DNA of 64,000 nucleotides from Thermoproteota archaeon (lineage in GTDB: Archaea > Korarchaeota > Korarchaeia > Korarchaeales > Korarchaeaceae): NCBI GenBank assembly GCA_027491415.1, contig JAOZFH010000055.1, positions 1 to 64,000 of the forward strand. The letters are read 5' to 3'. Shown here piece by piece: positions 1 through 64,000 of this stretch. The notes under the pieces were generated by a model, which ran no database searches, had not been told where the DNA came from, and worked only from the letters and a program-made list of their open reading frames with translations. Each line of letters starts with the position of its first letter. Position 1 is the first letter of the stretch. A program made the position numbers and the translations under genes.

Positions 1-551
1 TAAAGCCAAAAGACAGAGTCGTCCGGAATGTTTCCAGATAAGTAGGATTTCGCAAGGCGGAGGAGGGCTGACTTGTTCCACGCCCTCAGCCCGGAAGTAA
101 CGTCGGTGACCTTCATCTTAGTCAACCATGTGACTACCGTAGATGAAAAAGCCCTTCCGGCCTGCTTGAGTATGGAGTCGTGATCATTGAAGTCTCCCTC
201 AACGTATCTTGAGCCTATTGCTATGTCTGCATTTCCGCGGAGAACCGGCTCTAGGAGCTTTGGAAGGTCTCTCGCCCTGTGTTGACCGTCGCCGTCAATC
301 TTCAGCAGAAAGTCGTACCCCTCCCTGATCGCTAAGAGGTAGCCCGCGAGAATCGCCATGGCTCCTCCCATGTGGAACGGTAGAGAGATTACCCTGGCCC
401 CCGCTTTACTTGCCAGAATCGGTGTGTCATCGCTCGAGCCGTCGTCCACCACCACAACGTCGTAGCCCCGGTTGAGGTCCAGAACATCTTCCACAACTTG
501 AGCTATGGTGGGCGCCTCGTTGTAGGCCGGGATCATCACTAGAACCTTCAT
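1..551 (-). CDS. Family 2 glycosyltransferase, 3' part cut by window edge
   Basis: The reading frame starts at ATG 551 and stays open to base 1, so only the first 183 residues are visible. The N-terminus MKVLVMIPAYNEAPTIAQVV is the classic GT-A nucleotide-sugar fold opening, followed by VVDDGSSDDT and then DGDGQH, the DxD-type metal and sugar-nucleotide motif, and SGLRAWNK. This matches the dolichyl-phosphate mannosyl/glucosyl transferase group, which transfers a sugar from a nucleotide donor to a lipid phosphate at the cytoplasmic membrane face. A GGTGTGATC ribosome-binding-like stretch precedes the ATG. It lies downstream of the UDP-GlcNAc 2-epimerase and belongs to the same glycan locus. 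Substrate unknown; family assignment is firm. Confidence 0.9.
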   Translation of the reverse strand, partial: MKVLVMIPAYNEAPTIAQVVEDVLDLNRGYDVVVVDDGSSDDTPILASKAGARVISLPFHMGGAMAILAGYLLAIREGYDFLLKIDGDGQHRARDLPKLLEPVLRGNADIAIGSRYVEGDFNDHDSILKQAGRAFSSTVVTWLTKMKVTDVTSGLRAWNKSALLRLAKSYLSGNIPDDSVFWL

Positions 552-859
552 TAGATCACACCCCTGTACGCTGTCCCTCGCTCCTCAACGTACCCCACCA
601 CACTTACATAGATGTGAACGCCTCCCATTATTGCATTAAACTTAAGTTCACTCACTGACCAAATTCGGGCTATAAGTCGCAGCAGCTGTAGTGTGTGTGC
701 GCATTCACAAGGGACCTGAAATTCATCTGAGCTAATGGACAATATCGTAGGGTTCGATTGGCCCGGCAGCCTTCTGACAACATCTCGTTAGTAGCCGCAT
801 TACGCAACGGCTCTACAACAATTTCTCTGTACCTGAGAAGCACAAGGTGTGCAATAATA
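552..859. other. AT-rich intergenic stretch, no supported gene
   Basis: Short overlapping frames exist on both strands but none has recognisable domains or a credible start. On the minus strand an AT-rich stretch around 630-645 (TTAAGTTTAAT) could be the TATA region for the GT2 gene that starts at 551. Confidence 0.5.
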
Positions 860-1951
860 TCACATATGTCCAAATTCGTTCATTATTATGGAAGTAATTC
901 TTTCCGACGCGCGCCCATCACCGAGAATCCCAGGGGGCGGTCTCTGCGTAGCCCTTTTTTGCAAATCGAAGTAGGCCATAACGAGCCTGTCAACATCCAC
1001 ATCAACCAACTTTACCCATCCTGTTTGGACCAGCTCAATCCACTCCGTCCTATCCCTAAGGACTATGACTGGCTTGCCAAGAAGATATGCCTCCCTCTGA
1101 ACCCCTCCCGAGTCTGTCACCACAATACTGGAGCAATTCAGGAGGCCGACAAAGTCTATGTAATCTAAAGGTTTTGTTAGTATTAAATTTTCAAGACTCG
1201 TCAAGGTGTTCATTAAACCCAGGTTCTTCAATGCTCTAAAAGTTCTCGGGTGAACAGGAAATACTATTTTCGTAAACTTCGAAAGCTCTCTTATCCCGCT
1301 AACTACCTTCGCTAGGCGGTTCGGATTATCCACATTTTCAGCTCTGTGAACCGTAAAAACTAAATATCTTGAACATTCAAGGTCTAGTTCCTCAGTTATC
1401 TTAGAATTCTTTATTTCATCTATCCATTTATATAGTACATCAACATGCACATCACCTGTCAAAAATATTTTTCCTAGAACTCTCTCTTTTCTCAAATTAT
1501 TTTCGGACTGTGGCGTGGGCGCAAATAGAAACGTTGAAATGTGATCCGTTACCCTCCGGTTGATTTCTTCTTGCATTTTAATGTCAAAGGACCGCAAGCC
1601 TGCCTCTACGTGCGCCACGGGAATCCCTGCCTTAACAGCGGCGAGTGCACCCCCCATGGTCGAGTTGGTGTCTCCGTAAACGACAACTAAGTCAGGTTTG
1701 ATCGACATTAGGTGCGATTCGGCTCTCTTGATAAGCTCACCAAGCTGATAGCCTTGAGTGCCTGACCCTACACCAAGGTATATATCCGGGTCTCGGAGCT
1801 CAAGCCTATCGAAGAACGCCTGTGACATTTCATAGTCATAATGTTGTCCAGTATGAATTACTATGTGTTCGAATTTTTCATCAAAATAATCAATAACGGC
1901 AGCAAGCTTAACAAAATTGGGCCTCGCGCCCACGACGGAGGTAACGATCAT
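860..1951 (-). CDS. wecB: UDP-N-acetylglucosamine 2-epimerase (non-hydrolysing)
   Basis: A 363-residue protein of normal family length. VGARPNFVKL (residues 7-16) is the GT-B-like nucleotide site; GDTNSTMGG (93-101), HVEAGLRS (114-121), EEINRRVTDH (128-137), TVHRAEN (200-206), PVHPRT (232-237) and TDSGGVQREA (279-288) are the conserved epimerase motifs carrying the catalytic acids and histidine. The enzyme interconverts UDP-GlcNAc and UDP-ManNAc, a precursor of ManNAc or ManNAc-uronic acid in surface glycans. It sits between a GT2 and a GT4 gene on the same strand, which supports a glycan role. Product identity is firm; the next sugar-modifying step is not visible here. Confidence 0.95.
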   Translation of the reverse strand: MIVTSVVGARPNFVKLAAVIDYFDEKFEHIVIHTGQHYDYEMSQAFFDRLELRDPDIYLGVGSGTQGYQLGELIKRAESHLMSIKPDLVVVYGDTNSTMGGALAAVKAGIPVAHVEAGLRSFDIKMQEEINRRVTDHISTFLFAPTPQSENNLRKERVLGKIFLTGDVHVDVLYKWIDEIKNSKITEELDLECSRYLVFTVHRAENVDNPNRLAKVVSGIRELSKFTKIVFPVHPRTFRALKNLGLMNTLTSLENLILTKPLDYIDFVGLLNCSSIVVTDSGGVQREAYLLGKPVIVLRDRTEWIELVQTGWVKLVDVDVDRLVMAYFDLQKRATQRPPPGILGDGRASERITSIIMNEFGHM

Positions 1952-2125
1952 ATATCACCTTCCCGTCCCTCTCCTCCAAAAAAAGATTGTCAGCGAACTC
2001 CGGCCTTTATTCAGACTGTGTAAGGCCCCAAAACCCTCAGTTGTGTATACTGAGGTCAAGTAAGATTGCCGATCCACTGGCCAAGCTGGGGAGTGATAAC
2101 CGCTGCCTTTGTACCTAACATTATG

Positions 2126-3250
2126 TCAGAATACTGCTAGGGCCTCTCTATATATGGCATCTAGATCCCTAAGAACCCTGTCCCATGAGAAATTCTTCTC
2201 CACCGCCAGCCGAGCAGACTCTCCAATCCTTTTCCTGAGGTTCGAATCTCGTAAGAGAATTGACAGTGCCTCAGCAAGTCTCAAGGGGTCCCCCGGTGGT
2301 ACGAGAAGCCCGTTCTTCCCATTGATCACCACCTCTCTAACGCCTGGAAGGCTCGACGCCACCACAGCCTTCCCTGCGGCCATCGCCTCCAACAGGGCCC
2401 TAGGCATCCCTTCACTAAGAGAGGGTAGGACGAATACCTCTGCCCTAGAGAGTATGCTTGGAATCCTTTCGTGGGGAACGGCATCGCGGACAGTTATAAG
2501 CCCCTCTAGGGCCTCCTCTCTGACCAGGTTCTCAATGAACCTCCTCCTCGGACCTCTCCCGACCAGCAGAAGTCTAAAATCCAGTCCTTTTTCATTCGAT
2601 AATATCTTAGCTGCCCGGATCAGCACCTCAAGCCCCTTCTCCTTAACAAACCGGCCGTACCACACCACCAGACCAGGTAATGGCCTTCCCCCTGAGGCGA
2701 ACATGGTTAAGTCCACCGGAACGGGGACGACCCTTATCTTCTCGGGACTCAGCGAGGCCAGTTTGGAGACTCGCTCTGCATCCGATCTGGTCAAGCATAT
2801 AACGAACTTTGCTCCACGCAGGATACGTCTCCCGAGGGTTTTGAGATATGCGGTCTGTGCCAGATCTACGAAAGCGCCCCGACGAACTCTGAATCCGTGC
2901 ACGGTAACTACGTACGGTATCCCCAAGCGTGATGCAGCCTTATAGGCTTGATAGCTAGTCAGGAAGAGGTGCGAGTGTACGTGCAGAATCGTGGGGCTAA
3001 TTAACTCGATGTACTCTCCCAGCCTAGGAATGTACGGATACTCTGTCACCCAGGGCCTCAGCCCCAAGTTGAAGCCAGGTAACCTCAAGCAGACTAAATT
3101 TTCTCCCAGCTGCTCCTTCTCAGGCTTTCTTACCTTTGGGCTCCACGCAACGAGGGTCACTTTATACCGGGCGGACTGCCTTTTGGAGAGTCCGAGAGCA
3201 AAGAATGGGTCGCCTACGGTGTCCCTGGGAGAAATATGACATAGGTGCAT
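2126..3250 (-). CDS. Family 4 (GT-B) glycosyltransferase
   Basis: About 374 residues from ATG 3250, giving the start MHLCHISPRDTVGDP; an upstream in-frame ATG at 3268 is possible but adds an atypical MMCTHV. The N-terminal Rossmann half contains LHVHSHLFL and YVVTVHGFR; the C-terminal half has the WYGRFVKEKGLEVLI strand-turn, LLLVGRGPRR, and the EX7E donor motif in SEGMPRALLEA. These mark a retaining GT4 enzyme that extends a lipid-linked glycan in the cytoplasm. It is convergent-free and co-directional with wecB and the GT2 gene, and divergent from the next GT at 3409. The sugar donor cannot be read from sequence. Confidence 0.9.
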   Translation of the reverse strand: MHLCHISPRDTVGDPFFALGLSKRQSARYKVTLVAWSPKVRKPEKEQLGENLVCLRLPGFNLGLRPWVTEYPYIPRLGEYIELISPTILHVHSHLFLTSYQAYKAASRLGIPYVVTVHGFRVRRGAFVDLAQTAYLKTLGRRILRGAKFVICLTRSDAERVSKLASLSPEKIRVVPVPVDLTMFASGGRPLPGLVVWYGRFVKEKGLEVLIRAAKILSNEKGLDFRLLLVGRGPRRRFIENLVREEALEGLITVRDAVPHERIPSILSRAEVFVLPSLSEGMPRALLEAMAAGKAVVASSLPGVREVVINGKNGLLVPPGDPLRLAEALSILLRDSNLRKRIGESARLAVEKNFSWDRVLRDLDAIYREALAVF

Positions 3251-3408
3251 AACGTGCGTGCACATCAAGTGACTGAGTATAGCGCGTCTTTCGCTTTATT
3301 TAGTTGGTCCATTTACGAGTCACGAAACGACATTAGGAGCAACCGAGGCAACCCCATGGGTGTGTAAACAGGAAATTGGGTCGTATTCACGATCGGAGGG
3401 CAGAGAAA

Positions 3409-4641
3409 ATGTCCCAGAAGGTCTGCTTCTTTACGGGCTTCGGGCCAGTCCCAAACAAGACGGCTGCCTGGAGGAGGGTGGGATACTGGGCGTGCCACCT
3501 AGCGAAGGAGGGGTACGATGTCGTGGTCATCTCTTCCATAGATGTAAAGGGAGAGGACGTGACGGTAGGCTCGAGGGAATTGAAAGAAAACCTTAAAATC
3601 TACAATACATGGATGCGAATTAATTCAAATTCTCTTCCGGCATATATATTCAATACATTATCCTCCTTTCTAGTAATCCCTCCAATATTTCTATTGGAGA
3701 GGCCGCGGGTGGCGATTTTATCGGTTCCCAGTAGGGAAGGGATCTTTGCTGCGTTCATTGGAGCGAAACTCGTGGGGGCTAAGATAGTTATAGACTACAG
3801 AGACGAGTGGGAGGAATATCTTATAACTCATAGTAAAAATAGGATAAAACGTGTCATATTTAGACTAGTTAAGATATTAACGTTTTATATCTACAAGCGT
3901 AGCAACATGGTCATCGCAGTGACTCCTTTAATTCAGGAGAAGCTCCACAAACTACTACCCAGTAATGAGGTTATTTTAATACAAAATGGGGCCGACACCT
4001 CCGTGTTTTACCCCAGGAGAAAAAGTGAAGTTCGGGCGTTACTGGGAGTCCGGCCCAACGGACTCGTTCTCGTTTACACTGGATTCATCGGCAAGTACTA
4101 CGATTTGGAAACAGTCATTTCAGCCATTTCTATCGCGAAAGCTAGGGGTGTCGAAACTTCCCTGCTGGTAGCAGGCTGGGGAGAGGATGCAGCACGCATT
4201 AGGGAATTAGCACAGAGGGCGGGTGTGGACCTAAGGTATTTTGGGCCTGTGGACGATGATGAGATGTTGGCTAAGATCATATCGTCTGGAGATGTGGGCA
4301 TCATCCCGTTTAGGGACGAGGAGCTCTGGAGCAGTGCCCTCACTACGAAGTTCTTCGAGTACGCAGCGTGCGGGCTTCCGGTAATCGCCCTAGCTAGGGA
4401 CCACTGGCTTCTGGCAAGAGTCATTAGAGAGAACGATGTCGGGCTGGTCGTACCGCCCGAGAGACCCTCGGCGCTCGCAGAGGCCATATGGCGACTCTCT
4501 AATGATCTCGACCTCGCTAGAGAGATGGGGGCAAGAGCCAGGAGGATGATTCTAAGGAGCTATAGCAGGGAGGCTTTGGCGAAGAAATTCCTTCAAAGTC
4601 TCGTCGCACGTGGGATTGTGGAGCCCCTCGAGCGGAGGTAA
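3409..4641 (+). CDS. Family 4 (GT-B) glycosyltransferase, WbuB-like
   Basis: The start is placed at ATG 3409 because a GGAGGG site lies about 9 bases upstream and the family N-terminus begins near KVCFFTGFGPVPNKTAAWRR; the longer frame from 3376 adds 11 unrelated residues. The 410-residue protein has the N-terminal acceptor half (YWACHLAKEGYDVVVIS), a central DYRDEWEEY segment, and the C-terminal donor half with YTGFIGKYYDLE, LLVAGWGED and TKFFEYAACGLPVIA. It probably adds a hexosamine or related sugar to a lipid-linked glycan. Its last 125 bases overlap the 3' end of the convergent membrane protein gene on the opposite strand. Confidence 0.88.
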   Translation: MSQKVCFFTGFGPVPNKTAAWRRVGYWACHLAKEGYDVVVISSIDVKGEDVTVGSRELKENLKIYNTWMRINSNSLPAYIFNTLSSFLVIPPIFLLERPRVAILSVPSREGIFAAFIGAKLVGAKIVIDYRDEWEEYLITHSKNRIKRVIFRLVKILTFYIYKRSNMVIAVTPLIQEKLHKLLPSNEVILIQNGADTSVFYPRRKSEVRALLGVRPNGLVLVYTGFIGKYYDLETVISAISIAKARGVETSLLVAGWGEDAARIRELAQRAGVDLRYFGPVDDDEMLAKIISSGDVGIIPFRDEELWSSALTTKFFEYAACGLPVIALARDHWLLARVIRENDVGLVVPPERPSALAEAIWRLSNDLDLAREMGARARRMILRSYSREALAKKFLQSLVARGIVEPLERR

Positions 4642-7600
4642 GGGCCACGATTATGGTTAGCACGAGAGACAGGAGAAAAGCTGCGGACATCTCCCTCCAT
4701 CCGGCACCGACCCCGCGAAGGGGCGGGTCAATCCTGTAGCTGGTGTAGGATAAGTTCTTAATGGCGACAAGCGGTCCAAATTTAAATTCCCAACTAAAGC
4801 TCAGCCCGTCATCGAATATCAACCTCCTCTCCTTGTACTGATTTATGGACATCCTTGCCACTTTCGATAAATAGAACCGAGTCTCTGTTCGGCCGCTGGA
4901 GACGACTGTGGGGCGCCTCATGACGAGCTCGTGTAGCCCTGTTACCGCGATCCACGCTTTGGCGGTGTGAGTGCCTAGAGTTAGGGTAGATCCATTGGTA
5001 AACTGAAGAATTAGCTTGGACGGCCCGTCTAAATCGAGTATAGAGTTCTCCGTCCTTATGGCGGCGTAGAATGCGGATGGCGCGCTCGTTATCTTTGGGT
5101 CTCTCAGGTGAGCCGTGAGGCCAGGGCCTGATAGGACTGCGACCGCCGAGAGATTGCGGAAAGACTCATTTCCCTTCGATAGATTTTCTACGAACAAGGA
5201 GAGACTACTCGGATTCGCTGGCAATATTAGAGCGGAACTCCCAACCAAGGACATGTTCTCCGTCAGAAGGGTCCCCAGATACCCGTCGAACTCCCCCCAA
5301 CTCATATAAGGGGTCCAAGTAGGCGCTAAGGTCGAGATGCCGAGATCCTCCAGCGGAATATCCAATATCTTGTGAACCGCCTCTAAGCCATCCTTGTCCA
5401 GCCTCTCTTCTGATTCCAAGTACTGCCTGAGCGGGAACGCGTTGACTAGGTAAACAACTCCGCTTCCCATACGCAGCTTGACGACTGCCGGGGCCCTGCG
5501 GCCATCCCCCACGTACCAAGCGAGAACCTCCGCGGCTCCATCCAAGTCAGTTCGAATGGATGCCCCCTGAACCTCTAAGGGGCGGGGGATCCCGATGGTA
5601 ATCCCTTCTCCTGACACTTCTGTGGCGTTTAACTTCATCGCCGACGTGTCGAGAATCTCCTGGCTGAGTGAACCGTATCCGTTTAAGTTGTATACTATTG
5701 CCACCCCACCTCCCTCGACATACCCGAGGATCCGGCTTGAGGTCGTGTAAGGTCCGTAATCCAACCAGCGCTTGGACTGCGAGACGACCTTCCCGATGGA
5801 AACAACGCGTAGACCCCTGCTCACGCCTAGTACGATCCCATCGAGAGAGAACTCCCCCCTCCTACGGTACAACTCTTCTCCGTTGACTTCCACCTCCATT
5901 CGCTCCGCAGAGGCCTTGAAAGTCAAATTCATCTGACCCTTCCGACTCCAGCTCCCAACGCGATCGAAGTCCCTGATCTTAACCACGCCAGCATCGGGCT
6001 CCTTGGCCATTAGAATGGCGTAGATCTCCCCGTCACGTCTAAATAGAATCCCAACTGACTCATAGCCACCGTCTGGCCGAATACTGTAGACAATCGACAC
6101 GAGCCCTTCTCTGTGGACAAGTACCCCGCCAACCGGGGAAATCTCTACCGAGATAGATGCTGAGACGACGGGGCCACCTGAAAGATTCAGGTACGTGACC
6201 TTAACGCTCCTGGGCGGGAGCATCGAGGACAGCAGGTCGGACAGGTCTATGGTCTCGTCCCAGGCGACGGGGATTGTTTTCACCTCATCTTCTCTCAGAA
6301 CTCTACGTTCCTCGATCAAGTCGCCTCTAGGCGGGTCGTACGGGAGAATTATAGCCCTGTAGTCGACGAAAGCTCTGGGGTCACCGTCAACGACGGCCGT
6401 GACGTTAAACGCACCATTTGATATGGAGGACGCCACGATCGCGCTGGCCCAAACGGGAACGAGTCGATGGTTTATAGGGATGATGTAGGCGACAGTGGAT
6501 CTGCTCGGCGTGGGGTGATACCTGGGAAGATCGTATACACTCACATCGCCGGCTTTCTGGGGCTTAAGCCAGGAGAGAATCCCCTCTAGAAAGCCATCCT
6601 GTAAGACGCCCTGCCCCTGAGTGATGAGGTACATGTGGGAACTCATCGCGGATGGTATCATTGGAGGGGAGAGGGCCGCCAGGACGGGTTCAGGGGAATC
6701 TGAGCAAAGCATGTCAAAGTAGAGTTGAGCGGATATGGGCACCCTGGTAGCCGGGCTCCCGGCCAGGATTGCATGCTTGAAGGAGTTCAGGTCCGTCGCC
6801 ACGGCGTAGGCCGTGGGATCCGCCTCCAGCCTTAGGAACACCTCGCGTGACGCGCTCAGGTTGAGGCCGCTGCCTTTGCTGGCGAGGCTCACCACCGCGT
6901 AGGTGCCTGAAATTACGGGAATGGCCTCCATTACGATAACTAGGATGATCAGGATTGGTACTGCCACCCTCCTGGCAAGATTGCCGAATTTTTTCAGCTC
7001 GAGGGCGGCCGCCGGAGCGAGGATGGCTAGGAATCCCCGCGTGATGGGGACCATCCTGAGTTCCGAGTAACCCGTGAAGAACAGGTGAGAGTTTGCTAGA
7101 CCAACGACCGTGCCGACGATCGCCGCGGAGGCTGCAACGCAGACTGGGAGAGCCTTCCTAAGGTATGGGTCTCTTTTGAGATCTCCGTTCACGTAGGATT
7201 TAACTACGTAGATGGCGCCCATCATTCCAGACAGCCCGAGGAGGGGCGCGTAGTAGTACCACGGAACATCAGCCATGGTGAAGCTCTTGAGGGGGCTCTG
7301 TTCCCCGAGCATCCAGAGCATGACGGACGAAGCGTACACGAATATGATCAAGTAGGGGGTGAGACTGGGGAGGAGAGCGCTCCTCCCAAGAACCCCCCCT
7401 CGAACGTTGGATCTGAGGGTTCTAAGTGCGCGTCTGGCGATATCGATTGAGGCGAGCAGGGCGGCCGGAAGTATTGAGATAGCAATTAACTTTGAATCGG
7501 GAGAGAAGAGGGGCATCCACTGATCTAAGGCTATTAATGCGGCCCCCCCGAGTAAAGATCCAAGGGAGATGCCGACATTATACTTCCTCGGCCGGTCTTC

Positions 7601-8623
7601 AGTAAGCAGTGCGTGCAGGAAGAGAGACAGTGAGAGAATCGTGACCTCGACTATGTGGGTCAGAAACATTCCCAGGCTAAGTATGCCAGCGACCGCCGCT
7701 AACTGACTGCTTGCTTGGGTCTCCCTGTACTCCGCAGAAAGAAGATATAACCAAGATAGGAATAAAATCCCCCCAAATGATAGAACGTATGGACTATAGA
7801 GGAGGCCGTATTGATAATACTCCACAGTAGTAATCGGAAGTCCCTTGGCAAGCCTCTTTACCCAGGCCAGACCAGAGGAGCCTATAGTTAGATCGACGAG
7901 GGCGGCGGACAACAAGGCATGGACTCGTTGATCCGGTCCAAGGATTCTCTTTGCTAGGATGAAGGCTGCCAGGGGTACAATAAGGCTCAACCCGGAGAGG
8001 GCGCCTTTCAGGGCGCCATCCATGAAGTCGGAGAAGTGCGCCGCTAGGCCAAGGTGAACTCTGAGGAAGGGAGGATATCCCCCATTGTAGAGTCGAGGAG
8101 CCCTCCATATGGCCCTAGCCCAAGAGACATGGCGGGACTGGTCGGCGTAAGCCAGATGTCCGAGTCCGGGGTAGGCGACGGCGGCCAAAGAGATGTGATA
8201 AGCGGCTAGTGCCAGTATGCCAGCTAGGACCATGCTGTCCGCCTTAGTAGGGAGGACCAGGGCTTTCCTGACGACTTCTTCTCGATCACGCAACCAGTGC
8301 AGGAAGAGCGCAGCGTAGGCGGCCATGGTTGCAGGGAGGACGAGGGACCTGGCGGCGGCGGGCACTGGGAGTAGTAGCAAGGAGATCAGCCCAACTACCC
8401 CGTAGCTTGCAAAGAACGAGAACACAAAGAATTCCGCCAAATCCAGCTCGAGGCCCTTGCTCAGCATCAGAAGCACTAGGAGAGCCCCCGGCAGAAAGAA
8501 GCTAAGGGGGATGGATAAGGCGAGCCCAATCGCCGCGCCCGAGGGCCAGGACGTGAAGGACAACGTGATCAAAATTAGAGAGGCTGCTATGGTAGCCGAA
8601 GGTAGGGACCTCGTCAGCCGCAT
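4517..8623 (-). CDS. Very large GT-C-like polytopic membrane protein with extracytoplasmic domain
   Basis: 1368 residues. The first ~590 residues are a series of about 13-15 hydrophobic segments, with a loop holding YADQSRHVSWARAIW that resembles the acidic first loop of GT-C lipid-linked-sugar transferases and oligosaccharyltransferases. Residues ~600-1310 are soluble and beta-rich, including a stretch near 830-940 (YESVGILFRRDGEIYAILMA, then MEVEVNGEELYRR) like a LamG or 3-keto-disaccharide-hydrolase jelly roll. A last membrane helix (about 1312-1331) precedes a 36-residue tail encoded almost wholly inside the convergent GT4 gene. A TATA-like GGTTAAAAAAGG lies about 27 nt before ATG 8623, suggesting a leaderless transcript. 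Likely a surface-glycan polymerase or transferase; not assigned to a named family. Confidence 0.7.
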   Translation of the reverse strand: MRLTRSLPSATIAASLILITLSFTSWPSGAAIGLALSIPLSFFLPGALLVLLMLSKGLELDLAEFFVFSFFASYGVVGLISLLLLPVPAAARSLVLPATMAAYAALFLHWLRDREEVVRKALVLPTKADSMVLAGILALAAYHISLAAVAYPGLGHLAYADQSRHVSWARAIWRAPRLYNGGYPPFLRVHLGLAAHFSDFMDGALKGALSGLSLIVPLAAFILAKRILGPDQRVHALLSAALVDLTIGSSGLAWVKRLAKGLPITTVEYYQYGLLYSPYVLSFGGILFLSWLYLLSAEYRETQASSQLAAVAGILSLGMFLTHIVEVTILSLSLFLHALLTEDRPRKYNVGISLGSLLGGAALIALDQWMPLFSPDSKLIAISILPAALLASIDIARRALRTLRSNVRGGVLGRSALLPSLTPYLIIFVYASSVMLWMLGEQSPLKSFTMADVPWYYYAPLLGLSGMMGAIYVVKSYVNGDLKRDPYLRKALPVCVAASAAIVGTVVGLANSHLFFTGYSELRMVPITRGFLAILAPAAALELKKFGNLARRVAVPILIILVIVMEAIPVISGTYAVVSLASKGSGLNLSASREVFLRLEADPTAYAVATDLNSFKHAILAGSPATRVPISAQLYFDMLCSDSPEPVLAALSPPMIPSAMSSHMYLITQGQGVLQDGFLEGILSWLKPQKAGDVSVYDLPRYHPTPSRSTVAYIIPINHRLVPVWASAIVASSISNGAFNVTAVVDGDPRAFVDYRAIILPYDPPRGDLIEERRVLREDEVKTIPVAWDETIDLSDLLSSMLPPRSVKVTYLNLSGGPVVSASISVEISPVGGVLVHREGLVSIVYSIRPDGGYESVGILFRRDGEIYAILMAKEPDAGVVKIRDFDRVGSWSRKGQMNLTFKASAERMEVEVNGEELYRRRGEFSLDGIVLGVSRGLRVVSIGKVVSQSKRWLDYGPYTTSSRILGYVEGGGVAIVYNLNGYGSLSQEILDTSAMKLNATEVSGEGITIGIPRPLEVQGASIRTDLDGAAEVLAWYVGDGRRAPAVVKLRMGSGVVYLVNAFPLRQYLESEERLDKDGLEAVHKILDIPLEDLGISTLAPTWTPYMSWGEFDGYLGTLLTENMSLVGSSALILPANPSSLSLFVENLSKGNESFRNLSAVAVLSGPGLTAHLRDPKITSAPSAFYAAIRTENSILDLDGPSKLILQFTNGSTLTLGTHTAKAWIAVTGLHELVMRRPTVVSSGRTETRFYLSKVARMSINQYKERRLIFDDGLSFSWEFKFGPLVAIKNLSYTSYRIDPPLRGVGAGWREMSAAFLLSLVLTIIVALTSARGAPQSHVRRDFEGISSPKPPCYSSLESSSWLLPPSL

Positions 8624-8729
8624 CTGTTGGTGTGCCAGGGGCCTTTTTTAACCTTATGAGCTGTGGAGGCAGGGCATTTTGGGCGTCGAATTTCGCGCGC
8701 GAATTTAAGTCGGCAAAGTGAACCATTCA

Positions 8730-9161
8730 TTAGGATTCGGTTTTCACAGACCTAATCTTGATAGCTAGTCCCGAAGATAGGTCCCTGAAAAAGCCCGAGT
8801 GCCTTGCTAACATCTTTAGGTCTAATTTCCTGTCCCTCAGCTCATCGGGCATTACCCGTGGTATGCCCCCCACGATGGGATACCACCTCCCGCACTCTCT
8901 GCAAACCAGAATACCCTCTACTATCTGCCTTGCCTCACAGGACGCGCAATCTTCTGGTGAGGGGGTTGGGGTTCCCTGATCCTTGGCTCTCGCCCCCAAC
9001 TTCGTGTCAAATAGGGCGCAGTACCACTCGCATCTCCTCTCACTGGGCCCGCGCCTGCCTGAGTCCGAGAACCTCTCTGAAAACACGAACAGCCTGAGGG
9101 GAGTGTCCTTATGATACGGGCAAACAAGCCTATCTAGGAGACTTCTCCTCACTTCGCTCAC
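8730..9161 (-). CDS. Trm112-like zinc-ribbon protein
   Basis: 143 residues starting at GTG 9161. The ends of the protein match the Trm112 family: LLDRLVCPYHKDTPLRLF at the N-terminus and GILVCRECGRWYPIVGGIPR followed by VMPDELR near residue 110. The middle is enlarged and has an extra CASC pair, for an extended zinc ribbon. In eukaryotes and archaea Trm112 binds and activates class I methyltransferases. Here the start codon lies inside the last 32 bases of the upstream methyltransferase gene, so the two are translationally coupled, and an obligate methyltransferase-activator pair is likely. The substrate (glycan, lipid or RNA) cannot be told from sequence. Confidence 0.75.
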   Translation of the reverse strand: MSEVRRSLLDRLVCPYHKDTPLRLFVFSERFSDSGRRGPSERRCEWYCALFDTKLGARAKDQGTPTPSPEDCASCEARQIVEGILVCRECGRWYPIVGGIPRVMPDELRDRKLDLKMLARHSGFFRDLSSGLAIKIRSVKTES

Positions 9162-9819
9162 CCTGCTTGACGAATTTCATCACCAGCCAGTAACCCAGCA
9201 TGACTCGACCTAGCACGTTCTGTATGAGAAGCCAGAGCCTGACCGGTAGGATCCTAAAGGGTCCCCACAGCGTAATATAAGGCAGGTTGACAATGTGCAG
9301 CCTAGATACCTGCCTATATCCGTCGGGCAGGAGGCCCGTGAGGTGTTTTTCGTCCATGGAGAGAAGGTGTCCGTATCTGGGCGTAGGCCTTCCACAATGG
9401 ACGCACTTATAGTAAACGATCTTCTCCTTATATGGAATAGATATTAGGATTGTTCCGCCTTTCGTGAGTACCCTGTCAGCCTCTGCTACGGAGGCGAGCT
9501 GACTCTCCTTGGGCATATGTTCTAGCAACTCAAGCATAGAGACCGATTCGAACGAGGAGTTCCTGAACGGTAGCATCTCAGCACTGGCCTGAACAAGCTC
9601 AACCTGCCAGCCAAACCTCTCTCTGGCCGTCTCAAGGGCTTTGTCGTCTATGTCTACGGCTACCACGTATTCCACAACTTCTGATATCGCCGATGTCATG
9701 TCACCCTCTCCGCACCCGATGTCAAGGAGAGAGCGTGGACGTGGTTCTTTGAGTAGGAGCTTAATTACTTCGGCTCTCCGCCTCTGTTTTTCTTTCTCAT
9801 AAGATTCAATGGAGAGCAA
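9130..9819 (-). CDS. Class I SAM-dependent methyltransferase (Methyltransf_11 type)
   Basis: 229 residues from TTG 9819, preceded by a GGAGGGTGACT site. Motif I is SLLDIGCGEGDMTSAIS (residues 31-47), the acidic post-I residue is in VVAVDIDDKAL, and motif IV lies in FESVSMLELLEHMPKE. Residues 150-170 contain YYKCVHCGRPTPRYGHL, a small Cys pair, and a hydrophobic C-terminal stretch (LLIQNVLGRVMLGYWLVMKF) may sit on the membrane. The gene overlaps the Trm112-like gene by 32 bases. Its position in the glycan locus suggests O-methylation of a sugar, but a lipid or RNA substrate is not excluded. Confidence 0.85.
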   Translation of the reverse strand: MLSIESYEKEKQRRRAEVIKLLLKEPRPRSLLDIGCGEGDMTSAISEVVEYVVAVDIDDKALETARERFGWQVELVQASAEMLPFRNSSFESVSMLELLEHMPKESQLASVAEADRVLTKGGTILISIPYKEKIVYYKCVHCGRPTPRYGHLLSMDEKHLTGLLPDGYRQVSRLHIVNLPYITLWGPFRILPVRLWLLIQNVLGRVMLGYWLVMKFVKQGERSEEKSPR

Positions 9820-10145
9820 TCCAAGTCACCCTCCCCAAGCCAATTGCCTGGGTCAGGGGGAAACTCCTAAAAAGGAGCCCAGCGCTATCCTATTGCTGCA
9901 GCGAGAGGCTCACGATTTTTCTTTTCCCCACATTCGATTAGCATTTTAAGTAATTTATATTGGGTAGTAATGTATTAGTGAATTAACGTTATTCGTGACT
10001 TCAAAAAGTATAAAAATCAGCTGGCATAGTTCATCTGGTAGAACTCGTATAGATAGAAATATGCTTAAGAAGGTAGCGCCCGTGTGCCTTGTCTTGGCAG
10101 AATAAGGGTAACAAGTTGTGCGTTCTGGAGAAAGGTGAGCTGTAG
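9820..10145. other. AT-rich intergenic region with promoter and tRNA D-arm-like motif
   Basis: No credible protein gene. A short perfect inverted repeat CTCCTaaaaAGGAG lies near 9866-9879. A strong TATA-like AGTATAAAAATC at about 10007-10018 faces the sulfotransferase gene. Bases 10020-10044 (GCTGGCA, TA, then GTTC-ATCTGGTA-GAAC) mimic the acceptor strand and D-arm of a tRNA, but no matching anticodon loop, T-arm or 3' acceptor strand follows. Confidence 0.5.
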
Positions 10146-11162
10146 TTGCCGGTAATCGACCGTAATGTGAGCGCGATTAAAAGATTGTTTGCGAGAGAGT
10201 TTTGGTGGATAGTGTATACCATAAGCAGGCTAATAGCTGGCTCTGGAAGCGAGGCAGACGCTATAGTTATCTCCGGATCTTCCAGATCCGGCACGACGTG
10301 GCTAATGGAGATTTTAGAAACTTTACGGGGATATAGGTCTATATTTGAGCCCCTAAATAGAGAGTGGTACAAAGAAGTAAGAAATATACACCTAGAAGGG
10401 TACCCCCGTCCTTACATTCCACCGGATGTAGAGAACCCCGATCTAGAAAATTACTTAGGTAGGGTCTTCCAAGGTAAAGTATCCGGACATGTGGAGCTGA
10501 GGCCACGCCTAAAAACCATTTTCAAGTTCCTAACTTCACCTAAAGTGGTTGTCAAATTTATAAGAGCAAATAGACTATTGCCGTGGATTTATAATAGATT
10601 TAGAGTGAGAGCTATTTATCTAATGATAAGGCACCCCTGCGCAACTATAGCATCTCAGTTAAATATTGGTTGGCGGATCGATCCTCGAGTTTGGACTCCA
10701 GTTGTGAAAGAGCTCTTTAACCATGACCCGGATGTGAGGGATGAGCTGCTTAGAATCATAAAGAGACCTGAGGACCCGGTAGAGCCGTGGGCACTGATGT
10801 GGGCTCTTGATTACTACATTCCTCTTTCTATGCCGAGACCACACCCGTGGTACACAGTGGTTTACGAGAAACTCCTGCTAGACGGTGAGTCGGAGCTAGG
10901 GAACATCTTTCGTTGGATTGGTGAAACTCCCTCAGATGCAGCTTACGCTAGGCTCGCGAGACCCAGCTCTGCGGCCAACAAATCAGTTCGGAAGGTCGGG
11001 GAGATCAATCCATCCGATCAACTGATTAAATGGAAGCGCTCATTAAGCTTAGATCAAATAAAAAGAATTCTTAGAATAACGGAGCTAGTTGGCCTTACTT
11101 TTTACACAGAAAGCGAGGAACCTGACTACGTAGAGTTAGCCAAGTGGAGTAGAGTGGGTTAG
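10146..11162 (+). CDS. PAPS-dependent sulfotransferase
   Basis: 338 residues from TTG 10146; the start is supported by an AAAGGTGAGC ribosome site a few bases upstream. The 5'-phosphosulfate loop is SGSSRSGTTWLMEIL (43-57) and the 3'-phosphate site is IRHPCATIAS (161-170), followed by a family-typical C-terminal part with VYEKLL and WKRSLSLDQIKRIL. It transfers sulfate from 3'-phosphoadenosine 5'-phosphosulfate to a hydroxyl or amine, most likely on a glycan given the neighbourhood. There is no membrane anchor or signal peptide, so it should act in the cytoplasm, before export. It converges on the glucuronyl C5-epimerase-like gene 64 bases away, and the PAPS-producing genes lie 2-7 kb downstream. 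GC content is clearly lower than in those genes. Confidence 0.88.
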   Translation: MPVIDRNVSAIKRLFAREFWWIVYTISRLIAGSGSEADAIVISGSSRSGTTWLMEILETLRGYRSIFEPLNREWYKEVRNIHLEGYPRPYIPPDVENPDLENYLGRVFQGKVSGHVELRPRLKTIFKFLTSPKVVVKFIRANRLLPWIYNRFRVRAIYLMIRHPCATIASQLNIGWRIDPRVWTPVVKELFNHDPDVRDELLRIIKRPEDPVEPWALMWALDYYIPLSMPRPHPWYTVVYEKLLLDGESELGNIFRWIGETPSDAAYARLARPSSAANKSVRKVGEINPSDQLIKWKRSLSLDQIKRILRITELVGLTFYTESEEPDYVELAKWSRVG

Positions 11163-11226
11163 GCATCCAGAATTAAAATACGCGGTGGTGATGTAATAAA
11201 AAGTCTACTGAATTTTTGGCCAGCCC

Positions 11227-12156
11227 CTAATGATAAAAAATGTAAGATTCCCACCTTCTGTATGTTTCCAGAAAATAGGGGTCTCCTGTCATTTGATAGA
11301 GCCGCAGAAGCAAGAGCACATGGAGAAAGTGGTACCTAGATGCAGATCTTTTGCCAAGCAAACTATAATATGTCCAGTTACCCGAATCATACAAATTGAG
11401 ATAGGCCCGTACAGTATCGAGCCCCTCGGCGTACAGCCGCTCTGCATCTGGATCCTTTGTAACGACATAAAAGTCGTGTATACCAATCAAGGCAAATATG
11501 AAACCATTAAGTACGTGTGGCTTTTTCTCACAAACGTACTCTAGATAAAAGGGGCGACCCTGTTCATCTAGCAGCGTGACACCCCCCTCCTCGACACCCC
11601 TGCGAAAAGCCTCAAGAGCCAGCCTTGCTGAACTTAAGTATGTATCATTGTGCGTGACGATGTATGCTCTCACAAGGGCAGAGATTGCCTGGCCCTGAGC
11701 CATGCCGGATATCCAGGGGGCTCTGCACCCGTACCTAGGAAAATCAAAATCGTAGACCCAAACGCCCAAGCCATCCTCCACTACCTGATTAGTTACTAAC
11801 CAATTTACATGTCTTAAAAATCGTTCTAGGTAAGTAGTGTTTCCCGTCAGGACAAAATCGTCGAAGTTATAGAGAGCGAACTCTGCTATGAACACTGGGT
11901 TGTATTGAACACCGATATCGCCTCCATAATCTACGACAACTATCCCCTCCTCATCAAATGATTTCCAGTCTACGAAATTTACGGCATAAATTAGGTAAAG
12001 CCACTCGAACTCTTTGCCCTCCCACTGGGACTGTAGGGTTAATCCAGCATGGCTGGAGCGCATACCCAAACCATATCCGGCCAGAAAAGTGAGTAAAATT
12101 AAGACGGCAATTAAGAATATTGTGTTAACTCTTAGCCGCCATTGCGCCCTCGTCAT
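11227..12156 (-). CDS. Membrane-anchored D-glucuronyl C5-epimerase-like protein
   Basis: 309 residues. One N-terminal membrane helix (about 12-29) is followed by an alpha/alpha-barrel domain with the signatures of the C-terminal domain of D-glucuronyl C5-epimerase: GMAQGQAISALVRAY, VLNGFIFALIGIHDFY, and near the end SRYHFLHVLLLLRLYQMTGD followed by a RRWESY-type close. In animals and some bacteria this enzyme turns glucuronate into iduronate within heparosan or related polymers. The N-in topology would put the domain outside the cell. A TATA-like ACTTAAATTTTT about 28 bases before ATG 12156 suggests a leaderless transcript. Placement beside a sulfotransferase supports the glycosaminoglycan-like reading; activity itself is inferred. 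Confidence 0.8.
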   Translation of the reverse strand: MTRAQWRLRVNTIFLIAVLILLTFLAGYGLGMRSSHAGLTLQSQWEGKEFEWLYLIYAVNFVDWKSFDEEGIVVVDYGGDIGVQYNPVFIAEFALYNFDDFVLTGNTTYLERFLRHVNWLVTNQVVEDGLGVWVYDFDFPRYGCRAPWISGMAQGQAISALVRAYIVTHNDTYLSSARLALEAFRRGVEEGGVTLLDEQGRPFYLEYVCEKKPHVLNGFIFALIGIHDFYVVTKDPDAERLYAEGLDTVRAYLNLYDSGNWTYYSLLGKRSASRYHFLHVLLLLRLYQMTGDPYFLETYRRWESYIFYH

Positions 12157-12700
12157 AACGACGGTTTAGTTTCCAAGAAAAATTTAAGTCCGTACTCGCG
12201 CTTGATGCACGCCAACTAAATCCATTTTCCAAGTCTAACCTTTTAAATTTCTGTCATAGAAGACAAACCTCGATTTTTCGAGAAATTTTGAGGAGAAACT
12301 CCGCTCCGGGACCTTTGAGTTGTGATTAGTTGAAGGGCGTTTTGTGCGCGCTCCCTGCAAGAGGCCACAGGCGGTCAACGAGCGACTTCACGGCTTGTGA
12401 TGTGGCTAGGAATTGCGCTATCCGGGCCTGCGTGTATGCTGCCGGTCTGCTGTGAATATAAACATATCCTATGGCTTTATGACCCTTTGAGCTCAAAGTC
12501 TACTCTTCCATGCTTTAAAACGTAAAACCCACGATCTTAGGACTCTCCGGCAGAGAAAAATCCGAGGTCTATTGGGAGATGGCACCGTACCTGAAAAAAG
12601 ATCAAGAACTAGGTCCTCCTACCTCTGCTCCAAGCAAGACTGAGCGAACCGTAGGAGAGATATTAATATTTAATTAATTACATATCATTACAACACCCTC
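12157..12700. other. AT-rich spacer at the compositional boundary
   Basis: About 540 bases without a gene I can support on either strand. It separates the AT-richer glycan genes from the GC-rich sulfate-activation cassette. The left end holds the epimerase promoter and the right end that of the RHH gene at 12701. I see no tRNA, terminal repeats or integrase remnant in it. Confidence 0.55.
12669..12677 (+). promoter_or_regulatory. TATA box of the RHH-sat-DHH-AlkP-APS kinase operon
   Basis: TTTAATTAA in a run of A/T, centred about 28 bases before GTG 12701. With no ribosome site before that GTG, the first gene is probably translated from a leaderless mRNA. Confidence 0.7.
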
Positions 12701-12919
12701 GTGCCCAAGAGACGCTACACGACGATCTCCATCCCTATCCCGCTCTACGAGAGGGTGAAGAAGATGATTGAGGGCACTGGCTTCTCTTCGGTCAGCGACT
12801 ACGTCACCTACGTGCTGAGAGAGCTCGTCGCGTCGTACGAGGAGTCGAAGCTCGACTTCACCAGAGAGGACGAGGAGCGCATCAAGCGCAGGCTCAGGGC
12901 CCTCGGCTATCTGGACTGA
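12701..12919 (+). CDS. Small ribbon-helix-helix protein, first gene of PAPS cassette
   Basis: 72 residues from GTG 12701. The N-terminal strand TTISIPIPLYERVKKMI and helix FSSVSDYVTYVLRELV form a ribbon-helix-helix DNA-binding fold, followed by a charged linker and a C-terminal tail IKRRLRALGYLD. The protein at 17145 has the same arrangement and nearly the same tail, IKERLRSLGYL, so the two bracket the sulfate-activation genes. The sat gene starts 17 bases after this stop, so they are cotranscribed. A DNA-binding autoregulator of the operon is likely; alternatively it is a small partner of the pathway enzymes, since the tail also resembles C-termini seen in AlkP-superfamily proteins. Confidence 0.8.
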   Translation: MPKRRYTTISIPIPLYERVKKMIEGTGFSSVSDYVTYVLRELVASYEESKLDFTREDEERIKRRLRALGYLD

Positions 12920-12922
12920 GCC

Positions 12923-12932
12923 GGAGGTGATC
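12923..12932 (+). promoter_or_regulatory. Perfect ribosome binding site of sat
   Basis: GGAGGTGATC is fully complementary to the archaeal 16S rRNA 3' end and sits 4-5 bases before GTG 12937, fixing that start. Confidence 0.85.
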
Positions 12933-12936
12933 TGGC

Positions 12937-14085
12937 GTGGTGTCCAGGCCGCACGGCGGCAGGCTGGTAAACAGGGTGGCCTCCGACTCCAGGAGAGAGA
13001 AGATACTCGCTGAAGCAGCCGAACTCCCCCAGATACCGATAAGCGTGGAGAAGGCAATTGAGGCCGAGAACATCGCCAGGGGGGTCTACAGCCCCCTGGA
13101 GGGGTTCATGCTGAGCGAGGACTTCGAGTCCTGCCTCACCAGGATGAGGCTGGCGAGCGACGTTCCCTGGACCCTCCCGGTAGTCCTGGACGTGGAGGAG
13201 GGCAGCCTGGTCGACATCTCTGAGGGCGACGAGGTCCTCCTGACCCTCGACGGCTCTCCAACAGCCTTGATGGAGGTTGAGGAGATCTACAGGTACGACA
13301 AGAGGCGGACCGCCGTCTCGGTGTTCGGCACCGACAGCCCAGAGCATCCCGGAGTCCGCCGAACCCTGAAGATGGGCGACCTCCTGCTGGGCGGCAGGAT
13401 AACGCTAGTGGGCTCCGTGCCGAACCCCTACGAGAGGTACACCCTCTGGCCCATTGAGACCCGCGTGCTGTTCAAGGAGAAGGGCTGGAAGACCGTCGTC
13501 GGCTTTCAGACCAGGAACGCCCCGCACCGGGGCCACGAAGAGCTTCAGAAGACTGCCCTGGCCTTCGTCGACGGCGTGTTCATCAACCCCGTCATAGGGA
13601 GGAAGAAGCCCGGGGACTTCAGGGACGATGTGATCCTGGAGGCCTACAGGGCCCTCATCCGGCACTACTACCCGAGGGACACCGCCGTGCTCGCGATCCT
13701 CAGGTACGAGATGAGGTACGCCGGCCCGAGGGAGGCTGTGCACCACGCGATCATGAGGAAGAACTTCGGGTGCACCCACTTCATCGTCGGGAGGGACCAC
13801 GCGGGAGTCGGCAACTTCTACCCGCCCTACGCCGCCCAGGAGATATTCAGGGAGTTCCCCGACCTCGGGGTCACGCCGCTCTTCTTCAGGGAGTTCTTCT
13901 ACTGCAGGAGGTGCGGCGGCCTAGCCAACGAGAAGACATGTCCCCACCCAGAGTCCGACCGGGTGAGGTTCAGCGGCACGAAGATCCGCGAGCTTATAGA
14001 GAGGGGAGAGGTCCCGCCGCCGGAGGTCATGAGGCCCGAGGTGGCGGAGGTGATCCTGAGCTTCGAGGACCCCTTCGTCAGGTGA
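12937..14085 (+). CDS. sat: Sulfate adenylyltransferase (ATP sulfurylase)
   Basis: 382 residues, usual length for the monofunctional archaeal and bacterial enzyme. An N-terminal PUA-like domain is followed by the catalytic Rossmann domain with QTRNAPHRGHEEL (around 191-203, the QxRNxxHxxH ATP site), then GRDHAGVGNFYPPYAAQ (about 285-301) and a C-terminal CRRCGG...CPH cluster that probably binds zinc, as in thermophilic homologues. It makes adenosine 5'-phosphosulfate from ATP and sulfate, or runs in reverse in sulfur oxidisers. An APS kinase in the same operon and no APS or sulfite reductase in the window argue for assimilation towards PAPS. Confidence 0.95.
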   Translation: MVSRPHGGRLVNRVASDSRREKILAEAAELPQIPISVEKAIEAENIARGVYSPLEGFMLSEDFESCLTRMRLASDVPWTLPVVLDVEEGSLVDISEGDEVLLTLDGSPTALMEVEEIYRYDKRRTAVSVFGTDSPEHPGVRRTLKMGDLLLGGRITLVGSVPNPYERYTLWPIETRVLFKEKGWKTVVGFQTRNAPHRGHEELQKTALAFVDGVFINPVIGRKKPGDFRDDVILEAYRALIRHYYPRDTAVLAILRYEMRYAGPREAVHHAIMRKNFGCTHFIVGRDHAGVGNFYPPYAAQEIFREFPDLGVTPLFFREFFYCRRCGGLANEKTCPHPESDRVRFSGTKIRELIERGEVPPPEVMRPEVAEVILSFEDPFVR

Positions 14086-14097
14086 GGAGGGAGGGCG

Positions 14098-15132
14098 ATG
14101 GATGTGAGGCTGCCGGAGCCAGACGAGCTCGGGGACACGCTCGTCCTGCACCACTGGGACGCCGACGGCGTGGCGAGCGCGAGCCTGATTCTCGACTACC
14201 TCGGGGACTACGCCGAGCTCTACGTTCCGCCGCTGGGATTCTACTGGCTCGACTCCCAGGCGGCCAACGAAATACGGGACCTGGGGACGTTCGACACGCT
14301 GATGGTGCTCGACATGGCGCTTCCCGTAGAGTCCATAGAGAGAGCCGCCTCCGCGGCCGGGGCCGGCAGGGTGGTGCTGGTGGATCACCACGTGAGGCCG
14401 AGGGAGCGCTACCCGGCCTCCTGGGTCCCCCTGGTCGACGTAAGGCAGCCATCCGCGAGCTGGCACCTGACGCAGCTGCTGGGAGTTCAGCCTGACCTTC
14501 GATCGATCCTGGGAATTGCCGGCGACCTGGGCCCCACGCTCCAGTCTCACCCAGTCTACCCCCAGGTGATAGAGGTCCTGGAGTCTCTGGGAATTGGTGT
14601 AGTGGAGCTCGAGAGGCTGGCCGAGCTTATCGACGCCAACTACAGGGTCGGAGACAGGGAAGGCGTGAGGGACGCGGTCTTCGTGCTCAGCAGGGGACAC
14701 AGGGATCCGAGGTCGCTCCTCGATCTGAAGAAGTGGGTAATAAGGCACAGATCCGCCGAGGCCGAGGTCGAGAGGGTCGTGAGGGAGGCCAGCGTGGAGG
14801 ACTTCGGCAGCGTCGTCTACGTGGAGTTCGAGTCCCCTCACCTCCTGATCTCCACCGTGGGGAGGAGGTTCGCCTGGTCGAGAGAGGGCGTTGCCGTGCT
14901 CGTGCTCAACTCCCGGTGGAGGAGGGGGTACGCTCAAGTCTACTCAAGGGTCCACGGGCTCGACCTAGACCTCACGACCCTGGCCGAGATGGCCAGGGCC
15001 CGTGGCTACAGGGCCGGTGGGAAGCGGGAGGCCGTCGGCGTCATCCTGCCCGAGCTGGAGGCGAGGGAATTCGTCCGGCGCGCCCTCGACTGGCTGATGT
15101 CGGCCGCTCGGGAAGGGAAAGGAGGTGAGTGA
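14098..15132 (+). CDS. DHH/DHHA1-family phosphoesterase, candidate PAP phosphatase
   Basis: 344 residues. The DHH domain motifs are HHWDADGVAS (residues 18-27), VLDMAL and VDHHVRP (about 98-104); the C-terminal DHHA1 domain ends with RGYRAGGKREAVGVIL, where GGK stands in for the usual GGH. DHH proteins of the RecJ/NrnA group cleave nucleotide phosphates, and NrnA-type members dephosphorylate 3'-phosphoadenosine 5'-phosphate. Being between ATP sulfurylase and APS kinase, with gaps of 12 bases or fewer, a role in removing PAP left by sulfotransferases is attractive. That substrate is inference; an oligonucleotide or nanoRNA substrate remains possible. Confidence 0.8.
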   Translation: MDVRLPEPDELGDTLVLHHWDADGVASASLILDYLGDYAELYVPPLGFYWLDSQAANEIRDLGTFDTLMVLDMALPVESIERAASAAGAGRVVLVDHHVRPRERYPASWVPLVDVRQPSASWHLTQLLGVQPDLRSILGIAGDLGPTLQSHPVYPQVIEVLESLGIGVVELERLAELIDANYRVGDREGVRDAVFVLSRGHRDPRSLLDLKKWVIRHRSAEAEVERVVREASVEDFGSVVYVEFESPHLLISTVGRRFAWSREGVAVLVLNSRWRRGYAQVYSRVHGLDLDLTTLAEMARARGYRAGGKREAVGVILPELEAREFVRRALDWLMSAAREGKGGE

Positions 15133-15133
15133 G

Positions 15134-16522
15134 TTGGCAGGAGAGAGGGTCATGGTCATAGGGCTGGACTCGGCGCCGCCGTCGCTGGCGTTCGAGAGGT
15201 TCCTGCCCAAGATGCCGAACCTTTCCGAGCTCCTCGACGGGGCCAGGTACGGCCCCTTGAGGAGCTGCCACCCGCCTATAACCGTGCCTGCCTGGGCCGT
15301 GATGGCCACGAGCCTCACTCCGGGCGAGCTGGGGATGTACGGCTTCAGGCACAGGAAGCCCGGCGAGTACAGGGAGTACTACCTTGTGACCTCGAGGAAC
15401 CTGACGAGGCCAGCGGTGTGGGATCACGCCGCCAGGGAGGGGAAGAAAGCCTTGCTGATAGCCTTCCCGCCCTCCTACCCGCCCCTCAAGGTTCAGGGGT
15501 GGGTGATCAGCGACTTCCACACCCCCTCGACGGCCAAGAACTACACCCACCCGCCGTGGCTCAGGCTGGAGGTCGAGAGGGTCGCGGGAGGCCCCTTCAC
15601 GCACGACGTGGAGTTCAGGGTTGAAGACCGCGGACCGCTGGTCGAGAGGCTCTTCGAGATGACCAGTCAGCACCTCCGGGTCGCCGAGCACCTGGCGAGG
15701 ACCAAGAGGTGGGACCTCATGTGGTACGTCGAGATCGGCCTGGACAGGCTCCACCACGCGTTCTGGAAGTTCTTCGACCCCAGCCACCCGAGGCACGTCC
15801 CGGACAGCGAGTTCGCCGACGTGGCCGAGCGCTACTACCGCCTCCTGGACGAGGGGATAGGTAGACTCGTTCAGGCCGCCAAGGACGCCTCAATACTCGT
15901 CGTCTCGGACCACGGGGCGAAGGCGATGACCGGCGCCTTCGCGATCAACGAGTGGCTGGCGGACAACGGCTACCTGGCCCTGGAGGAGAGGCCCACGGAG
16001 CAGACGGGCCTCGCGAAGGCGAAGGTGGACTGGGACAGGACCGTTGCCTGGGGGTGGGGCGGCTACTACTCCAGGATCTTCGTGAACCTCAGGGGGAGGG
16101 AGCCACGGGGCAGGGTGAGCCCGGAGGACTTCGAGTCCACCCTGGCCCAGCTGGTGGACGACCTGAGGCGAGTCCGGGTTCCTGGGGGCGGGAGCCTCGG
16201 CGTAGAGGCCCACAGGCCGGCCGAGATCTACCCAGAGGTCAGGGGGGACGCGCCGGACCTCATGGTGTACTTCGGGGACCTGAGCTGGCGCGCCGCGGGC
16301 ACGATGGGCCACGGCAGGTGGTTCCTCCCCGAGAACGACACCGGCCCGGACGACGCGGTCCACGACTGGGACGGGATCTACCTGATTCGCGACCCGGAGG
16401 GGAGGGTGGAACCTGGAGAGCTTGGCGCCACGATCTACGACGTGGCGCCCACGATCCTGTCCCTGATGGGGTTGGGGATACCGGATGGGCTGAGAGGAGA
16501 ACCCCTCCTAGACGTGAGCTGA
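15134..16522 (+). CDS. AlkP-superfamily type I phosphodiesterase/nucleotide pyrophosphatase
   Basis: About 462 residues. I choose TTG 15134 because the GGAGGTGA at 15121-15128 lies 5 bases before it, the same spacing as for sat; GTG 15125 would lie inside that site. Motifs: MVIGLDSAPPS (first metal aspartate), CHPPITVPAWAVM (catalytic threonine), GLDRLHHAFWKFF, VVSDHGAK (metal DH pair) and MGHGRWF near the end. There is no signal peptide, so it is cytosolic. Members hydrolyse phosphodiesters, pyrophosphates or sulfate and phosphonate esters; inside this cassette it may act on APS/PAPS or a nucleotide sugar, which the sequence cannot settle. Confidence 0.85.
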   Translation: MAGERVMVIGLDSAPPSLAFERFLPKMPNLSELLDGARYGPLRSCHPPITVPAWAVMATSLTPGELGMYGFRHRKPGEYREYYLVTSRNLTRPAVWDHAAREGKKALLIAFPPSYPPLKVQGWVISDFHTPSTAKNYTHPPWLRLEVERVAGGPFTHDVEFRVEDRGPLVERLFEMTSQHLRVAEHLARTKRWDLMWYVEIGLDRLHHAFWKFFDPSHPRHVPDSEFADVAERYYRLLDEGIGRLVQAAKDASILVVSDHGAKAMTGAFAINEWLADNGYLALEERPTEQTGLAKAKVDWDRTVAWGWGGYYSRIFVNLRGREPRGRVSPEDFESTLAQLVDDLRRVRVPGGGSLGVEAHRPAEIYPEVRGDAPDLMVYFGDLSWRAAGTMGHGRWFLPENDTGPDDAVHDWDGIYLIRDPEGRVEPGELGATIYDVAPTILSLMGLGIPDGLRGEPLLDVS

Positions 16523-16537
16523 GGAGGTGCCTGGAGC

Positions 16538-17098
16538 ATGGCGGGAACAGTCGGGCGGTCGGGGAGGGGGTTCGTGATCTGGCTGACCGGACTCCCGGCC
16601 GCCGGGAAGACCACGCTCGCGAGGGTCCTGGCCAGGAGGCTCAGGGAGATGGGCTGGCGCGTCGAGACGCTCGACGGCGACGAGGTCAGGAGGTGGCTCA
16701 GCCCGGAGGCCGGGTTCAGCAGGGAGGACAGGGAGCGACACCTGAAGAGGGTGGCTCACGTCTCCAGGCTCCTGGCGAGGAACGGCGTCGCGGTCGTCGC
16801 GTCCTTCGTGTCACCCTACAGGAGGGTCAGGGAGGAGGTCAGGAAAATCGTCGAGGGGGAGGGGCTGAAGTTCGTGGAGGTCTACGTTAGGTGCTCCGTG
16901 GAGACCGCCATGAGAAGGGATCCCAAGGGCCTCTACAGGAGGGCGCTCAGGGGCGAGATACAGAACATGACGGGAGTTCAGGACGCCTACGAGGAGCCGG
17001 AGAACCCAGAGGTGATCGTCGACTCGGAGAGGATGAGCCCGGAGGAGGAGGCGGAGGAGGTCTTAGCCGCGCTCAGGAGGCTGGGAATCTCCGCCTGA
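16538..17098 (+). CDS. cysC: Adenylylsulfate kinase (APS kinase)
   Basis: 186 residues, normal length. Walker A is WLTGLPAAGKTTL (15-27), followed by TLDGDEVRRWL, HVSRLLARNG, the FVSPYRRVR APS-binding segment, and the lid KGLYRRALRGEI followed by TGVQDAYEEPENPEV. It phosphorylates adenylylsulfate at the 3' hydroxyl to give PAPS. A GAGGAGGTG ribosome site 8 bases upstream sets ATG 16538. Last enzyme of the cassette; together with sat it completes PAPS synthesis, the donor for the sulfotransferase at 10146. Confidence 0.95.
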   Translation: MAGTVGRSGRGFVIWLTGLPAAGKTTLARVLARRLREMGWRVETLDGDEVRRWLSPEAGFSREDRERHLKRVAHVSRLLARNGVAVVASFVSPYRRVREEVRKIVEGEGLKFVEVYVRCSVETAMRRDPKGLYRRALRGEIQNMTGVQDAYEEPENPEVIVDSERMSPEEEAEEVLAALRRLGISA

Positions 17099-17144
17099 GC
17101 GCCGGACCAACCTCTTTAAGTGCGCGGGCGGGGGGTGGCGAGAG

Positions 17145-17366
17145 GTGAGCCGAGTGGAGGGCGAGAAGGTGACGCTGGAGATCTCAAAGGAACTCTACGA
17201 GAGGGCCAAGAAGTGGGTGGAGAGCACGTCAGACTTCTCCTCCGTGGAGGAGCTCATAGAGTTCCTGCTCGGGGAGGTCCTCTCTGAGGAGTCCGGGGAG
17301 CAGGTCTACTCCCCCGAGGAAGAAGAGGAGATCAAGGAGAGGCTCAGGAGCTTGGGGTATCTGTGA
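17145..17366 (+). CDS. Second small RHH protein, paralogue of the one at 12701
   Basis: 73 residues from GTG 17145; GTG 17154, 5 bases after a GAGGTGA site, is an equally good start and would give 70 residues. The strand KVTLEISKELYERAKKWV and helix FSSVEELIEFLLGEVL form an RHH fold and the tail IKERLRSLGYL repeats that of the first RHH protein. A TATA-like CTCTTTAAG at about 17112-17120 could drive it separately from the PAPS operon. Likely a DNA-binding regulator of the cassette or of the flippase that converges on it. Confidence 0.75.
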   Translation: MSRVEGEKVTLEISKELYERAKKWVESTSDFSSVEELIEFLLGEVLSEESGEQVYSPEEEEEIKERLRSLGYL

Positions 17367-17388
17367 GCCCCTCGGAGCCGGGGTGACC

Positions 17389-18597
17389 TCAGCCGAGCCC
17401 CTCCGCGGGTTCCCGTCCCGGCCTCGCCCTGTCGACCAGCCTGGCGAGGATCGCGGCCGAGGACCTGTAGATCACGAGGGAGGCGGCGAGGCCAGCCACC
17501 CCTGCTACCCCTCCCAGGAGCACGATCGAGGCGGCGAGGATCGACATCGCCACCAGGTTCACGGCCAGCACGCGAATCGGCCTCTCCTCGCTCAGCTTGC
17601 CGGCGGCCCATATGCTGAAGGCGGCTCCGGGGACGACCGCCAGGGAGGCTATCTGGGCGGCGGTGGCGCTCACGGGGTAGAACTTGGGGAACAGGAGTTC
17701 TATCGCGACGGGCGACAGGGCCGCCCCCGCCGCGGCGGCGAGCGTCGAGATCCCCATCCCGATCAGCTCCGCCTTTCGGGTTCGGCGGCCGGACGACTTC
17801 TCGGGGAGCAGATAGTTCCTGAGGCTGGTCGGGACGACGCCGAGGGCCGCGTAGAACTGGAAGGCCAGCTGGTAGTACCCGAGCGTCTCGTCCCCATAGA
17901 GGCCGCCGATGAGGACCTTGTCGAACTTCATCACCGCCGAGGACGTCATGGCCATCGCCAGCGCCGCGAGCGAGAACTTGATGTGGGTCCTCACCGAGGT
18001 GAGGCCCCTCCTCGCCTCCCTGAGCTCGCGGAGGATCCAGGCGGAGGAGACGAGGTTGGCCAGGGCGAAGCCTAGGAGAGCGCCGTCTACCCCGAGCGCC
18101 GGGACTGCCGCGAACATCCACGCCAGCATCCCGAGCTTGCTCGACACCTGCAGGAGGGCGTACCCCCTGTAGTCCCTCCTACCGAGCCTCTCGCTGGCTG
18201 CGATCATGTAGAGGGAGTACCCAAGCGTGATGAGCGGCAGGGTCGGGTGTAGGACCACGAGGGGGAGTCCCAGGGCCAATCCAGCGGCGGCAGCGGTCAG
18301 AGCGGCCCCTGAGGCAATGTGCCTGTCTCCCTTCGGGAGGTAGGCCTGGAGAGTGGCTGGCATCCCGAAGGCCGCAACGCTGGAGGCGAGGATGGCGATG
18401 GAGGTAAGGTAGTTGACTCTCCCGTAATTCGAGACCGTCAGGAGCTTTGCGAGCAAAAACCACGTCAGCGCGCCGAGTACGACGGCCGAGGAGTTCCCCG
18501 CCGTTACGAGGATCAGCCCCCTCTGTCTCCGTATCCCCCTAGCGAAGCCCCTGATCTGGGCCGGGATGAGTTCTGGAAGTTCCAAGGCCCCCATCAC
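17389..18597 (-). CDS. Wzx-like polysaccharide flippase
   Basis: 402 residues with about 12 hydrophobic segments and the start pattern of the polysaccharide-export branch of the MOP/MATE superfamily: VTAGNSSAVVLGALTWFL, then LLTVSNYGRVNYLTSIAIL, and mid-protein KFDKVLIGGLYGDETLGYYQ, the signature of O-antigen flippases. It would move a lipid-linked, possibly sulfated, oligosaccharide across the membrane. It is convergent with the sulfate-activation operon and is the only exporter of the glycan region. The protein is somewhat shorter than many Wzx (420-480). Confidence 0.85.
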   Translation of the reverse strand: MMGALELPELIPAQIRGFARGIRRQRGLILVTAGNSSAVVLGALTWFLLAKLLTVSNYGRVNYLTSIAILASSVAAFGMPATLQAYLPKGDRHIASGAALTAAAAGLALGLPLVVLHPTLPLITLGYSLYMIAASERLGRRDYRGYALLQVSSKLGMLAWMFAAVPALGVDGALLGFALANLVSSAWILRELREARRGLTSVRTHIKFSLAALAMAMTSSAVMKFDKVLIGGLYGDETLGYYQLAFQFYAALGVVPTSLRNYLLPEKSSGRRTRKAELIGMGISTLAAAAGAALSPVAIELLFPKFYPVSATAAQIASLAVVPGAAFSIWAAGKLSEERPIRVLAVNLVAMSILAASIVLLGGVAGVAGLAASLVIYRSSAAILARLVDRARPGREPAEGLG

Positions 18598-18825
18598 CGC
18601 CTCAAGGTCCTCGGTGCGTCTCAGGGCCCGCCCGCCTCGCCTGAGGGGCCGGCGCTCCGCGAACCCCCGGAGCCTCCGTCGTCCCCACTTAAAGAGATCT
18701 CGCCCCCGCGCCCGGCGTCGGCACCGCGACGCGGCGGCCGTGGAGATGAGGTCTCAGGATGACACTTTTATTTCGCTGGTCTCGTTGAGCGACAGAGATG
18801 CCCAGGGGTGCTTTAAGATGGGGAG

Positions 18826-20034
18826 TTGACGTTCAGGCGACTTCCAGAGAACCTGCGACGCTACGCCAAGTCGCTCGCCAGGGCGGCCGTAGCAATGAGC
18901 TTCGGCCTGGGCGACCTCCTGGCCGGAGGCGTCCTGGCGGCCAACCTCGAGGTAGTTAGATCCATCCCCTGGGCGGTCACGGTCTACCCCGGGATGCTGA
19001 GCGCCAGGGGGGCCGTCAACGGGGTCCTGTCTGGTAGGCTGAGCACCGGCCTCAACCTCGGCTCGATAAGGCCTTCGCTTCGAAGGAACACGGAGGAATT
19101 CTGGGCGACGATCTCGGCCGCGTTCGCCCTAACCCTCCTGGCCTCAAGCTCGCTCACCCTGACTCTAGGCTCTTCACTAATGCTGACGGGTTGGTACGAC
19201 TCACGCATCCTGGCGGACCTGCTGATCGTGATAACGGCGTCCATGGGAGTATCCCAGCTCATAATGGCCCCCGCGACCTCGCTGGCCTCCTTCGCATTCT
19301 TCAAGCTCGGGATCGACCCAGACTACGTCACATACCCCAGCATGAGCACCGTGGCGGACTTCGTGGTGAGCGCGGTGTACGTCGGGTTGCTGAGGGTCTT
19401 TCGCGCCGGCTGGCTCGGCAGGGTGGCCGTGCTGGCGCTCGCCCTCGGGTTCGCCGCCTCAACGGTCGCCCTTGCCTTTACTCAGAGGGGGAGTGAGGGT
19501 TTTCGGAGCGTCCTCAGGGAAGCGTCGATGTCCATCCTGGGGGTGTCCCTCATAGTGACCCTGACCGGGAACCTCCTGCTTCGGGTTGAACGAAGGATAG
19601 GAGAGGTCAGGTCCATCTACCTGGTCTACCCCGCCCTGCTCACGATGGTCGGGGATTTCGGTTCGATAGTGGGTTCGGTGGCCACCACGCGGCTGGCCCT
19701 GGGCACCGCCAGGGCCGGGGCGGGTATTCTCCTCGACGTTTCTCCTGAGGCGACCGGGGCCTGGACGGCGTGGTTCGTGGCCTCCCAGGCCTTCGGTCTG
19801 ATCGCGGCCGCATTTGGCGGAGGAGGCCGTTTCTTCTGGCTTGCAACAGTCCTGGGGGTGAGCGGGATCCTGTCCACCCTGGCCGTGACCGCCATAGCGC
19901 TCATCGTGGCAATCCTTACCTTCAGGATGGGTCTGGATCCCGACAACTTCGTTAACCCCATAGAGAGCTCGCTCGCCGACGTGGTCACGACCGGGTCGCT
20001 GCTGCTGGCCCTGACCCTCCTGCCGCCGGCGTGA
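18826..20034 (+). CDS. MgtE/SLC41-type divalent cation transporter, membrane domain only
   Basis: 402 residues in two homologous halves of about five membrane helices each. The first half ends with LGIDPDYVTYPSMSTVADFV and the second with MGLDPDNFVNPIESSLADVV, the DPxxxxxPxxxxxxD signature of MgtE and SLC41 Mg2+ channels. The cytoplasmic N-domain and CBS pair of bacterial MgtE are absent, as in archaeal and eukaryotic SLC41-like forms. Translation begins at TTG 18826 after GGGGAG; a TATA-like CTTTTATTT lies near 18765. Ion specificity (Mg2+, Co2+, others) is inferred from the family. Confidence 0.85.
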   Translation: MTFRRLPENLRRYAKSLARAAVAMSFGLGDLLAGGVLAANLEVVRSIPWAVTVYPGMLSARGAVNGVLSGRLSTGLNLGSIRPSLRRNTEEFWATISAAFALTLLASSSLTLTLGSSLMLTGWYDSRILADLLIVITASMGVSQLIMAPATSLASFAFFKLGIDPDYVTYPSMSTVADFVVSAVYVGLLRVFRAGWLGRVAVLALALGFAASTVALAFTQRGSEGFRSVLREASMSILGVSLIVTLTGNLLLRVERRIGEVRSIYLVYPALLTMVGDFGSIVGSVATTRLALGTARAGAGILLDVSPEATGAWTAWFVASQAFGLIAAAFGGGGRFFWLATVLGVSGILSTLAVTAIALIVAILTFRMGLDPDNFVNPIESSLADVVTTGSLLLALTLLPPA

Positions 20035-20049
20035 GGAAGGCTTATATTT

Positions 20050-20071
20050 GTTATACCGTTATACGCTATAC
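20050..20071 (+). promoter_or_regulatory. Three tandem TTATAC-type repeats, probable RHH operator
   Basis: GTTATAC at 20050-20056 and again at 20058-20064, then CTATAC at 20066-20071, fill the space between the TATA box (CTTATATTTG, 20041-20050) and ATG 20073. An 8-bp repeat spacing is typical of adjacent ribbon-helix-helix dimers, so the following RHH gene may repress itself here. Confidence 0.55.
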
Positions 20072-20072
20072 G

Positions 20073-20591
20073 ATGGTGGAGGAGGACCGGGGCTGGGAGG
20101 AGTTCGAGAGGCGCATGGAGGAGCTCAGCCGCAAGCTCGAGCGGCTCTCAGAGGTCATAGAGGAGAGCTTGGCCAAGAGCCTCTCCAGGGCCGTGAGGAA
20201 GACCGCCAGGATGTCCATAACCACTCCTGGGGCCACCGTGGAGATGAGGGCGGGTCCGGAGGGGGTGGTGGTCAGGAGGCCCATCCCCATCAGGGGGCTC
20301 GACAGGAGGCTGTACGAGAGGATAAGGGATCTGGCCGCGGAGGAGGGCAGGACTGTCGGGCAGGTGATGAATGAGGCCATGAGGTTTTACCTGACCCACC
20401 TCGACCTCGTCGAGCTCGAGAGGGAGAGGGAGCGCATCCTGGAGAGGCTCAGGGAGATTAGCGCTCCGGGAACCCTCGAGGACGAAGAGGTCAGGGGGAT
20501 CCTGAAGAAGGAGTACCTCGAGATGCTGAGCGAGGTTAAGGGGCGGATTGCTGAGCTGAAGTCCAAGCAGGGAGGTCAGGGTGAGGCGTAA
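20073..20591 (+). CDS. RHH-domain regulator with N-terminal coiled coil
   Basis: 172 residues from ATG 20073, 28 bases after the TATA box, so probably leaderless; the upstream GTG 20031 would lie before the promoter. Residues 1-45 are a charged helix (FERRMEELSRKLERLSEVIE), then comes a strand and the RHH-like core IRGLDRRLYERIRDLAAEEG followed by RTVGQVMNEAMRFYL, then a second charged helix. The core matches the regulator at 58495, so this is one family. It probably binds the repeats at its own start. Targets other than itself are unknown. Confidence 0.75.
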   Translation: MVEEDRGWEEFERRMEELSRKLERLSEVIEESLAKSLSRAVRKTARMSITTPGATVEMRAGPEGVVVRRPIPIRGLDRRLYERIRDLAAEEGRTVGQVMNEAMRFYLTHLDLVELERERERILERLREISAPGTLEDEEVRGILKKEYLEMLSEVKGRIAELKSKQGGQGEA

Positions 20592-20621
20592 CCCCCGGGC
20601 GCCCAGCCCCTCCCGGGTAGG

Positions 20622-20648
20622 CCGCGGGAGAGGTCGATTCCCCCGCGG
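20622..20648. repeat. GC-rich hairpin between RHH and ctaB genes
   Basis: CCGCGGG (20622-20628) and CCCGCGG (20642-20648) form a 7-bp perfect stem around a 13-base loop, just before an AT-rich TATA-like CTATTTTA at 20655. It could help end the RHH transcript or be an operator of the next gene. Confidence 0.4.
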
Positions 20649-20691
20649 GTAGAACTATTTTACCACCGCTCGGAGCGGTCCCCCGATCCGA

Positions 20692-21549
20692 ATGGGGGCC
20701 ACCTCCAGCTACACCAGGCTGCTGAAGCTCAAGCAGACGTCCCTGCTGGTGTTTTCAGGGCTCGTGCCCATGATAGTCGCCGGATCAGGGGCAGTTGGTC
20801 TCCGCGAGGCGATCCTCTACGTCCTGGGCGTGGGCGCGGCTGTGGCCGGCACGACGGCCGTCAACATGTACTTCGACCGGGACATAGACGCCGCCATGAG
20901 GAGGACCTCAAACAGGCCGCTCCCCAAGGGCGAGATAGACCCGCCCCACAAGGCTGTGATCCTTGGGGTGGCCCTCTTCGCACTGGGGATCATGGTCTCG
21001 CTCCAGCTCAACGCCCTCGTGGCGGGCGTGGTGGCGCTGGGCTTCGCGTTCGACATCTTCGTCTACACCCTGGCCACGAAGAGGAGGACCCCCTGGTCCG
21101 TCGTCTTCGGCGGCGTCGCCGGCGCGGCCCCGGCGCTTGCCGGCTGGGCTGCGGCAACCGGCGCGCTGGGCCTGGGCGGCCTTCTGTTCGCGGCGCTGGT
21201 CATGCTGTGGATCCCGGAGCACATCTGGACCCTCGCCACATACTACGCGGACGACTACGCCAGGGCCGGCGTGCCCATGCTGCCGGTGGTCTGGGGGCCG
21301 AGGAGGTCTGCCTCAGCCACCTTCGCCTGCGCCGCCGGCACCGCGGCGCTGGCGCTCTACCTGGGACTCGTTGCCGGGCTGGGCTGGGCCTACGAGCTCG
21401 TGGTGGCGATCGCGTCCGCGATCCTGCTCTGGGCGACCGGGTCCTTCGCCATGAAATCCTCGCCCGAGTCGGCCCTGAGGGCCTTCAAGGTGGCCAACTC
21501 CTACCTGGGTATCGTCCTCCTGGCGGCCCTGGCGGCGTCGATCCTCTGA
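20692..21549 (+). CDS. ctaB: Protoheme IX farnesyltransferase (heme O synthase), UbiA superfamily
   Basis: 285 residues with about nine membrane helices. First aspartate-rich motif NMYFDRDIDAAMRRT followed by RPLPKGEI (about 59-82); family-specific TPWSVVFGGVAGAAPALAGW; second motif MLWIPEHIWTLATYYADDYA followed by GVPMLPVVWG. The WxPxH variant is common in archaeal CtaB. It adds a farnesyl(-like) chain to heme b for heme O/A of terminal oxidases. No oxidase subunit is present in the window. Starts at ATG about 35 bases after a CTATTTTA box. Confidence 0.85.
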   Translation: MGATSSYTRLLKLKQTSLLVFSGLVPMIVAGSGAVGLREAILYVLGVGAAVAGTTAVNMYFDRDIDAAMRRTSNRPLPKGEIDPPHKAVILGVALFALGIMVSLQLNALVAGVVALGFAFDIFVYTLATKRRTPWSVVFGGVAGAAPALAGWAAATGALGLGGLLFAALVMLWIPEHIWTLATYYADDYARAGVPMLPVVWGPRRSASATFACAAGTAALALYLGLVAGLGWAYELVVAIASAILLWATGSFAMKSSPESALRAFKVANSYLGIVLLAALAASIL

Positions 21550-21561
21550 CCCTAGGCGCGC

Positions 21562-22404
21562 TCACCTGTAGACTATCCACTCGGGCCTCTTCTCGTCGGC
21601 CCGGACGGCCGCCTCCAGCGCCACCCTAATCAGGCCCTCCTGCGGGGGCTTCTCGAACTGGGTCTCCTCCTCGGCGCCCTTGACGGGTGAGACCGACAGG
21701 AACACGCCGCCGACCCTCACCCTGTGCGGGATGCCTGCTTCGGCCAGCCTGGCGTTGTACTGCGCGGCCACCGCGATGATCGCGCCCAGCTCCATCTCCG
21801 TGATCAGGACACCCATCCTCCTGAGGTACTCTAGGTACCTCTCCGCCTCCCATGGCTTCGCAGCTACCGGAGCCTCCTCGACCTCGTACAGGGCGTCCTT
21901 CGCGTGCGTCACGCCCACGTGGAGGTTCTCGCCTGGGACGTACCCGAGGTCGACGGCCGCCTCCACCAGGGCCTCGGTCACCCCCGGGTCGGTGAAGAGT
22001 GGGAACCTCTCCCCGACGACCTTCGGCGTGACGCCGTCCTGGGCCACGACCCCGGTGGACACCACCAGGTCACCGACACCCACCCACGGCTGGAGCGATC
22101 CGCAGGTCCCCGGCCTTATGAGCACGGCGTCTCCTGCGGAGAGGTCTAGGGCCTCCAGGATCTCCCTCGTCACTATAGCGGCGGAGGATGGTCCTATCCC
22201 CGTGTCCACGGCCGACACGGGAACCCCCCGGTAATCTCCCGTGACGAGGAGGAACCTCCCGTCGTGCACGACCCTCGCTTCGCTCAGAAGCTCGGCGATC
22301 TTCTTGACCCGGACCCTTGAGCCGGGCATGAGCACCCTGGCGGCTACGTCGCCCTCCCGCGCCCCTACGTGGTAGAGCCTCCCCTGCTCGTCCCTGAAGA
22401 CCAT
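21562..22404 (-). CDS. udp: Uridine phosphorylase / nucleoside phosphorylase
   Basis: About 280 residues. ATG 22404 is preferred over 22428: a TATA-like ACTTTAAATG is centred about 29 bases upstream of 22404 and overlaps the longer start. Motifs: RVLMPGSRVRVKKIA (phosphate), VDTGIGPSSAAIV, RPGTCGSLQP and TEMELGAIIAVA, matching the catalytic MEMES region of PNP/UDP phosphorylases. It cleaves uridine (or a related nucleoside) with phosphate to base and ribose 1-phosphate for pyrimidine salvage. It converges on ctaB with a 12-base gap. Confidence 0.85.
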   Translation of the reverse strand: MVFRDEQGRLYHVGAREGDVAARVLMPGSRVRVKKIAELLSEARVVHDGRFLLVTGDYRGVPVSAVDTGIGPSSAAIVTREILEALDLSAGDAVLIRPGTCGSLQPWVGVGDLVVSTGVVAQDGVTPKVVGERFPLFTDPGVTEALVEAAVDLGYVPGENLHVGVTHAKDALYEVEEAPVAAKPWEAERYLEYLRRMGVLITEMELGAIIAVAAQYNARLAEAGIPHRVRVGGVFLSVSPVKGAEEETQFEKPPQEGLIRVALEAAVRADEKRPEWIVYR

Positions 22405-22428
22405 ACTCCCATCGGCCGTGCTATTCAT

Positions 22429-22803
22429 TTAAAGTAGGGATCTCGGGCGGCCCAGGCCGAGCTAGGGCTGGGAGGGGGCGCCAGTAGACGGGGGGATTCG
22501 CTGCCAGAGTCATCAAAAGAGGACTTGAGGCGGCCTGCGGCCAGATGCTAATTCCGACTCTCTCCGAACTTCTCGGCCCACCCTCCGGCAGCGCGCCTGG
22601 TGATCTCCAGGTTGCAGATCCCGTGCTCCCTGCACCACCTCTCGCACACCCGTGAGCTCCTCGGCAGACCAGCCCATAAGGGACGCGTAGAGTCTCTGAA
22701 TGCGAGGTTGACGTTTCCCCTGGAGCGATAGAAGTCGCCCGCGCGGCCGGTGGCCGCCGACGCCGACAAAGAGGGCCCGGCGCCCGGCGATCCAGTCTCC
22801 CGT
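22429..22803. other. Intergenic, no supported gene
   Basis: GC-rich, about 375 bases. An 87-codon minus-strand frame (22548-22811) has an odd composition and no motif beyond CERWCREHGIC; I do not call it. Confidence 0.45.
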
Positions 22804-22834
22804 GATAACACTAATACGGTAGTTTTGTGTTATC
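22804..22834. promoter_or_regulatory. Perfect 8-bp inverted repeat before solute-binding protein
   Basis: GATAACAC (22804-22811) and GTGTTATC (22827-22834) are perfect complements separated by 15 bases, ending one base before ATG 22836. The half-site centres are 23 bp apart, about two helical turns, as for a dimeric regulator; an mRNA hairpin over the start is the alternative. Confidence 0.55.
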
Positions 22835-22835
22835 G

Positions 22836-24245
22836 ATGCATGTGAGGCCTAGGGTAGTGGCGGCGCTGGCACTGGTCGCACTGCTCGCCGCGGCGGCCTC
22901 AGCCCTGTGGCTCGTCAGGGAGGGCGGGAACTCGGAGCACCAGGAAGAAGGGGTCGTCCTCCACATCTTGACGAGGCACGACGCCACCACGCTCATGATA
23001 GCGAGGGAGGCCTTCCTCAGCTCCACCTTCGCGAGGGAGGCGGGCGTGACGGACGTGGTGTTCATCAAGCCCAACCCGGCCCTCTGGAAGGACACCATAG
23101 ACCGCCTCGGCTACCTGGACGTGGCCTGGGGGGGCGGGCCGACGGCCCACAACATCCTCGCAGACGACGGCTACCTCCTCCCCATAGAGGACGAGGTCGT
23201 GCTCACCGAGGCCTCCTCAATCCCCGACAGCGTTGGAGGGATGCCCCTCAAGAGGTTCGACTCCCGAGGCCGTCTCCTCTGGGTAGCGACTTCCATGTCC
23301 TCCTTCGGGATAATTGTGAACGAGCCCATGCTGGAGGAGTACGGCCTGCCCTCGCCGAGGCTATGGGAGGACCTGGCCAGCCCAGAGCTGGCAAAGCTGC
23401 TCCCAAAACCCGCCGTGGCATTCTCGAGGTCCACCCAGTCGGGCTCTCACACGAGGATCTACCAGATAATCCTGCAGAAGTTCGGCTGGGATCGGGGCTG
23501 GGTCGTGCTGACGGGCATAGCCGCAAACGGCAGGCCCTACGGCGGGTCGGTGGAGGCCCTCTCGGCGCTCGAGGCGGGCGAGGTGCCGATAGCCATCGGT
23601 ATAGACTTCTACGGATACACGGCCCAGATCGAGAGGCCGGGCGTGAGGTACGTGGTGCCCTACAACGAGTCCATCGTGGGCGGTGATCCCGTGTCCCTGC
23701 TGAGGACCTGCCGGAACAGGGAGGCCGCGCTGGCGTTCATCCGCTGGATACTCTCAGTGGATGGTCAGAAGATCTGGCTCGACCGCAGGGTCAACAGGCT
23801 GCCGGTCAGGACCGAGGTCTTCGACACGCCCGAGGGTCGTGAGAGGCCCGACCTCAAGGCTGCGCAGGAGATGATCCTTGGCAACGTGGGGATCAGGTTT
23901 AACGAGACCAGGGCTAGGGCCACCTACTTCGCGACCGCCTACTACTTCGACGCCGTCCTCTGCGACCCGCACGACGCCCTCGTCTCGGCGTGGTCTGCGA
24001 TGGTGAAGGCCTTGGGGTCCGGGAGGATAAGCCGGGAGGAGTTCGAGGAGCTGTGGTGGGAGCTGGGCAGGCCGATCAGCTGGGAGGAGAACGGCACCGT
24101 CCTCACGTTCACAGAGGAGTACGCCGCCTCCGTGAACCGGAGGATGAGGGACGACCCCACCTTCGCGTCAAAGATGACTTCGATATGGAGGGAGGCCGCA
24201 CAGAGAAGGTACGAGGAGATCGCGGCCAGGCTGTCGGGGGGGTAA
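22836..24245 (+). CDS. Extracellular solute-binding protein (family 1, iron/phosphonate-like)
   Basis: About 469 residues from ATG 22836. Signal or anchor helix VVAALALVALLAAAASALWL, then a periplasmic-binding fold: HILTRHDATTLMI, LDVAWGGGPTAHNIL, FGIIVNEPMLEEYGLP, then FSRSTQSGSHTRIYQIIL, then ALEAGEVPIAIGIDFYGYTA. The pattern is that of ABC-type iron(III), thiamine or phosphonate binding proteins. A 24-residue N-terminal helix would anchor it outside the membrane. No permease or ATPase is adjacent, so it must serve a transporter elsewhere or act as a sensor. Confidence 0.8.
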   Translation: MHVRPRVVAALALVALLAAAASALWLVREGGNSEHQEEGVVLHILTRHDATTLMIAREAFLSSTFAREAGVTDVVFIKPNPALWKDTIDRLGYLDVAWGGGPTAHNILADDGYLLPIEDEVVLTEASSIPDSVGGMPLKRFDSRGRLLWVATSMSSFGIIVNEPMLEEYGLPSPRLWEDLASPELAKLLPKPAVAFSRSTQSGSHTRIYQIILQKFGWDRGWVVLTGIAANGRPYGGSVEALSALEAGEVPIAIGIDFYGYTAQIERPGVRYVVPYNESIVGGDPVSLLRTCRNREAALAFIRWILSVDGQKIWLDRRVNRLPVRTEVFDTPEGRERPDLKAAQEMILGNVGIRFNETRARATYFATAYYFDAVLCDPHDALVSAWSAMVKALGSGRISREEFEELWWELGRPISWEENGTVLTFTEEYAASVNRRMRDDPTFASKMTSIWREAAQRRYEEIAARLSGG

Positions 24246-24274
24246 CCCCACGGCCGCGGGGATGAGGGTGGAGC

Positions 24275-24697
24275 TCAGTCGGAAAGCGTTCTCAGTAGGT
24301 CGCTCGCCCTCAGGGCGAGCCCGGGGAACTTCCTCAGCAGCTCGCCGTCGTACGTGACCAGCCTCCCACCCAGGGTCCTGGCCAGGGATACGTACAGGGC
24401 GTCGTACAGGGTTACTCCCTCCTCAAAGGCCAGCCCCACGGCCTCGCCGAGGATCTCGAGGTCGCCCTCCAACTTCAGGCGGAGGGACCTAACAGCATCC
24501 ACCGCCTTGAGGACATCCGTCGGGCCTATACCGCTCGCGTACCTCAGGGCGTTTGCCAGCTCCACGAGCAGGAACTCGGGGGAGTGGAGTTCGAGTCTGC
24601 CCGAGAAGTACTGGTTGAGCAGCTCTCTCATTTCCTCGGACTCCTCCTCCCTTACGAACCACTTCAGGGCGGCGCTGGCGTCCAAGACCACCCTCAC
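24275..24697 (-). CDS. vapC: VapC-type PIN-domain ribonuclease toxin
   Basis: About 140 residues from GTG 24697, whose GTGA overlaps the TGA of vapB. The PIN core is seen in VVLDASAALKWFV (first metal aspartate), LLVELANALRYA (acid in helix), LYDALYVSLA and GGRLVTYDGELLRKF (remaining acids). These metal-dependent RNases cleave tRNA or rRNA and are held by the paired VapB antitoxin. A longer frame from 24805 overlaps the antitoxin gene in another frame and is not needed. Confidence 0.88.
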   Translation of the reverse strand: MRVVLDASAALKWFVREEESEEMRELLNQYFSGRLELHSPEFLLVELANALRYASGIGPTDVLKAVDAVRSLRLKLEGDLEILGEAVGLAFEEGVTLYDALYVSLARTLGGRLVTYDGELLRKFPGLALRASDLLRTLSD

Positions 24698-24939
24698 GGC
24701 GCCCTCGCTCCCGAGCGGCCGTTTCTGTGCTCCCTTATCACCAGACTGCCGGGCCTCGGTAGCTTGGCCCTTGACGAGATGTCCCTCATCACTCCGAGGG
24801 CCCACCGGATCTCCTCCTCCCTCACCCTCCTCTCAATAGCCTCCCTTATGACCTCACTCGCGTTTATCCCGTACCTCTTCATCTTTTCCCAGAGGTCCCG
24901 CCTGATCTTCGCGGAGACCGTCACGTAGGTAGCCATCAT
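24694..24939 (-). CDS. vapB: VapB-type antitoxin
   Basis: 81 residues. N-terminal strand YVTVSAKIRRDLWEKMKRY and helix ASEVIREAIERRVREEEI form a ribbon-helix-helix domain; the remaining basic, glycine-rich tail likely wraps the toxin. It overlaps vapC by 4 bases, so the two are translated as a coupled pair. ATG 24939 or the next ATG may be used. The pair presumably represses its own promoter. Confidence 0.85.
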   Translation of the reverse strand: MMATYVTVSAKIRRDLWEKMKRYGINASEVIREAIERRVREEEIRWALGVMRDISSRAKLPRPGSLVIREHRNGRSGARAP

Positions 24940-25055
24940 CTTTGACTACATTACTGGTAGTAATTAAGGTGTAGATCAAGAGCTGGATCGCCCGCAGCCC
25001 GCGGCGGGCCGACTCCGACGGGATGATTTTAGTTTCCCGGGCCGCCTCGCCCTCG

Positions 25056-25733
25056 ATGAGCCACGACACCAGCTCCGACCCGAGGATTGTGGTCGCCGAG
25101 ATAGCCGTGGCCGGTCTGGCCAAGCACCTTCCCCAGCTGCCCAGGCAGTGCCAGAGGGAACTCCAGCCCGTCGTCGGCCCCCTGCGCCAGCACGTCGCGA
25201 CCCTGCGATACTCCTTCCTCCCCCCCGGGCAGGCGGCTGAGCAGGGCCTCCTGGACCCCATCGAGTCGGCCGGCGCCAGCCTGTTGAGGAGTTGGGACGA
25301 ACTCTCGAAGCTGCAGAAGCCGTATGAGAGGATGGCGGCCAGCTGGGTCAGGTTCGCTGGCATCACGCTGGCTGGGCTGAAGAGGAGGCTTCTCGAGGGG
25401 GAGCCTAGGTTCGCACACTCGATCGAGGCGGCCTGGGGGAGCGTCGCCCACGTCGAGCCCATAGCGGAGAGGCTCTGGAAGCTCAAGATCGACGCGGGCA
25501 GGCTGGGGAAGTTCAACGTCGTCACGAACCTCCCCGGCGTCTCCAGCGGCGACGTGAGGGCCTTCGCCGCGCTCCCTCCCAGGAGGATAGGGGGTGAGAT
25601 CAGCCAGGGGATGCTGATCGAGGCCGAGGGGGAGGGCGAGCCGGGCTCCTCGGCCGTGCCGGTCGGCAGGTCCGAGGGGGAGGTGGAGGCCGCCCTCAGA
25701 GAGGCCGCCAAGGAGCTCGGGGTCAGGGTATAG
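25056..25733 (+). CDS. Free-standing tRNA-binding OB-fold protein (Trbp111/MetRS C-domain type)
   Basis: About 225 residues from ATG 25056, 27 bases after a TATA-like GATTTTAG; the frame from ATG 25023 would start inside the promoter. Residues ~130-200 follow the EMAP-II/Trbp111 pattern: HVEPIAERLWKLKIDAG, FNVVTNLPGVSSGD, ALPPRRIGGEISQGML, where the GxxSxGM ending is diagnostic. The first ~110 residues are helical and unassigned. Such domains bind tRNA elbows and help methionyl- or phenylalanyl-tRNA synthetases. The tandem is unusual; a role in tRNA handling is likely but its partner is not visible. Confidence 0.65.
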   Translation: MSHDTSSDPRIVVAEIAVAGLAKHLPQLPRQCQRELQPVVGPLRQHVATLRYSFLPPGQAAEQGLLDPIESAGASLLRSWDELSKLQKPYERMAASWVRFAGITLAGLKRRLLEGEPRFAHSIEAAWGSVAHVEPIAERLWKLKIDAGRLGKFNVVTNLPGVSSGDVRAFAALPPRRIGGEISQGMLIEAEGEGEPGSSAVPVGRSEGEVEAALREAAKELGVRV

Positions 25734-25751
25734 GCCTCAAGCCGATGAAGC

Positions 25752-26990
25752 TCACTCCAGGAGGTCGGTGAGCCTAGTCTGGCCCCTGAACTCCCTCAGC
25801 ATCCTGCTCTTAGCCAGGAGACCGCGTAAGTTGAACCTGACCTCGGAGGCCAGCCTCGAGAGGGCCCCCTCGAGCTCGTCGAACTCCTCTGGCCTGGACC
25901 TCAGGGCGACCCGGATCGATTCTCTGATCTGCCAGCTCCCCACCGGCGCGAAGTAGCCCGGCCCTATCTCCCTGATGGCCAGCACTGAAGCCTGGCGCCT
26001 GAGCTCGTGGACGAGGTGCTCCAGTATCGGGAGCCTCATGGCGTAGTGCCCGCCGTCCATCACCGGGAACCCCCTGTCCAAGGTCCCCTCGTAGTTCGTG
26101 ACGACCCTCGCCCTGTCGCCCGTCCAGATGCTCCCGGGGAGCCAGGCCTCGACCACCTCGAGCCTGTACGGGCCCGGAAGTATGAGGACCCAGTAGCGGT
26201 TGTCGGAGAAGCTCGACCTGTGGAGCCTGACCCTGCCAGAGTACTCGGGGAGCCCGAGGGCCCTCCTCTTGAGCTCGAGCCCCACCGTAGAGTCGACGGC
26301 GGTGATTGCCCACCTGGTCGGGACGAGGCGCCTCCTCCCCTCCGCCCCCAGCAGGGCGAGGCTCAGGAGCCTGGTGGAGTGGTAGACGTCCACGCCCGAG
26401 TCGTAGAGCTCTACCAGGAGTTCTGAGGCCCGGGCGTCCCTGTCGGAGACGGCCCTCTCCACCGGCGTGGGGACGCGGGGCTCGGCCTCCAGCTCAACCC
26501 TCTCGGCCTCGGCCACCGGGCCGAGGGGGGCCAGTACGCCGTCGAAGTCCAGCCTGGGCCTGGGCGGCTTGAGGAGCCTGGCCTCCATGGGCAGGGGCTT
26601 AGATGACATCGCGGCCAGCTGAATCGGCTCGAGCGCCCTCTCGTCAAGTCTCCTTGCGTTGACCCTTAGAGAGGCCGCTAGCAGGCCCGCCCTGACCCTT
26701 ATCACGTCGTCGAGCCCCCACCCGATCCACTCCCTCGGAGCATCGGCCCGGGAGGCGGTCTCGAGATCGTGGGCCATCATCGGGGCCACCCTGACGCGGG
26801 GGTAGGCCCACTCCCCGACAAGCACGGACGGCGGGGTGCCGCCCTCGAGAGTCCGGGCGTCCACCAGCCTGGGGAGCGGCAGGGTCCTCTGCGCGCGGAG
26901 CCTCTCCAGTATGGGGCACCGCTCGAGGCCGCAGAGCCTCTTGACCCCCTTACATTTCACGCAGAGGTCTCGAGAGATCCGCTTGGGCAA
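25752..26990 (-). CDS. nreA: Archaeal DNA repair protein NreA
   Basis: 412 residues of the DUF650/DUF651 family. A Cys cluster C10, C13, C20, C25 near the N-terminus (LCVKCKGVKRLCGLERC) is the expected zinc finger; SVLVGEWAYPRVRVAPM and PGYFAPVGSWQIRES are family hallmarks. NreA of Haloferax and other archaea works in repair of mitomycin-type damage with PCNA. The last residues QTRLTDLLE resemble a PCNA-interacting peptide with LL in place of the usual aromatic pair. Translation appears to start at TTG 26990. It lies convergent with the tRNA-binding protein gene. Confidence 0.88.
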   Translation of the reverse strand: MPKRISRDLCVKCKGVKRLCGLERCPILERLRAQRTLPLPRLVDARTLEGGTPPSVLVGEWAYPRVRVAPMMAHDLETASRADAPREWIGWGLDDVIRVRAGLLAASLRVNARRLDERALEPIQLAAMSSKPLPMEARLLKPPRPRLDFDGVLAPLGPVAEAERVELEAEPRVPTPVERAVSDRDARASELLVELYDSGVDVYHSTRLLSLALLGAEGRRRLVPTRWAITAVDSTVGLELKRRALGLPEYSGRVRLHRSSFSDNRYWVLILPGPYRLEVVEAWLPGSIWTGDRARVVTNYEGTLDRGFPVMDGGHYAMRLPILEHLVHELRRQASVLAIREIGPGYFAPVGSWQIRESIRVALRSRPEEFDELEGALSRLASEVRFNLRGLLAKSRMLREFRGQTRLTDLLE

Positions 26991-27099
26991 GGCCCCACAT
27001 CCCCTCGCGTCTCACGGATCACGCCGACGGGGGGATATCAATGTCTCACCCCTGTCAAGTTGCGAAGAGAAGAGGGGGGGTGGAGGGTGGAGGAGAGGA

Positions 27100-28101
27100 T
27101 CAGGACAGCGGCCTCCGGGGGATCAGGTCAACGACCGTGAGGAGCCCGGGATCTGCGCCCAGCAGCGTGGGTATCATGTTGAGTATGGATCCCACGGTGC
27201 CCCAGTCTCCCTGCACACCCGGCCTTATGGTTGCGTGCACCGGGGGCCTGCCCTTGACCAGGAACTCGTCGCGCTCGTCCTCGGCCCCCACGTAGGCCTC
27301 CAAGAGGAGGTCTATTCTCCTGCCGCCCTCGGACTCCAGTCTGAGGGTCTGCCTGACCCCCGCCACCATGCCGGGCTCAACCTTGACGTAGTCGGTCGCG
27401 ACCTCCCTCTCGGCTGTGACGGGCTCCACCGGAGAGACTTCCATACCCAAGGGCCTCCAGCCGAGGGCTTCGGCTAGCAAGTAGGCCGACTGCTCGAGGC
27501 CCACGTGGGCCGTGATCCTCCCCGTGCTCACGGCGTCCCTGAAATCCTCTGGAGTCATACCGGCCCCTATCTTCCTCTGGAACGGCTCCCTCCTCTTGGA
27601 GGCGTCCACCACCCTCCTGACCTCCACCCCCTCGACCTTGGTGCACGGGAGGGTGAGGATCGCCGGGAGCAGGTCCATCATGAAGCCGGGGTTGACGCCA
27701 GCCCCCAGGACGGACACGCCGGCCCACCTCGCGGCGTCGTCAAGCAGGCGCGCGGCCGCCGGGTCAACTATCCAAGGATAGGCCAGCTCCTCGCAGGTCG
27801 AGATGACGTCGGACCCGAAGCCGACCGAGGTGAGCAGGGTGTCGAAGATGTCTCCCAGCCGGGAGGAGGTCGTCACGATCACGACGTCGGGAACGGACTC
27901 GACGAGGGCCACCTCCAGGTCATCCTCGACCTCCAGGCCCAGCTCCTCCTCGAGGCCGACCACCTCTCCCAGGTCCCTCCCCACCTTACCTGGGGCCACG
28001 TCCACGGCCGCGACCAGGTCGATCCACGGATAGTCCTCCAGTATGGCCCGGACGACCATGGAGCCTATGGCCCCGACTCCGACCAAGGCTGCGTCGATCA
28101 T
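27100..28101 (-). CDS. Dihydrodipicolinate-reductase-like NAD(P) dehydrogenase (diaminopentanoate dehydrogenase type)
   Basis: About 333 residues from ATG 28101, which has a GGTG site; the longer frame from 28131 adds ten weak residues. Rossmann motif LVGVGAIGSMVVRAI, then DLVAAVDVAPGKVGRDLGE, VIVTTSSRL, and the GAGVNPGFMMDLLP block shared by 2,4-diaminopentanoate dehydrogenase and related enzymes. It would oxidise or reduce an amino or imino acid in the cytoplasm. No other genes of ornithine or lysine breakdown are nearby, so the substrate is open. Confidence 0.75.
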   Translation of the reverse strand: MIDAALVGVGAIGSMVVRAILEDYPWIDLVAAVDVAPGKVGRDLGEVVGLEEELGLEVEDDLEVALVESVPDVVIVTTSSRLGDIFDTLLTSVGFGSDVISTCEELAYPWIVDPAAARLLDDAARWAGVSVLGAGVNPGFMMDLLPAILTLPCTKVEGVEVRRVVDASKRREPFQRKIGAGMTPEDFRDAVSTGRITAHVGLEQSAYLLAEALGWRPLGMEVSPVEPVTAEREVATDYVKVEPGMVAGVRQTLRLESEGGRRIDLLLEAYVGAEDERDEFLVKGRPPVHATIRPGVQGDWGTVGSILNMIPTLLGADPGLLTVVDLIPRRPLS

Positions 28102-28131
28102 GACTGGCACCGCGCCCCTCGGGGGCGGCAC

Positions 28132-28453
28132 CTGTTAAAGACCTCGAGTCAGATGTTGTTGAGAAGCCGCCTCGGCCCCCGACGCTGAGGCCATCCGAGT
28201 CGATTCAGGCTTCCCATCACCCGGCTCCCCTCCGGGATCCTTTCACGGTCTCAAGGCTCCCTTGAAACTGCTGCGACGACGTCAGCGGCAGAGAGGACCA
28301 CCTCGCGCCGTCATCCTGAGTTCCGCTTGCCAGGGCGGGTTGGGCTGCAGGCGCGCCGGCCCTCATGGGGGTGGAGCGCGGCCTCCCAGGCTGAGGCGTA
28401 CTCCTTCGCGCCACTACCGAACCCGGGCCGATCTCGTCTACAGCCCGTTGCTC
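28132..28453. other. Intergenic, no supported gene
   Basis: About 320 GC-rich bases between the dehydrogenase and the MNT gene. I see no RNA gene and no coherent reading frame. Confidence 0.45.
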
Positions 28454-28786
28454 TCAGCCCTCGCCTATCTCGATCCCCTCCTCGAGCGCTACCGCTACCA
28501 CCCCGATCTCGCGGGCCTTTCTCCTCAGCTCCTCTGGCGTGTAGCACAGCAGCTCGAAGTCCCCGTACACACCCCTCCTGTACAGCTCCTTCAGGATAAC
28601 CGCGGCCCTCCTCGAGAAGGGCATTCCCTGAAATCTGGGGGATACCACTATCAGGTCGTAGTCCGAGTCAAGGAGGTGATCTCCCCTCGCCCTGCTGCCG
28701 AAGAGTATAACCCTGGCCTTCGGGTCCCACGAGCGTATGGCCTCTAAGGCCCTCCTCAGGAGGTCACTCCCAGCAGCTCCCCGCAC
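28454..28786 (-). CDS. MNT nucleotidyltransferase of a HEPN/MNT module
   Basis: 110 residues with the minimal nucleotidyltransferase core VILFGSRARGDHLLDSDYDL (GSx10DxD), then the third acid around YGDFELLCYTPEEL. It overlaps the HEPN gene upstream by about 31 bases. In HEPN/MNT pairs the MNT protein is the antitoxin and often adds AMP groups to the HEPN partner. Since the HEPN gene here is interrupted by a stop codon, this antitoxin may be a leftover. Confidence 0.8.
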   Translation of the reverse strand: MRGAAGSDLLRRALEAIRSWDPKARVILFGSRARGDHLLDSDYDLIVVSPRFQGMPFSRRAAVILKELYRRGVYGDFELLCYTPEELRRKAREIGVVAVALEEGIEIGEG

Positions 28787-29139
28787 CTCTTCACCACCCG
28801 CTCGGCGCGCCTCAGGTGTCTCTCCGCGATCGACTCTGTGTACATCCTAGCGGGGACCCCGTTAGCCGCGTCCGGATACCTGGAGATGGTGTACTCGGGG
28901 TTCAGTTCCATGAGGTCCTCCATCACGTCATCCAGACCCAGCAGCCTCCCCAGCTCGACGAGATTGCGCGTCCTGGGGTGAATTTGCCTCTTCACCTCGA
29001 TGTATGTCGCCTTTAGGGCCTTCTCCGCCGCCTGATGGGAGAAGAACGCGACCACGTAGTAGGCCCCCCTCAAGAGCACCCTGGCGGTCTCCAGATCCTC
29101 CAGAGCCTACTCCCACAGAGCCTCAGATTCCCGCCTCAC
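28756..29139 (-). pseudogene. HEPN-domain protein with in-frame TAG at codon 11
   Basis: Read from GTG 29139 the frame gives MRRESEALWE, a TAG at 29107-29109, then ALEDLETARVLLRGAYYVVA followed by FFSHQAAEKALKATYIEVKR. That is a complete HEPN domain of the usual ~127 residues; the conserved first helix continues on both sides of the TAG, which probably replaced CAG or another codon. Only a shortened form from GTG 29079, lacking much of helix 1, could be made without readthrough. The partner MNT gene follows with overlap. I read it as an inactivated toxin; stop-codon recoding is the less likely alternative. Confidence 0.65.
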
Positions 29140-29837
29140 GGGGGCCCTACCCACAACTACCCAGGGGCGATCCCCTAAAAGTCGCGCGCCACAGATTTTA
29201 GGGCCCCACCCTGGTCCACTCACTTGTGCGGTCTCCTTTCTCGGCCCCGTCGAGTTCCGGGAGAGCTGTATCACCAAAAAACCACAGACCGAGCGCAACC
29301 CTGGACCACTCGTTCTGGTGTCCTCTCCTGCTCCAACGCCTCGAAGGGCGTCTTCGACTCGCAGACCCACGTGTCTGGCATGCGCGGATCTGGCCCTGGC
29401 CGGTCAGGGGTCCCCTTCACGATTGCCCCATAGGTCTCGAGCGCAGCCCCTAGACCCAGGACAGGGCACTCCGACGTTGGGGGGCGTCGTTGGGCAGAAA
29501 CCTCGTCTCAGAGTTGTCCTTCACGTCGATCACCAGATCGACATCGGATATCAGGTCCCGGACATTCCTGTGATCTACGCGGTAACGACGGACTCCGCCT
29601 CAAACTCAAAGATCCTCTCCGCGCGCCAAGGCCTTGGGGTGTGCCCCAGGCTGCGCGGCGCTCGTCGCGGAGCGCCTGTCGGCGCAGGTTGCCGAGCTCC
29701 ACTACGACCATGCCAGCTTGGGCCTCCTAACCCAGTGATTCTCGAGCCCACCGAGACGCGCACGAGGGTAGCGGGAGGCGGCTCGCTGGGAGACTTTAAA
29801 TGGGGGAAACCGGTGTCTCCGCGAGAGGATCTCGAAG
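29140..29837. other. Long gap with a frame-broken protein remnant
   Basis: No intact gene. On the minus strand, around 29450-29630, two frames join to give RIFEFEAESVV and then RYRVDHRNVRDLISDVDLVI followed by DVKDNSETRFLPNDAPQ, ending at a stop near 29449. A one-base shift near 29580 separates them. The family is not recognised; composition looks like coding sequence that has decayed. The right end has a TATA-like GACTTTAAATG (about 29793) for the MntA gene. Confidence 0.4.
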
Positions 29838-30278
29838 TTGAGGGGTTCTGTCCCTGCCCCCGCCGACCTGGGATCCATCCTAGCAAGGGCAAGGAGAGTC
29901 CTAGAGGGTGAGGATCGCGTGCTCTACGCGATAGCCTTCGGCTCCCGAGTCGAGGGAAGGGGGAGGAGGGGCAGCGACCTCGACATAGGGATCAGGTACT
30001 CCACAAGTGGAATCGATCCGTACGAGCTGGGATCACTCGCCTCGCGCCTGACAGCCGCGACCGGCATCGACGTTCACCTGGTGGATCTAGCCGGGGCCCC
30101 GGCCTCGTTGAGGTACGTGGCGTTCTCCAAGGGTGTGCCCATCCTAGTCAGGGACAGGCGCGCCTTGGTCAACGACATCGCCAGGGCCGTGGACGAGTAC
30201 CTGGACATTCAACCCATGCAGAGGCGCGTGTCTGAGGGGATCAGGAGGGCGCTACTGAATGCCCACGCCCGGCCTTAA
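29838..30278 (+). CDS. mntA: MntA-type nucleotidyltransferase antitoxin
   Basis: 146 residues from TTG 29838. The MNT signature is complete: AIAFGSRVEGRGRRGSDLDI, a GS followed after ten residues by DLD, with the third acid in GIDVHLVDLAGA. MntA proteins AMPylate a tyrosine near the HepT active site and so silence the RNase. The C-terminal 40 residues are helical. The last 20 bases overlap the hepT-like gene, which is the usual order. Start codon TTG is weakly supported; a later start would still keep the fold. Confidence 0.85.
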   Translation: MRGSVPAPADLGSILARARRVLEGEDRVLYAIAFGSRVEGRGRRGSDLDIGIRYSTSGIDPYELGSLASRLTAATGIDVHLVDLAGAPASLRYVAFSKGVPILVRDRRALVNDIARAVDEYLDIQPMQRRVSEGIRRALLNAHARP

Positions 30279-30684
30279 TGCTAGGGTCTCCAGGCTGAGG
30301 GTCGCTTTGATGAGGCTCAGGAAACTTGGGGGGATGAGGTCTGAGTTGGAGGCGGAGCCCCTCCTCGTTGACTCTGCTGAGCGGAACTTGCAGGTTGCGA
30401 TAGAAGCCCTGCTAGACATCGGATCTCACATAATAGCCGCGAAGGGCTGGTCACTCCCCTCAACGTACGCCGAGATCGGTGAGATCCTGGGGAGACACGG
30501 GGTGCTAAAAGGTGACCTTGCCGCCAGGCTCTCGGCGCTCGCCGGCCTGAGAAACGTGCTGGTGCACCTGTACTCTGAGGTAGATCGAGAGAGGATCCTG
30601 ATGTTCCTGGATCGGGTGGATGAACTCGAGGAGTTGGCCTCCCGCATGCTCGAGTACGTGGAGGCCGAGGGAATAGACCCGTGA
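30259..30684 (+). CDS. hepT: HepT-type HEPN RNase toxin
   Basis: 141 residues, DUF86 family. All-helical, with the active motif Rx4HxY in GLRNVLVHLYSEVD (near residue 95-108), preceded by RNLQVAIEALLDIGSHIIAA. HepT cleaves tRNA or mRNA unless AMPylated by MntA. It overlaps mntA by 20 bases and appears intact, unlike the HEPN gene at 28756. Confidence 0.88.
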   Translation: MPTPGLNARVSRLRVALMRLRKLGGMRSELEAEPLLVDSAERNLQVAIEALLDIGSHIIAAKGWSLPSTYAEIGEILGRHGVLKGDLAARLSALAGLRNVLVHLYSEVDRERILMFLDRVDELEELASRMLEYVEAEGIDP

Positions 30685-30804
30685 GGTTTGACCCGGTTCC
30701 GGGATCACCACTCTGATCAGAGGAGTACATCTCCTTTCTTAGCACCGGTGTGAATCCGTCGCGCGTGAACATATTTGGAATGGATCTACTGGGGTCGGCG
30801 GTTG

Positions 30805-30951
30805 ATGTTCATGCCGTTCTATCCCGTGTGCGGTGCCGAGGTCTCTGAGGAGACGAGGTGGAAGGCCGAATATGAGGGTAGAGTTTACTACTTCTGCTGC
30901 AAGCACCGTCTGGCAAAGTTCCTGAGGGAACCCGGGAGGTATGCTCGCTGA
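30805..30951 (+). CDS. Tiny YHS-domain metal-binding protein
   Basis: 48 residues from ATG 30805 (ATG 30811 also possible). The sequence reads FYPVCGAEVSEETRW and then YEGRVYYFCCKHRLAKFLRE, ending PGRY: the YHS/TRASH pattern with one Cys in PVCG and a Cys pair in FCC. Such domains bind copper or other soft metals and often sit in or beside P1B ATPases. The HMA-domain frame begins 9 bases downstream, so they were one operon. A TATA-like ACATATTTGG lies about 30 bases before the start. Confidence 0.75.
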   Translation: MFMPFYPVCGAEVSEETRWKAEYEGRVYYFCCKHRLAKFLREPGRYAR

Positions 30952-30960
30952 TTAGACCGG

Positions 30961-31278
30961 GTGATCGCACTGAGGGTCAGGGGTTCCCGGGCTATCTCGC
31001 TCAAGATATCCGGCATGCACTGTCAGAACTGCGCGCTGACGATTGAGAGGGAGCTGAGGTCCCTCGACGACGTACTGAAGGCTAACGTGAGCTTCGCATC
31101 CGGCAAAGCCTTGGTGATCGTGGAGCCCGGGCGCCTCTCGGTGGACGAGTTGGAGAGAGCCGTCCGTCGCGTGGGCTACGGCGTTGAGCGGGAGAAAGTC
31201 AGGCTGAGGCTGAGGGAGGCGGTCGACCCCGCCCTGGCGGCGAGGCCGGAGGGGGAGCTGGTCAGGCTCGAGGGGTGA
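30961..31278 (+). CDS. Heavy-metal-associated (HMA) domain, front end of a broken copper ATPase
   Basis: 105 codons from GTG 30961. KISGMHCQNCALTIEREL carries the GMxCxxC copper site (Cys at about 20 and 23) and the ferredoxin-like fold follows to VRRVGYGVE. The frame ends in EGELVRLEG at a TGA; adding one G to the GGGG run before that TGA restores VRRASVDAATGAATVEY, the end of a second HMA repeat. So this is probably the first part of a decayed CopA rather than a native small chaperone, though the truncated product could still bind copper. Confidence 0.6.
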   Translation: MIALRVRGSRAISLKISGMHCQNCALTIERELRSLDDVLKANVSFASGKALVIVEPGRLSVDELERAVRRVGYGVEREKVRLRLREAVDPALAARPEGELVRLEG

Positions 31279-31980
31279 GGCGGGCGTCGGTGGACGCCGC
31301 GACCGGCGCCGCGACCGTGGAGTACCTGGGTTCGCACCCCCCTCGCGGAGGCCATAGTCAGGAGGGCGGTCGAGCTTGGGCTGGAGGTGGGGGAGCCGGA
31401 CGAGTTGACCGTGGTGCCCGGGGCCGGGTGAGGGGCACGGTCGGCGGGCGCAGGGTGGTGGTGGGGAGCGCGAGAATGGTCGGGGGAGAGGTCGAGCTCG
31501 ACGAGGCGGTCAAGGCCGCGGTGAACGCCATGCAGTCCCGGGGGGAGAACGTAGTGGCTGTGGAGGTGGACGGGGACCTGGCCGGAGGTGACTCCCGAGG
31601 GAAAGGTGGAAGCGATCGCCGAGCTGCAGAGGGAGGGATGCGCGGTCGCGATGGTGGGAGACGGGGTCAACGGCGCCCCGGCGCTCTCGAGGGCCGATCT
31701 GGGGGTGGCCATAGGCGGCGGGACCGACGTGGCGGTCGAGGTCGGGGACGTAATCCTCATCAGGGACGACCCGAGGGACGTGGCCGTGGCGCTGAAGATC
31801 GGGCGGAGGATCGTCAGGCAGATAAGGCAGAACCTGGCGTGGGCGTTCGCGTACAATGTCGTGCTGATACCCCTAGCGACCTTGGGCGTACTCTACCCCG
31901 TCTACGCGGGCCTTGCGATGGCCATGAGCTCCATCTCCGTGACGGGGTGGTCTCTCACCCTCGCCAAGTATCGACCATAG
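31279..31980 (+). pseudogene. copA: Remnant of a P1B-type copper-transporting ATPase
   Basis: Fragments in three frames: end of an HMA repeat, then SHP-LAEAIVRRAVELGLEVG (N-domain SEHPLA-type motif, extra C in the run 31337-31342), VVPGAG-VRGTVGGRRVVVG (a G missing near 31426), and finally VTPEGKVEAIAELQREG, AVAMVGDGVNGAPALSRADL and the last two membrane helices to 31980. The A-domain, the metal-channel helices and the DKTGT phosphorylation site are gone, and GDGxND has become GDGVNG. It cannot be a working pump. YHS and HMA genes just upstream are its former partners. Confidence 0.85.
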
Positions 31981-32163
31981 ATGTGGGGAGCGCGGGGGCC
32001 ACCTCTCCGGATCAAGAACCCTATTGCCGAGGGACTGAGGGTAGAGGACCAAGCCCGTGCGTGAACTTCCCTCAATGAGGGAATAGATCACTTGGAGTGG
32101 TACGCCCTCTCGGTAAAAGTCGTAGATCTGGAACGTGAGTTGCGGCAACGCTTAATAGAGAAC

Positions 32164-33432
32164 GTGAGGGGAAAAAGAACGGCCTGTAGGAGGTCTTTTG
32201 CCTTGCCTTCTTTGGTGAGGGTCGTTGTTCTCTTCACCCTTCTGGTGGGCGTCTCTCTCGCGTCGATCTCACCGGCCTCGGCCAGCCCAGACCTGTACTA
32301 CGACAACTTCGACGCGGCTCAGGCGAAGGAGTACGGAGACGCATGGATAGACGCTGTCTGGATGGAGGTCAGCGGGAACGAGACGCACCTGACGGTGGTG
32401 ATCCACACGGCGGCCCCCGTGCCGACGTCAAGCATACTCCGCATCGACGGGCCCGTGGCCTACCTGGACACGGACGGCGACGGAGACGATGAGTACTACG
32501 TGACTCTGGGGATCAAAGGCGACGGCAGCGTATACACCTTCAGGCTCTGCGATACCACCGTGTCCCCGCCCGCATGCACGAACCTCCCCTTTGATGAGAT
32601 CCTGTTCCAGGTCGGGGGGGACTACGTGGGCTTCACCATACCCTACTCGGACATAGGGGTCGCCCCCGGGGATCAGGTGGGCGTCAGCGGACATCTGGGC
32701 ACCAGGTTCATCGACACGGTCCTCCAAGAGTTCGACTACACCCTGGGCGGGGGAACGGCCGTATCCGTGGACGGGGACCTGAGCGAGTGGGCCGGCGTGC
32801 CGGACAACTTCGACGACGGGTACGACGGAGAGATTCCCCAGGAGTTCGACTTCAGGGCGTTCGCGACGGTGGACAACGCGACGGCCGGGACCGGCCAGGC
32901 CATATCCCACAGGTTCACCGTGGAGGGCGGCTCTCCCGCGGCGTCCCTCTCTCAGGGTTACATGAGGATCTCCAGGTTAGTCTACGTCTACTACGACACT
33001 GACAACGACGGGACGTACGACTACGAGGCCTGGGTCGCGTATTACCTGATCAGATCGGGTGCTAGTCAGCAGAGGTACATCCTCTACTCCCTCTACCAGT
33101 GGAACGGAGCGAGCTGGAGTTTCCTGTACTCCAAGTCCCCATCGAGCTGGGACTGGGGGCCGGGATTCGAGCTGTCCACACCACTCGCCGACATTGGGTC
33201 CCCGGCGAGCGGAGACACCATCGGGATCAAGGTGCAGTCCGTCACCTTCTCCGACACAAGTGACCCGATTCCGGGATCAGGTGCAACCGACTTCGTGTAC
33301 TACGCGCTGCCGGCTCCGGGGCCTGCCGTCGGCGGAGAGTTGGAATTCCCGCTTGCTGCAGCTCTCTCAGGAGTCCTGGCCGCCGTCGCGGCCGTGGCAC
33401 TCCTAATTTTCTCGACGAGGGGGAGAGCCTGA
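32164..33432 (+). CDS. Secreted, C-terminally anchored beta-rich surface protein
   Basis: About 422 residues from GTG 32164; TTG 32092 would add 24 residues before the signal peptide. A basic start, VVVLFTLLVGVSLASISPAS as signal peptide with cleavage near ASA-SP, then a beta-rich ectodomain with acidic, calcium-like loops DTDGDGDDEYYV and DTDNDGTYDYEAW, and SVDGDLSEWAGVPDNFDDGY, a DUF-type CBM9/DOMON-like opening. The C-terminus has one membrane helix (AAALSGVLAAVAAVALLIF) and a short basic end. The fold could bind sugars or heme; function unknown. Confidence 0.7.
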   Translation: MRGKRTACRRSFALPSLVRVVVLFTLLVGVSLASISPASASPDLYYDNFDAAQAKEYGDAWIDAVWMEVSGNETHLTVVIHTAAPVPTSSILRIDGPVAYLDTDGDGDDEYYVTLGIKGDGSVYTFRLCDTTVSPPACTNLPFDEILFQVGGDYVGFTIPYSDIGVAPGDQVGVSGHLGTRFIDTVLQEFDYTLGGGTAVSVDGDLSEWAGVPDNFDDGYDGEIPQEFDFRAFATVDNATAGTGQAISHRFTVEGGSPAASLSQGYMRISRLVYVYYDTDNDGTYDYEAWVAYYLIRSGASQQRYILYSLYQWNGASWSFLYSKSPSSWDWGPGFELSTPLADIGSPASGDTIGIKVQSVTFSDTSDPIPGSGATDFVYYALPAPGPAVGGELEFPLAAALSGVLAAVAAVALLIFSTRGRA

Positions 33433-33585
33433 GGGGCGACGCCCACCTCTCTTCCTCGGCGGACACAATTTTCCGTCGTGCGTTGGGGTCCCATCGACCC
33501 CCTTCCTTTTATCGATCCAGCCGAGATGGAGGGGTCTGGTCCCGGAGGGTCTCTCATGCCACCCCCGGCCTAGCTCTACGCCCTG

Positions 33586-34296
33586 GTGTCTGTCCTCCTG
33601 ATCGTTGCGGGCGTCTCCTTCTCGCTCATCCTGAAAAGGCTCGCTGGGGACGCTGAGATTACCTTTCCTATCGCGCTGCCCGTAACGGCAGGTGCGATCC
33701 TCTACTACGGGATTCGGGAGGGGAGCCTGCGCCCCCTCGGATTCTCCGCGGATCACCTCCTGAGGGACGCCTGCGTGGGGGCGCTGACCTTCGCGCCGAT
33801 GATTGTCGCGTTCCTCCTGATAGACGCGGCGTTCTCCGGCCTGCTGGCCAGGGCTGTGGAGAGACCTGGGTCGGTGAGCGGGACGCTGCTCAGGGGCCTA
33901 CGCGCTCCGTGGAACTGGGTCGCTCAGGCGGCCTACTCTTTCACGCTGCTTGCCCCGGCCGAAGAAGTGGTTTTCAGGGGTCTCCTCCAAAGGTGGCTCC
34001 AGGGGGCGGTAGGTCCCCTGGAGGCGATTCTGATCCAGTCGGCGGTCTTCGGTCTGGCTCACGGGGTGCCGGCCGCACTGTCGTGGGACAGAGCGACGTC
34101 TCTCGGCTACTTCCTTTTGGGGTTCTCGGGTGGTGCGATACTAGGCTCGGCGTTCTACCTGACCGGAAACAGCATCGTGGCCCCCTGGATCGGCCACGCC
34201 CTGGCGGACTCGCCCATCGCCATTCTCGTGCTGGTCGCCACAGGGAGGCTTTCAAGGGACATGCTCCACACGATGGCGGCGGACGCGAGGTCCTGA
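33586..34296 (+). CDS. CPBP-family intramembrane metalloprotease
   Basis: 236 residues from GTG 33586, the first start after an in-frame TAG. About seven membrane helices. The glutamate pair and arginine EEVVFRGLLQRWL, the first histidine in FGLAHGVP and the second in IVAPWIGHALADS are the three CPBP (Abi/CAAX-protease) motifs. Family members cleave prenylated or small peptides in the membrane, or confer immunity to peptide toxins. No bacteriocin-like peptide gene is seen nearby. Confidence 0.85.
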   Translation: MSVLLIVAGVSFSLILKRLAGDAEITFPIALPVTAGAILYYGIREGSLRPLGFSADHLLRDACVGALTFAPMIVAFLLIDAAFSGLLARAVERPGSVSGTLLRGLRAPWNWVAQAAYSFTLLAPAEEVVFRGLLQRWLQGAVGPLEAILIQSAVFGLAHGVPAALSWDRATSLGYFLLGFSGGAILGSAFYLTGNSIVAPWIGHALADSPIAILVLVATGRLSRDMLHTMAADARS

Positions 34297-34336
34297 GGGC
34301 GAGCCCGGATCCTCACGGCTGGGCAGAACCCGGTCT

Positions 34337-35120
34337 TCAGGAGTCTGTTCTGGGGACGTACTGCTCATAAAACTCCACCTTCAGCATCCTCTCCTGCAGA
34401 TCACCCACGTCGCGACAGATAGCGTCCGCTGACCTAACCAAGCTCGAGTACAGGCATATGTCAGCGAGCTTCACTTCATACAGAGTCTTTCCTCCCACGT
34501 CGATCGTCAGGTCGAGCGCGTGGGTTGGCTCATCCTCATCGGCGCCGCCGAGGAACTCCTCGAGCGCCGGATCTCGGTTGATTGCGTAGAAGAGTATGGC
34601 CCTCACCGCCCCGTCTTCAACGAGTTCGGTTACGATCCTCCCGACGGCCGCGTGGGCCTCGCTTCGGCGGAAACCCGTCACAGGGTGGAACGTAACTATC
34701 AGGTCCGGTGACTCAGAGAGGACCAGGGCCCTGATCTTCTCCTCTGGCGTGGAGCCAGGGTACTCTGAGGCGTAGACGTACCTGCACCCAAGCAGATCCG
34801 CAGACCTCCGATTTACCTCTCTCCTGAACTCGTCGGCCGCGTATGCCGCTATCACGCACTCCCACCCGCGAGCGTGGGCATAGTAGAGCAGGCCCGCCGC
34901 GTACATCTCATCGTCGGCGTGCGGGCCGATCCAGAGTATTTTCCCGGGGGCCCAGCTCGGCTGCCATGGGGGTGGCGCCGGGGAAATGCGCTGGGCCGGC
35001 CGCGCCCTTCCACCACTGTTCTGGGAGCGGGGATTCCGCCTGCCACCTCAGGGATAGGAGGGCCATCGACGACGCGGCCGCGGCGATCAGGGCCAGGGCG
35101 ACGATCACCTTTCGGCTCAC
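34337..35120 (-). pseudogene. Membrane-anchored LmbE/PIG-L deacetylase split by a frameshift
   Basis: From GTG 35120 the first frame gives MSRKVIVALALIAAAASSMA (membrane anchor) and runs to GATPMAAELGP; the second frame, open to 34337, continues GKILWIGPHADDEMYAAG, HPVTGFRRSEAHAAVG and so on. Removing one base from the run of five C (plus-strand G 34946-34950) joins them exactly at ELGP-GKILWIGPHADDE, whose HxDDE binds zinc. So the natural protein was ~260 residues: an anchored deacetylase of N-acetylglucosamine-type substrates. Either a real null mutation or an assembly error in the homopolymer. An ATG at 34906 lies after the catalytic motif and is not a credible start. Confidence 0.75.
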
Positions 35121-35311
35121 CCGGAGGTCACCTGCTCAGCCGAGGCGGGCCTCGTTTAACGGATCACGCTGGAACGTGGGTGAAACGACCGGATCGTCCC
35201 GGCGGGCTGGCTATCCCAAACCGGGGCCAGCGGCGCCGCGCCTCAGGCTCTCCGATCACCCCCTCCCGGAGTCCGCGCTCTCCTCGATATCCCCGGAGAC
35301 GCCGGTGGAGG

Positions 35312-36232
35312 CTAGGGCGCGGCGGGATCGGCATCACGGAGCGCCGCAGAGCCGTGCTGCCCGGCACCTGACCGGCGAGGTCGACGCGGCAGGTTAGCGT
35401 CTGGTTTCAGGCCCAGGGGACGTGGGGGAGGCGAGAGAGGACCTACCGGCCGCACCGTCCCAGAAGACTCGGCCCACTCCCTCAGCCTGCGGTGCAGGAC
35501 GGCCCCCAGAGCCACGAAGATGGCCGCGAACGCCAGAAGACCCGCGACGTCGAGGACCGCGCTCATCATCCCTCCAGCGCCGTACGAGACCCTGGCCAGG
35601 TCGTTTGAGTAAGTCAGGGGTGAGATCAGCGAGGCAAGTCGCACGGCCAGGGACGCCCCGCTGAGCGGGACGAAGACCCCGCTCACGAAGAGCATCGGGA
35701 GCCTGACAAAGTTCATGGCGATGGTTACGTTCCCCGGGTTCTCCGTCGGAAAGGACGCGAACATGACCCCCATAGCGGCAAAGCACGCCGAGGACACCGC
35801 CAGATCGAGGATGAGGAGGCCAGGGCTCTGGACCTCGGCGCCGAGCGCCAGCGTCCCGACCGCCACCGGGACGGTCCCGACCGCCACCCCGTAGAGCGCG
35901 CCAGCGAACACCTTCCCGGCCAGTATGGCGTGGAAGGATATGGGGGCCGAGAGGAGCCTGTCGAACGTCTTGAGTCTCCTCTCCAGCGGTATGGAGAAGG
36001 GCCCTATCGAGGAGGCGCTGAACATCACCACCATTGACGTCAGGCCGGGCAGGGCCTGCTCCACAGGGATGTTCCTCCCCACGATGAAGGAGAGGAACAT
36101 GAAGAGCGGGAACATGATCCCGAACATCACCGCCCCCGGCCTAGCGTAGTAGCTCTTGAGGTCCTTCTTGGCTATGGCCCAAGCGGCCATGAGGTCTAGG
36201 CGAATGTGGCTCGCACCCACAGGCATGTTCAT
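35312..36232 (-). CDS. ABC-2 type exporter permease
   Basis: 306 residues. Six membrane segments begin after WAIAKKDLKSYYARPGAV, typical of ABC-2/DrrB permeases, with the SxGP-type loop in MFSASSIGPFSIPLERR and FVRLPMLFVSGVFVPLSG before the last helices. The ATG overlaps the ATPase stop by 4 bases (ATGA). The last ~60 residues are proline- and arginine-rich and unlike the family, perhaps because the true end was lost. It would export a drug or lipid with the ATPase at 36229, under the PadR regulator. Confidence 0.85.
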   Translation of the reverse strand: MNMPVGASHIRLDLMAAWAIAKKDLKSYYARPGAVMFGIMFPLFMFLSFIVGRNIPVEQALPGLTSMVVMFSASSIGPFSIPLERRLKTFDRLLSAPISFHAILAGKVFAGALYGVAVGTVPVAVGTLALGAEVQSPGLLILDLAVSSACFAAMGVMFASFPTENPGNVTIAMNFVRLPMLFVSGVFVPLSGASLAVRLASLISPLTYSNDLARVSYGAGGMMSAVLDVAGLLAFAAIFVALGAVLHRRLREWAESSGTVRPVGPLSPPPRPLGLKPDANLPRRPRRSGAGQHGSAALRDADPAAP

Positions 36233-37164
36233 CCCCCCGTGAGCCTGACGAACACGTCCTCCAAGGTCGGGCCCGAGGTGTTCAGACTCAGGATCCTCAG
36301 CCCCTCTGCCTTGGCCAGCTCGAACACCGCCTCCAAGACAGTGGGAGGGTCTCCTGTGTAGAGCCTGAACTTGTCTCCCTCCTCAAGCACCCCCTCAACG
36401 GACGGCAGCCCTTCGAGCCTCTGCCTCAACCAGGACGGGCGAGAAGAGAAGGACACCACGACCGAGTGGGTCTTCTCGACTATCATCTTCAGCCTCTCTG
36501 GCGTATCTATGGCTGCTATCCTGCCCCGGTTTATCACGGCGACCCTGTGGCAGAGCGTGTTGGCCTCGTCCATGTTGTGCGTGGTGAGGAAGATCGTTGT
36601 GCCGTTGTCGTTCAGCTCCCTCACGATCCGCTTCACAAGCCTGGCCGCCTGGACGTCGAGCCCTGAGGTAGGCTCGTCCAGGAAGAGCACCTCCGGGTCG
36701 TGCACCAGAGCCATTGCTATTGACAGCCTCCTCTTCAATCCCTTCGATAGCTTTCCGGCCTTTTGCTTTCTCCTGCCGTAGAGTTCAAACATCTCCAAGA
36801 TCTCCTTCGCTCTCCTTTTCCTCTCCTCCCTGGGAACGCCGTGGATCTCTCCGGAGAACATCACGTTGTCCCACACGGACAGCTCCGCATAGACGTTGGA
36901 GCCCTCGGGCACCAGCCCGATGACCATCTTCGCAGCCCTGGGCTCCCTGACCACGTCGTGCCCGGCCACCCTGGCGGTCCCGGAGGTCGGTTCGGTGAGG
37001 CCCGTCAGCATCCTCACGGTCGTGGTCTTTCCGGCCCCGTTTGGCCCGAGGAAGCCGAAGATCTCTCCCCTCTCCACGGAGAAGGACACGTGATCCACCG
37101 CCAGCAGGGGGCCGTAGTACTTGGTCAGCCCCTCCGCCTCAATTGCCTTCTCCACTCCCACCAC
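36229..37164 (-). CDS. ABC exporter ATPase (DrrA-like)
   Basis: 311 residues. Walker A GFLGPNGAGKTTTVRML, Q-loop region GLVPEGSNVYAELSV, signature LSKGLKRRLSIAMALV, Walker B EVLFLDEPTSGLD and the switch His in TTHNMDEA. The C-terminal ~80 residues match the DrrA-type regulatory extension. It powers the ABC-2 permease that follows with 4-base overlap; its GTG start overlaps the padR gene end, so the three form one operon. Confidence 0.92.
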   Translation of the reverse strand: MVGVEKAIEAEGLTKYYGPLLAVDHVSFSVERGEIFGFLGPNGAGKTTTVRMLTGLTEPTSGTARVAGHDVVREPRAAKMVIGLVPEGSNVYAELSVWDNVMFSGEIHGVPREERKRRAKEILEMFELYGRRKQKAGKLSKGLKRRLSIAMALVHDPEVLFLDEPTSGLDVQAARLVKRIVRELNDNGTTIFLTTHNMDEANTLCHRVAVINRGRIAAIDTPERLKMIVEKTHSVVVSFSSRPSWLRQRLEGLPSVEGVLEEGDKFRLYTGDPPTVLEAVFELAKAEGLRILSLNTSGPTLEDVFVRLTGG

Positions 37165-37516
37165 CCCACGTCTTCTCGTAGAACTCGAACAGCTCCTCGA
37201 AGAGTCTCCTCCTCGCCGAGAGGGCCTCTAAACCCCCCCTGAGCGTCTCGACCCCCGCTTCCGTTATCTCGTAGACTCGCTTGTCGCCTCCCGCCGCCCC
37301 CTCCACCCACCGAGAGGTCAGGAGGCCCCTCCTCTCCATCCTCCTCAGCGCGGTGTAGACGACGCCGGTCTCCGGGGCGTAGTCGCCAGACGTCATCTCT
37401 CTCACCCTCTCGATAATCTGGTAGCCGTGAACCGGCCCCTCATACGCCAGCCTGAGTATCAGGAGCGGTATCAGGCCCGGAGGGCCTGACCGGCAGTGGC
37501 CTCGGCACCCGTTCAT
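37139..37516 (-). CDS. PadR-family transcriptional repressor
   Basis: About 125 residues from ATG 37516, 30 bases after the TATA-like GTATATAAG, so leaderless. The winged helix shows in IPLLILRLAYEGPVHGYQII, TGVVYTALRRMERRGLLTSR and KRVYEITEAGVETLR, followed by a dimerising helix. A CRGHCRSG cluster near the N-terminus adds a possible metal site. It is the first gene of the ABC exporter operon and likely represses it until a ligand binds. Confidence 0.88.
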   Translation of the reverse strand: MNGCRGHCRSGPPGLIPLLILRLAYEGPVHGYQIIERVREMTSGDYAPETGVVYTALRRMERRGLLTSRWVEGAAGGDKRVYEITEAGVETLRGGLEALSARRRLFEELFEFYEKTWGGGSGEGN

Positions 37517-37550
37517 ATCAGCGGTAGGCGTATCAGTGATATGTATATAA
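37516..37550 (-). promoter_or_regulatory. PadR operon promoter with dyad repeats
   Basis: Between the TATA-like TATATA (around 37543-37549) and the start codon lie ATATCA (37515-37520) and TGATAT (37537-37542), an inverted pair, and TATCAgTGATA at 37531-37541. Location over the core promoter fits an autorepressor operator. Confidence 0.5.
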
Positions 37551-37659
37551 GTGCTTTTGTTCGCCGGAGTTGTCGACGCTTCGTGAAAGTTCCGTTTCAC
37601 GACGCCAAGCTCCCGCCGCCCCTTTGTTAGGTATATTAGTCAAACAACGTAGTTTAACC

Positions 37660-37920
37660 ATGATGAGCGTGGTCAGGGTGTACCGGAAGGGCATAGTGGC
37701 CCTCCCGAAGGCCGTCAGAGAGAGCGCCGGGATAAGGGAGGGGATGCTCCTGCTTGTCGAGGTGATTGATGGAAAGATCGTGATGTCCCCTCTCAACCTC
37801 TGGGAGAGGGTCTGGGGCTCCGGCGCCGGGTTGGGAACGGCTGAGGGGGCCGAGAGGGAACTCGACGAGGAGGAGGCCGAGAGAGCTCGGGTGAGGGCCC
37901 GTGATTGGAAAGAGGGGTAG
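37660..37920 (+). CDS. vapB: AbrB/SpoVT-type antitoxin
   Basis: 86 residues from ATG 37660, 26 bases after the TATA-like GGTATATTAG. SVVRVYRKGIVALPKAVRES is the swapped-hairpin AbrB fold, with GMLLLVEVIDGKIVMSPL following; the acidic C-terminal half (ELDEEEAERARVR) would bind the toxin. It overlaps the PIN gene by 20 bases. The antitoxin likely represses its promoter. Earlier in-frame starts lie upstream of the TATA box. Confidence 0.85.
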   Translation: MMSVVRVYRKGIVALPKAVRESAGIREGMLLLVEVIDGKIVMSPLNLWERVWGSGAGLGTAEGAERELDEEEAERARVRARDWKEG

Positions 37921-38374
37921 GGCGGGCAGAGACAGGGTTATCGTGGACACCTACGCCCTCATGGCCATGGTCTTCGGGGAGCTGTCCCCGAGGGCGGAGC
38001 GTGTGCTGCGCGGGATCAGGGAGGGCGAGTTCGAGGGGCTCGTCCCCCCGACGGTGCCATATGAGTTCGCCGTCCACTGGCTCAGGGGCAGGGTGCCCGG
38101 GCTCGGCAGCATGGGGGAGGTCAGGGCCTTCTTCTCAGCCTACTTCAGGGTGCTGGAGATGACGCTCGAGGACTACCTGGCGGCCGCGGAGATAAAGGAG
38201 AGGGGCGACGGGATCTTGGCCTCCTCCGGCGACCCGGAGCTGTCGGCCAGGAGGCTGAGCCTGACGGACGCCACGGTCATACGCGCCGCCCGGGCGGAGG
38301 GTGCGCCGATCCTGACTGGAGACGCCGACCTTTCCTACGTGGCCAAGAGCCTCGGCGTGGAGGTCGTGTGGTGA
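37901..38374 (+). CDS. vapC: PIN-domain toxin (VapC type)
   Basis: 157 residues from GTG 37901. The acidic PIN motifs are VIVDTYALMAMVFGE, TVPYEFAVHWL, LSLTDATVIRAARA and PILTGDADLSYVAKSLG, giving the four-acid metal site. A basic stretch (GKRGRAGRDR) leads the protein. Paired with the AbrB-type antitoxin by a 20-base overlap. RNA target unknown. Confidence 0.88.
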   Translation: MIGKRGRAGRDRVIVDTYALMAMVFGELSPRAERVLRGIREGEFEGLVPPTVPYEFAVHWLRGRVPGLGSMGEVRAFFSAYFRVLEMTLEDYLAAAEIKERGDGILASSGDPELSARRLSLTDATVIRAARAEGAPILTGDADLSYVAKSLGVEVVW

Positions 38375-38506
38375 CCCCCCGGCCCCGGCCGGGTAGGGGG
38401 GCCGACCATCGACGGCCAGGGTCGCGGCCGCGCACATTCCAGGGTTACCCTGATTCGGTGGGCGGCGGCCCGCTCAGCGCAAAAAATGTAGAGGAGTGGG
38501 CGGAGA

Positions 38507-40777
38507 TCAGGCCTCCACGCGAGACGGCCCCTCGACCTCCGAGTGGGTCTGAGGCTGGGAAGCACCCCCCTCGACTCTCCTGCGGCTGACCACGATCAGC
38601 AGGAGGACCAGCAGAACGACGAGGGCGGCGAGCAGGAAGACGATCAGGTCCGGCCACAGCCTGATCTCCAAGAGCCCGACCATGCCACCACCCTCTCGCG
38701 GACCGGGGCTCGACTCGGGGGGCCTGGTCACCCTGCAGCCGGCCTCGGTGCAGCCAGGCTCGGGCGTCCCGCCAGCCCCAGCTCCCGAGACCGAGAGCCC
38801 GATGACCTTCTCGTCTTGGGCGCCCCCGGCCGTGGCCCTCACCCTGATCGTGTAGCTCCCGGGAGATTCGGCCCAGAGGTAGAGGATGACGCGGTCGCCC
38901 GGGGAGGCCTGCTGGGCCGAGAGCTCGTAGTGGACCCCGGGATCCGCCTCGACCACCTCGAACGACGCCACGTCGGCATGGCCGTGGGTGACGGTGACCG
39001 CCAGCCAGGTCCTCACCTTCTGCCCGGGGGGCGCCGTTAAGGAGGGCTCCCCGACCAAGAGCTCGATGGCCGCCGCGGCTCCTCCCGGCGGCGGGCTCGT
39101 CTCAGGCGAGGTCGGGGTCCCGGCGGCGGACTTGGACTCCACGTTGAGGAATGCGGAGGTCGACCTGTGGATCCCGCCGCCCGCCGCGATCAGCATGAGC
39201 TCGTACGTTCCGGGCGGGGTCCCCTCCGTGGGGAGGACCCTCACGTGCGCCGCACTCCCCGGGTGGACGGGGGAGCCGTGTACGATGAACTTGGACCCCT
39301 GGGGCGGGTTGACCAGGAAGAGGTCAACGTCCTCCTGGAAGTCCCCGACTGGCTGGACGTAGACCTCGAAGGTGGCCGCGACCCCCTGAGTCGTCGACTG
39401 CTCCTTCGGGGAGACTATCAGGTAGAAGTCGCCCTCCGCTCCGGCCGGGGGCTGCTCCGGCTGTCCCGGCTGGGGCTGGACCATGATCCACGCGGAGGCG
39501 GAGTCGAGGAGCTGGCCGGACTGACCCACCACCGTGATGAGGTAGTTACCGGGCGGCGCCCAGCCGGGTATCTGCACCGTCAGAGTCGCCTCGGGCTTGG
39601 TAGCCGCGGCAGGGTTGACCGAAGGAGGAGTAAGCGTGATGGAGCTGCCTGCGGGTCCCCCAGAGGCGGAGAGCTGGACCCAGTCCGAGAATCCGAAGTG
39701 AGGGATCACGTGAACGGTGAAGGTGACCGTGCCTCCCGCCTGCACCGACTGCAGGGCCGGGGTCATCTGCAGGCTGAAGGTGGGCGGGTACTCCGGCGGG
39801 GGTGGCATGGTCGGCGGCGGCGGGAGGGTCGGCACCGGGGTCGGGAGTATTGGTATCTGGGGTATGACTATCTTCGGTATCTCAGAGATCTGGTCCCACG
39901 GGATGTCTGGCAGCGGGACCGGCTCTCCCCCCTCGCCCTCCATCGCGGAGATTATGTCCCCGAGGTTCGGAGGGATGGGAGGATCTTGTGGGATGAAGGG
40001 GATGTCCGGCAGGCCGTACCCCTCCACCTCGTACTCTTTGGGACCGTACTCAACGTAGAGGACGGGCCCACCCTGGTTAGACTCTGAGGAACTAAATAGA
40101 AGCTGGCAGGTCATCCCAGGGCCCCACTCGTACCCCTCCCACTCTAGGAGGGGTGCCAAGGCCATGTAGAAGTCCCCCGCCTCCTGTATCCTGTCCCTCA
40201 GCTCGTCGGTCAGGTCTATGACTATGGGGCTCCCCGTGCTGGGGGTTACGTAGAACCCAGCGACGGGGATGACGTAGTCCCACGGATCCCAGGCGGCCCC
40301 CTCGTCCTTCATCCAGTGCCCCCAGGTGGTCTGATCCTCGAAGAAGATGTGGTCGAATTTGGCGATCGCGAACCTGCACAGCTCAGAGTAGTCGTCGCCC
40401 GGCAGGTCGTAGTAGAGGTAGGTCGCCGGAATTATCAGGAAGACCCTCTTGACCTCCCAGCCCCCGGGGTCCGGCAGCTCGTACTTGAGGAGCGTGATGA
40501 CGTCCCACTTCTGCAGTATGGAGATGCAGGGCCCCCCGCCGCAGTACTGCCCCTCGGTCCACAGGTACCCAACGTCGAGGTATTCCATGTACCCGTAGTT
40601 GGACTCCTCATCCTCGGGGTGCTCGACTACCGTTAGGTCCGCGGCTGGGGAGATGTAGACCTTCAGGACATCGTCGGAGGGCGTCGACTGGACGGCCGTG
40701 AACGTTGCGGAGAGGAGGGCCGGCCCTAGGAGGGAAAGTATGATCAGTAATGTTTTGACGACATCACCATTGTTCAT
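38507..40777 (-). CDS. Large modular surface protein (DNRLRE-like plus three Ig-like domains)
   Basis: 756 residues. Signal peptide TLLIILSLLGPALLSATFTA, then residues ~35-235 of beta-rich, Trp- and Tyr-rich sequence whose KVYISPAADLTVVE, YLDVGYL and SPIVIDLTDELRDRIQEAG match the DNRLRE fold. A long Pro/Ile/Pro linker (about 245-320) is followed by three Ig-like repeats (TFSLQMTPALQSVQAGGTV; FYLIVSPKEQSTTQGVAATF; ELLVGEPSLTAPPGQKV), a Thr/Pro/Ser-rich linker, and one membrane helix with a basic tail. Likely an anchored surface or adhesion protein, perhaps heavily glycosylated, which would link it to the glycan genes. Exact role unknown. Confidence 0.8.
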   Translation of the reverse strand: MNNGDVVKTLLIILSLLGPALLSATFTAVQSTPSDDVLKVYISPAADLTVVEHPEDEESNYGYMEYLDVGYLWTEGQYCGGGPCISILQKWDVITLLKYELPDPGGWEVKRVFLIIPATYLYYDLPGDDYSELCRFAIAKFDHIFFEDQTTWGHWMKDEGAAWDPWDYVIPVAGFYVTPSTGSPIVIDLTDELRDRIQEAGDFYMALAPLLEWEGYEWGPGMTCQLLFSSSESNQGGPVLYVEYGPKEYEVEGYGLPDIPFIPQDPPIPPNLGDIISAMEGEGGEPVPLPDIPWDQISEIPKIVIPQIPILPTPVPTLPPPPTMPPPPEYPPTFSLQMTPALQSVQAGGTVTFTVHVIPHFGFSDWVQLSASGGPAGSSITLTPPSVNPAAATKPEATLTVQIPGWAPPGNYLITVVGQSGQLLDSASAWIMVQPQPGQPEQPPAGAEGDFYLIVSPKEQSTTQGVAATFEVYVQPVGDFQEDVDLFLVNPPQGSKFIVHGSPVHPGSAAHVRVLPTEGTPPGTYELMLIAAGGGIHRSTSAFLNVESKSAAGTPTSPETSPPPGGAAAAIELLVGEPSLTAPPGQKVRTWLAVTVTHGHADVASFEVVEADPGVHYELSAQQASPGDRVILYLWAESPGSYTIRVRATAGGAQDEKVIGLSVSGAGAGGTPEPGCTEAGCRVTRPPESSPGPREGGGMVGLLEIRLWPDLIVFLLAALVVLLVLLLIVVSRRRVEGGASQPQTHSEVEGPSRVEA

Positions 40778-40926
40778 GCAGTCTACACTCTCCTAAACTG
40801 CGGCAGGACCTTATCACGATTTAAGTTATTACAGCCAGCCGCCGGCCCCGCGCCTGTAAACCTTGGCGACGCTCACTATGGTAGGTCAAGCTGAGAGAAA
40901 GGTTGATCCTAAAGGCTCCTTATGAT

Positions 40927-40934
40927 GATATATT
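40927..40934 (+). promoter_or_regulatory. TATA box of metallo-beta-lactamase gene
   Basis: GATATATT centred 26 bases before GTG 40956, with no ribosome site, implying a leaderless transcript. Confidence 0.6.
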
Positions 40935-40955
40935 CAGAGCCGAGGCCAGAATAGC

Positions 40956-41681
40956 GTGAACCTACCGAGGGTCAAGATTCTCAAGCTGGGAACTCTCCTG
41001 GCCGAACCCGGGTCAGACGATCGCTATGTGACGCTTAGAGCCCTCTTGGGGGTTGGGGGCGGCTCGACGGTCACCCTGATCGAGTGCGTGGACGACAGGC
41101 TCATCCTGGTGGACACGGGATTCGACAGGGAGTGGGATCTCTCCGAGGAGAACGTGAAGAGGAACGCGAGATGCCTCAGAACTGCGCTCGAGGGTGAGGG
41201 GTTGAGGCCAAACGATGTAGACATCGTCTTCCTCACGCACCACCACCTAGACCACGCCGGGAACCTCCACATGTTCACGTCGGCCCTATGGCTGGGGTCG
41301 AGGCCGCTGGAGGGACGGATAAGGGGCCTTATGGGGGTGCGGGACGGGGAGGAGATCTGCCCGGGCGTCAAGGTGATCTACACCCCGGGGCACGTCGCAT
41401 CACACGCGTCGCTGCTGGTGGACGCGGTCCTCAGGGGGAGACCCTGGGGGGTGAACACCCTCACCAGGGCCAAGGTGGCGGTCGCAGGGGACGCGGTGAT
41501 CTCGGAGTCTTGGTTCAGGTCGGGCAAAGTCTACTCGCTTAACCGGGACTTCTACTCGGCCGAAGAGGCTAGGAGAAGCGCCTCGCTTCTGGCGAGGCTG
41601 GCCGAGGTGGTGATACCGGGGCATGGAATCCCTTTCACCACCGAGGGTTCCGCTTTTGACCGTCGCGCCGGGCCCGGATAG
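40956..41681 (+). CDS. Metallo-beta-lactamase fold hydrolase
   Basis: 241 residues from GTG 40956. Metal motif FLTHHHLDHAGNL (HxHxDH), then the third histidine in IYTPGHVASHASLL, the bridging aspartate in VAVAGDAVIS and the last histidine in VVIPGHGIPF. N-acyl homoserine lactonase-like or general AHL/thioester hydrolase-like architecture, cytosolic. Specificity cannot be assigned. Confidence 0.85.
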   Translation: MNLPRVKILKLGTLLAEPGSDDRYVTLRALLGVGGGSTVTLIECVDDRLILVDTGFDREWDLSEENVKRNARCLRTALEGEGLRPNDVDIVFLTHHHLDHAGNLHMFTSALWLGSRPLEGRIRGLMGVRDGEEICPGVKVIYTPGHVASHASLLVDAVLRGRPWGVNTLTRAKVAVAGDAVISESWFRSGKVYSLNRDFYSAEEARRSASLLARLAEVVIPGHGIPFTTEGSAFDRRAGPG

Positions 41682-41774
41682 CCTCCGCCTGACCCGCCGG
41701 CTCCCTGTGGGTGATGAGCCCTCGTGGTCGCGGCGCTAACGTGCGCGCTCTCAGATTCGGCGCCCCCGCGCCTC

Positions 41775-42005
41775 CAGCGGACGTGAGACCCGACAACCCT
41801 CTTGAAGGCTTCGGGGGTCATCACCAAGTCGGTTGGCAGGCCGTGATCCCTCAGGAACTCCAGGAACCGCGTCAATCGTGAGGAGGTGGATCCTGAACTC
41901 CCGCAAGGAGGCGTAGATGAGGTCGTCAATCAGGTCCCTGTGCCCCAGTGAGTATAGCTCCATGGCCAGCGCGCGCGAGCTGAGCGTCCCTTTGGATCCG
42001 AGCCT
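41775..42005 (-). pseudogene. C-terminal remnant of a PIN-domain toxin
   Basis: Directly after thrC on the same strand. One frame gives SSRALAMELYSLGHRDLIDD and LIYASLREFRIHLLTID; a one-base shift near 41878 then gives RFLEFLRDHGLPTDLVMTPE and AFKRVV. This is the last two thirds of a PIN domain (metal acids in DLIDDLIYA and TID). The N-terminal half is gone, and no antitoxin gene is next to it. Confidence 0.6.
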
Positions 42006-42022
42006 CCGCAGGGGCCGACCGC

Positions 42023-43279
42023 TCAGAGCGTCCCTATGGAGGACAGGTAGGCCTCTACCTGCTCCACCGTCGGCTCCACGACTGGCGGCGTCCCAACGGC
42101 CTCCACCACCACATCCGGGTCCTTCAGGCCGGAGCCTGTGATCTCCACCACTATGAGGTCGGTGGGATCCACGACCCCCTCGTCCTTGAGCCTGATCAGG
42201 CCCGCCAGGGACGCGACACCTGAGGGCTCGGCGAATATCCCCTCGTACCTCGCGAGGAGGCGCTGGGCCTCGAGGATCTCCTCGTTCGTCACAGCCACGG
42301 CCGTCCCGTTTGACTCCCTTATCGCCGTGAGGGCCGCATCTCCGTCCCACGGGAACGGGTCCTCCAGTCCTGTCGCCACGGTGTCGGGCTTCCCCCACGG
42401 CTCGATCTCGAAGGGTCCCCTGCCCTGCTGATAGGCTCTGACCAGGGGTGCGCACCCCGTCGACTGCACCGCGGCTATCCTCGGGAGGTCTCCGACGAAG
42501 TCAAGCTCCTTGAACTCCTTGAAGCCCTTCCAGTTGCCCGCCAGGAGCCCTCCTCCCCCCACGGGGATCATGACCCAGTCCGGCGCCATCCACCCCAGCT
42601 GCTCGAGGATCTCGTACGCCATGGTCTTGTTCCCCTCGAACTGGTAGGGGTTGAAGGGGCCGAAGCTTGGGGAGGGGTACCAGCCGTGCCTCCTCACCAT
42701 CTCGACCATCATCTTGACCGTGGGGTCCTCGTCAGTCTCCCACTTCAGCCGGACCACCTTGGCCCCGTAGAGCTGGAGCTGGGCCACCTTCCCAAGACCG
42801 GCGAAGTGCGGGACGAAGGTGATCACATCGATCCCCGCCTTTGCTCCGAAGGCCGCGAGCGCGGCGGCGGCGTTCCCGCTAGACGCGGTAACGGCGGTCT
42901 TTACGCCGAACTCGATAGCCTTAGCCACGCCGACGGCCATAGGCCTGTCCTTGAAAGACCAGGTTGGGTTCCTGGTCTCGTCCTTCAGGTACAGGTTCCT
43001 GAACCCAAGCCTGTCCGCCAGCCTGGTCGCCCTAATCAGCGGAGTGTTCCCCTCTCCCAGGTATACAACGGGGGTATCCTCCTCAATGGGAAGGAGCTCG
43101 CGGTACCTCCAAGTGCCCCCGGGCCTGAGCTCCAGCTCCTCCCTCGTCAAGACATCCGCTATGGCGTCGTAGTCGTAGTGGATATCCAGCCGGCCGTCCA
43201 TGTTGCTGCAGAAGTAGACCCTCTCTTCCGGGCTGTGCTCCTCGCCGCAGCGGGCGCAGACGAGCTTGGTCACGTACAT
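42023..43279 (-). CDS. thrC: Threonine synthase
   Basis: 418 residues. A zinc-ribbon-like start (KLVCARCGEEHSPEERVYFC) as in many archaeal ThrC, then EGNTPLIRA, the pyridoxal-phosphate lysine in NPTWSFKDRPMAVGVAKA, SSGNAAAALAAFGAKAGI and the glycine loop IPVGGGGLLAGN. It turns O-phosphohomoserine into threonine. The PLP fold family also contains threonine dehydratase and cysteate synthase; the Zn-ribbon and motif set favour threonine synthase. Cysteate synthase deserves a thought because a ComA-type protein lies 5 kb away. Confidence 0.85.
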   Translation of the reverse strand: MYVTKLVCARCGEEHSPEERVYFCSNMDGRLDIHYDYDAIADVLTREELELRPGGTWRYRELLPIEEDTPVVYLGEGNTPLIRATRLADRLGFRNLYLKDETRNPTWSFKDRPMAVGVAKAIEFGVKTAVTASSGNAAAALAAFGAKAGIDVITFVPHFAGLGKVAQLQLYGAKVVRLKWETDEDPTVKMMVEMVRRHGWYPSPSFGPFNPYQFEGNKTMAYEILEQLGWMAPDWVMIPVGGGGLLAGNWKGFKEFKELDFVGDLPRIAAVQSTGCAPLVRAYQQGRGPFEIEPWGKPDTVATGLEDPFPWDGDAALTAIRESNGTAVAVTNEEILEAQRLLARYEGIFAEPSGVASLAGLIRLKDEGVVDPTDLIVVEITGSGLKDPDVVVEAVGTPPVVEPTVEQVEAYLSSIGTL

Positions 43280-43367
43280 CTGGACCTCATGTCTCAGCGG
43301 GTCCCAAATTTTAACTGCTCCGCAGAGGCGAAGCCCTCATAAGGGGGGCCGGGTCGAAGTCTGGAGG

Positions 43368-44127
43368 GTGCTCAGCTACAAGGCGCGTCTACAAGACCTA
43401 CGGTTACCTCTCCGTGATAAACGGTGTCACGGTCGACTTCGAGCCTGGGGTCGTCCACGCGCTTCTGGGACCCAACGGATCCGGGAAGAGCACCCTCATC
43501 CGGATGGCGGTCGGGCTCACGAGGCCCGACTCCGGGAGGGTCACCGTGGCCGGGGTCAACCCGGCCGAGAGTCCGGAGGAAGCCAAGAGGGTGGCGGGCT
43601 ACGCGCCCGAAGAGGTGACCCTGTACGACAGCCTGACCCCCAGGGAGACCCTGGAGCTGGTGAGCTGGGCCCACGGTCTGGACGAGAGGCGCGCGGACAG
43701 GTTGGAGAGACTCTTTGGGCTGTTCGGGCTAGATGAGGAGGGAGACAGGCTCGTTGGGGAACTCAGCCTTGGAGCCAAGAGGACGATCCTCCCGTTCTCA
43801 TAATTGACGAGCCCTTCTCGGGGCTGGATCCGGAGGGGGGCCGCCATCCTGAGGGAGGTGATGAGGGAGGAGGCTGCGAGGGGGAAGACCGTGGTGTTCA
43901 CCACCCACGTGATGCCCGTAGCCGAAGCTCTTGCGGATGTGGTCACTATCCTGCACATGGGCAGGGTCGTGGCCAGGGGAAGGCCGGACGAGCTAAGAGA
44001 GGCTGTCTCCGCCTCGAGCCTGGAGGAGGTCCTCCTTAGGACGACGGGGATCGACGAGAGGATCCGCTCGCTGCTGAGGGTCCTGGAGGCGGGGGCTGAT
44101 CCGAGATGGGCCAGGAGTATGGCGTGA
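43368..44127 (+). pseudogene. Broken ABC ATPase, copy of the one at 48250
   Basis: GTG 43368 gives LSYK, then a +1 shift to RVYKTYGYLSVINGVTVDFE, ALLGPNGSGKSTLIRMAVGL (Walker A), then PEEVTLYDSLTPRETLELVS and LVGELSLGAKR. About 30 bases with the LALALLHDP part are missing, a further shift gives IIDEPFSGLDPEG (Walker B) and a G-run shift leads to AAILREVMREEAARGKTVVF and FTTHVMPVAEA. The order and spacing match the intact ATPase at 48250 residue by residue, so it is a decayed paralogue. No full protein can be made. Confidence 0.85.
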
Positions 44128-44790
44128 GGAGGCTCGCCTCGCTCCTGGCTAGGGAGGCGGCCTACAGGGCGGGCGCCGGGAAGAGGGCGGGAAGATCCTC
44201 GCTCACCCGGTTTAACTCAATCTGGGCCATCCTTCTCGCCTCCTACTCAACACTCGTCGGAGCTTCGTCCGCCGCGACCCCCTGATAGCGGTGAAGCTCC
44301 CCCCGGCCTCCCTGCTCCTCGGCGGCCTGGCCGGATGGGTGGCCGTGTACCTGCTCGCCCTGGAGGGGAAGGGGGTTGAGTTCCTCGCCACCCTCCCCGT
44401 TGGAGTGCGGGAGGTCGTCCTGTTCAAGTCTGTCCTGTCCACCCTGATCTGCGTCCCCCCGGCGGCGGGGATCGCCGCGCTCGGAGTCAGGTTGGGCTCC
44501 TCGCAGGCTGGAGCCGCGTCGGGGGCGGCGTATCTGGCCGCGGTCGCGTCCTCGTCGGCGCTCATCTCCTCAAAGCCGATTACCTCCGTATCCCGGGGAG
44601 ATGAGAGGGGTCTCCGGTCCCTACACTCGGTCAGCGGCACGGAGACCCTTCTGATGCTCGGGACGTCGGCCCTATACGCCCGGGCCTGGCCTGGGTGGCC
44701 GACTTGGTAGTGAGGGCATCCCTGGAGTTCGGGGCAGCCTGGCCTGGTGGGCTGCCTGCTGGATCCTTGCCGTCCTCCCGTTGGCCGTTG
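44106..44790 (+). pseudogene. Broken ABC permease, copy of the one at 49009
   Basis: ATG 44106 gives YGVRRLASLLAREAAYRAGA and GKRAGRSSLTRFNSIWAILL, like the start of the intact permease (ILAKEASYRARRRAGAERS), then stops at 44285. A later fragment (44291-44710) has WVAVYLLALEGKGVEFLATL and PVGVREVVLFKSV, as in the intact LLEPLSTLPVTESDIRLAL region. Most of the protein is missing. Follows the broken ATPase as the intact pair does. Confidence 0.75.
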
Positions 44791-44802
44791 TGAGGGAGGT
44801 GC

Positions 44803-45339
44803 TCAGCGAAACCTGGAGGCCAGGTTCCTGAGGTGCTGGCTTATCCCGCCGAGCCCGAGGGTCATGAGGACCAGGCCCAGCAGGACGGTGACCGGCTCTC
44901 TGATGACTACCAGGAAGGACCCCAGGACCGTGAGTCCCCCGAGCCTGTCGAGCTTGAACCCGATCGGGGTTGCCTTCGCCACGTCGTGGGCCAGCAGGCC
45001 GATGACGGCCATGGGCAGAACCTCGCCCACAGAGCCGAGCGCGGACGCTAGGTTCCCCTGAGGCGCCAGGAGCTCCGCCGCGAGGGCCGCGGCGGAGGCC
45101 CCAAAAAGGGCCCCAGCCGCCCTCGCCCTCCCCGGTCGAGGCCAGGAGAGGGCCCACGTTGCGTGGGCCATGGCCGCGAGGAGAACGATCAGATAGACCC
45201 TGGAGGACAGCAGGAGGACGAGGGACCCAGCCAGGTATCCGACTACCGAGAACAGCGGGTAGAAGGCTGTCAGCCCCACCAGATCCCCGAGCTTAGCCAG
45301 CCTCCTTGGATCCGGGGGACTGGATCGCTCGTTGTCCAT
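44803..45339 (-). CDS. Polytopic membrane protein of unknown function
   Basis: About 178 residues from ATG 45339, whose GGTGATC site is 3 bases upstream. Five hydrophobic segments (FYPLFSVVGYLAGSLVLLL, VYLIVLLAAMAHATWAL, AGALFGASAAALAAELL, VLPMAVIGLLAHDVA, TVLGSFLVVIREPVTVLLGL). No motif recognised. Lies between the decayed ABC genes and the sulfur transporter on the same strand as the latter, with a 44-base gap. Confidence 0.65.
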   Translation of the reverse strand: MDNERSSPPDPRRLAKLGDLVGLTAFYPLFSVVGYLAGSLVLLLSSRVYLIVLLAAMAHATWALSWPRPGRARAAGALFGASAAALAAELLAPQGNLASALGSVGEVLPMAVIGLLAHDVAKATPIGFKLDRLGGLTVLGSFLVVIREPVTVLLGLVLMTLGLGGISQHLRNLASRFR

Positions 45340-45382
45340 CGAGATCACCGTGAGGCTGAAAGGAAAAAGTGGGAGGGGCGGC

Positions 45383-46981
45383 TCAGAGCGGGGCCGCCTG
45401 GGAAGCCAGCTTCCTCTCGACCTCGTCGATCCTCTTGGCCAGCTCTGGGTTCTCCCTCTCGAGCCTCTCCAGTCGGAGCATGTAGAGTTCCTCGGAGTTC
45501 TTGGTGAGCAGATCCTTGATGGAGACGCCGATGGCCTTGGAGCCGGTCCTAAGGGCGAAGACGAGTAGGCCGACCCAGAGCAGGATCCACAGGAGCCAGA
45601 TGACGATCTGCCCCGTGTAGCTCTTGGCGATCATGGCTGGCAGGAAGGTGGTGTCGGTGTACGGGTAGCCGCCCATGAGGCCATCCCAGAAGTCCCTCGC
45701 AAGTGTGTACGGCAGGTATCCGAGGTAGAAGAACGGCCAGATCAGCAGCCCAGTTATGTAAAGCATCCCGGTCCTCCCGTAGTTCCTGAACTCGCAGCCG
45801 AGCATGAAGACGGTCCCCATCCCCAGGAGGAACCCGCCGAAGAGGTCCATGGGCAGGCTGGTCATCTCTCTTATCGCAACGCCGGTGTGGTGGAACTCAA
45901 GACCCGTGGCCGCGGCGTAGGCCTCGGCAAAGCTCTCTGTTGCCCAGTGGTGACCCTCCATTATGCCGAAGACGGCGAACCCAATGAAGAAGGCCGTGCT
46001 AGCTATGATGATGTGGACGGCAAGTGCCGTGAACGGCTGCATGGCCATGAATATCGTCCTCAACGAGTAGGGCATCTTCCACTTCTTGGCGAACCCCAGC
46101 TCGTCCCTGGCTATCATCGGACCCATCTCGGCGTTGAGCACGGCGCACTCCGTGCCTATCCCCGTCTTAGCAACGGACGCGCCGAGCAGCCCGCCGACGA
46201 TGAGCCACAGGACTATGTTTGGCAGGTTCTTGGCGTTGATCATCACGCCCGCCATCTTCGTCTTGGCGAGGCTGTCGGCCCAGCCCATCTTGATGGCGTA
46301 GTCCACGCCGAATATCGCGTTGATGACGATCACTATCGCGAAGATAGCCCAGAACGCGTAGAGGGCCAGCCTGAGCCAGTCTCTGTTTGGGTTGTAGGAG
46401 TCGTCGAGGGTGAGGCCGTCTGCCCAGCCCCTCTTCTTGGCCTCCTCCACGTACCACTTGGTCTCCTGGGACTTGAAGTACTGCACCAGGCCGAACTTGC
46501 TCATTATCGCTATTCCGATCGCCGCGGCTATCGTGGCCGTGATCATCACCACGAAGCTCTTCACGTTCAGCGCCGACCATCCGCCGAGGAGGTGGTGGAG
46601 CGTGCAGCCTCCTGCCACCCTGGTGCCCCACGCGAACATGAAGGCCCCGAGCGCCGTGAAGACGTAGAAGGTCTTGGGGTACCTGACCCAGGTCCTCGTC
46701 TCTCCCTCGAGCCAGACCAGGACCAGCCCGGCCAGCAGGGCGCCGATGATTATCCACTGGATCGACGGCTGGTAGTCGGGCTTGGTGGCTATGAGGCTCC
46801 GGCCGAAGAGCCTGGCCTCGAGGCCCGCGAGCATCCTGGCCATGCCCGAGGTGACGCCGATGAACTTGTGCTTTGGGTGGCCGTAGGGGATGAACCAGTA
46901 GTTGATGGCCTCGGCGAGGCCGGTCATGACGCCCGCGGTCCACCAGGGCCACTGCTTCCCGAGCCAACCGGTCTTCGACAT
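45383..46981 (-). CDS. YeeE/YedE-family sulfur (thiosulfate-type) transporter
   Basis: About 532 residues from ATG 46981, preceded by GGGAGGT; the longer frame from 47059 overlaps the promoter. About 12-13 membrane helices in two halves. Key cysteine loops are AWGTRVAGGCTLHHLLGGWS in the first half and LLGMGTVFMLGCEFRNYGRT in the second, with GTECAV in between, as in TsuA/YeeE where cysteines relay thiosulfate. A C-terminal coiled helix (ELYMLRLERLERENPELAKR) is extra. It would import thiosulfate or a related sulfur species. The ComA-like regulator candidate lies just upstream on the same strand. Confidence 0.85.
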   Translation of the reverse strand: MSKTGWLGKQWPWWTAGVMTGLAEAINYWFIPYGHPKHKFIGVTSGMARMLAGLEARLFGRSLIATKPDYQPSIQWIIIGALLAGLVLVWLEGETRTWVRYPKTFYVFTALGAFMFAWGTRVAGGCTLHHLLGGWSALNVKSFVVMITATIAAAIGIAIMSKFGLVQYFKSQETKWYVEEAKKRGWADGLTLDDSYNPNRDWLRLALYAFWAIFAIVIVINAIFGVDYAIKMGWADSLAKTKMAGVMINAKNLPNIVLWLIVGGLLGASVAKTGIGTECAVLNAEMGPMIARDELGFAKKWKMPYSLRTIFMAMQPFTALAVHIIIASTAFFIGFAVFGIMEGHHWATESFAEAYAAATGLEFHHTGVAIREMTSLPMDLFGGFLLGMGTVFMLGCEFRNYGRTGMLYITGLLIWPFFYLGYLPYTLARDFWDGLMGGYPYTDTTFLPAMIAKSYTGQIVIWLLWILLWVGLLVFALRTGSKAIGVSIKDLLTKNSEELYMLRLERLERENPELAKRIDEVERKLASQAAPL

Positions 46982-47036
46982 GAGTCTACCTCCCGGAGGC
47001 TTGCTGCGGGCGCGCGTCGAGCGCGCTCCTATAAGT

Positions 47037-47087
47037 GTTATAACGCAGTTATTGCCCAAATCTGGGCCGTTGCTGGCACATAGTGCC
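47037..47087 (-). promoter_or_regulatory. Three inverted repeats upstream of the YeeE/YedE gene
   Basis: Within 51 bases: GTTATAAC (47037-47044, palindrome, also part of the TATA region) and ATAACgcaGTTAT (47040-47052); GCCCAaatcTGGGC (47054-47067); GGCACataGTGCC (47075-47087). A cluster of dyads over and behind a core promoter suggests one or more regulator sites. Confidence 0.55.
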
Positions 47088-47122
47088 CATAACTATCGCT
47101 TTTTGTGGCCAGAAGGATGAGG

Positions 47123-48193
47123 TCACAGGGCGACCCAGACGGCGGTCCTGCCCTCCCCGACGGCCGTCACGAATCCGGCCTCGCGGAGAATCCTCAGGGC
47201 ATTGTTCACGGTCCTCCTCGGGAGCCCGGTCATCCTGACTATCTCCCGGGTGGGAAGGGGCCCCTCGTGCTTGAGCAGGTAGTAGACGAACTTGCTGGAG
47301 GGGCCGCCCGGGACGTCCAGGCTGCTGGGCATCATGAAGGTGTCCCCCCTGAGGCCCAGCCTGAGGCTCTCGAGCGAGAGTACCTCCGACGGCGATATGT
47401 TCGCCAAGTTGACGTTCGGTCCCAGGTACTTGATCAGGGCAGCCTGCTGGTGCGTGAAGGGGGCCTCGAATACGAGGCTGTCCGGGCCGAAGGTCGACGC
47501 GAGGGAAGTTAGCCAGCCCCACCTGATGTTGCCGTGTGAGTCGAAGATGCAGGCCGATTTGCCAGATTCCCTGCCCTCGATTACCACCTTCCACGCCACC
47601 CCGTGCTTCAGGATGCCCGAGATCTCGCCTATCACGGCGGACAGGGGCATTTGTCTCGCCGGATCCTTCTTCCCCACCTCGGCGAACACCCTGAAGCCCC
47701 TGTCGCTGGCCTCCTCTATGAGCCTCAGGCGCCTCTCCAAGGGTATGTCCACGCTGCCCGAACTAACCTCCACCGCGTCAAACCCCAGCTCCCACAGCCG
47801 GTCCAGGAGATGAGAGCTAACCCCCTTGACCTCCGCCAGCTCTAGGAGGGTTCCCCCGACGCCCACGGATATGTCCCACTCTTGGTAGGTGCGGACCCGG
47901 TCGGTCAGGTCTCGAAGGTCGACTAGGAGGGGAAGGCCCCACCCGATCTTAGCGTAGTCCACGTACCTGGAGGCCATCTCGAGCCACTCCTCCGTGGGCC
48001 TCTGGGACAGCTTGTCGAGCACTATCGTCAGCCCAGCCTCCCGGGGCTTTCCCTCCCTCACCTCAGGAACCAGGTCCTCCATGAGCCACTCCGCCTTCCT
48101 GCCTCGGCCCCTCGGGCTGACCATCTCCAGGCCGCGCTCGGCGTTGCGGTAATTATAGTGTTGACACCCGGAGAGACCCGCGAGGGGGCACAT
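47123..48193 (-). CDS. Phosphosulfolactate-synthase-like (ComA) domain fused to a winged helix
   Basis: About 356 residues; ATG 48193 is 25 bases after the TATA-like TGTAAAAAGAT. Residues ~45-290 match ComA, the PEP-plus-sulfite enzyme of coenzyme M synthesis: REAGLTIVLDKLSQRP, YAKIGWGLPLLV, GFDAVEVSSGSVDIPLERR and RVFAEVGKKDP. The final ~65 residues, FVYYLLKHEGPLPTREIVRM and LPRRTVNNALRILREAGFVT, are a MarR/ArsR-like winged helix with a clear recognition helix. ComA is normally ~250 residues without this. N-terminal MCPLAGLSGCQHYNYR may bind a metal. Either a sulfolactate enzyme with a partner domain or a sulfite/PEP-sensing regulator of the neighbouring sulfur transporter. Confidence 0.8.
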   Translation of the reverse strand: MCPLAGLSGCQHYNYRNAERGLEMVSPRGRGRKAEWLMEDLVPEVREGKPREAGLTIVLDKLSQRPTEEWLEMASRYVDYAKIGWGLPLLVDLRDLTDRVRTYQEWDISVGVGGTLLELAEVKGVSSHLLDRLWELGFDAVEVSSGSVDIPLERRLRLIEEASDRGFRVFAEVGKKDPARQMPLSAVIGEISGILKHGVAWKVVIEGRESGKSACIFDSHGNIRWGWLTSLASTFGPDSLVFEAPFTHQQAALIKYLGPNVNLANISPSEVLSLESLRLGLRGDTFMMPSSLDVPGGPSSKFVYYLLKHEGPLPTREIVRMTGLPRRTVNNALRILREAGFVTAVGEGRTAVWVAL

Positions 48194-48199
48194 CGACAC

Positions 48200-48249
48200 C
48201 TAGTTCTGCCAAATCTTTTTACACCGGTCGAGAATCGGTCCTTGGGAGA
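48200..48249. promoter_or_regulatory. Shared divergent promoter
   Basis: Only ~56 bases separate the ComA-like start from the ABC ATPase start; AAATCTTTTTACACC at about 48210-48224 can serve as TATA element in both directions. Confidence 0.5.
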
Positions 48250-49008
48250 ATGCTCTCCTACCTCGACGTGACCAAGCTCTACGGTGAGGTCAAAGCCCTA
48301 GACGGCGTGACCGTCGAGTTCCGCTCGGGCGTCATCAACGCCCTGCTGGGTCCCAATGGCTCCGGAAAGAGCACCATGATGAAGATGTCCGTCGGCCTCG
48401 TCAGACCGGACTCAGGCCAAGTGAGGGTCGACGGCGTCGATCCCTCGAAGGATCCCGTCGCGGCCAGGAGGATCGTGGGCTACTCGCCCGAGGAGATCGT
48501 ACTCTACGAGAGCCTCACGCCCGCAGAGCTGTTCTCCTTCGTGGGATCCATTCACGGCATCCCGAAGGAGACGCTCAAGGAGAGGGTGAACACTCTGATC
48601 CGCCTCTTTCGGCTGGAGGAATACATGGGAAAGCTCATCGGAGAGCTGAGCCACGGGAACAGGAGGAAGGTGTCAATAGCACTTGCCCTACTCCACGATC
48701 CTCGGGTGGTTATTCTAGACGAGCCCTTCTCGGGTCTGGACCCACAGGCTGGCAAGATACTAAAGGAGCTCCTGAGGAAGTACGCCAATGAGGGCAGGAC
48801 CGTCCTCTTCTCGACGCACGTGCTCGAGCTGGCCGAGGCCGTGGCAGACAGGATCACCATACTCCATCAGGGAAGAGTGGTGGGGTTCGGCTCTCCGAAG
48901 GACCTGAAGGAGAGGCTGGCTGCAGCGGACCTGGAGACCGCCTTCCTGAAGGCCACGGGCCTTTCAGAGGAAGTCCGAGAGCTTCTCGAGACCCTCTGGG
49001 GATCTTGA
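48250..49008 (+). CDS. ABC transporter ATPase, intact copy
   Basis: 252 residues from ATG 48250 after GGGAGA. Walker A LLGPNGSGKSTMMKMSVG, GYSPEEIVLYESLTP, signature IGELSHGNRRKVSIALAL, Walker B RVVILDEPFSGLDPQAG and STHVLELAEAVAD. Residue by residue it matches the broken ATPase at 43368. The stop is directly followed by the permease ATG, so they form one unit. Substrate unknown; the ATPase type is that of ABC-2 exporters. Confidence 0.92.
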   Translation: MLSYLDVTKLYGEVKALDGVTVEFRSGVINALLGPNGSGKSTMMKMSVGLVRPDSGQVRVDGVDPSKDPVAARRIVGYSPEEIVLYESLTPAELFSFVGSIHGIPKETLKERVNTLIRLFRLEEYMGKLIGELSHGNRRKVSIALALLHDPRVVILDEPFSGLDPQAGKILKELLRKYANEGRTVLFSTHVLELAEAVADRITILHQGRVVGFGSPKDLKERLAAADLETAFLKATGLSEEVRELLETLWGS

Positions 49009-50547
49009 ATGGCGCGCTGGTCGGAAATCGCGGGCATCCTGGCAAAGGAGGCTTCCTACAGGGCCCGGAGGAGGGCGGGGGCCGAGAGATCCCGCCTGAT
49101 CAAGCTTGTGGGCGGGGGACTCGTGAGGTCCAACCTGCTCGGCGCACTCCTGTTCACCGGCATGTCCCTGTTCTTCTGCATCGGCGCAGTCTTCGACCAG
49201 AGGTTCATAGTCCCCATGATGGGCGTCCTCGGCCTGGTGGAACTCCTCGTCGGGGCCTTCGCCACCGCCAGCACGGTGCACGTGATACTCACTGAGGGGC
49301 TCTTGGAGCCCCTCTCAACGCTTCCCGTGACCGAGTCCGACATCAGACTGGCCCTCCTGAGCGTTGGGGTCTACTGGGGTGGCCTCTCCATGGTGTTCGC
49401 CGTGATCCCGGGCGCCCTCCTGATTGCCGCGAGGAGGGGGATGTGGACGGTCGCCCTGTGGGGGACCTTGGAGGCCGTAGCCCTCCTGCTCTTGGCCTTC
49501 GGAGTGGGCTACCTCTTGGGGTCGCTCAGCCCGAAGTACACTAGGAGTAGGATCTCCAGAGCTCTACAAACTGTTGCCTGGCTCCTCTTCTTCGGGTTCG
49601 GTCTCTTGTTCCAGCTGCTGCCTCACCAGGCCGCTGGCTTCGAGGGAGAGGCTGGAGTCCCGGGGTGGCTGCTCTTGGTCCCGCCCTTCTCGTTCCCTGC
49701 AGCCGCGCTGGGCGTTCGAGAGGCCATCGCCTCGTCTCTGGCGTTCGCAGCCTTGAGCTCCGTAATCCTGAGGGTTGGCGCAGGGAGGCTGTGGAGGGCC
49801 GCCTCCTCCGGCCGATTCGCCTTACCCACGTCTGCGCCCACGGGGAAGTGGGTCATAACGGCTGGGAGACTTCAGCCCCTGAAGAAGGATCTCAGGCTCC
49901 TCGGGATGAACCCGAGGATGCTCGCCTCCACCGTTTACTACGCGGTGATCGGGCCCGCAATAGTCATCGCGCCGATGCTCGCAGATGTCATGACTGGAGA
50001 CTCCGGGATCAGCCGCTTCCTCCCGGCGATCGGCTTGTTCTTCGGAGGCGTGGGTGGAGCAGGGGTCTACTACCTGTACGCCCTCGACGCCGAGGGGGCC
50101 AGGCTGCTCTACCACCTCCCCCTAACGAGGGGGGAGGTCGCGAGACAGAAGGCCCTGACGCTGGCCGCGACCGTGTCGCCTATAGTGCTCATCGTGGGGG
50201 TGGTTGGGGCACTCTCCGGCGGAATGCTGGCGGGCTTGGCGGCGGTGGTCACCTACGGGCTCACGCTGCTGGGATCGGCCATGCTCAACTCGGCGATCCT
50301 GGCCAAGAGACTCCCGAGGGAGCCCTCCGCCTGGACCCAAGAGACTTTCTCCAAGGGAACCCTGGGGCTCCTCATGCTGGCGGAGTTTGTCGTCTTCGGC
50401 GCCGCTGCCGCCGCGGCCGTCGTTCCGGCGATGCTGTTCGGAGGAGTTGGAAGTGACCTGCTCTCGACGGCCCTGGCGCTCATAGAGTCGATATTTACCC
50501 TCTACCTAGGGTGGAAGTGGACGAGGGGGTTGAGAGACCCCCTCTGA
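49009..50547 (+). CDS. ABC transporter permease (ABC-2-like), intact copy
   Basis: 512 residues with about twelve membrane helices arranged in two halves (first ~49-240, second ~300-505) joined by a cytoplasmic stretch with ITAGRLQPLKKDLRLLGMNP. Loop VILTEGLLEPLSTLPVTESD is shared with the decayed copy at 44 kb, and LYHLPLTRGEVARQKALTLA is the equivalent loop of the second half. Its ATG abuts the ATPase stop. Exporter of unknown substrate; the single long chain could supply both halves of the channel. Confidence 0.85.
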   Translation: MARWSEIAGILAKEASYRARRRAGAERSRLIKLVGGGLVRSNLLGALLFTGMSLFFCIGAVFDQRFIVPMMGVLGLVELLVGAFATASTVHVILTEGLLEPLSTLPVTESDIRLALLSVGVYWGGLSMVFAVIPGALLIAARRGMWTVALWGTLEAVALLLLAFGVGYLLGSLSPKYTRSRISRALQTVAWLLFFGFGLLFQLLPHQAAGFEGEAGVPGWLLLVPPFSFPAAALGVREAIASSLAFAALSSVILRVGAGRLWRAASSGRFALPTSAPTGKWVITAGRLQPLKKDLRLLGMNPRMLASTVYYAVIGPAIVIAPMLADVMTGDSGISRFLPAIGLFFGGVGGAGVYYLYALDAEGARLLYHLPLTRGEVARQKALTLAATVSPIVLIVGVVGALSGGMLAGLAAVVTYGLTLLGSAMLNSAILAKRLPREPSAWTQETFSKGTLGLLMLAEFVVFGAAAAAAVVPAMLFGGVGSDLLSTALALIESIFTLYLGWKWTRGLRDPL

Positions 50548-50556
50548 GCACAGACA

Positions 50557-51936
50557 CTACGCCAGGAGGTCCTCGTACTCGAACTTGGCCCCGTACTTGC
50601 TCTTGAAGGTCTCCCTGAGCCTAGTGGCCACCTTGTCGGCCTCTTCCATCACGCGCTCCTCGTCGTAGGCCAGCACCTTCCCGTTCTCCATCAGCACCCT
50701 CCCGTCGACAACCACGTCCTCCACGTCCCCTATGGTGGCTGAGTACACGAGCGACCCGACGGGGTCGTGCACCGGCCATATCCAGGGTCTCTTGGCGTTG
50801 AGCACCATTATGTCGGCCCTCTTGCCAACCTCGAGCGAGCCTATCTCCCGCTCCAGCCCAAGGACCCTGGCCCCGTTGACCGTGGCCATCTCCAGGACGT
50901 CCCAGGCGGTTATCACGGACGCATCCAGCTTCGCCACCTTGTGGAGGAGGGCCGCGAACTTCATCGAGGTGATCAGGTCGTGATTGTCGTTGCTGGCCGG
51001 CCCATCCGTTCCCAGGGCCACGTTCACGCCCGCCCACATCATCTCGGGGATCTTGGCTATGCCCGAGGCTATGTACATGTTGCTCACCGGGTTGTGGATC
51101 ACGTGGGCCCCCGTCTCGGCCAGCATCTTGATCTCCTCGTCTGACACCCAAACCGAGTGGACCGCGTGGTACCTGGGCCCGAGAACGCCCAGTCCCTTCA
51201 GGTAGGTCACGTCAGTCTTTCCATGCACCTTCTTCTGGAGTTCCTGGTCCCCCATTGACTCCCCCGTGTGCACATGGAGGGGCACGCCGTACCTGTCCGA
51301 CAGGTCCTTCGCCCTCAGCAGGAACTCGTCGGAGGCGAAGCAGGGGTGCATCGGCGCCACCCCCACCATTATCCGGCCGTTCTCAGCCCCGTGGTACTTC
51401 TTGATCAGCCTCTCAGCGTCGGAGATGATCGTGTCCACGTCCTCAAGCAGGGGCTCGTGGGCGTTAATCTCGTACCCGCCCCTGGGCACGCAGCCCCTGA
51501 TCCCGGACTCGATCATGGTGTCCAGGACCTCGTCGTAGAACCTCCCGCCGTAGTGGTTGTCTATGATCGTGGTGACGCCGGACTTCAGGTTCTCGATTAT
51601 CCCCAGCTTCGACGACACCCTCACGTCGTCGGCCGTCATCTCAGCCAGCATGGGCCAGACCGAACTCCTGAGCCACTCCAACAGGGGCTTGTCAACGGCC
51701 AGCGTCCTTATCAGGACCTGGAACATGTGGTCGTGTCCATTCACCAGGCCGGGAAACACCAGCCTGCCGGGCCCGCCCAGCTCCCTCTCGAAGGGGCCGA
51801 ACTTTTGCCTAGCCTCCTCGGCCCTGCCCACAAAGGCGATCCTGTCTCCCTCAACGACGACGGCCCCGTTCCGGTAGATCCTCCTCTCCGGGTCGACGGT
51901 AACTACGTAATCCCCGAAGACGGCCAGCTCGGCCAT
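50557..51936 (-). CDS. Amidohydrolase of the TRZ/ATZ (MTA/SAH deaminase-like) group
   Basis: 459 residues, usual length. PGLVNGHDHMFQVLIR carries the first metal histidines, PLHVHTGES the third, HSVWVSDEEI the fourth and GTDGPASNDNHDL the catalytic aspartate; ARVLGLEREIGSLEVGKRAD is the family closing. Candidate substrates are methylthioadenosine, S-adenosylhomocysteine, or guanine/chloro-triazine-like heterocycles. No SAM-salvage neighbour decides it. Convergent with the ABC permease. Confidence 0.85.
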   Translation of the reverse strand: MAELAVFGDYVVTVDPERRIYRNGAVVVEGDRIAFVGRAEEARQKFGPFERELGGPGRLVFPGLVNGHDHMFQVLIRTLAVDKPLLEWLRSSVWPMLAEMTADDVRVSSKLGIIENLKSGVTTIIDNHYGGRFYDEVLDTMIESGIRGCVPRGGYEINAHEPLLEDVDTIISDAERLIKKYHGAENGRIMVGVAPMHPCFASDEFLLRAKDLSDRYGVPLHVHTGESMGDQELQKKVHGKTDVTYLKGLGVLGPRYHAVHSVWVSDEEIKMLAETGAHVIHNPVSNMYIASGIAKIPEMMWAGVNVALGTDGPASNDNHDLITSMKFAALLHKVAKLDASVITAWDVLEMATVNGARVLGLEREIGSLEVGKRADIMVLNAKRPWIWPVHDPVGSLVYSATIGDVEDVVVDGRVLMENGKVLAYDEERVMEEADKVATRLRETFKSKYGAKFEYEDLLA

Positions 51937-51969
51937 CAGAAGACACCGGCCGAGCCAGCGGGGGATTCC

Positions 51970-52617
51970 TTATTTCTGTTTGGACCTTTTGGCCTTCCTG
52001 CCCTTCTTCGAACCGGTCGACCTCAGCTTGAGGAAGGCCAGCGCCCCGCCGACGGCGGCCGGCGCGGCCAGGGCCAGAACCCAAGCTGGGAGGCCGACTC
52101 CGGAGGAGGGCTCGACGTAGTACCTCCCGACCAGCTCGCACAGCTGGTTTGGCTGGGTCTCGCCGACCTTGGCGAACTTCACCTGCCCGTCGGGCCCGAC
52201 GACAACTATGGTCGGGACGTACAGGAGCCTGTAGTCCAGGGCGACCTGCTGGGTCGCCTCCGCGAACTCCCAGCCGTCGACCCTGTGCTCCTCGAATAGC
52301 GCCCTGTCTGCCTCCTCGTCGCCGCTGACGCCGACGAGGAGCACTGTGGCCTTGTCAGAGTTGGGGCAGTAGGCCCACTCCCCGGAGAGCTGGGTTATCT
52401 CCGCCTGGCAGTGGGGGCAGTAGTGGGCGAAGAACACCAGGATAACGGGCTTGCCCTCTGAGAGGAGCTCGGAGAGCGTCAGGTTATACCCATACGGCGA
52501 TGCCAGCGTAAAGTTCGGGGCCTGCGTGCCTACCTTTGGCTGGGCGATTGCGGACGACGCCCCTGTGACCAATAGAATGGCGGTCGCCAGGGTGATTAGT
52601 CTAAGACGTCGGTTCAA
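51970..52617 (-). CDS. Exported TlpA-like thioredoxin with C-terminal anchor
   Basis: 215 residues from TTG 52617, whose TTGA overlaps the ligase stop. Signal peptide LITLATAILLVTGASSAIA, then APNFTLASPYGYNLTLSELL and the redox pair FFAHYCPHCQAEITQL; YVPTIVVVGPDGQVKFAKVG is the cis-Pro region. A membrane helix AWVLALAAPAAVGGALAFL and a very basic tail end the protein. It would handle extracellular disulfides, possibly with the CcdA-like protein at 57235. Confidence 0.85.
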   Translation of the reverse strand: MNRRLRLITLATAILLVTGASSAIAQPKVGTQAPNFTLASPYGYNLTLSELLSEGKPVILVFFAHYCPHCQAEITQLSGEWAYCPNSDKATVLLVGVSGDEEADRALFEEHRVDGWEFAEATQQVALDYRLLYVPTIVVVGPDGQVKFAKVGETQPNQLCELVGRYYVEPSSGVGLPAWVLALAAPAAVGGALAFLKLRSTGSKKGRKAKRSKQK

Positions 52618-54293
52618 ACTCGACCCCCGCGGCCGAACTGGGACTCGTATATTTCCCTCACCCTGTCGATCGTGTCGGCCTCTTCCGGAGACTTGTCGTC
52701 CCTGATCCTCACTATGCGGGCGAACCTGAGGGCATAGCCCGACGGGTACTTGGGGCTCCTCTGGACCTCGTTGAAGGCGACCTCCACCACCACCTCGGGC
52801 CTCACCCTGATGAAGCTGCCCCTGTCCTCCACGGCTATCTCACGCAGCCTCTGCGTCATCCACTCGAACTCCTCGTCCGTCAGGCCCTTGAACGTCTTTC
52901 CGACGACTAGGAACTCGCCGGTCTCCGGGTCCCTGGCGGCGAGGTAGTAGTCGCTGAACCACCTGTGCCTCCTGCCGTAGCCTCTCTCCGCCGCCACTAT
53001 GACGAGGTCCAGTGTCTTGGCCCGCTTGATCTTCAGCCAATGCTTCCCCCTGACCCCTGGGATGTAGGGGGACCTGAGCCCCTTGGCCATGAGGCCCTCG
53101 TGGCCCTCCGACAGCGCCCGCTCCAGGAACTCGCCAGCCTCGCCGGGGTCCCCGGAGACTATCGTGGGGACGATGCGCAGGGGCTCTGATATCGCGTCCT
53201 CCAGCGCGCGCCTCCTCTCGAGGTAGGGCTCGTCTATCAGAGGCCTCCCGTCGACCATGAGGGCGTCGAACAGGTAGACCCTCAGCGGTATGGACTGAAT
53301 CAGCTCGGGGGTCACGTTCACCCTCCTGAATCGCCTCATCAGGACCTGGAAGGGAAGCGGCCGACCCGACTCGCCGACCGCTATGACCTCTCCCTCCAGT
53401 ATCACCTCGTCCGCCCTCAGCCCATTCAACACCGCCTCGACCACGTCTGGGATGCTCCGCGTCACGTCCGAGAGCCTCCTGCTGAACACCCTAACCCTGC
53501 CCCCCCTCGCGTGAATCTGGACCCTGGCTCCGTCCAGCTTGTACTCGAAGGCTGCTCGTCCGCCGAGCTCCGCGAGCGCCTCGTCCACGGTCTCGGCCGT
53601 CTGTGCCAGCATAGGCCTGAGGGGCCTGAAGACCTCGGGCCTGAGGGTCCTGGCGGCCTGGGGACCTCCCCTGGCCGCGGCCTCTATGACGGCGGCCGGA
53701 TCTCCGGTGACCATGACGGCCCTCTCGACCTCCTGCCTCGACAGGCCGTAGGCCTCGGCGATGGCGTCGATCAGGAGACCCTCGCTCAGGCCCAGCCTCG
53801 TCTCGCCAACCATCGCGTTGACCAAGAGCCAGGCCTCCCTCGGGCTGGCCCTGGAGAGGAGAGACCTCAGGATCGCCTCCTTCTTGGCCCTGGATCCGGG
53901 GCCGCTGGCGGAGGCAATCGCCTCCAACTGAGCGTAGACCTCCCCCAGCGTGAGCTCCTCCTCGAACAGCGTGGCCTGCCTTCGCCTAGGAAACGCCTCG
54001 AAAACCCTCCTGACAGCGTCTCCCAGGTCGACCCCCTCGGACGCCACCCTTCTGACCTCAGTCGGCTTGGCGGGGATCAGGGACTCAACAACCCTCCAGA
54101 TCGTCGCCCAGGAGACGTCGAGAGATCTCTCGTCCCACGCCGGGAATACCTTCCCGGTGAGGATCAGGGCGGCCCGGACGGCGGCCTCAGGCTCCAGTCT
54201 CCTGAGGAGCGAGGCCATCAGCCTGACCTTCTCCAGCCTGGACGAGGTCGAGGCGATCTTCTCTGCAACGTCAACGAGCTCGGAGAACCTCGT
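52614..54293 (-). CDS. lig: ATP-dependent DNA ligase, probably from an ACG start
   Basis: Adenylation motif I is AFEYKLDGARVQIHARG with the catalytic lysine; SRRLSDVT, LEGEVIAV, GHEGLMAKG, KHWLKIKR and later SPKYPSGYALRFARIVRIR are the other ligase motifs, with the helical N-domain before and an OB domain after. The first ATG (54218) gives 534 residues but leaves out RFSELVDVAEKIASTSSRLE, a strongly ligase-like N-terminal helix that lies in frame upstream. The codon at the expected initiator position (54291-54293) is ACG. A TATA-like GGTTAATAGG sits ~38 bases before it. Length from ACG is 559. It seals nicks in replication and repair. Confidence 0.88.
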   Translation of the reverse strand, partial: TRFSELVDVAEKIASTSSRLEKVRLMASLLRRLEPEAAVRAALILTGKVFPAWDERSLDVSWATIWRVVESLIPAKPTEVRRVASEGVDLGDAVRRVFEAFPRRRQATLFEEELTLGEVYAQLEAIASASGPGSRAKKEAILRSLLSRASPREAWLLVNAMVGETRLGLSEGLLIDAIAEAYGLSRQEVERAVMVTGDPAAVIEAAARGGPQAARTLRPEVFRPLRPMLAQTAETVDEALAELGGRAAFEYKLDGARVQIHARGGRVRVFSRRLSDVTRSIPDVVEAVLNGLRADEVILEGEVIAVGESGRPLPFQVLMRRFRRVNVTPELIQSIPLRVYLFDALMVDGRPLIDEPYLERRRALEDAISEPLRIVPTIVSGDPGEAGEFLERALSEGHEGLMAKGLRSPYIPGVRGKHWLKIKRAKTLDLVIVAAERGYGRRHRWFSDYYLAARDPETGEFLVVGKTFKGLTDEEFEWMTQRLREIAVEDRGSFIRVRPEVVVEVAFNEVQRSPKYPSGYALRFARIVRIRDDKSPEEADTIDRVREIYESQFGRGGRV

Positions 54294-54329
54294 GGGCCGC
54301 CCCCTCGAGGGAGGCAGGGGGAGAACCTA

Positions 54330-54626
54330 TTAACCGGGCCCGCCCTCACGCTCCGCCAGCTCAGCAGCCTCCGCGATCATGTCAGCGATCTCCTCGGCGC
54401 TGGCCCCCAGAAACTCTATGCCAAACTTCCTGATGACCTTGAGGACCTCATCGCGCGACGGCTCGACGCCAGATAGTGATTCCTCGAAGGCCTCCAGGGC
54501 TCCCTCGGGGTAAGCGAAGAAGTCCCCTGAGATCACGACCCTCCTTAGCCTCCCAGCCTCCACCTCTACCTCCACGTCGACGGTCTTGCCCCCGACGCAC
54601 CTCCTCCTGACCCTTGCGGCTCCCAA
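54330..54626 (-). CDS. lplB: Lipoate-protein ligase accessory (C-terminal) subunit
   Basis: About 98 residues from TTG 54626, five bases after GGAGGTGA; GTG 54650 is an alternative that overlaps lplA more. KTVDVEVEVEAGRLRRVVI followed by SGDFFAYPEGALEAFEESLS is the lipoate-ligase C-domain, needed for lipoyl-AMP formation by the split archaeal enzyme. Works with the catalytic subunit encoded just upstream. Confidence 0.85.
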   Translation of the reverse strand: MGAARVRRRCVGGKTVDVEVEVEAGRLRRVVISGDFFAYPEGALEAFEESLSGVEPSRDEVLKVIRKFGIEFLGASAEEIADMIAEAAELAEREGGPG

Positions 54627-54631
54627 GCGGC

Positions 54632-55375
54632 TCACCTCCCCAGGTTCCACGCTTCCCTCCCGTACCTCTCCCTGGCCAGCCTCTCCGCCTCAGCCAGCTC
54701 CCGGTCGGTGGGCTCTCCCCGCTGAAACTCGGCGCCAAGGGCCTCCTCGAACCCCCTGAGCATGGCCTCCTGGACCTCCTCCCGAGAGATCCCCCTTCCC
54801 AGCTCGATGGAGACCGTCGTCACCCTCTCCCTGATGCTTGACACCCCGTGAGACTCGAGCTTCTCCCTAGGGGCCCTGAGCAGGCTCGCAAGCGTGTCAA
54901 GGTCCGTGGCGTACATCAGCGTGCCGTGTTGGAGCAGTGCACCCGCCCTCCTCACTTGGGCGCTTCCGGAGATCTTCTTCCCGTTAACCACCACGTCGTT
55001 CACTGGGACGAACTGGGCCCTGAGGCCTAGGATATCAAGCGCCTTGACGAGTCCAGAGCATATAACCCGGTAGCTGTCCAGGATGCTCCCTGGGAACAGC
55101 CTCACAGGCGCCACGACGGAATAGGTCACCTCGCCGAGCTCGTCGTGGTATACTGAGCCCCCACCTGTTATCCTCCTCACGACGGGGACGCCCAGCCTCC
55201 TGGCCGCATCGAGGTCTACCGACTCCCTGACCCTCTGGAACCGACCTATCGTGACGGCGCTGGGTTTGAAGGCGTAGAGCCTCAGAGTCGGCGGAGACTC
55301 CCCCCTAGAGACCGAGTTCAGGATCGCCTCGTCTAGGCCCATGTTAAGCGGCCCGTCGCCGTCAAGGAAGACCAA
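54632..55375 (-). CDS. lplA: Lipoate-protein ligase catalytic subunit
   Basis: About 247 residues from TTG 55375, preceded by GAGGTGGAGA; a longer frame to 55528 overlaps the divergent gene and lacks family similarity. MNxxxDEAIL-type start (LNMGLDEAILNSVSRG), TIGRFQRVRESVD, VVRRITGGGSVYHDELGEVT (the RRxxGGGxVxHD lipoate/biotin ligase motif) and GKKISGSAQVRRAGALLQHG (catalytic lysine). It activates lipoate or octanoate with ATP and attaches it to proteins. Overlaps or abuts lplB. Confidence 0.9.
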   Translation of the reverse strand: MVFLDGDGPLNMGLDEAILNSVSRGESPPTLRLYAFKPSAVTIGRFQRVRESVDLDAARRLGVPVVRRITGGGSVYHDELGEVTYSVVAPVRLFPGSILDSYRVICSGLVKALDILGLRAQFVPVNDVVVNGKKISGSAQVRRAGALLQHGTLMYATDLDTLASLLRAPREKLESHGVSSIRERVTTVSIELGRGISREEVQEAMLRGFEEALGAEFQRGEPTDRELAEAERLARERYGREAWNLGR

Positions 55376-55451
55376 TCTCCACCTCAGGGCCTCTCCCCTC
55401 CGCCGGCCCAACTCGGGATGTTTCTTAATCAACCTGTTCACCGCGCCTGCG

Positions 55452-56363
55452 ATGCGAATCAGGGCCTCCCTTGGGACCCTTGCAGCCCTCGGGATGTCTC
55501 GGGTGCGGGTCGCGGCTGAGACTACCACAGCCTACCTGCTGCAGGCCCAAGAAGCCGGGTGCCTCGGCTCCTGTACCTTCTGCCCGCAGTCGAGGGTCTC
55601 GCAGTCCTCGAAGGAGCTCCTCTCTAGGGTCGAGTGGCCCGAAGTCGAGCTGGAGGAACTCGCAAGGAGGCTGGCCGCCGACCCCGGGCCAATAAGGAGG
55701 GTCTGCCTGCAGACCGTCATGTCGGAGGGTTTCGAGGAGGGGGCCCTGGAGATCCTCTCAACCCTCAGGGAGGCAGGAGTCGGGCTGCCTATCTCGGTGG
55801 CCATCACCCCCGTTGAAGAGAGTCTCCTCGAGCTGTTCAGGGTGCTCGGGGTGACCCACATCGGGGTGGGTCTCGACGCCGCCACCCCCGAGCTGGTAGA
55901 GAAGGTGGGCAAGCCCTTCAGCTGGGGCGAGTACTGGGACTTCACCGAGCGGGTTGTGAGGGTCTTCGGGCCCAGGAGAGCGCTAGTCCACCTCATATTT
56001 GGGCTGGGGGAGACGGAGGAGGAGTTCATCAGGGCCATGGCCTGGGCCTATCGCGTGAAGGCGGATGTGGCCCTGTTCGCCTTCACCCCCGTCCCAGGGA
56101 CGCCGATGGCCTCGAACCCCCCGCCGGATCTGGGGGCGTACAGACGGATGCAGGCCGCCAGGCACCTCCTATCGAGAGGCGCGAGCCTGGACGAGGTGCT
56201 TGAAAGGCTCAGGAAAGGTGAGCTGAGGCCGCCCCCCGAGGCGACCGTCACGTCGGGCTGCCCCTGGTGCAACAGACCGTTCTACAACGAGAGGCCCTCG
56301 GGACCCATCTACAACTTCCCCAGCCTGGAGATGGCCCTCTCCGCAAAGGGTGAGGGGATTTGA
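55452..56363 (+). CDS. lipS1: Radical SAM protein, LipS1-type lipoyl synthase component
   Basis: About 303 residues from ATG 55452, 27 bases after the AT-rich TTTCTTAATC; ATG 55494 also possible. The iron-sulfur motif is GCLGSCTFCPQSR (Cx3Cx2C), preceded by TTAYLLQAQEAG as in the biotin-synthase-like group, with GVGLDAATPELVEKVGKP and HLIFGLGETEEEF. The last part carries GCPWCNRPFYNERP, a second Cys pair. It overlaps the next radical SAM gene by 4 bases and lies divergent from lplAB. In Thermococcus two such proteins together insert sulfur into octanoyl chains. The assignment LipS1 versus LipS2 rests on gene order and is moderate. Confidence 0.72.
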   Translation: MRIRASLGTLAALGMSRVRVAAETTTAYLLQAQEAGCLGSCTFCPQSRVSQSSKELLSRVEWPEVELEELARRLAADPGPIRRVCLQTVMSEGFEEGALEILSTLREAGVGLPISVAITPVEESLLELFRVLGVTHIGVGLDAATPELVEKVGKPFSWGEYWDFTERVVRVFGPRRALVHLIFGLGETEEEFIRAMAWAYRVKADVALFAFTPVPGTPMASNPPPDLGAYRRMQAARHLLSRGASLDEVLERLRKGELRPPPEATVTSGCPWCNRPFYNERPSGPIYNFPSLEMALSAKGEGI

Positions 56364-57217
56364 CCGCAATCGCCTTCTACCCGGGTAGGGCCTACCCCTC
56401 CGTCAGCGTCACCGGGCCAACGTGCCCGCTGAACTGCGACCTCTGCAGGGGCAGGTACCTGAGGGGGATGGCGAGCCCGCTGCCCGGGGAGACCCTGCTG
56501 GATCTGGCCAGGAGGCTGTCGGCGGAGGGGGCGAGGGGCATCCTGATAAGCGGGGGCTCCGACCTGAGGGGGAGGCTTCCGGTATTCGGGCTTCTGGATC
56601 AGGTGTCGGCCATCAAGAGGGAGCTCGGCCTCTACCTGAGCGTCCACCCCGGCCTCGTGGACAGGGCGGAGGCAGAGGCCCTCAGGCTGGCCGGGTTCGA
56701 CTCCGTGGACTACGATCTGCCCCCAGGCGATAGGGCGGCTGGGATAAGGGGCTTCCCCTACTCCGAGTTCCTGAGGTCGCTGGAGGCCGTGACCGAAGCC
56801 GGGCCTGGAAGGGTGGTCCCGCACGTCACCCTGGGACTCCCGGGGGTGAGGCCGGAGGACGAACTCTCCGCCATAGAGGAGGTGGCGTCCCGGGGATACG
56901 ACGAGCTGGTCCTGCTGGTCTTCATCCCAACTCAGGGCACGCCATTCGAGGGACTGAACCCGCCCTCGATGTCGAGGGTCCTGCCCGTCGTGAGGGAAGC
57001 CCGGAGGATCTTCGGCGGGGAGCTGTCGCTCGGGTGCATGCGGCCGAAGATCCTGAAGAGGGCACTCGATCCCGCGGTGGTTGAGGAGGGTCTGGTGGAC
57101 AGAATCGCCGTTCCAAGACCTGAGCTGGTCAAGCAGAGGGGTCTCGAGACGGTCGCGGCCTGCTGCGCCGTCCCAAGGTCCGAGTTCGGCAGGTTCCCCA
57201 GGGGGTTCCGCCCGTAG
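56360..57217 (+). CDS. lipS2: Radical SAM protein, LipS2-type lipoyl synthase component
   Basis: 285 residues from TTG 56360, overlapping the previous stop by 4 bases. Cluster motif TGPTCPLNCDLCRGRYL (Cx3Cx2C), ILISGGSDLRGRLPVFG, then YDLPPGDRAAGIRGFPYSEF and VTLGLPGVRPEDEL; extra cysteines occur in LGCMRPKI and ACCAVP near the end. Belongs with the preceding gene to the two-component lipoyl synthase found next to split lipoate ligases. No target protein (glycine cleavage H, E2 or LbpA) is in the window. Confidence 0.72.
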   Translation: MTAIAFYPGRAYPSVSVTGPTCPLNCDLCRGRYLRGMASPLPGETLLDLARRLSAEGARGILISGGSDLRGRLPVFGLLDQVSAIKRELGLYLSVHPGLVDRAEAEALRLAGFDSVDYDLPPGDRAAGIRGFPYSEFLRSLEAVTEAGPGRVVPHVTLGLPGVRPEDELSAIEEVASRGYDELVLLVFIPTQGTPFEGLNPPSMSRVLPVVREARRIFGGELSLGCMRPKILKRALDPAVVEEGLVDRIAVPRPELVKQRGLETVAACCAVPRSEFGRFPRGFRP

Positions 57218-57234
57218 CCTCCCTTGGGTGGGGA

Positions 57235-58389
57235 TCACGGGGCTAGGAGGGCCCACAGGCATATGACGACGAGCAGGGAGCCCGCCGCCAGGTTCAGTAC
57301 GTGGAGCTTCTTCGACCTCCAGACCTTGACGTCCCTCACCCTGCGCTCCAGCAGGCCCACCACGAGCAGGATCAGGACGAGCGGCGTCACGAAGATGGTG
57401 TTGTACATGCCGAGGAGGGCCAGCCTCTGGCAGCCCGGCAGCCCGGCCAGGAGCGAGGTGGCCACCAAGTAGGGTCCCGAGGAGCACGGGAGGAGGGTCA
57501 CGCTAATCAGGAGGCCGGCGCAGAAGGCCAGCGGGACGCTCGCGGCGTGCGAGGTCCACTCCACCAGGCGTGAGGTGGTCCTGTAGAGCGGGTCGGGCAG
57601 GGGGGACTTGAAACTTCCGCCCAGCGACGTGATCACCTCGTAGGACCCCACCGCCAGTCCGAGTATGGCGACTGCATACTTGAGCCACGGGATAGTCGAG
57701 AAGACCCTGATCAGGCCGAGTCCGAGGGCGTAGTACGCCATGAAGACGGCCGCGATGAAGGCCCCTCCCACGCTCAGCGACCTCCTCTTCCCGCCGGCGG
57801 ACATGGAGAGGAGCAGAAGTGCGGTGAAGACGCTGAAGGTGCACGGGTTCACGCTGTCCGCCAAGGCCGCTGTAGTCACGGGAATCAGGACCTCGGCGGC
57901 CGTCCTGGTGGCGGGGCCCGTAGGAGAGGATGCTCCGCCGAATATCTCCTCCAAGGAGCTTATGAGCTGCGGATCCTCGCTCTGGATAGTCGTGCCATTG
58001 TGCAGGACCAGCAGGATGCCGTCCCTCCGTGAAGCAAGTTCCCTCCAGAAGGACTCGTCGAGCTCGGGCACGCCCACCACGACCGCTACCAGCCGCCCGT
58101 TGCAGAACACGCCCGTGACCGGGATGTATCGCTCGTGGGCGGGCAGGTTCGGGAAAGCCAGGTCGTATATTCTGGCGAGCTTCTCGGCGTTGGTCTCGTT
58201 TCCATAGACCTCGTTAAACCTGAGGACATCCGAGCCAAACTCCTCCGTCAGGAACTTCTTCAACTGGACGCACGCTGGACAGGAACTCGACCCGTAGATG
58301 CAGAAATTCACGCTGCCCTGAGCTGAAACCACAGAGAGCCCCAGAATCAGCGAGACCAGCGCTGCGGCAGTGACGGCCTTCTTGAGCAT
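57235..58389 (-). CDS. Thioredoxin-like domain fused to CcdA-type membrane electron carrier
   Basis: 384 residues. Signal-like helix, then a short thioredoxin or glutaredoxin-like domain with CIYGSSSCPACVQLKKFL (CxxC) and YIPVTGVFCNGRLV; from ~165 a CcdA/DsbD-like membrane part of six helices with conserved cysteine segments ALADSVNPCTFSVF and SVTLLPCSSGPYLV. It could pass electrons from cytosolic thioredoxin across the membrane to exported thiol proteins such as the TlpA-like one at 51970. Convergent with lipS2. Confidence 0.82.
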   Translation of the reverse strand: MLKKAVTAAALVSLILGLSVVSAQGSVNFCIYGSSSCPACVQLKKFLTEEFGSDVLRFNEVYGNETNAEKLARIYDLAFPNLPAHERYIPVTGVFCNGRLVAVVVGVPELDESFWRELASRRDGILLVLHNGTTIQSEDPQLISSLEEIFGGASSPTGPATRTAAEVLIPVTTAALADSVNPCTFSVFTALLLLSMSAGGKRRSLSVGGAFIAAVFMAYYALGLGLIRVFSTIPWLKYAVAILGLAVGSYEVITSLGGSFKSPLPDPLYRTTSRLVEWTSHAASVPLAFCAGLLISVTLLPCSSGPYLVATSLLAGLPGCQRLALLGMYNTIFVTPLVLILLVVGLLERRVRDVKVWRSKKLHVLNLAAGSLLVVICLWALLAP

Positions 58390-58452
58390 CGGAGGTGAAA
58401 CCTAGCAGGCGCATATAACCATTGATCAGCTGAAGTCAACCCAAGGCGCAAC

Positions 58453-58462
58453 GCATATATGC
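58453..58462. promoter_or_regulatory. Palindromic TATA region of RHH regulator
   Basis: GCATATATGC is a perfect 10-bp palindrome containing the TATA element, about 38 bases before ATG 58495. It may be the binding site for the regulator encoded downstream. Confidence 0.5.
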
Positions 58463-58494
58463 TTTGTATGACATGTAACACAACGGTGATCGTG

Positions 58495-58992
58495 ATGGCG
58501 GCGGAGAGGGAGGATGAGTTCAGAGAGGAGAGGAAGAAGGACGTCACGATAAGGGGCGTGGACTCGGACCTCTATGACAGGGCGGCTGAGATAGCCCGCA
58601 GGACAGGTAAGACCATCGGTGAGATCATCAACGAGGCCCTCGGGCTTTTCATCGACCTGACCGAGGGTATAAGGTCCGGCATCCAGCCGCTGGTGGACAG
58701 CGCCAAGGAGGCGAGCAGGAGGATCGGTGAGGGTCTCACCTCCGCGGTCCCCACCGTGATCTCCGACCTAGAGGAGATAGAGGTTACCAAGACCGACCTG
58801 GAGCAGTTCGGAAGGAGGGTCGTCTTCCAGAACATAGACCGCCTGATATTCACGGACGACGTGGACGCGGAGACCTTCGACAAGTACGTCGCCCTGATCA
58901 GAAACTGCGACGAGGTCAAACCTCCCAAGGGAGTGTCCAAGCTGCTGGTGCTCTCCAAGTGCAGGCGGGTGGAGAGGCTGGTCACCCAGTAG
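58495..58992 (+). CDS. RHH-domain regulator, related to that at 20073
   Basis: 165 residues from ATG 58495, with GGTGATC 3 bases upstream; a longer frame to 58459 includes the leader. VTIRGVDSDLYDRAAEIARR and TGKTIGEIINEALGLFI repeat the IRGxDxxLYxR...GxTxGxxxNEA pattern of the 20073 protein, defining a shared family. The C-terminal ~80 residues form a separate acidic domain containing NIDRLIFTDDVDAETFDKYV and a CDEVKPPKG...KCRR end. Possibly a ligand-binding part. DNA target probably its own promoter. Confidence 0.75.
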   Translation: MAAEREDEFREERKKDVTIRGVDSDLYDRAAEIARRTGKTIGEIINEALGLFIDLTEGIRSGIQPLVDSAKEASRRIGEGLTSAVPTVISDLEEIEVTKTDLEQFGRRVVFQNIDRLIFTDDVDAETFDKYVALIRNCDEVKPPKGVSKLLVLSKCRRVERLVTQ

Positions 58993-59031
58993 GGGAAAAC
59001 CAATAAGCCAAGCCTGGAGCCGCCTGGTGCG

Positions 59032-60495
59032 TTGAAGATAACCTTCTACGGTGGAGTCGGGGAGATCGGGGGCAACAAGGTCCTGCTGGAGTGCGGCGGC
59101 TCCAGGCTCTTTCTCGATTTTGGGAGGAACTTCAGGCAGGAGGACTCCTTCTTCCAGTACCCGTTCGACCCCCCGCTCGACGTCGGCGACCTGATCAGGA
59201 CGGGCATCCTGCCCGACATCGCCGGGCTGTACTCGGGGGGAGGGGCCGTCGACGCGGTCGTGGTCAGCCATGCGCACTCGGACCACTACGGCCACATTCC
59301 CCTGCTCGCCGAGGGCACGAGGGTCATGATGGGGGAGACTGCCTGGCTCATAGTCAGGGCCAGGCTGGAGGCCATGGCCAGGCAGACGTGGACCGACCGG
59401 GTGGATCACCTCGACGTGGAGACCTTCAGGACCGGCGACGAGCTCACCGTGGGGCCGTTTAGGCTCAGGCCAGTCCATGTGGACCACTCAGTCCCGGGAG
59501 CTTACGGCCTGCTGGTGGAGTGCGAGGCAGAGGGTCGGAGGCTCGTCTACACCGGTGACCTGAGGACCCACGGGGAGGCGTCGAGACTCACCGAGGACTT
59601 CGTGAGGGAGGCCTCAGACTGGGGCGCAGACGTGGCCCTCGTGGAGGGAACGAGGGTCGCGCCCGAGGCGGACCCCGAGGCGGCCGCTGCTAGGCTGTTC
59701 GAGCAGATGCTCGCCCTGAGGTTGGGCGACAGGATTCCGAAGAGGGTCGCGAAGGAGGCTAGAAGGGAGGGAGACGTGCTCCAGGAGCTGGTGGCGGTGG
59801 CCGACGACCACCCGGACAACCTCCTCATGGTCGAGGCCGCCTGGGCGGACATAGACAGGGCTCGGACGGTCTGGAGAACCTCCATCAAGACTGGCAGGAG
59901 GCTGGTGGTGGACGAGAGGGAGGCGTACCTTCTTCATAGGATGCGCGAGGATCCGGGGCTCCAGGGGCTCCCTGACGCCCGGGACCTCACGGTAATGGTT
60001 TGGCGGAGGAGAAAGTCCTCGGGCCCCGCGAGTAGGCGTCTCGCTGAGGCCCTGGAGGAGATTGAGGATGCCGGAGGAGAGGTGCTCGACGCCGACTCTG
60101 CGGCCAGGGAGGTCTGGTCAAACCCCGGCGGATTCCTGTTCTTGACGGGGCACCCCACCAGGGCCCTGAAGGACCTTATGGCGTCCGGCCAGGAGTGCCG
60201 CGGCAGGCTCACCTACGTGATGAGCCGGTCCGAGCCCTTCACCGAAGAGATGGTGATCGGTCTGGACAGGCTCCTCAACTGGCTGGCCCTCTACGGCGTC
60301 AGGAGCTACTACAGGATCCACGTGTCCGGGCACGCCGCCCCCGAGGAGCTGAGGGAGATCGTTGAGGAGATCGATCCGGCGAGGATCGTTCCGATGCACA
60401 CCGAGCACCCGGACCTGTTCAGGCTCTACGTCCCGAGGGACAAGAGAGACTCGCTGATCGTGCCGTCCCTCGGCGAGCCGATATCGCTGGGCTGA
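59032..60495 (+). CDS. RNase J-like beta-CASP metallo-beta-lactamase protein
   Basis: 487 residues from TTG 59032; a TATA-like CCAATAAGCC lies near 59000. Opening TFYGGVGEIGGNKVLLECG, metal motif VVVSHAHSDHYGHIPLLAE, HVDHSVPGAYGLLVE, YTGDLRTHGEA, then the beta-CASP part with VSGHAAPEELREI (motif B) and RIVPMHTEHPDLFRLY (motif C). This is the archaeal RNase J/5'-3' exonuclease group. It lacks the C-terminal RNase J domain. It would degrade or trim RNA. Confidence 0.82.
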   Translation: MKITFYGGVGEIGGNKVLLECGGSRLFLDFGRNFRQEDSFFQYPFDPPLDVGDLIRTGILPDIAGLYSGGGAVDAVVVSHAHSDHYGHIPLLAEGTRVMMGETAWLIVRARLEAMARQTWTDRVDHLDVETFRTGDELTVGPFRLRPVHVDHSVPGAYGLLVECEAEGRRLVYTGDLRTHGEASRLTEDFVREASDWGADVALVEGTRVAPEADPEAAAARLFEQMLALRLGDRIPKRVAKEARREGDVLQELVAVADDHPDNLLMVEAAWADIDRARTVWRTSIKTGRRLVVDEREAYLLHRMREDPGLQGLPDARDLTVMVWRRRKSSGPASRRLAEALEEIEDAGGEVLDADSAAREVWSNPGGFLFLTGHPTRALKDLMASGQECRGRLTYVMSRSEPFTEEMVIGLDRLLNWLALYGVRSYYRIHVSGHAAPEELREIVEEIDPARIVPMHTEHPDLFRLYVPRDKRDSLIVPSLGEPISLG

Positions 60496-60543
60496 CCTAA
60501 GGGTCGTGCGAGACCTATAACGTGTCGCTGGAGAGCAAGTCGG

Positions 60544-61671
60544 ATGGGTACCTGCCGAATCTGCGGAAGGAGCGGCGTCACGATCAGCGACGTCGTGGGA
60601 GTCTGCGCCGACTGCCTGAGGGAGAGTCCGAAGGAAGCGCTTGAGGTCGCTCTACAGGCCCACGGGAGGTGGAGGTCGCGCGCCGGCCTCCCGCCAGAAC
60701 CGCCCAAGGACGCCGGTGGGGTGAGGTGCGAGTCCTGTGTCAACCGCTGCTCCATCCCGGAGGGGGGCACAGGGTACTGTGGGTTCGTCGTCAACGAGGG
60801 TGGGAGGCTCAGGCGCTCGACCGGGAGCTGGGACGTCGCGCCCGGGATCTGGTACTACGACCCCCACCCGACCAACTGCGTCTCGGCCCCGTTCTGTCCC
60901 GGAGCCACGTGCAGGGGCTTTCCGGCTTACACGGAACGCTGTGGGACCGAGACGGGGAGGGTCAACCTCGCGGTCTTCTACGGCGGCTGCGGGCTCGACT
61001 GCCTGTTCTGTCAGAACTGGGAGCACAAGCAGATGGCCCTCACCTTGGATAGAGTTATCTCAGTGGGGGACCTGGTATCGGCGGGACTCGACCGCAGGGT
61101 CACGTGCGTCTGCTACTTCGGGGGCGACCCGGCCCCATTCGGCGCGCACTCGCTTGCAGTCGCCAGGAGGCTCATCGAGGAGGCAGAGATGGACGGGAGG
61201 AAGTTCAGGGCATGCTGGGAGACCAACGGCACCGTCAACCCCAGGGTCGCGTGGGCCTGGATGGAGCTCGCCCTCAGGAGCGGGGGGAACGTCAAGATAG
61301 ACTTCAAGGCGTGGACTCCCTCCATCTATCAAGCCCTCACGGGGATAGACGCTAGAGATAGGGTGCTGGAGAACCTAAGGCTTCTCTCCAAGGCCGTGGG
61401 GGAGAGGCCGGACCCTCCCCCCCTCACCGTCAGCGTGCTCCTGGTTCCCGGATACGTCGACGTGACCGAGGTCAGGCAGATAGCCAGGGAGGTTGCGAGG
61501 CTCGATCCCAGGATCCCCGTGGTCCTCTTGGGGTTCAAGCCCGACTTCCTCCTGAGGGATCTACCCACCACCAGCAGGTACCACGCCAGGCGCTCGGCTG
61601 AGGCAGCAGAGGAGGAGGGGGTGGAGGAAGTCTACGTCGGAAACCCCTGGCTCCTGGGATCTGCCTACTGA
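60544..61671 (+). CDS. Radical SAM protein of the pyruvate-formate-lyase-activase-like (AmmeMemoRadiSam-related) group
   Basis: 375 residues from ATG 60544. A zinc-ribbon-like start CRICGRSGVTISDVVGVCAD (Cys 4, 7, 22, 25 approximately) is followed by CESCVNRCSIPEGGTGYCGF, then FCPGATC, and the SAM cluster FYGGCGLDCLFCQNWEHKQM. VCYFGGDPAPFGAHSL, ETNGTVN and KIDFKAWTPSIYQALTG fit the PflA-like barrel. It is probably a glycyl-radical or protein-modifying activase; its partner is not in the window. Confidence 0.78.
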   Translation: MGTCRICGRSGVTISDVVGVCADCLRESPKEALEVALQAHGRWRSRAGLPPEPPKDAGGVRCESCVNRCSIPEGGTGYCGFVVNEGGRLRRSTGSWDVAPGIWYYDPHPTNCVSAPFCPGATCRGFPAYTERCGTETGRVNLAVFYGGCGLDCLFCQNWEHKQMALTLDRVISVGDLVSAGLDRRVTCVCYFGGDPAPFGAHSLAVARRLIEEAEMDGRKFRACWETNGTVNPRVAWAWMELALRSGGNVKIDFKAWTPSIYQALTGIDARDRVLENLRLLSKAVGERPDPPPLTVSVLLVPGYVDVTEVRQIAREVARLDPRIPVVLLGFKPDFLLRDLPTTSRYHARRSAEAAEEEGVEEVYVGNPWLLGSAY

Positions 61672-61680
61672 CCGGGGGAC

Positions 61681-62145
61681 TCACTCGGTGAGCACCTTGA
61701 TCACTCCGTAGAGTATCAGAAGGCCCACCACTATAAAGGCCAAGTCGTAGATCACGTTTGCGACCCCGGCCACCTGCGGGTAGAGCCCGAGTATCTCCAC
61801 CACCGGGGACCTCAGGGCCACGTACAGTATTGCGAGGGCCACCAGATCCAGCAGGCTTCCGGTGACGCCTGACGCGGCCTTGGCCCTGCTTGGAATGCTC
61901 TCCCTGTAGATGGACTCCAGGGGGCCCCCCAGGCCCTTCACCAGGCCAGCTATCACAATGGCCAGCAGGACGGCCAGGCCGTCAGGGAGCGTTATGTGGG
62001 GTCTGGTGACCAGGACTATTCCGCTCAGCTGGCCGTAGAACACCACGCGGAGGATCCACCAGAGGATGAACGCGATCACTATCGCGGAGATCTGCCTAAC
62101 CAGCTGCTTGGCTCCACTCCTGGCGGACATGCTATCGCCTACCAT
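61681..62145 (-). CDS. Small membrane protein, unknown function
   Basis: 154 residues with four hydrophobic stretches (IVIAFILWWILRVVFYGQL, GLAVLLAIVIAGLVKGL, LLDLVALAILYVALRS, VIYDLAFIVVGLLILYGVI). No motif recognised. Starts at ATG 62145 (or 62130). It lies downstream of the large partial gene on the same strand with a 31-base gap. Confidence 0.6.
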   Translation of the reverse strand: MVGDSMSARSGAKQLVRQISAIVIAFILWWILRVVFYGQLSGIVLVTRPHITLPDGLAVLLAIVIAGLVKGLGGPLESIYRESIPSRAKAASGVTGSLLDLVALAILYVALRSPVVEILGLYPQVAGVANVIYDLAFIVVGLLILYGVIKVLTE

Positions 62146-62176
62146 CCCCGATATGGGTCATTATTTTAAGCGGCCT

Positions 62177-64000
62177 CTAAGGTCCCTGCCGACCTCCTGG
62201 TGGCTCCTCAAGCTCCCTGAGCGCCAGGTACAGCTTCATCAACAGGATGGAGTTCTCCCTCACGTACTCCTCGGCCTTAGCCCTCAGGTACTTGGTGAAC
62301 CTCGGCCAAGAGGCCTCACCCCTCTCCTGGAGGAGGCTCGTAGACCTCTCCAGCTCCCTCCTCACGGCGTCCAGCGGAACTTCCTTTCCCCAGCCTATCG
62401 CCTCGGTGAGCGACTCGAGGGGTGCGACCTCTAGGTTCAGGAGGCGCCTCGCCATGGGGAGGACCTCGACCACCCTCCCCCGCTCCCTCAACCCGGACAG
62501 CATGAAGGCCAGGGAGGCCGACCCCGACTCCTGGAGGGTCTTCAGGGCGGAGTCCGCATCGTAGACCACGAAGGTGAAGCCGGAGTCTATGAGGGAGCCC
62601 ATCGCCCGGGGGATCTCCTCCCAACCGCCGGGACGGAAGAACTCCCTCCATCCGACCTCGCTCGTGACGACCTCGCCGTCGTAAACTGCGGCCGCCACGA
62701 GGTTCACCTGCTCGCCGACGGGCAAGGTCACCGCGTCGAGCGCCGCGAGCTTGAGGGCCCTCGACGGCTTGGGTATCGGCACCTCCATCCCGGCCATCCT
62801 CAGCACGATCCTCTCCCTGAGGAGCAGGTACTCGACCGCCCTCCGAGCCCAGGCCTTGGCCAGATCCCACCTGCCCGAGGTGAGGAGCGTGAGCCTCGCC
62901 TGTTCGTCTAATTGCTCCATCAGGACGTCCGCCACGTCGTCGGGTTGGAAGGCCTCGACCTCCTCGAGGACCCTGCTCCAGTCGAGCGTCTCGAGGAGGC
63001 CGGCGCTCTCGGGCTCGTGCAGGGACATTACCTTCCTGTCGCCGACGTTGGCGAGGCTGTAGACTATGGACTCGAGCTCAATCCCCATCCTGAGCCTGAG
63101 GACCACCATCAGGGTGGCCAGGCCCACCCTCATCCACTCGAGGTCCTCGCCGGGCTCTAGCTCGACCACGATTCCGTAGGTGTAGTCCCTGTACCTCCCT
63201 CCGGTCGGGCCGATAACGGGAAGGCTCCGCCTGTCCACCACGAAGTAGGTCCTGTCGCCAGCTGTGACCGGCCTATACTTGCCGGACCTGACGACCCAGT
63301 AGACGCGGTTTGGCGTCTTCACCAGAAGGTCGAACCCCCTCCTCGGCGGGTCGACGACGCAGATCACCTCGCTGTGGAGCCGGCCCCTGTAGTAGTCTCC
63401 CACCACGTCCGGCTCCTCTCCCCAGCTCATCTTGACCCTGGCGTACTCCTCGTACGCGTGGGCTAAGGGGTCGTAGGAGAGGACGGTTCTCGTGTTGAGG
63501 GGCCTCTCCACCACGCCCGTGATGACCCGCCCCCTCTTGAGCAGGTCCACCACGACGGCGTTGGCCGAGTAGTCGATGCTCCCCGGCTGGAACCTCTCCA
63601 CGAGGTCGCAGTGCCCTATGTCCTCCAGGTAGCGCTGCTCGCCGTCCTCCACCAGCAGGCGCTTCATCCCGTAGGGCGGGCCGAACTCGTAGAAGTTCAT
63701 GTAGGACCAGGTCCTCTTCCCCTTCTGAGTTAGCCCTCCCGGCTCTATGAGGCCTAGCTCCTTCAGGAGCTCGACCTCTTCCTCGGTCAGCGTGCCTCTC
63801 AGCTCCGGGGAGGCTGCCTTGAACAGCCCCTCGAACAGGGCGCGGTACTTGTTCCTCGAGTTGATGAGGGCCTTCTCCAGGGGGAGCTCGACCCAGGTCC
63901 GGAGTGTCTCCGCCCCCCTGAGCAGGAGCTCCCTGTCCCAGCCGGACAGTGGTATGATGATGGACTCCGTGAACTCTATCTCCTCCCTCCGCCCCTTCCT
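62177..64000 (-). CDS. Unrecognised large protein, 5' end outside window
   Basis: The frame that ends at 62177 is open back to base 64000, so at least 607 residues are present; ATG 63700 is internal, since the preceding sequence (LKELGLIEPGGLTQKGKRTW) reads as normal protein continuing into NFYEFGPPYGMKRL. That part resembles a winged-helix end. The main body has VVVDLLKRGRVITGVVERPL, YWVVRSGKYRPVTAGDRTYF, NLVAAAVYDGEVVTSEVG and SGFTFVVYDADSALKTLQES, mixed alpha/beta and with few cysteines. I do not recognise the family and see no catalytic motif I trust. Confidence 0.65.
   Translation of the reverse strand, partial: RKGRREEIEFTESIIIPLSGWDRELLLRGAETLRTWVELPLEKALINSRNKYRALFEGLFKAASPELRGTLTEEEVELLKELGLIEPGGLTQKGKRTWSYMNFYEFGPPYGMKRLLVEDGEQRYLEDIGHCDLVERFQPGSIDYSANAVVVDLLKRGRVITGVVERPLNTRTVLSYDPLAHAYEEYARVKMSWGEEPDVVGDYYRGRLHSEVICVVDPPRRGFDLLVKTPNRVYWVVRSGKYRPVTAGDRTYFVVDRRSLPVIGPTGGRYRDYTYGIVVELEPGEDLEWMRVGLATLMVVLRLRMGIELESIVYSLANVGDRKVMSLHEPESAGLLETLDWSRVLEEVEAFQPDDVADVLMEQLDEQARLTLLTSGRWDLAKAWARRAVEYLLLRERIVLRMAGMEVPIPKPSRALKLAALDAVTLPVGEQVNLVAAAVYDGEVVTSEVGWREFFRPGGWEEIPRAMGSLIDSGFTFVVYDADSALKTLQESGSASLAFMLSGLRERGRVVEVLPMARRLLNLEVAPLESLTEAIGWGKEVPLDAVRRELERSTSLLQERGEASWPRFTKYLRAKAEEYVRENSILLMKLYLALRELEEPPGGRQGP

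Follow-up and report, generated by a model that had tools for sequence, protein, structure and literature searches.

A candidate archaeal sulfated uronic-acid glycan locus with a GLCE-type C5-epimerase beside a PAPS-type sulfotransferase

The animal heparan D-glucuronyl C5-epimerase GLCE (PF06662; PDB 4PXQ, 6HZZ, 6I01) is a membrane-anchored enzyme of the lumenal, i.e., extracytoplasmic, side, with a helical catalytic domain, five catalytic residues, and additional beta-hairpin and beta-sandwich domains. A microbial epimerase, from Bermanella marisrubri, is cited as GLCE-like and active on GlcA (Raedts et al., 2013, as cited in PMC13308652 and PMC4432689). An archaeal example of sulfated iduronate is already known from the N-glycan of Halobacterium salinarum, where it is made by Agl30, Agl31, and Agl32 (PMC11980604; PMC13308652). 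Agl30 and Agl31 are proteins of the alkaline phosphatase superfamily, and Agl32 reportedly has no GLCE residues and acts while the glycan is still lipid-linked, ahead of export (PMC11980604; PMC13308652). A comparison of Agl32, the sole archaeal uronyl C5-epimerase known to the authors of that study, with the animal enzymes found it to be unlike GLCE (PMC13308652). In the Vibrio exopolysaccharide VPS, L-GulNAcA is present and has been suggested to come from D-ManNAcA through inversion at C5, but the epimerase was not identified there and no sulfate was reported in the structure (PMC3901696).

The window, i.e., the whole stretch of 64,000 nucleotides analysed here, stems from a metagenome-assembled genome of 63 contigs (96% complete) and carries a glycan island of low GC content (44–55%, against 65%) that is incomplete, running off the contig at base 1. 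A GC step lies near 12.7 kb, between the epimerase gene and a PAPS operon of 62–68% GC. All the genes named in the original prediction were found at their places; the genes and their evidence are as follows:

1–551, minus strand: GT2 glycosyltransferase, truncated at the contig edge (PF00535, 79.6 bits; below cut-off to the AglJ and PpgS models)
860–1951, minus strand: non-hydrolysing UDP-GlcNAc 2-epimerase, wecB (TIGR00236 equivalog, 318 bits, cut-off 210)
2126–3268, minus strand: GT4 glycosyltransferase (PF00534, 136 bits)
3376–4641, plus strand: GT4 glycosyltransferase (PF13692, 63 bits)
9130–9819, minus strand: methyltransferase within the island (PF08241, 72.9 bits)
10146–11162, plus strand: PAPS-type sulfotransferase, 338 aa, no TM helix (sub-cut-off PF13469 and PF00685, motifs, modelled fold)
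11227–12156, minus strand: GLCE-type uronyl C5-epimerase, 309 aa, N-terminal membrane anchor (PF06662, catalytic residues, modelled fold)
12937–14085, plus strand: ATP sulfurylase, sat (PF01747, 313.6 bits; NCBIfam sopT above cut-off)
14098–15132, plus strand: DHH-family phosphoesterase in the PAPS operon (PF01368, 28.8 bits; L141 has a relative in its corresponding operon)
15125–16522, plus strand: PF01663 phosphodiesterase-like protein (PDE), constant neighbour of apsK (144.6 bits; order sat-PDE-apsK kept in relatives)
16538–17098, plus strand: APS kinase, apsK (PF01583, 197.7 bits; apsK equivalog domain)
17389–18597, minus strand: MOP/Wzx-type flippase in the high-GC part (PF01943, 28.1 bits, cut-off 28.2; PF13440, 26.5 bits, cut-off 23)

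The glycosyltransferases and UDP-GlcNAc 2-epimerase noted at 1–8.6 kb are borne out by two GT4 genes and a wecB equivalog, and the gene called a Wzx-like flippase is present, but its match is weak and lies around the Pfam cut-offs. No Wzy was seen in the island. The sulfotransferase and epimerase genes are convergent with 64 bases between them, and 780 bases separate the epimerase gene from the start of the ATP sulfurylase gene. A scan of positions 9800–13000 for promoters and terminators gave no more matches than shuffled sequence, and only chance-like repeats were found when positions 9000–13500 were searched for those that mark an insertion. The island looks laterally acquired because of the GC step, its absence from the congener (G001), and the outcome of an AU test, in which common ancestry of its epimerase with those of its own phylum was rejected (p 6.6e-6).

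The protein encoded at 11227–12156 is, by sequence, residues and predicted fold, a GLCE-type uronyl C5-epimerase. It matches Pfam PF06662 (C5-epim_C) with 178.6 bits (E 1e-52, cut-off 23.3) and keeps all five GLCE catalytic residues, E499, Y500, N510, Y560, and Y578, as E206, Y207, N217, Y264, and Y275, which include the three tyrosines (Y500, Y560, Y578) whose conservation had been named as support. The AF2 model (pLDDT 89.9) consists of an anchor and an alpha-helical domain, and in a Foldseek search ranks 1–8 were GLCE, with 4pxq, 6i01, and 6hzz as the best PDB matches (E about 1e-13, rmsd 1.5–2.4 Å, 32–34% identity over about 212 columns). Since the protein has only 309 aa and its model shows neither the N-terminal dimerisation beta-hairpin nor the beta-sandwich of the animal enzyme, it corresponds to a GLCE-type catalytic domain and not to full GLCE. 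That it might instead be another alpha/alpha-barrel enzyme, such as a GH76-like hydrolase, a lyase or an AGE-type epimerase, draws on the next structural matches, which are GH76 and cellobiose 2-epimerases; these rank behind GLCE, at about 4–7 Å and 10–17% identity, and with the GLCE catalytic residues invariant this identity was ruled out by fold and residues and retains a negligible probability. A mannuronan C5-epimerase of the AlgE/AlgG type was likewise rejected, as it needs a right-handed beta-helix and the model is an alpha-helical barrel. A membrane anchor is predicted in the window protein, and an anchor, signal or lipobox in most of its relatives, so that the enzyme is predicted to sit outside the cell, in the same placement as animal GLCE. 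Like the Bermanella enzyme it is a microbial protein described as GLCE-like; activity on GlcA was shown there, whereas C5-epimerase activity is a prediction for the window protein.

By motifs and modelled fold, the protein encoded at 10146–11162 is a divergent PAPS-type sulfotransferase. Its scores fall just below the Pfam curated values (PF13469, 24.1 bits, cut-off 27; PF00685, 20.6 bits, cut-off 22) and a PDB sequence search returned nothing significant. The 5'-phosphosulfate loop (GxxRSGTTW; G44..R47 S48 G49 T51 W52) and the 3'-phosphate motif (RHP..S; R162 H163 P164..S170) are invariant in six sequences, and the best structural matches of the model are human TPST2 and TPST1 and other PAPS sulfotransferases. 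Relatives were found neither in the viral contigs searched nor in the Bipolaricaulota genome discussed below. APS kinase is present in every archaeal genome found to carry a relative, and relatives lacking PAPS genes, which would have spoken against the original prediction, were not encountered among them. In another archaeal family (L141), a relative clusters with an AglM-type UDP-glucose dehydrogenase, GalU, glycosyltransferases, Wzx, and sat-DHH-PDE-apsK, in a cluster that itself has no epimerase; this composition supports a role in a sulfated glycan.

The sat-DHH-PDE-apsK operon next to the pair could in principle serve sulfate assimilation and be unconnected to the adjoining sulfotransferase. 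The operon is kept in relatives without a PF13469 sulfotransferase and lies beyond the GC step, as would then be expected. However, the PAPS reductase domain PF01507 was detected in neither the source genome (G000) nor the congener, while 13 of the 17 genomes examined from the family encode it, the sulfotransferase relative of L141 adjoins the same operon, and glycosyltransferases lie beside the operon in relatives. Assimilation is therefore unlikely in this genus, and very improbable as the full account of the operon. Since the genus has no detectable PAPS reductase, the PAPS from the operon most likely feeds sulfation. In the best explanation, the operon is the resident one of the genus and is abutted by the acquired island. 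It is a guess that the DHH phosphoesterase has a role in PAP removal.

No AglM-type UDP-glucose dehydrogenase was found in the 63 contigs of the source genome, although such a gene could be missing from the data, as the assembly is fragmented and the contig ends within the island. Two dehydrogenases of the genome are nearer to UDP-ManNAc dehydrogenase (380 against 210 bits and 292 against 157 bits), with assignments below equivalog cut-offs. Related bacterial epimerase clusters carry wecB, a UDP-ManNAc dehydrogenase-like enzyme, DegT, and an acetyltransferase. Thus, with wecB both in the island and in those clusters, the gene content suggests N-acetylmannuronate as the island sugar. We know of no demonstration of GLCE-type activity on ManNAcA. 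In the Wzx/Wzy capsule operons of a Bipolaricaulota bacterium (L058, 42–43% identity) and a Priestia plasmid (L100, 34%), the PF06662 epimerase lies among glycosyltransferases, wecB, and a UDP-ManNAc dehydrogenase-like gene, but unlike in the window no sulfotransferase or PAPS genes were seen.

These genes can be arranged into a pathway whose topology, step order, substrate, and joint action of both enzymes on one glycan we infer. Inside the cell, the GT4 enzymes would build a lipid-linked glycan containing a uronic acid, most likely N-acetylated mannuronate made via wecB and UDP-ManNAc dehydrogenase. The sulfotransferase would sulfate this glycan with PAPS from the operon, the flippase would carry it outward, and the anchored epimerase would then act on the assembled chain and invert its uronate at C5, from D-manno to L-gulo or, in the case of glucuronate, from D-gluco to L-ido. 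Sulfation would precede epimerisation because PAPS is cytosolic and the epimerase is predicted to be outside, and the order should be the reverse of that of iduronate 2-O-sulfation in heparan. The enzymes probably decorate a surface sugar chain, which need not be heparan-like. The complete scheme, an acquired island and a PAPS operon that together yield a sulfated, C5-epimerised uronate glycan, likely an aminouronate, seems to us about as probable as its negation.

It is conceivable that the system is instead heparan-like, with a single glucuronate chain that would gain iduronate through the epimerase and sulfate through the sulfotransferase. All GLCE catalytic residues are kept, one bacterial PF06662 member is cited as turning GlcA into IdoA (PMC4432689), and the L141 relative clusters with a UDP-glucose dehydrogenase; the source genome, however, has wecB and UDP-ManNAc dehydrogenase-like genes in place of such an enzyme, the predicted topology puts sulfation first, and the L141 cluster has no epimerase. 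Among the annotated genes of the window there was also no GlcA-GlcNAc copolymerase and no N-deacetylase/N-sulfotransferase. We regard this reading as unlikely, and neither the heparan/dermatan-like chemistry nor the iduronate originally proposed finds support, as the pairing is not conserved, no supply of UDP-glucuronate was seen in the fragmented genome, the sugar genes present point to uronates of the ManNAc type, and the predicted topology reverses the heparan order. A sulfated uronic-acid glycan as surface polymer stays likely. Somewhat less probable again is that the two enzymes act on different glycans and were brought together by accident in a variable island that accumulates glycan genes. 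In favour of this, the epimerase and sulfotransferase genes adjoin in this genome only and are at least 260 kb apart in two other genomes that have both; they are convergent and not co-transcribed, and across relatives the epimerase is not associated with APS kinase (p 0.71). On the other hand, the two genes are adjacent, of similarly low GC, and part of one glycan island, and both protein types are found in polysaccharide clusters elsewhere.

Compared with Halobacterium, the scheme with both enzymes acting on one glycan would again give an archaeal glycan with C5-epimerised, sulfated uronic acids, but the PAPS-type and GLCE-type enzymes of the window are unrelated to Agl30, Agl31, and Agl32 and do not belong to that pathway. 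With VPS it would share the proposed C5-inversion chemistry. If true, the enzyme combination and reaction order would be new relative to animals, bacteria, and Halobacterium within the literature searched, although the homologue survey of Raedts et al. may already list archaeal enzymes. Archaeal enzymes with the GLCE fold and complete catalytic residues were found in 57 of the 393 genomes sampled (about one in seven), mostly predicted outside the cell and mostly without a sulfotransferase of the window type. The window adds a case in which such an epimerase has a PAPS-type sulfotransferase and a PAPS operon as neighbours in a genus with no detectable PAPS reductase, and tentatively points to a second archaeal route, in which a PAPS-type sulfotransferase acts first and extracytoplasmic GLCE-type enzymes act after translocation, with an L-guluronate-type (GulNAcA) or iduronate product. 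A 1368-aa membrane protein showed no relation to the membrane domain that is fused to the epimerase in another genome (L062). The small thermophile-type enzyme might yield a robust epimerase for heparin-type synthesis.

The genes named in the original prediction are all present at their positions on the contig (71,952 bases, the window being its bases 1-64000), which belongs to a 1.78-Mb archaeal genome that is 96% complete. The observation is confirmed, and the interpretation, a sulfated and possibly iduronate-containing surface polymer of heparan/dermatan-like chemistry, is partly supported.

Features of the window
Base 1 to about 12.7 kb, GC 44-55% (the island): truncated GT2, wecB, two GT4s, 1368-aa membrane protein, Trm112-like protein, methyltransferase, sulfotransferase, epimerase
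10146-11162 (+): sulfotransferase
11227-12156 (-): epimerase
Remainder, GC about 65%: PAPS operon (sat-DHH-PDE-apsK) and a weak flippase match

The epimerase scores 178.6 bits against Pfam C5-epim_C (PF06662) and matches the animal heparan D-glucuronyl C5-epimerase (GLCE) among PDB sequences (E 2e-27). The proposed likeness to GLCE was borne out by structure: with an AlphaFold2 model (mean pLDDT 89.9, 27 sequences in input) as query, the top eight Foldseek matches were animal GLCE (E 1.6e-13 to 5.6e-13, rmsd 1.5-2.4 Å, 32-34% identity), and the catalytic residues of the human enzyme, E499, Y500, N510, Y560, and Y578 (PMC13308652), are present as E206, Y207, N217, Y264, and Y275. In a 59-sequence alignment Y500, N510, and Y560 were retained in 59/59, Y578 in 58/59 (one gap) and E499 in 53/59. 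GH76 and cellobiose 2-epimerases were the next matches, but their E values (5e-7 at best) and rmsd (about 4-7 Å) led to their rejection. Unlike animal GLCE, the window epimerase lacks the beta domains. Its N-terminus has a positively charged stretch followed by one strong hydrophobic helix, and most relatives carry an anchor, signal peptide or lipobox, the nearest bacterial ones being lipoprotein-like; from these sequence features the catalytic domain would lie outside the cytoplasm. Some euryarchaeal MAGs (L062:379-2769; L061:3-1742; L124) encode the epimerase as the C-terminal domain of a larger, polytopic membrane protein (PTPS_related/DUF6541), in agreement with extracytoplasmic action. 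One archaeal genus has it in fusion with a polysaccharide deacetylase domain (PF01522), and in G290 its neighbor is a DUF2334/deacetylase-like gene (loci L107, L109, L134:197-1901 and, by ORF length and sequence, L112 and L115); N-deacetylation also precedes epimerization in heparan synthesis. A Bipolaricaulota MAG (L058:9962-11431) and a 'Sediminispirochaeta' MAG (L059:2145-3614) hold near-identical epimerases with a long insertion between the Y560 and Y578 positions, reflecting either recent transfer or a binning error.

Microbial PF06662 proteins are not new: public records list prokaryotic ones under the name 'D-glucuronyl C5-epimerase family protein', and for one from a bacterium there is activity on GlcA (cited in PMC4432689). 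The literature searched yielded no archaeal member whose role is defined. Halobacterium has been known since 1986 to make sulfated, iduronate-containing glycans (Wieland et al., cited in PMC13308652), but its epimerase Agl32 reportedly does without the GLCE residues, unlike the window epimerase, and Agl30/31, its sulfotransferases, are alkaline phosphatase-superfamily proteins (PMC11980604).

The window sulfotransferase scores under Pfam cut-offs, has no significant match among PDB sequences and no predicted TM helix. Its phosphosulfate loop and 3'-phosphate motif are invariant, and the structure modeled from six sequences (pLDDT 79) finds its matches among PAPS sulfotransferases, human tyrosylprotein sulfotransferase included. 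Relatives occur in three genomes of a different archaeal family, f10 (42-44% identity), in a fourth genome (30%) and on roseobacter plasmids (28-30%), where the two examined lie in polysaccharide clusters. APS kinase is present in 5/5 other genomes matching the sulfotransferase (one match, in G310, is a fragment with a stop), so the refuting case named in the original prediction, a sulfotransferase in relatives without PAPS genes, did not arise; the proposed link to PAPS is thereby supported weakly, since other members of the genus concerned carry APS kinase too. The sat-PDE-apsK order is kept across the family, with GT4s adjoining in several cases, and G001, of the same genus, has the operon (proteins 85-94% identical) and neither epimerase nor sulfotransferase. 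PAPS in this genus probably serves sulfation, since a PAPS reductase domain was found in neither G000 (the window genome) nor G001, compared with 13/17 family genomes searched. In several genomes of genus g3 (G012:C52, G013:C16, G014:C19, G015:C22, G016:C6) about 1 kb separates the epimerase gene from a ~560-codon gene with a PAPS_reduct (PF01507) domain. Archaeal apsK is, in several families, almost always accompanied by a PF01663 protein, a member of the alkaline phosphatase superfamily (window 15125-16522; L085, L087, L088, L089, L090, L141, L153, L154). As Agl30/31 are sulfotransferases of this superfamily, such proteins may by analogy contribute to sulfation where a PAPS-type sulfotransferase was not detected.

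The expectation that epimerase and sulfotransferase form a conserved gene set failed among the 393 archaeal genomes sampled. PF06662 (E <= 1e-10) was found in 57/393, an intact sulfotransferase in five and both in three; in the two besides the window genome a distance of 260 kb or more separates the genes. Co-occurrence gave a Fisher p of 0.023, though 2/3 genomes with both are of one genus, and epimerase and APS kinase showed no association (p 0.71, 31 genomes). The sulfotransferase is absent from every other genome of its phylum (n=29, own genome counted). Other epimerases of the phylum are placed elsewhere in the tree, and grouping the window epimerase with them was rejected (p 6.6e-6); it sits closest to bacterial rows (Sediminispirochaeta, Bipolaricaulota) and to one archaeon of another family. 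Given this placement and the GC step, the island is read as horizontally acquired beside a resident PAPS operon.

As to the product, a single cluster in G325 (L141) holds a sulfotransferase relative, GT2, GalU, an AglM-type UDP-glucose dehydrogenase, GT4, a strong Wzx, TauE, and sat-DHH-PDE-apsK. This independent case supports a tie of the sulfotransferase type and PAPS module to a Wzx-exported, uronate-containing glycan. The sulfated uronate glycan of the original prediction is likely; its iduronate is not supported. Two nucleotide-sugar dehydrogenases were found in the window genome: as archaeal UDP-ManNAc dehydrogenase the complete one scores 380 bits, vs 210 as AglM, and the truncated one shares 94% identity with a protein of G001 scoring 292 vs 157, whereas f10 and f6 UDP-glucose dehydrogenases score 468-519 as AglM. 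As none of these enzymes reaches the equivalog cut-offs, this sequence-based leaning towards UDP-ManNAc dehydrogenase is a tendency and does not amount to proof. A wecB gene is present in the island; a Bipolaricaulota operon with a 43%-identical epimerase encodes a UDP-ManNAcDH-like enzyme, hexapeptide acetyltransferase-like protein, DegT, wecB, Wzx, Wzy, and GT4s, and the epimerase cluster of a Priestia plasmid DegT, acetyltransferase, wecB, and a UDP-ManNAcDH-like enzyme. It is thus no less likely that N-acetylated mannuronate is converted to an L-guluronate-type sugar than that glucuronate is converted to iduronate. A Vibrio polysaccharide contains L-GulNAcA, with a proposed origin from D-ManNAcA by C5 inversion (PMC3901696).

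In the mechanism proposed here, sulfate would be transferred from PAPS inside the cell, the by-product PAP perhaps being removed by the DHH protein (a guess); the glycan would then be flipped and the anchored epimerase would work outside on the assembled chain, abstracting the C5 proton, which would return from the opposite side as in GLCE. From topology, sulfation would thus come first. Animals use the opposite order, with 2-O-sulfation of iduronate. Halobacterium likewise epimerizes and then sulfates (PMC13308652), the reverse of the order proposed here. The final carrier may be an N-glycan, via the AglB homologue on contig C36, or a free polysaccharide.

Two further island genes may be mentioned. 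The Trm112-like protein (PF03966; 8730-9161) lies immediately downstream of the methyltransferase. The 1368-aa membrane protein (4517-8623) has no Pfam match and consists of ten TM helices, a large extra domain and a final TM helix; it is 28% identical to L085:399-4610, near the PAPS operon of a same-genus genome.
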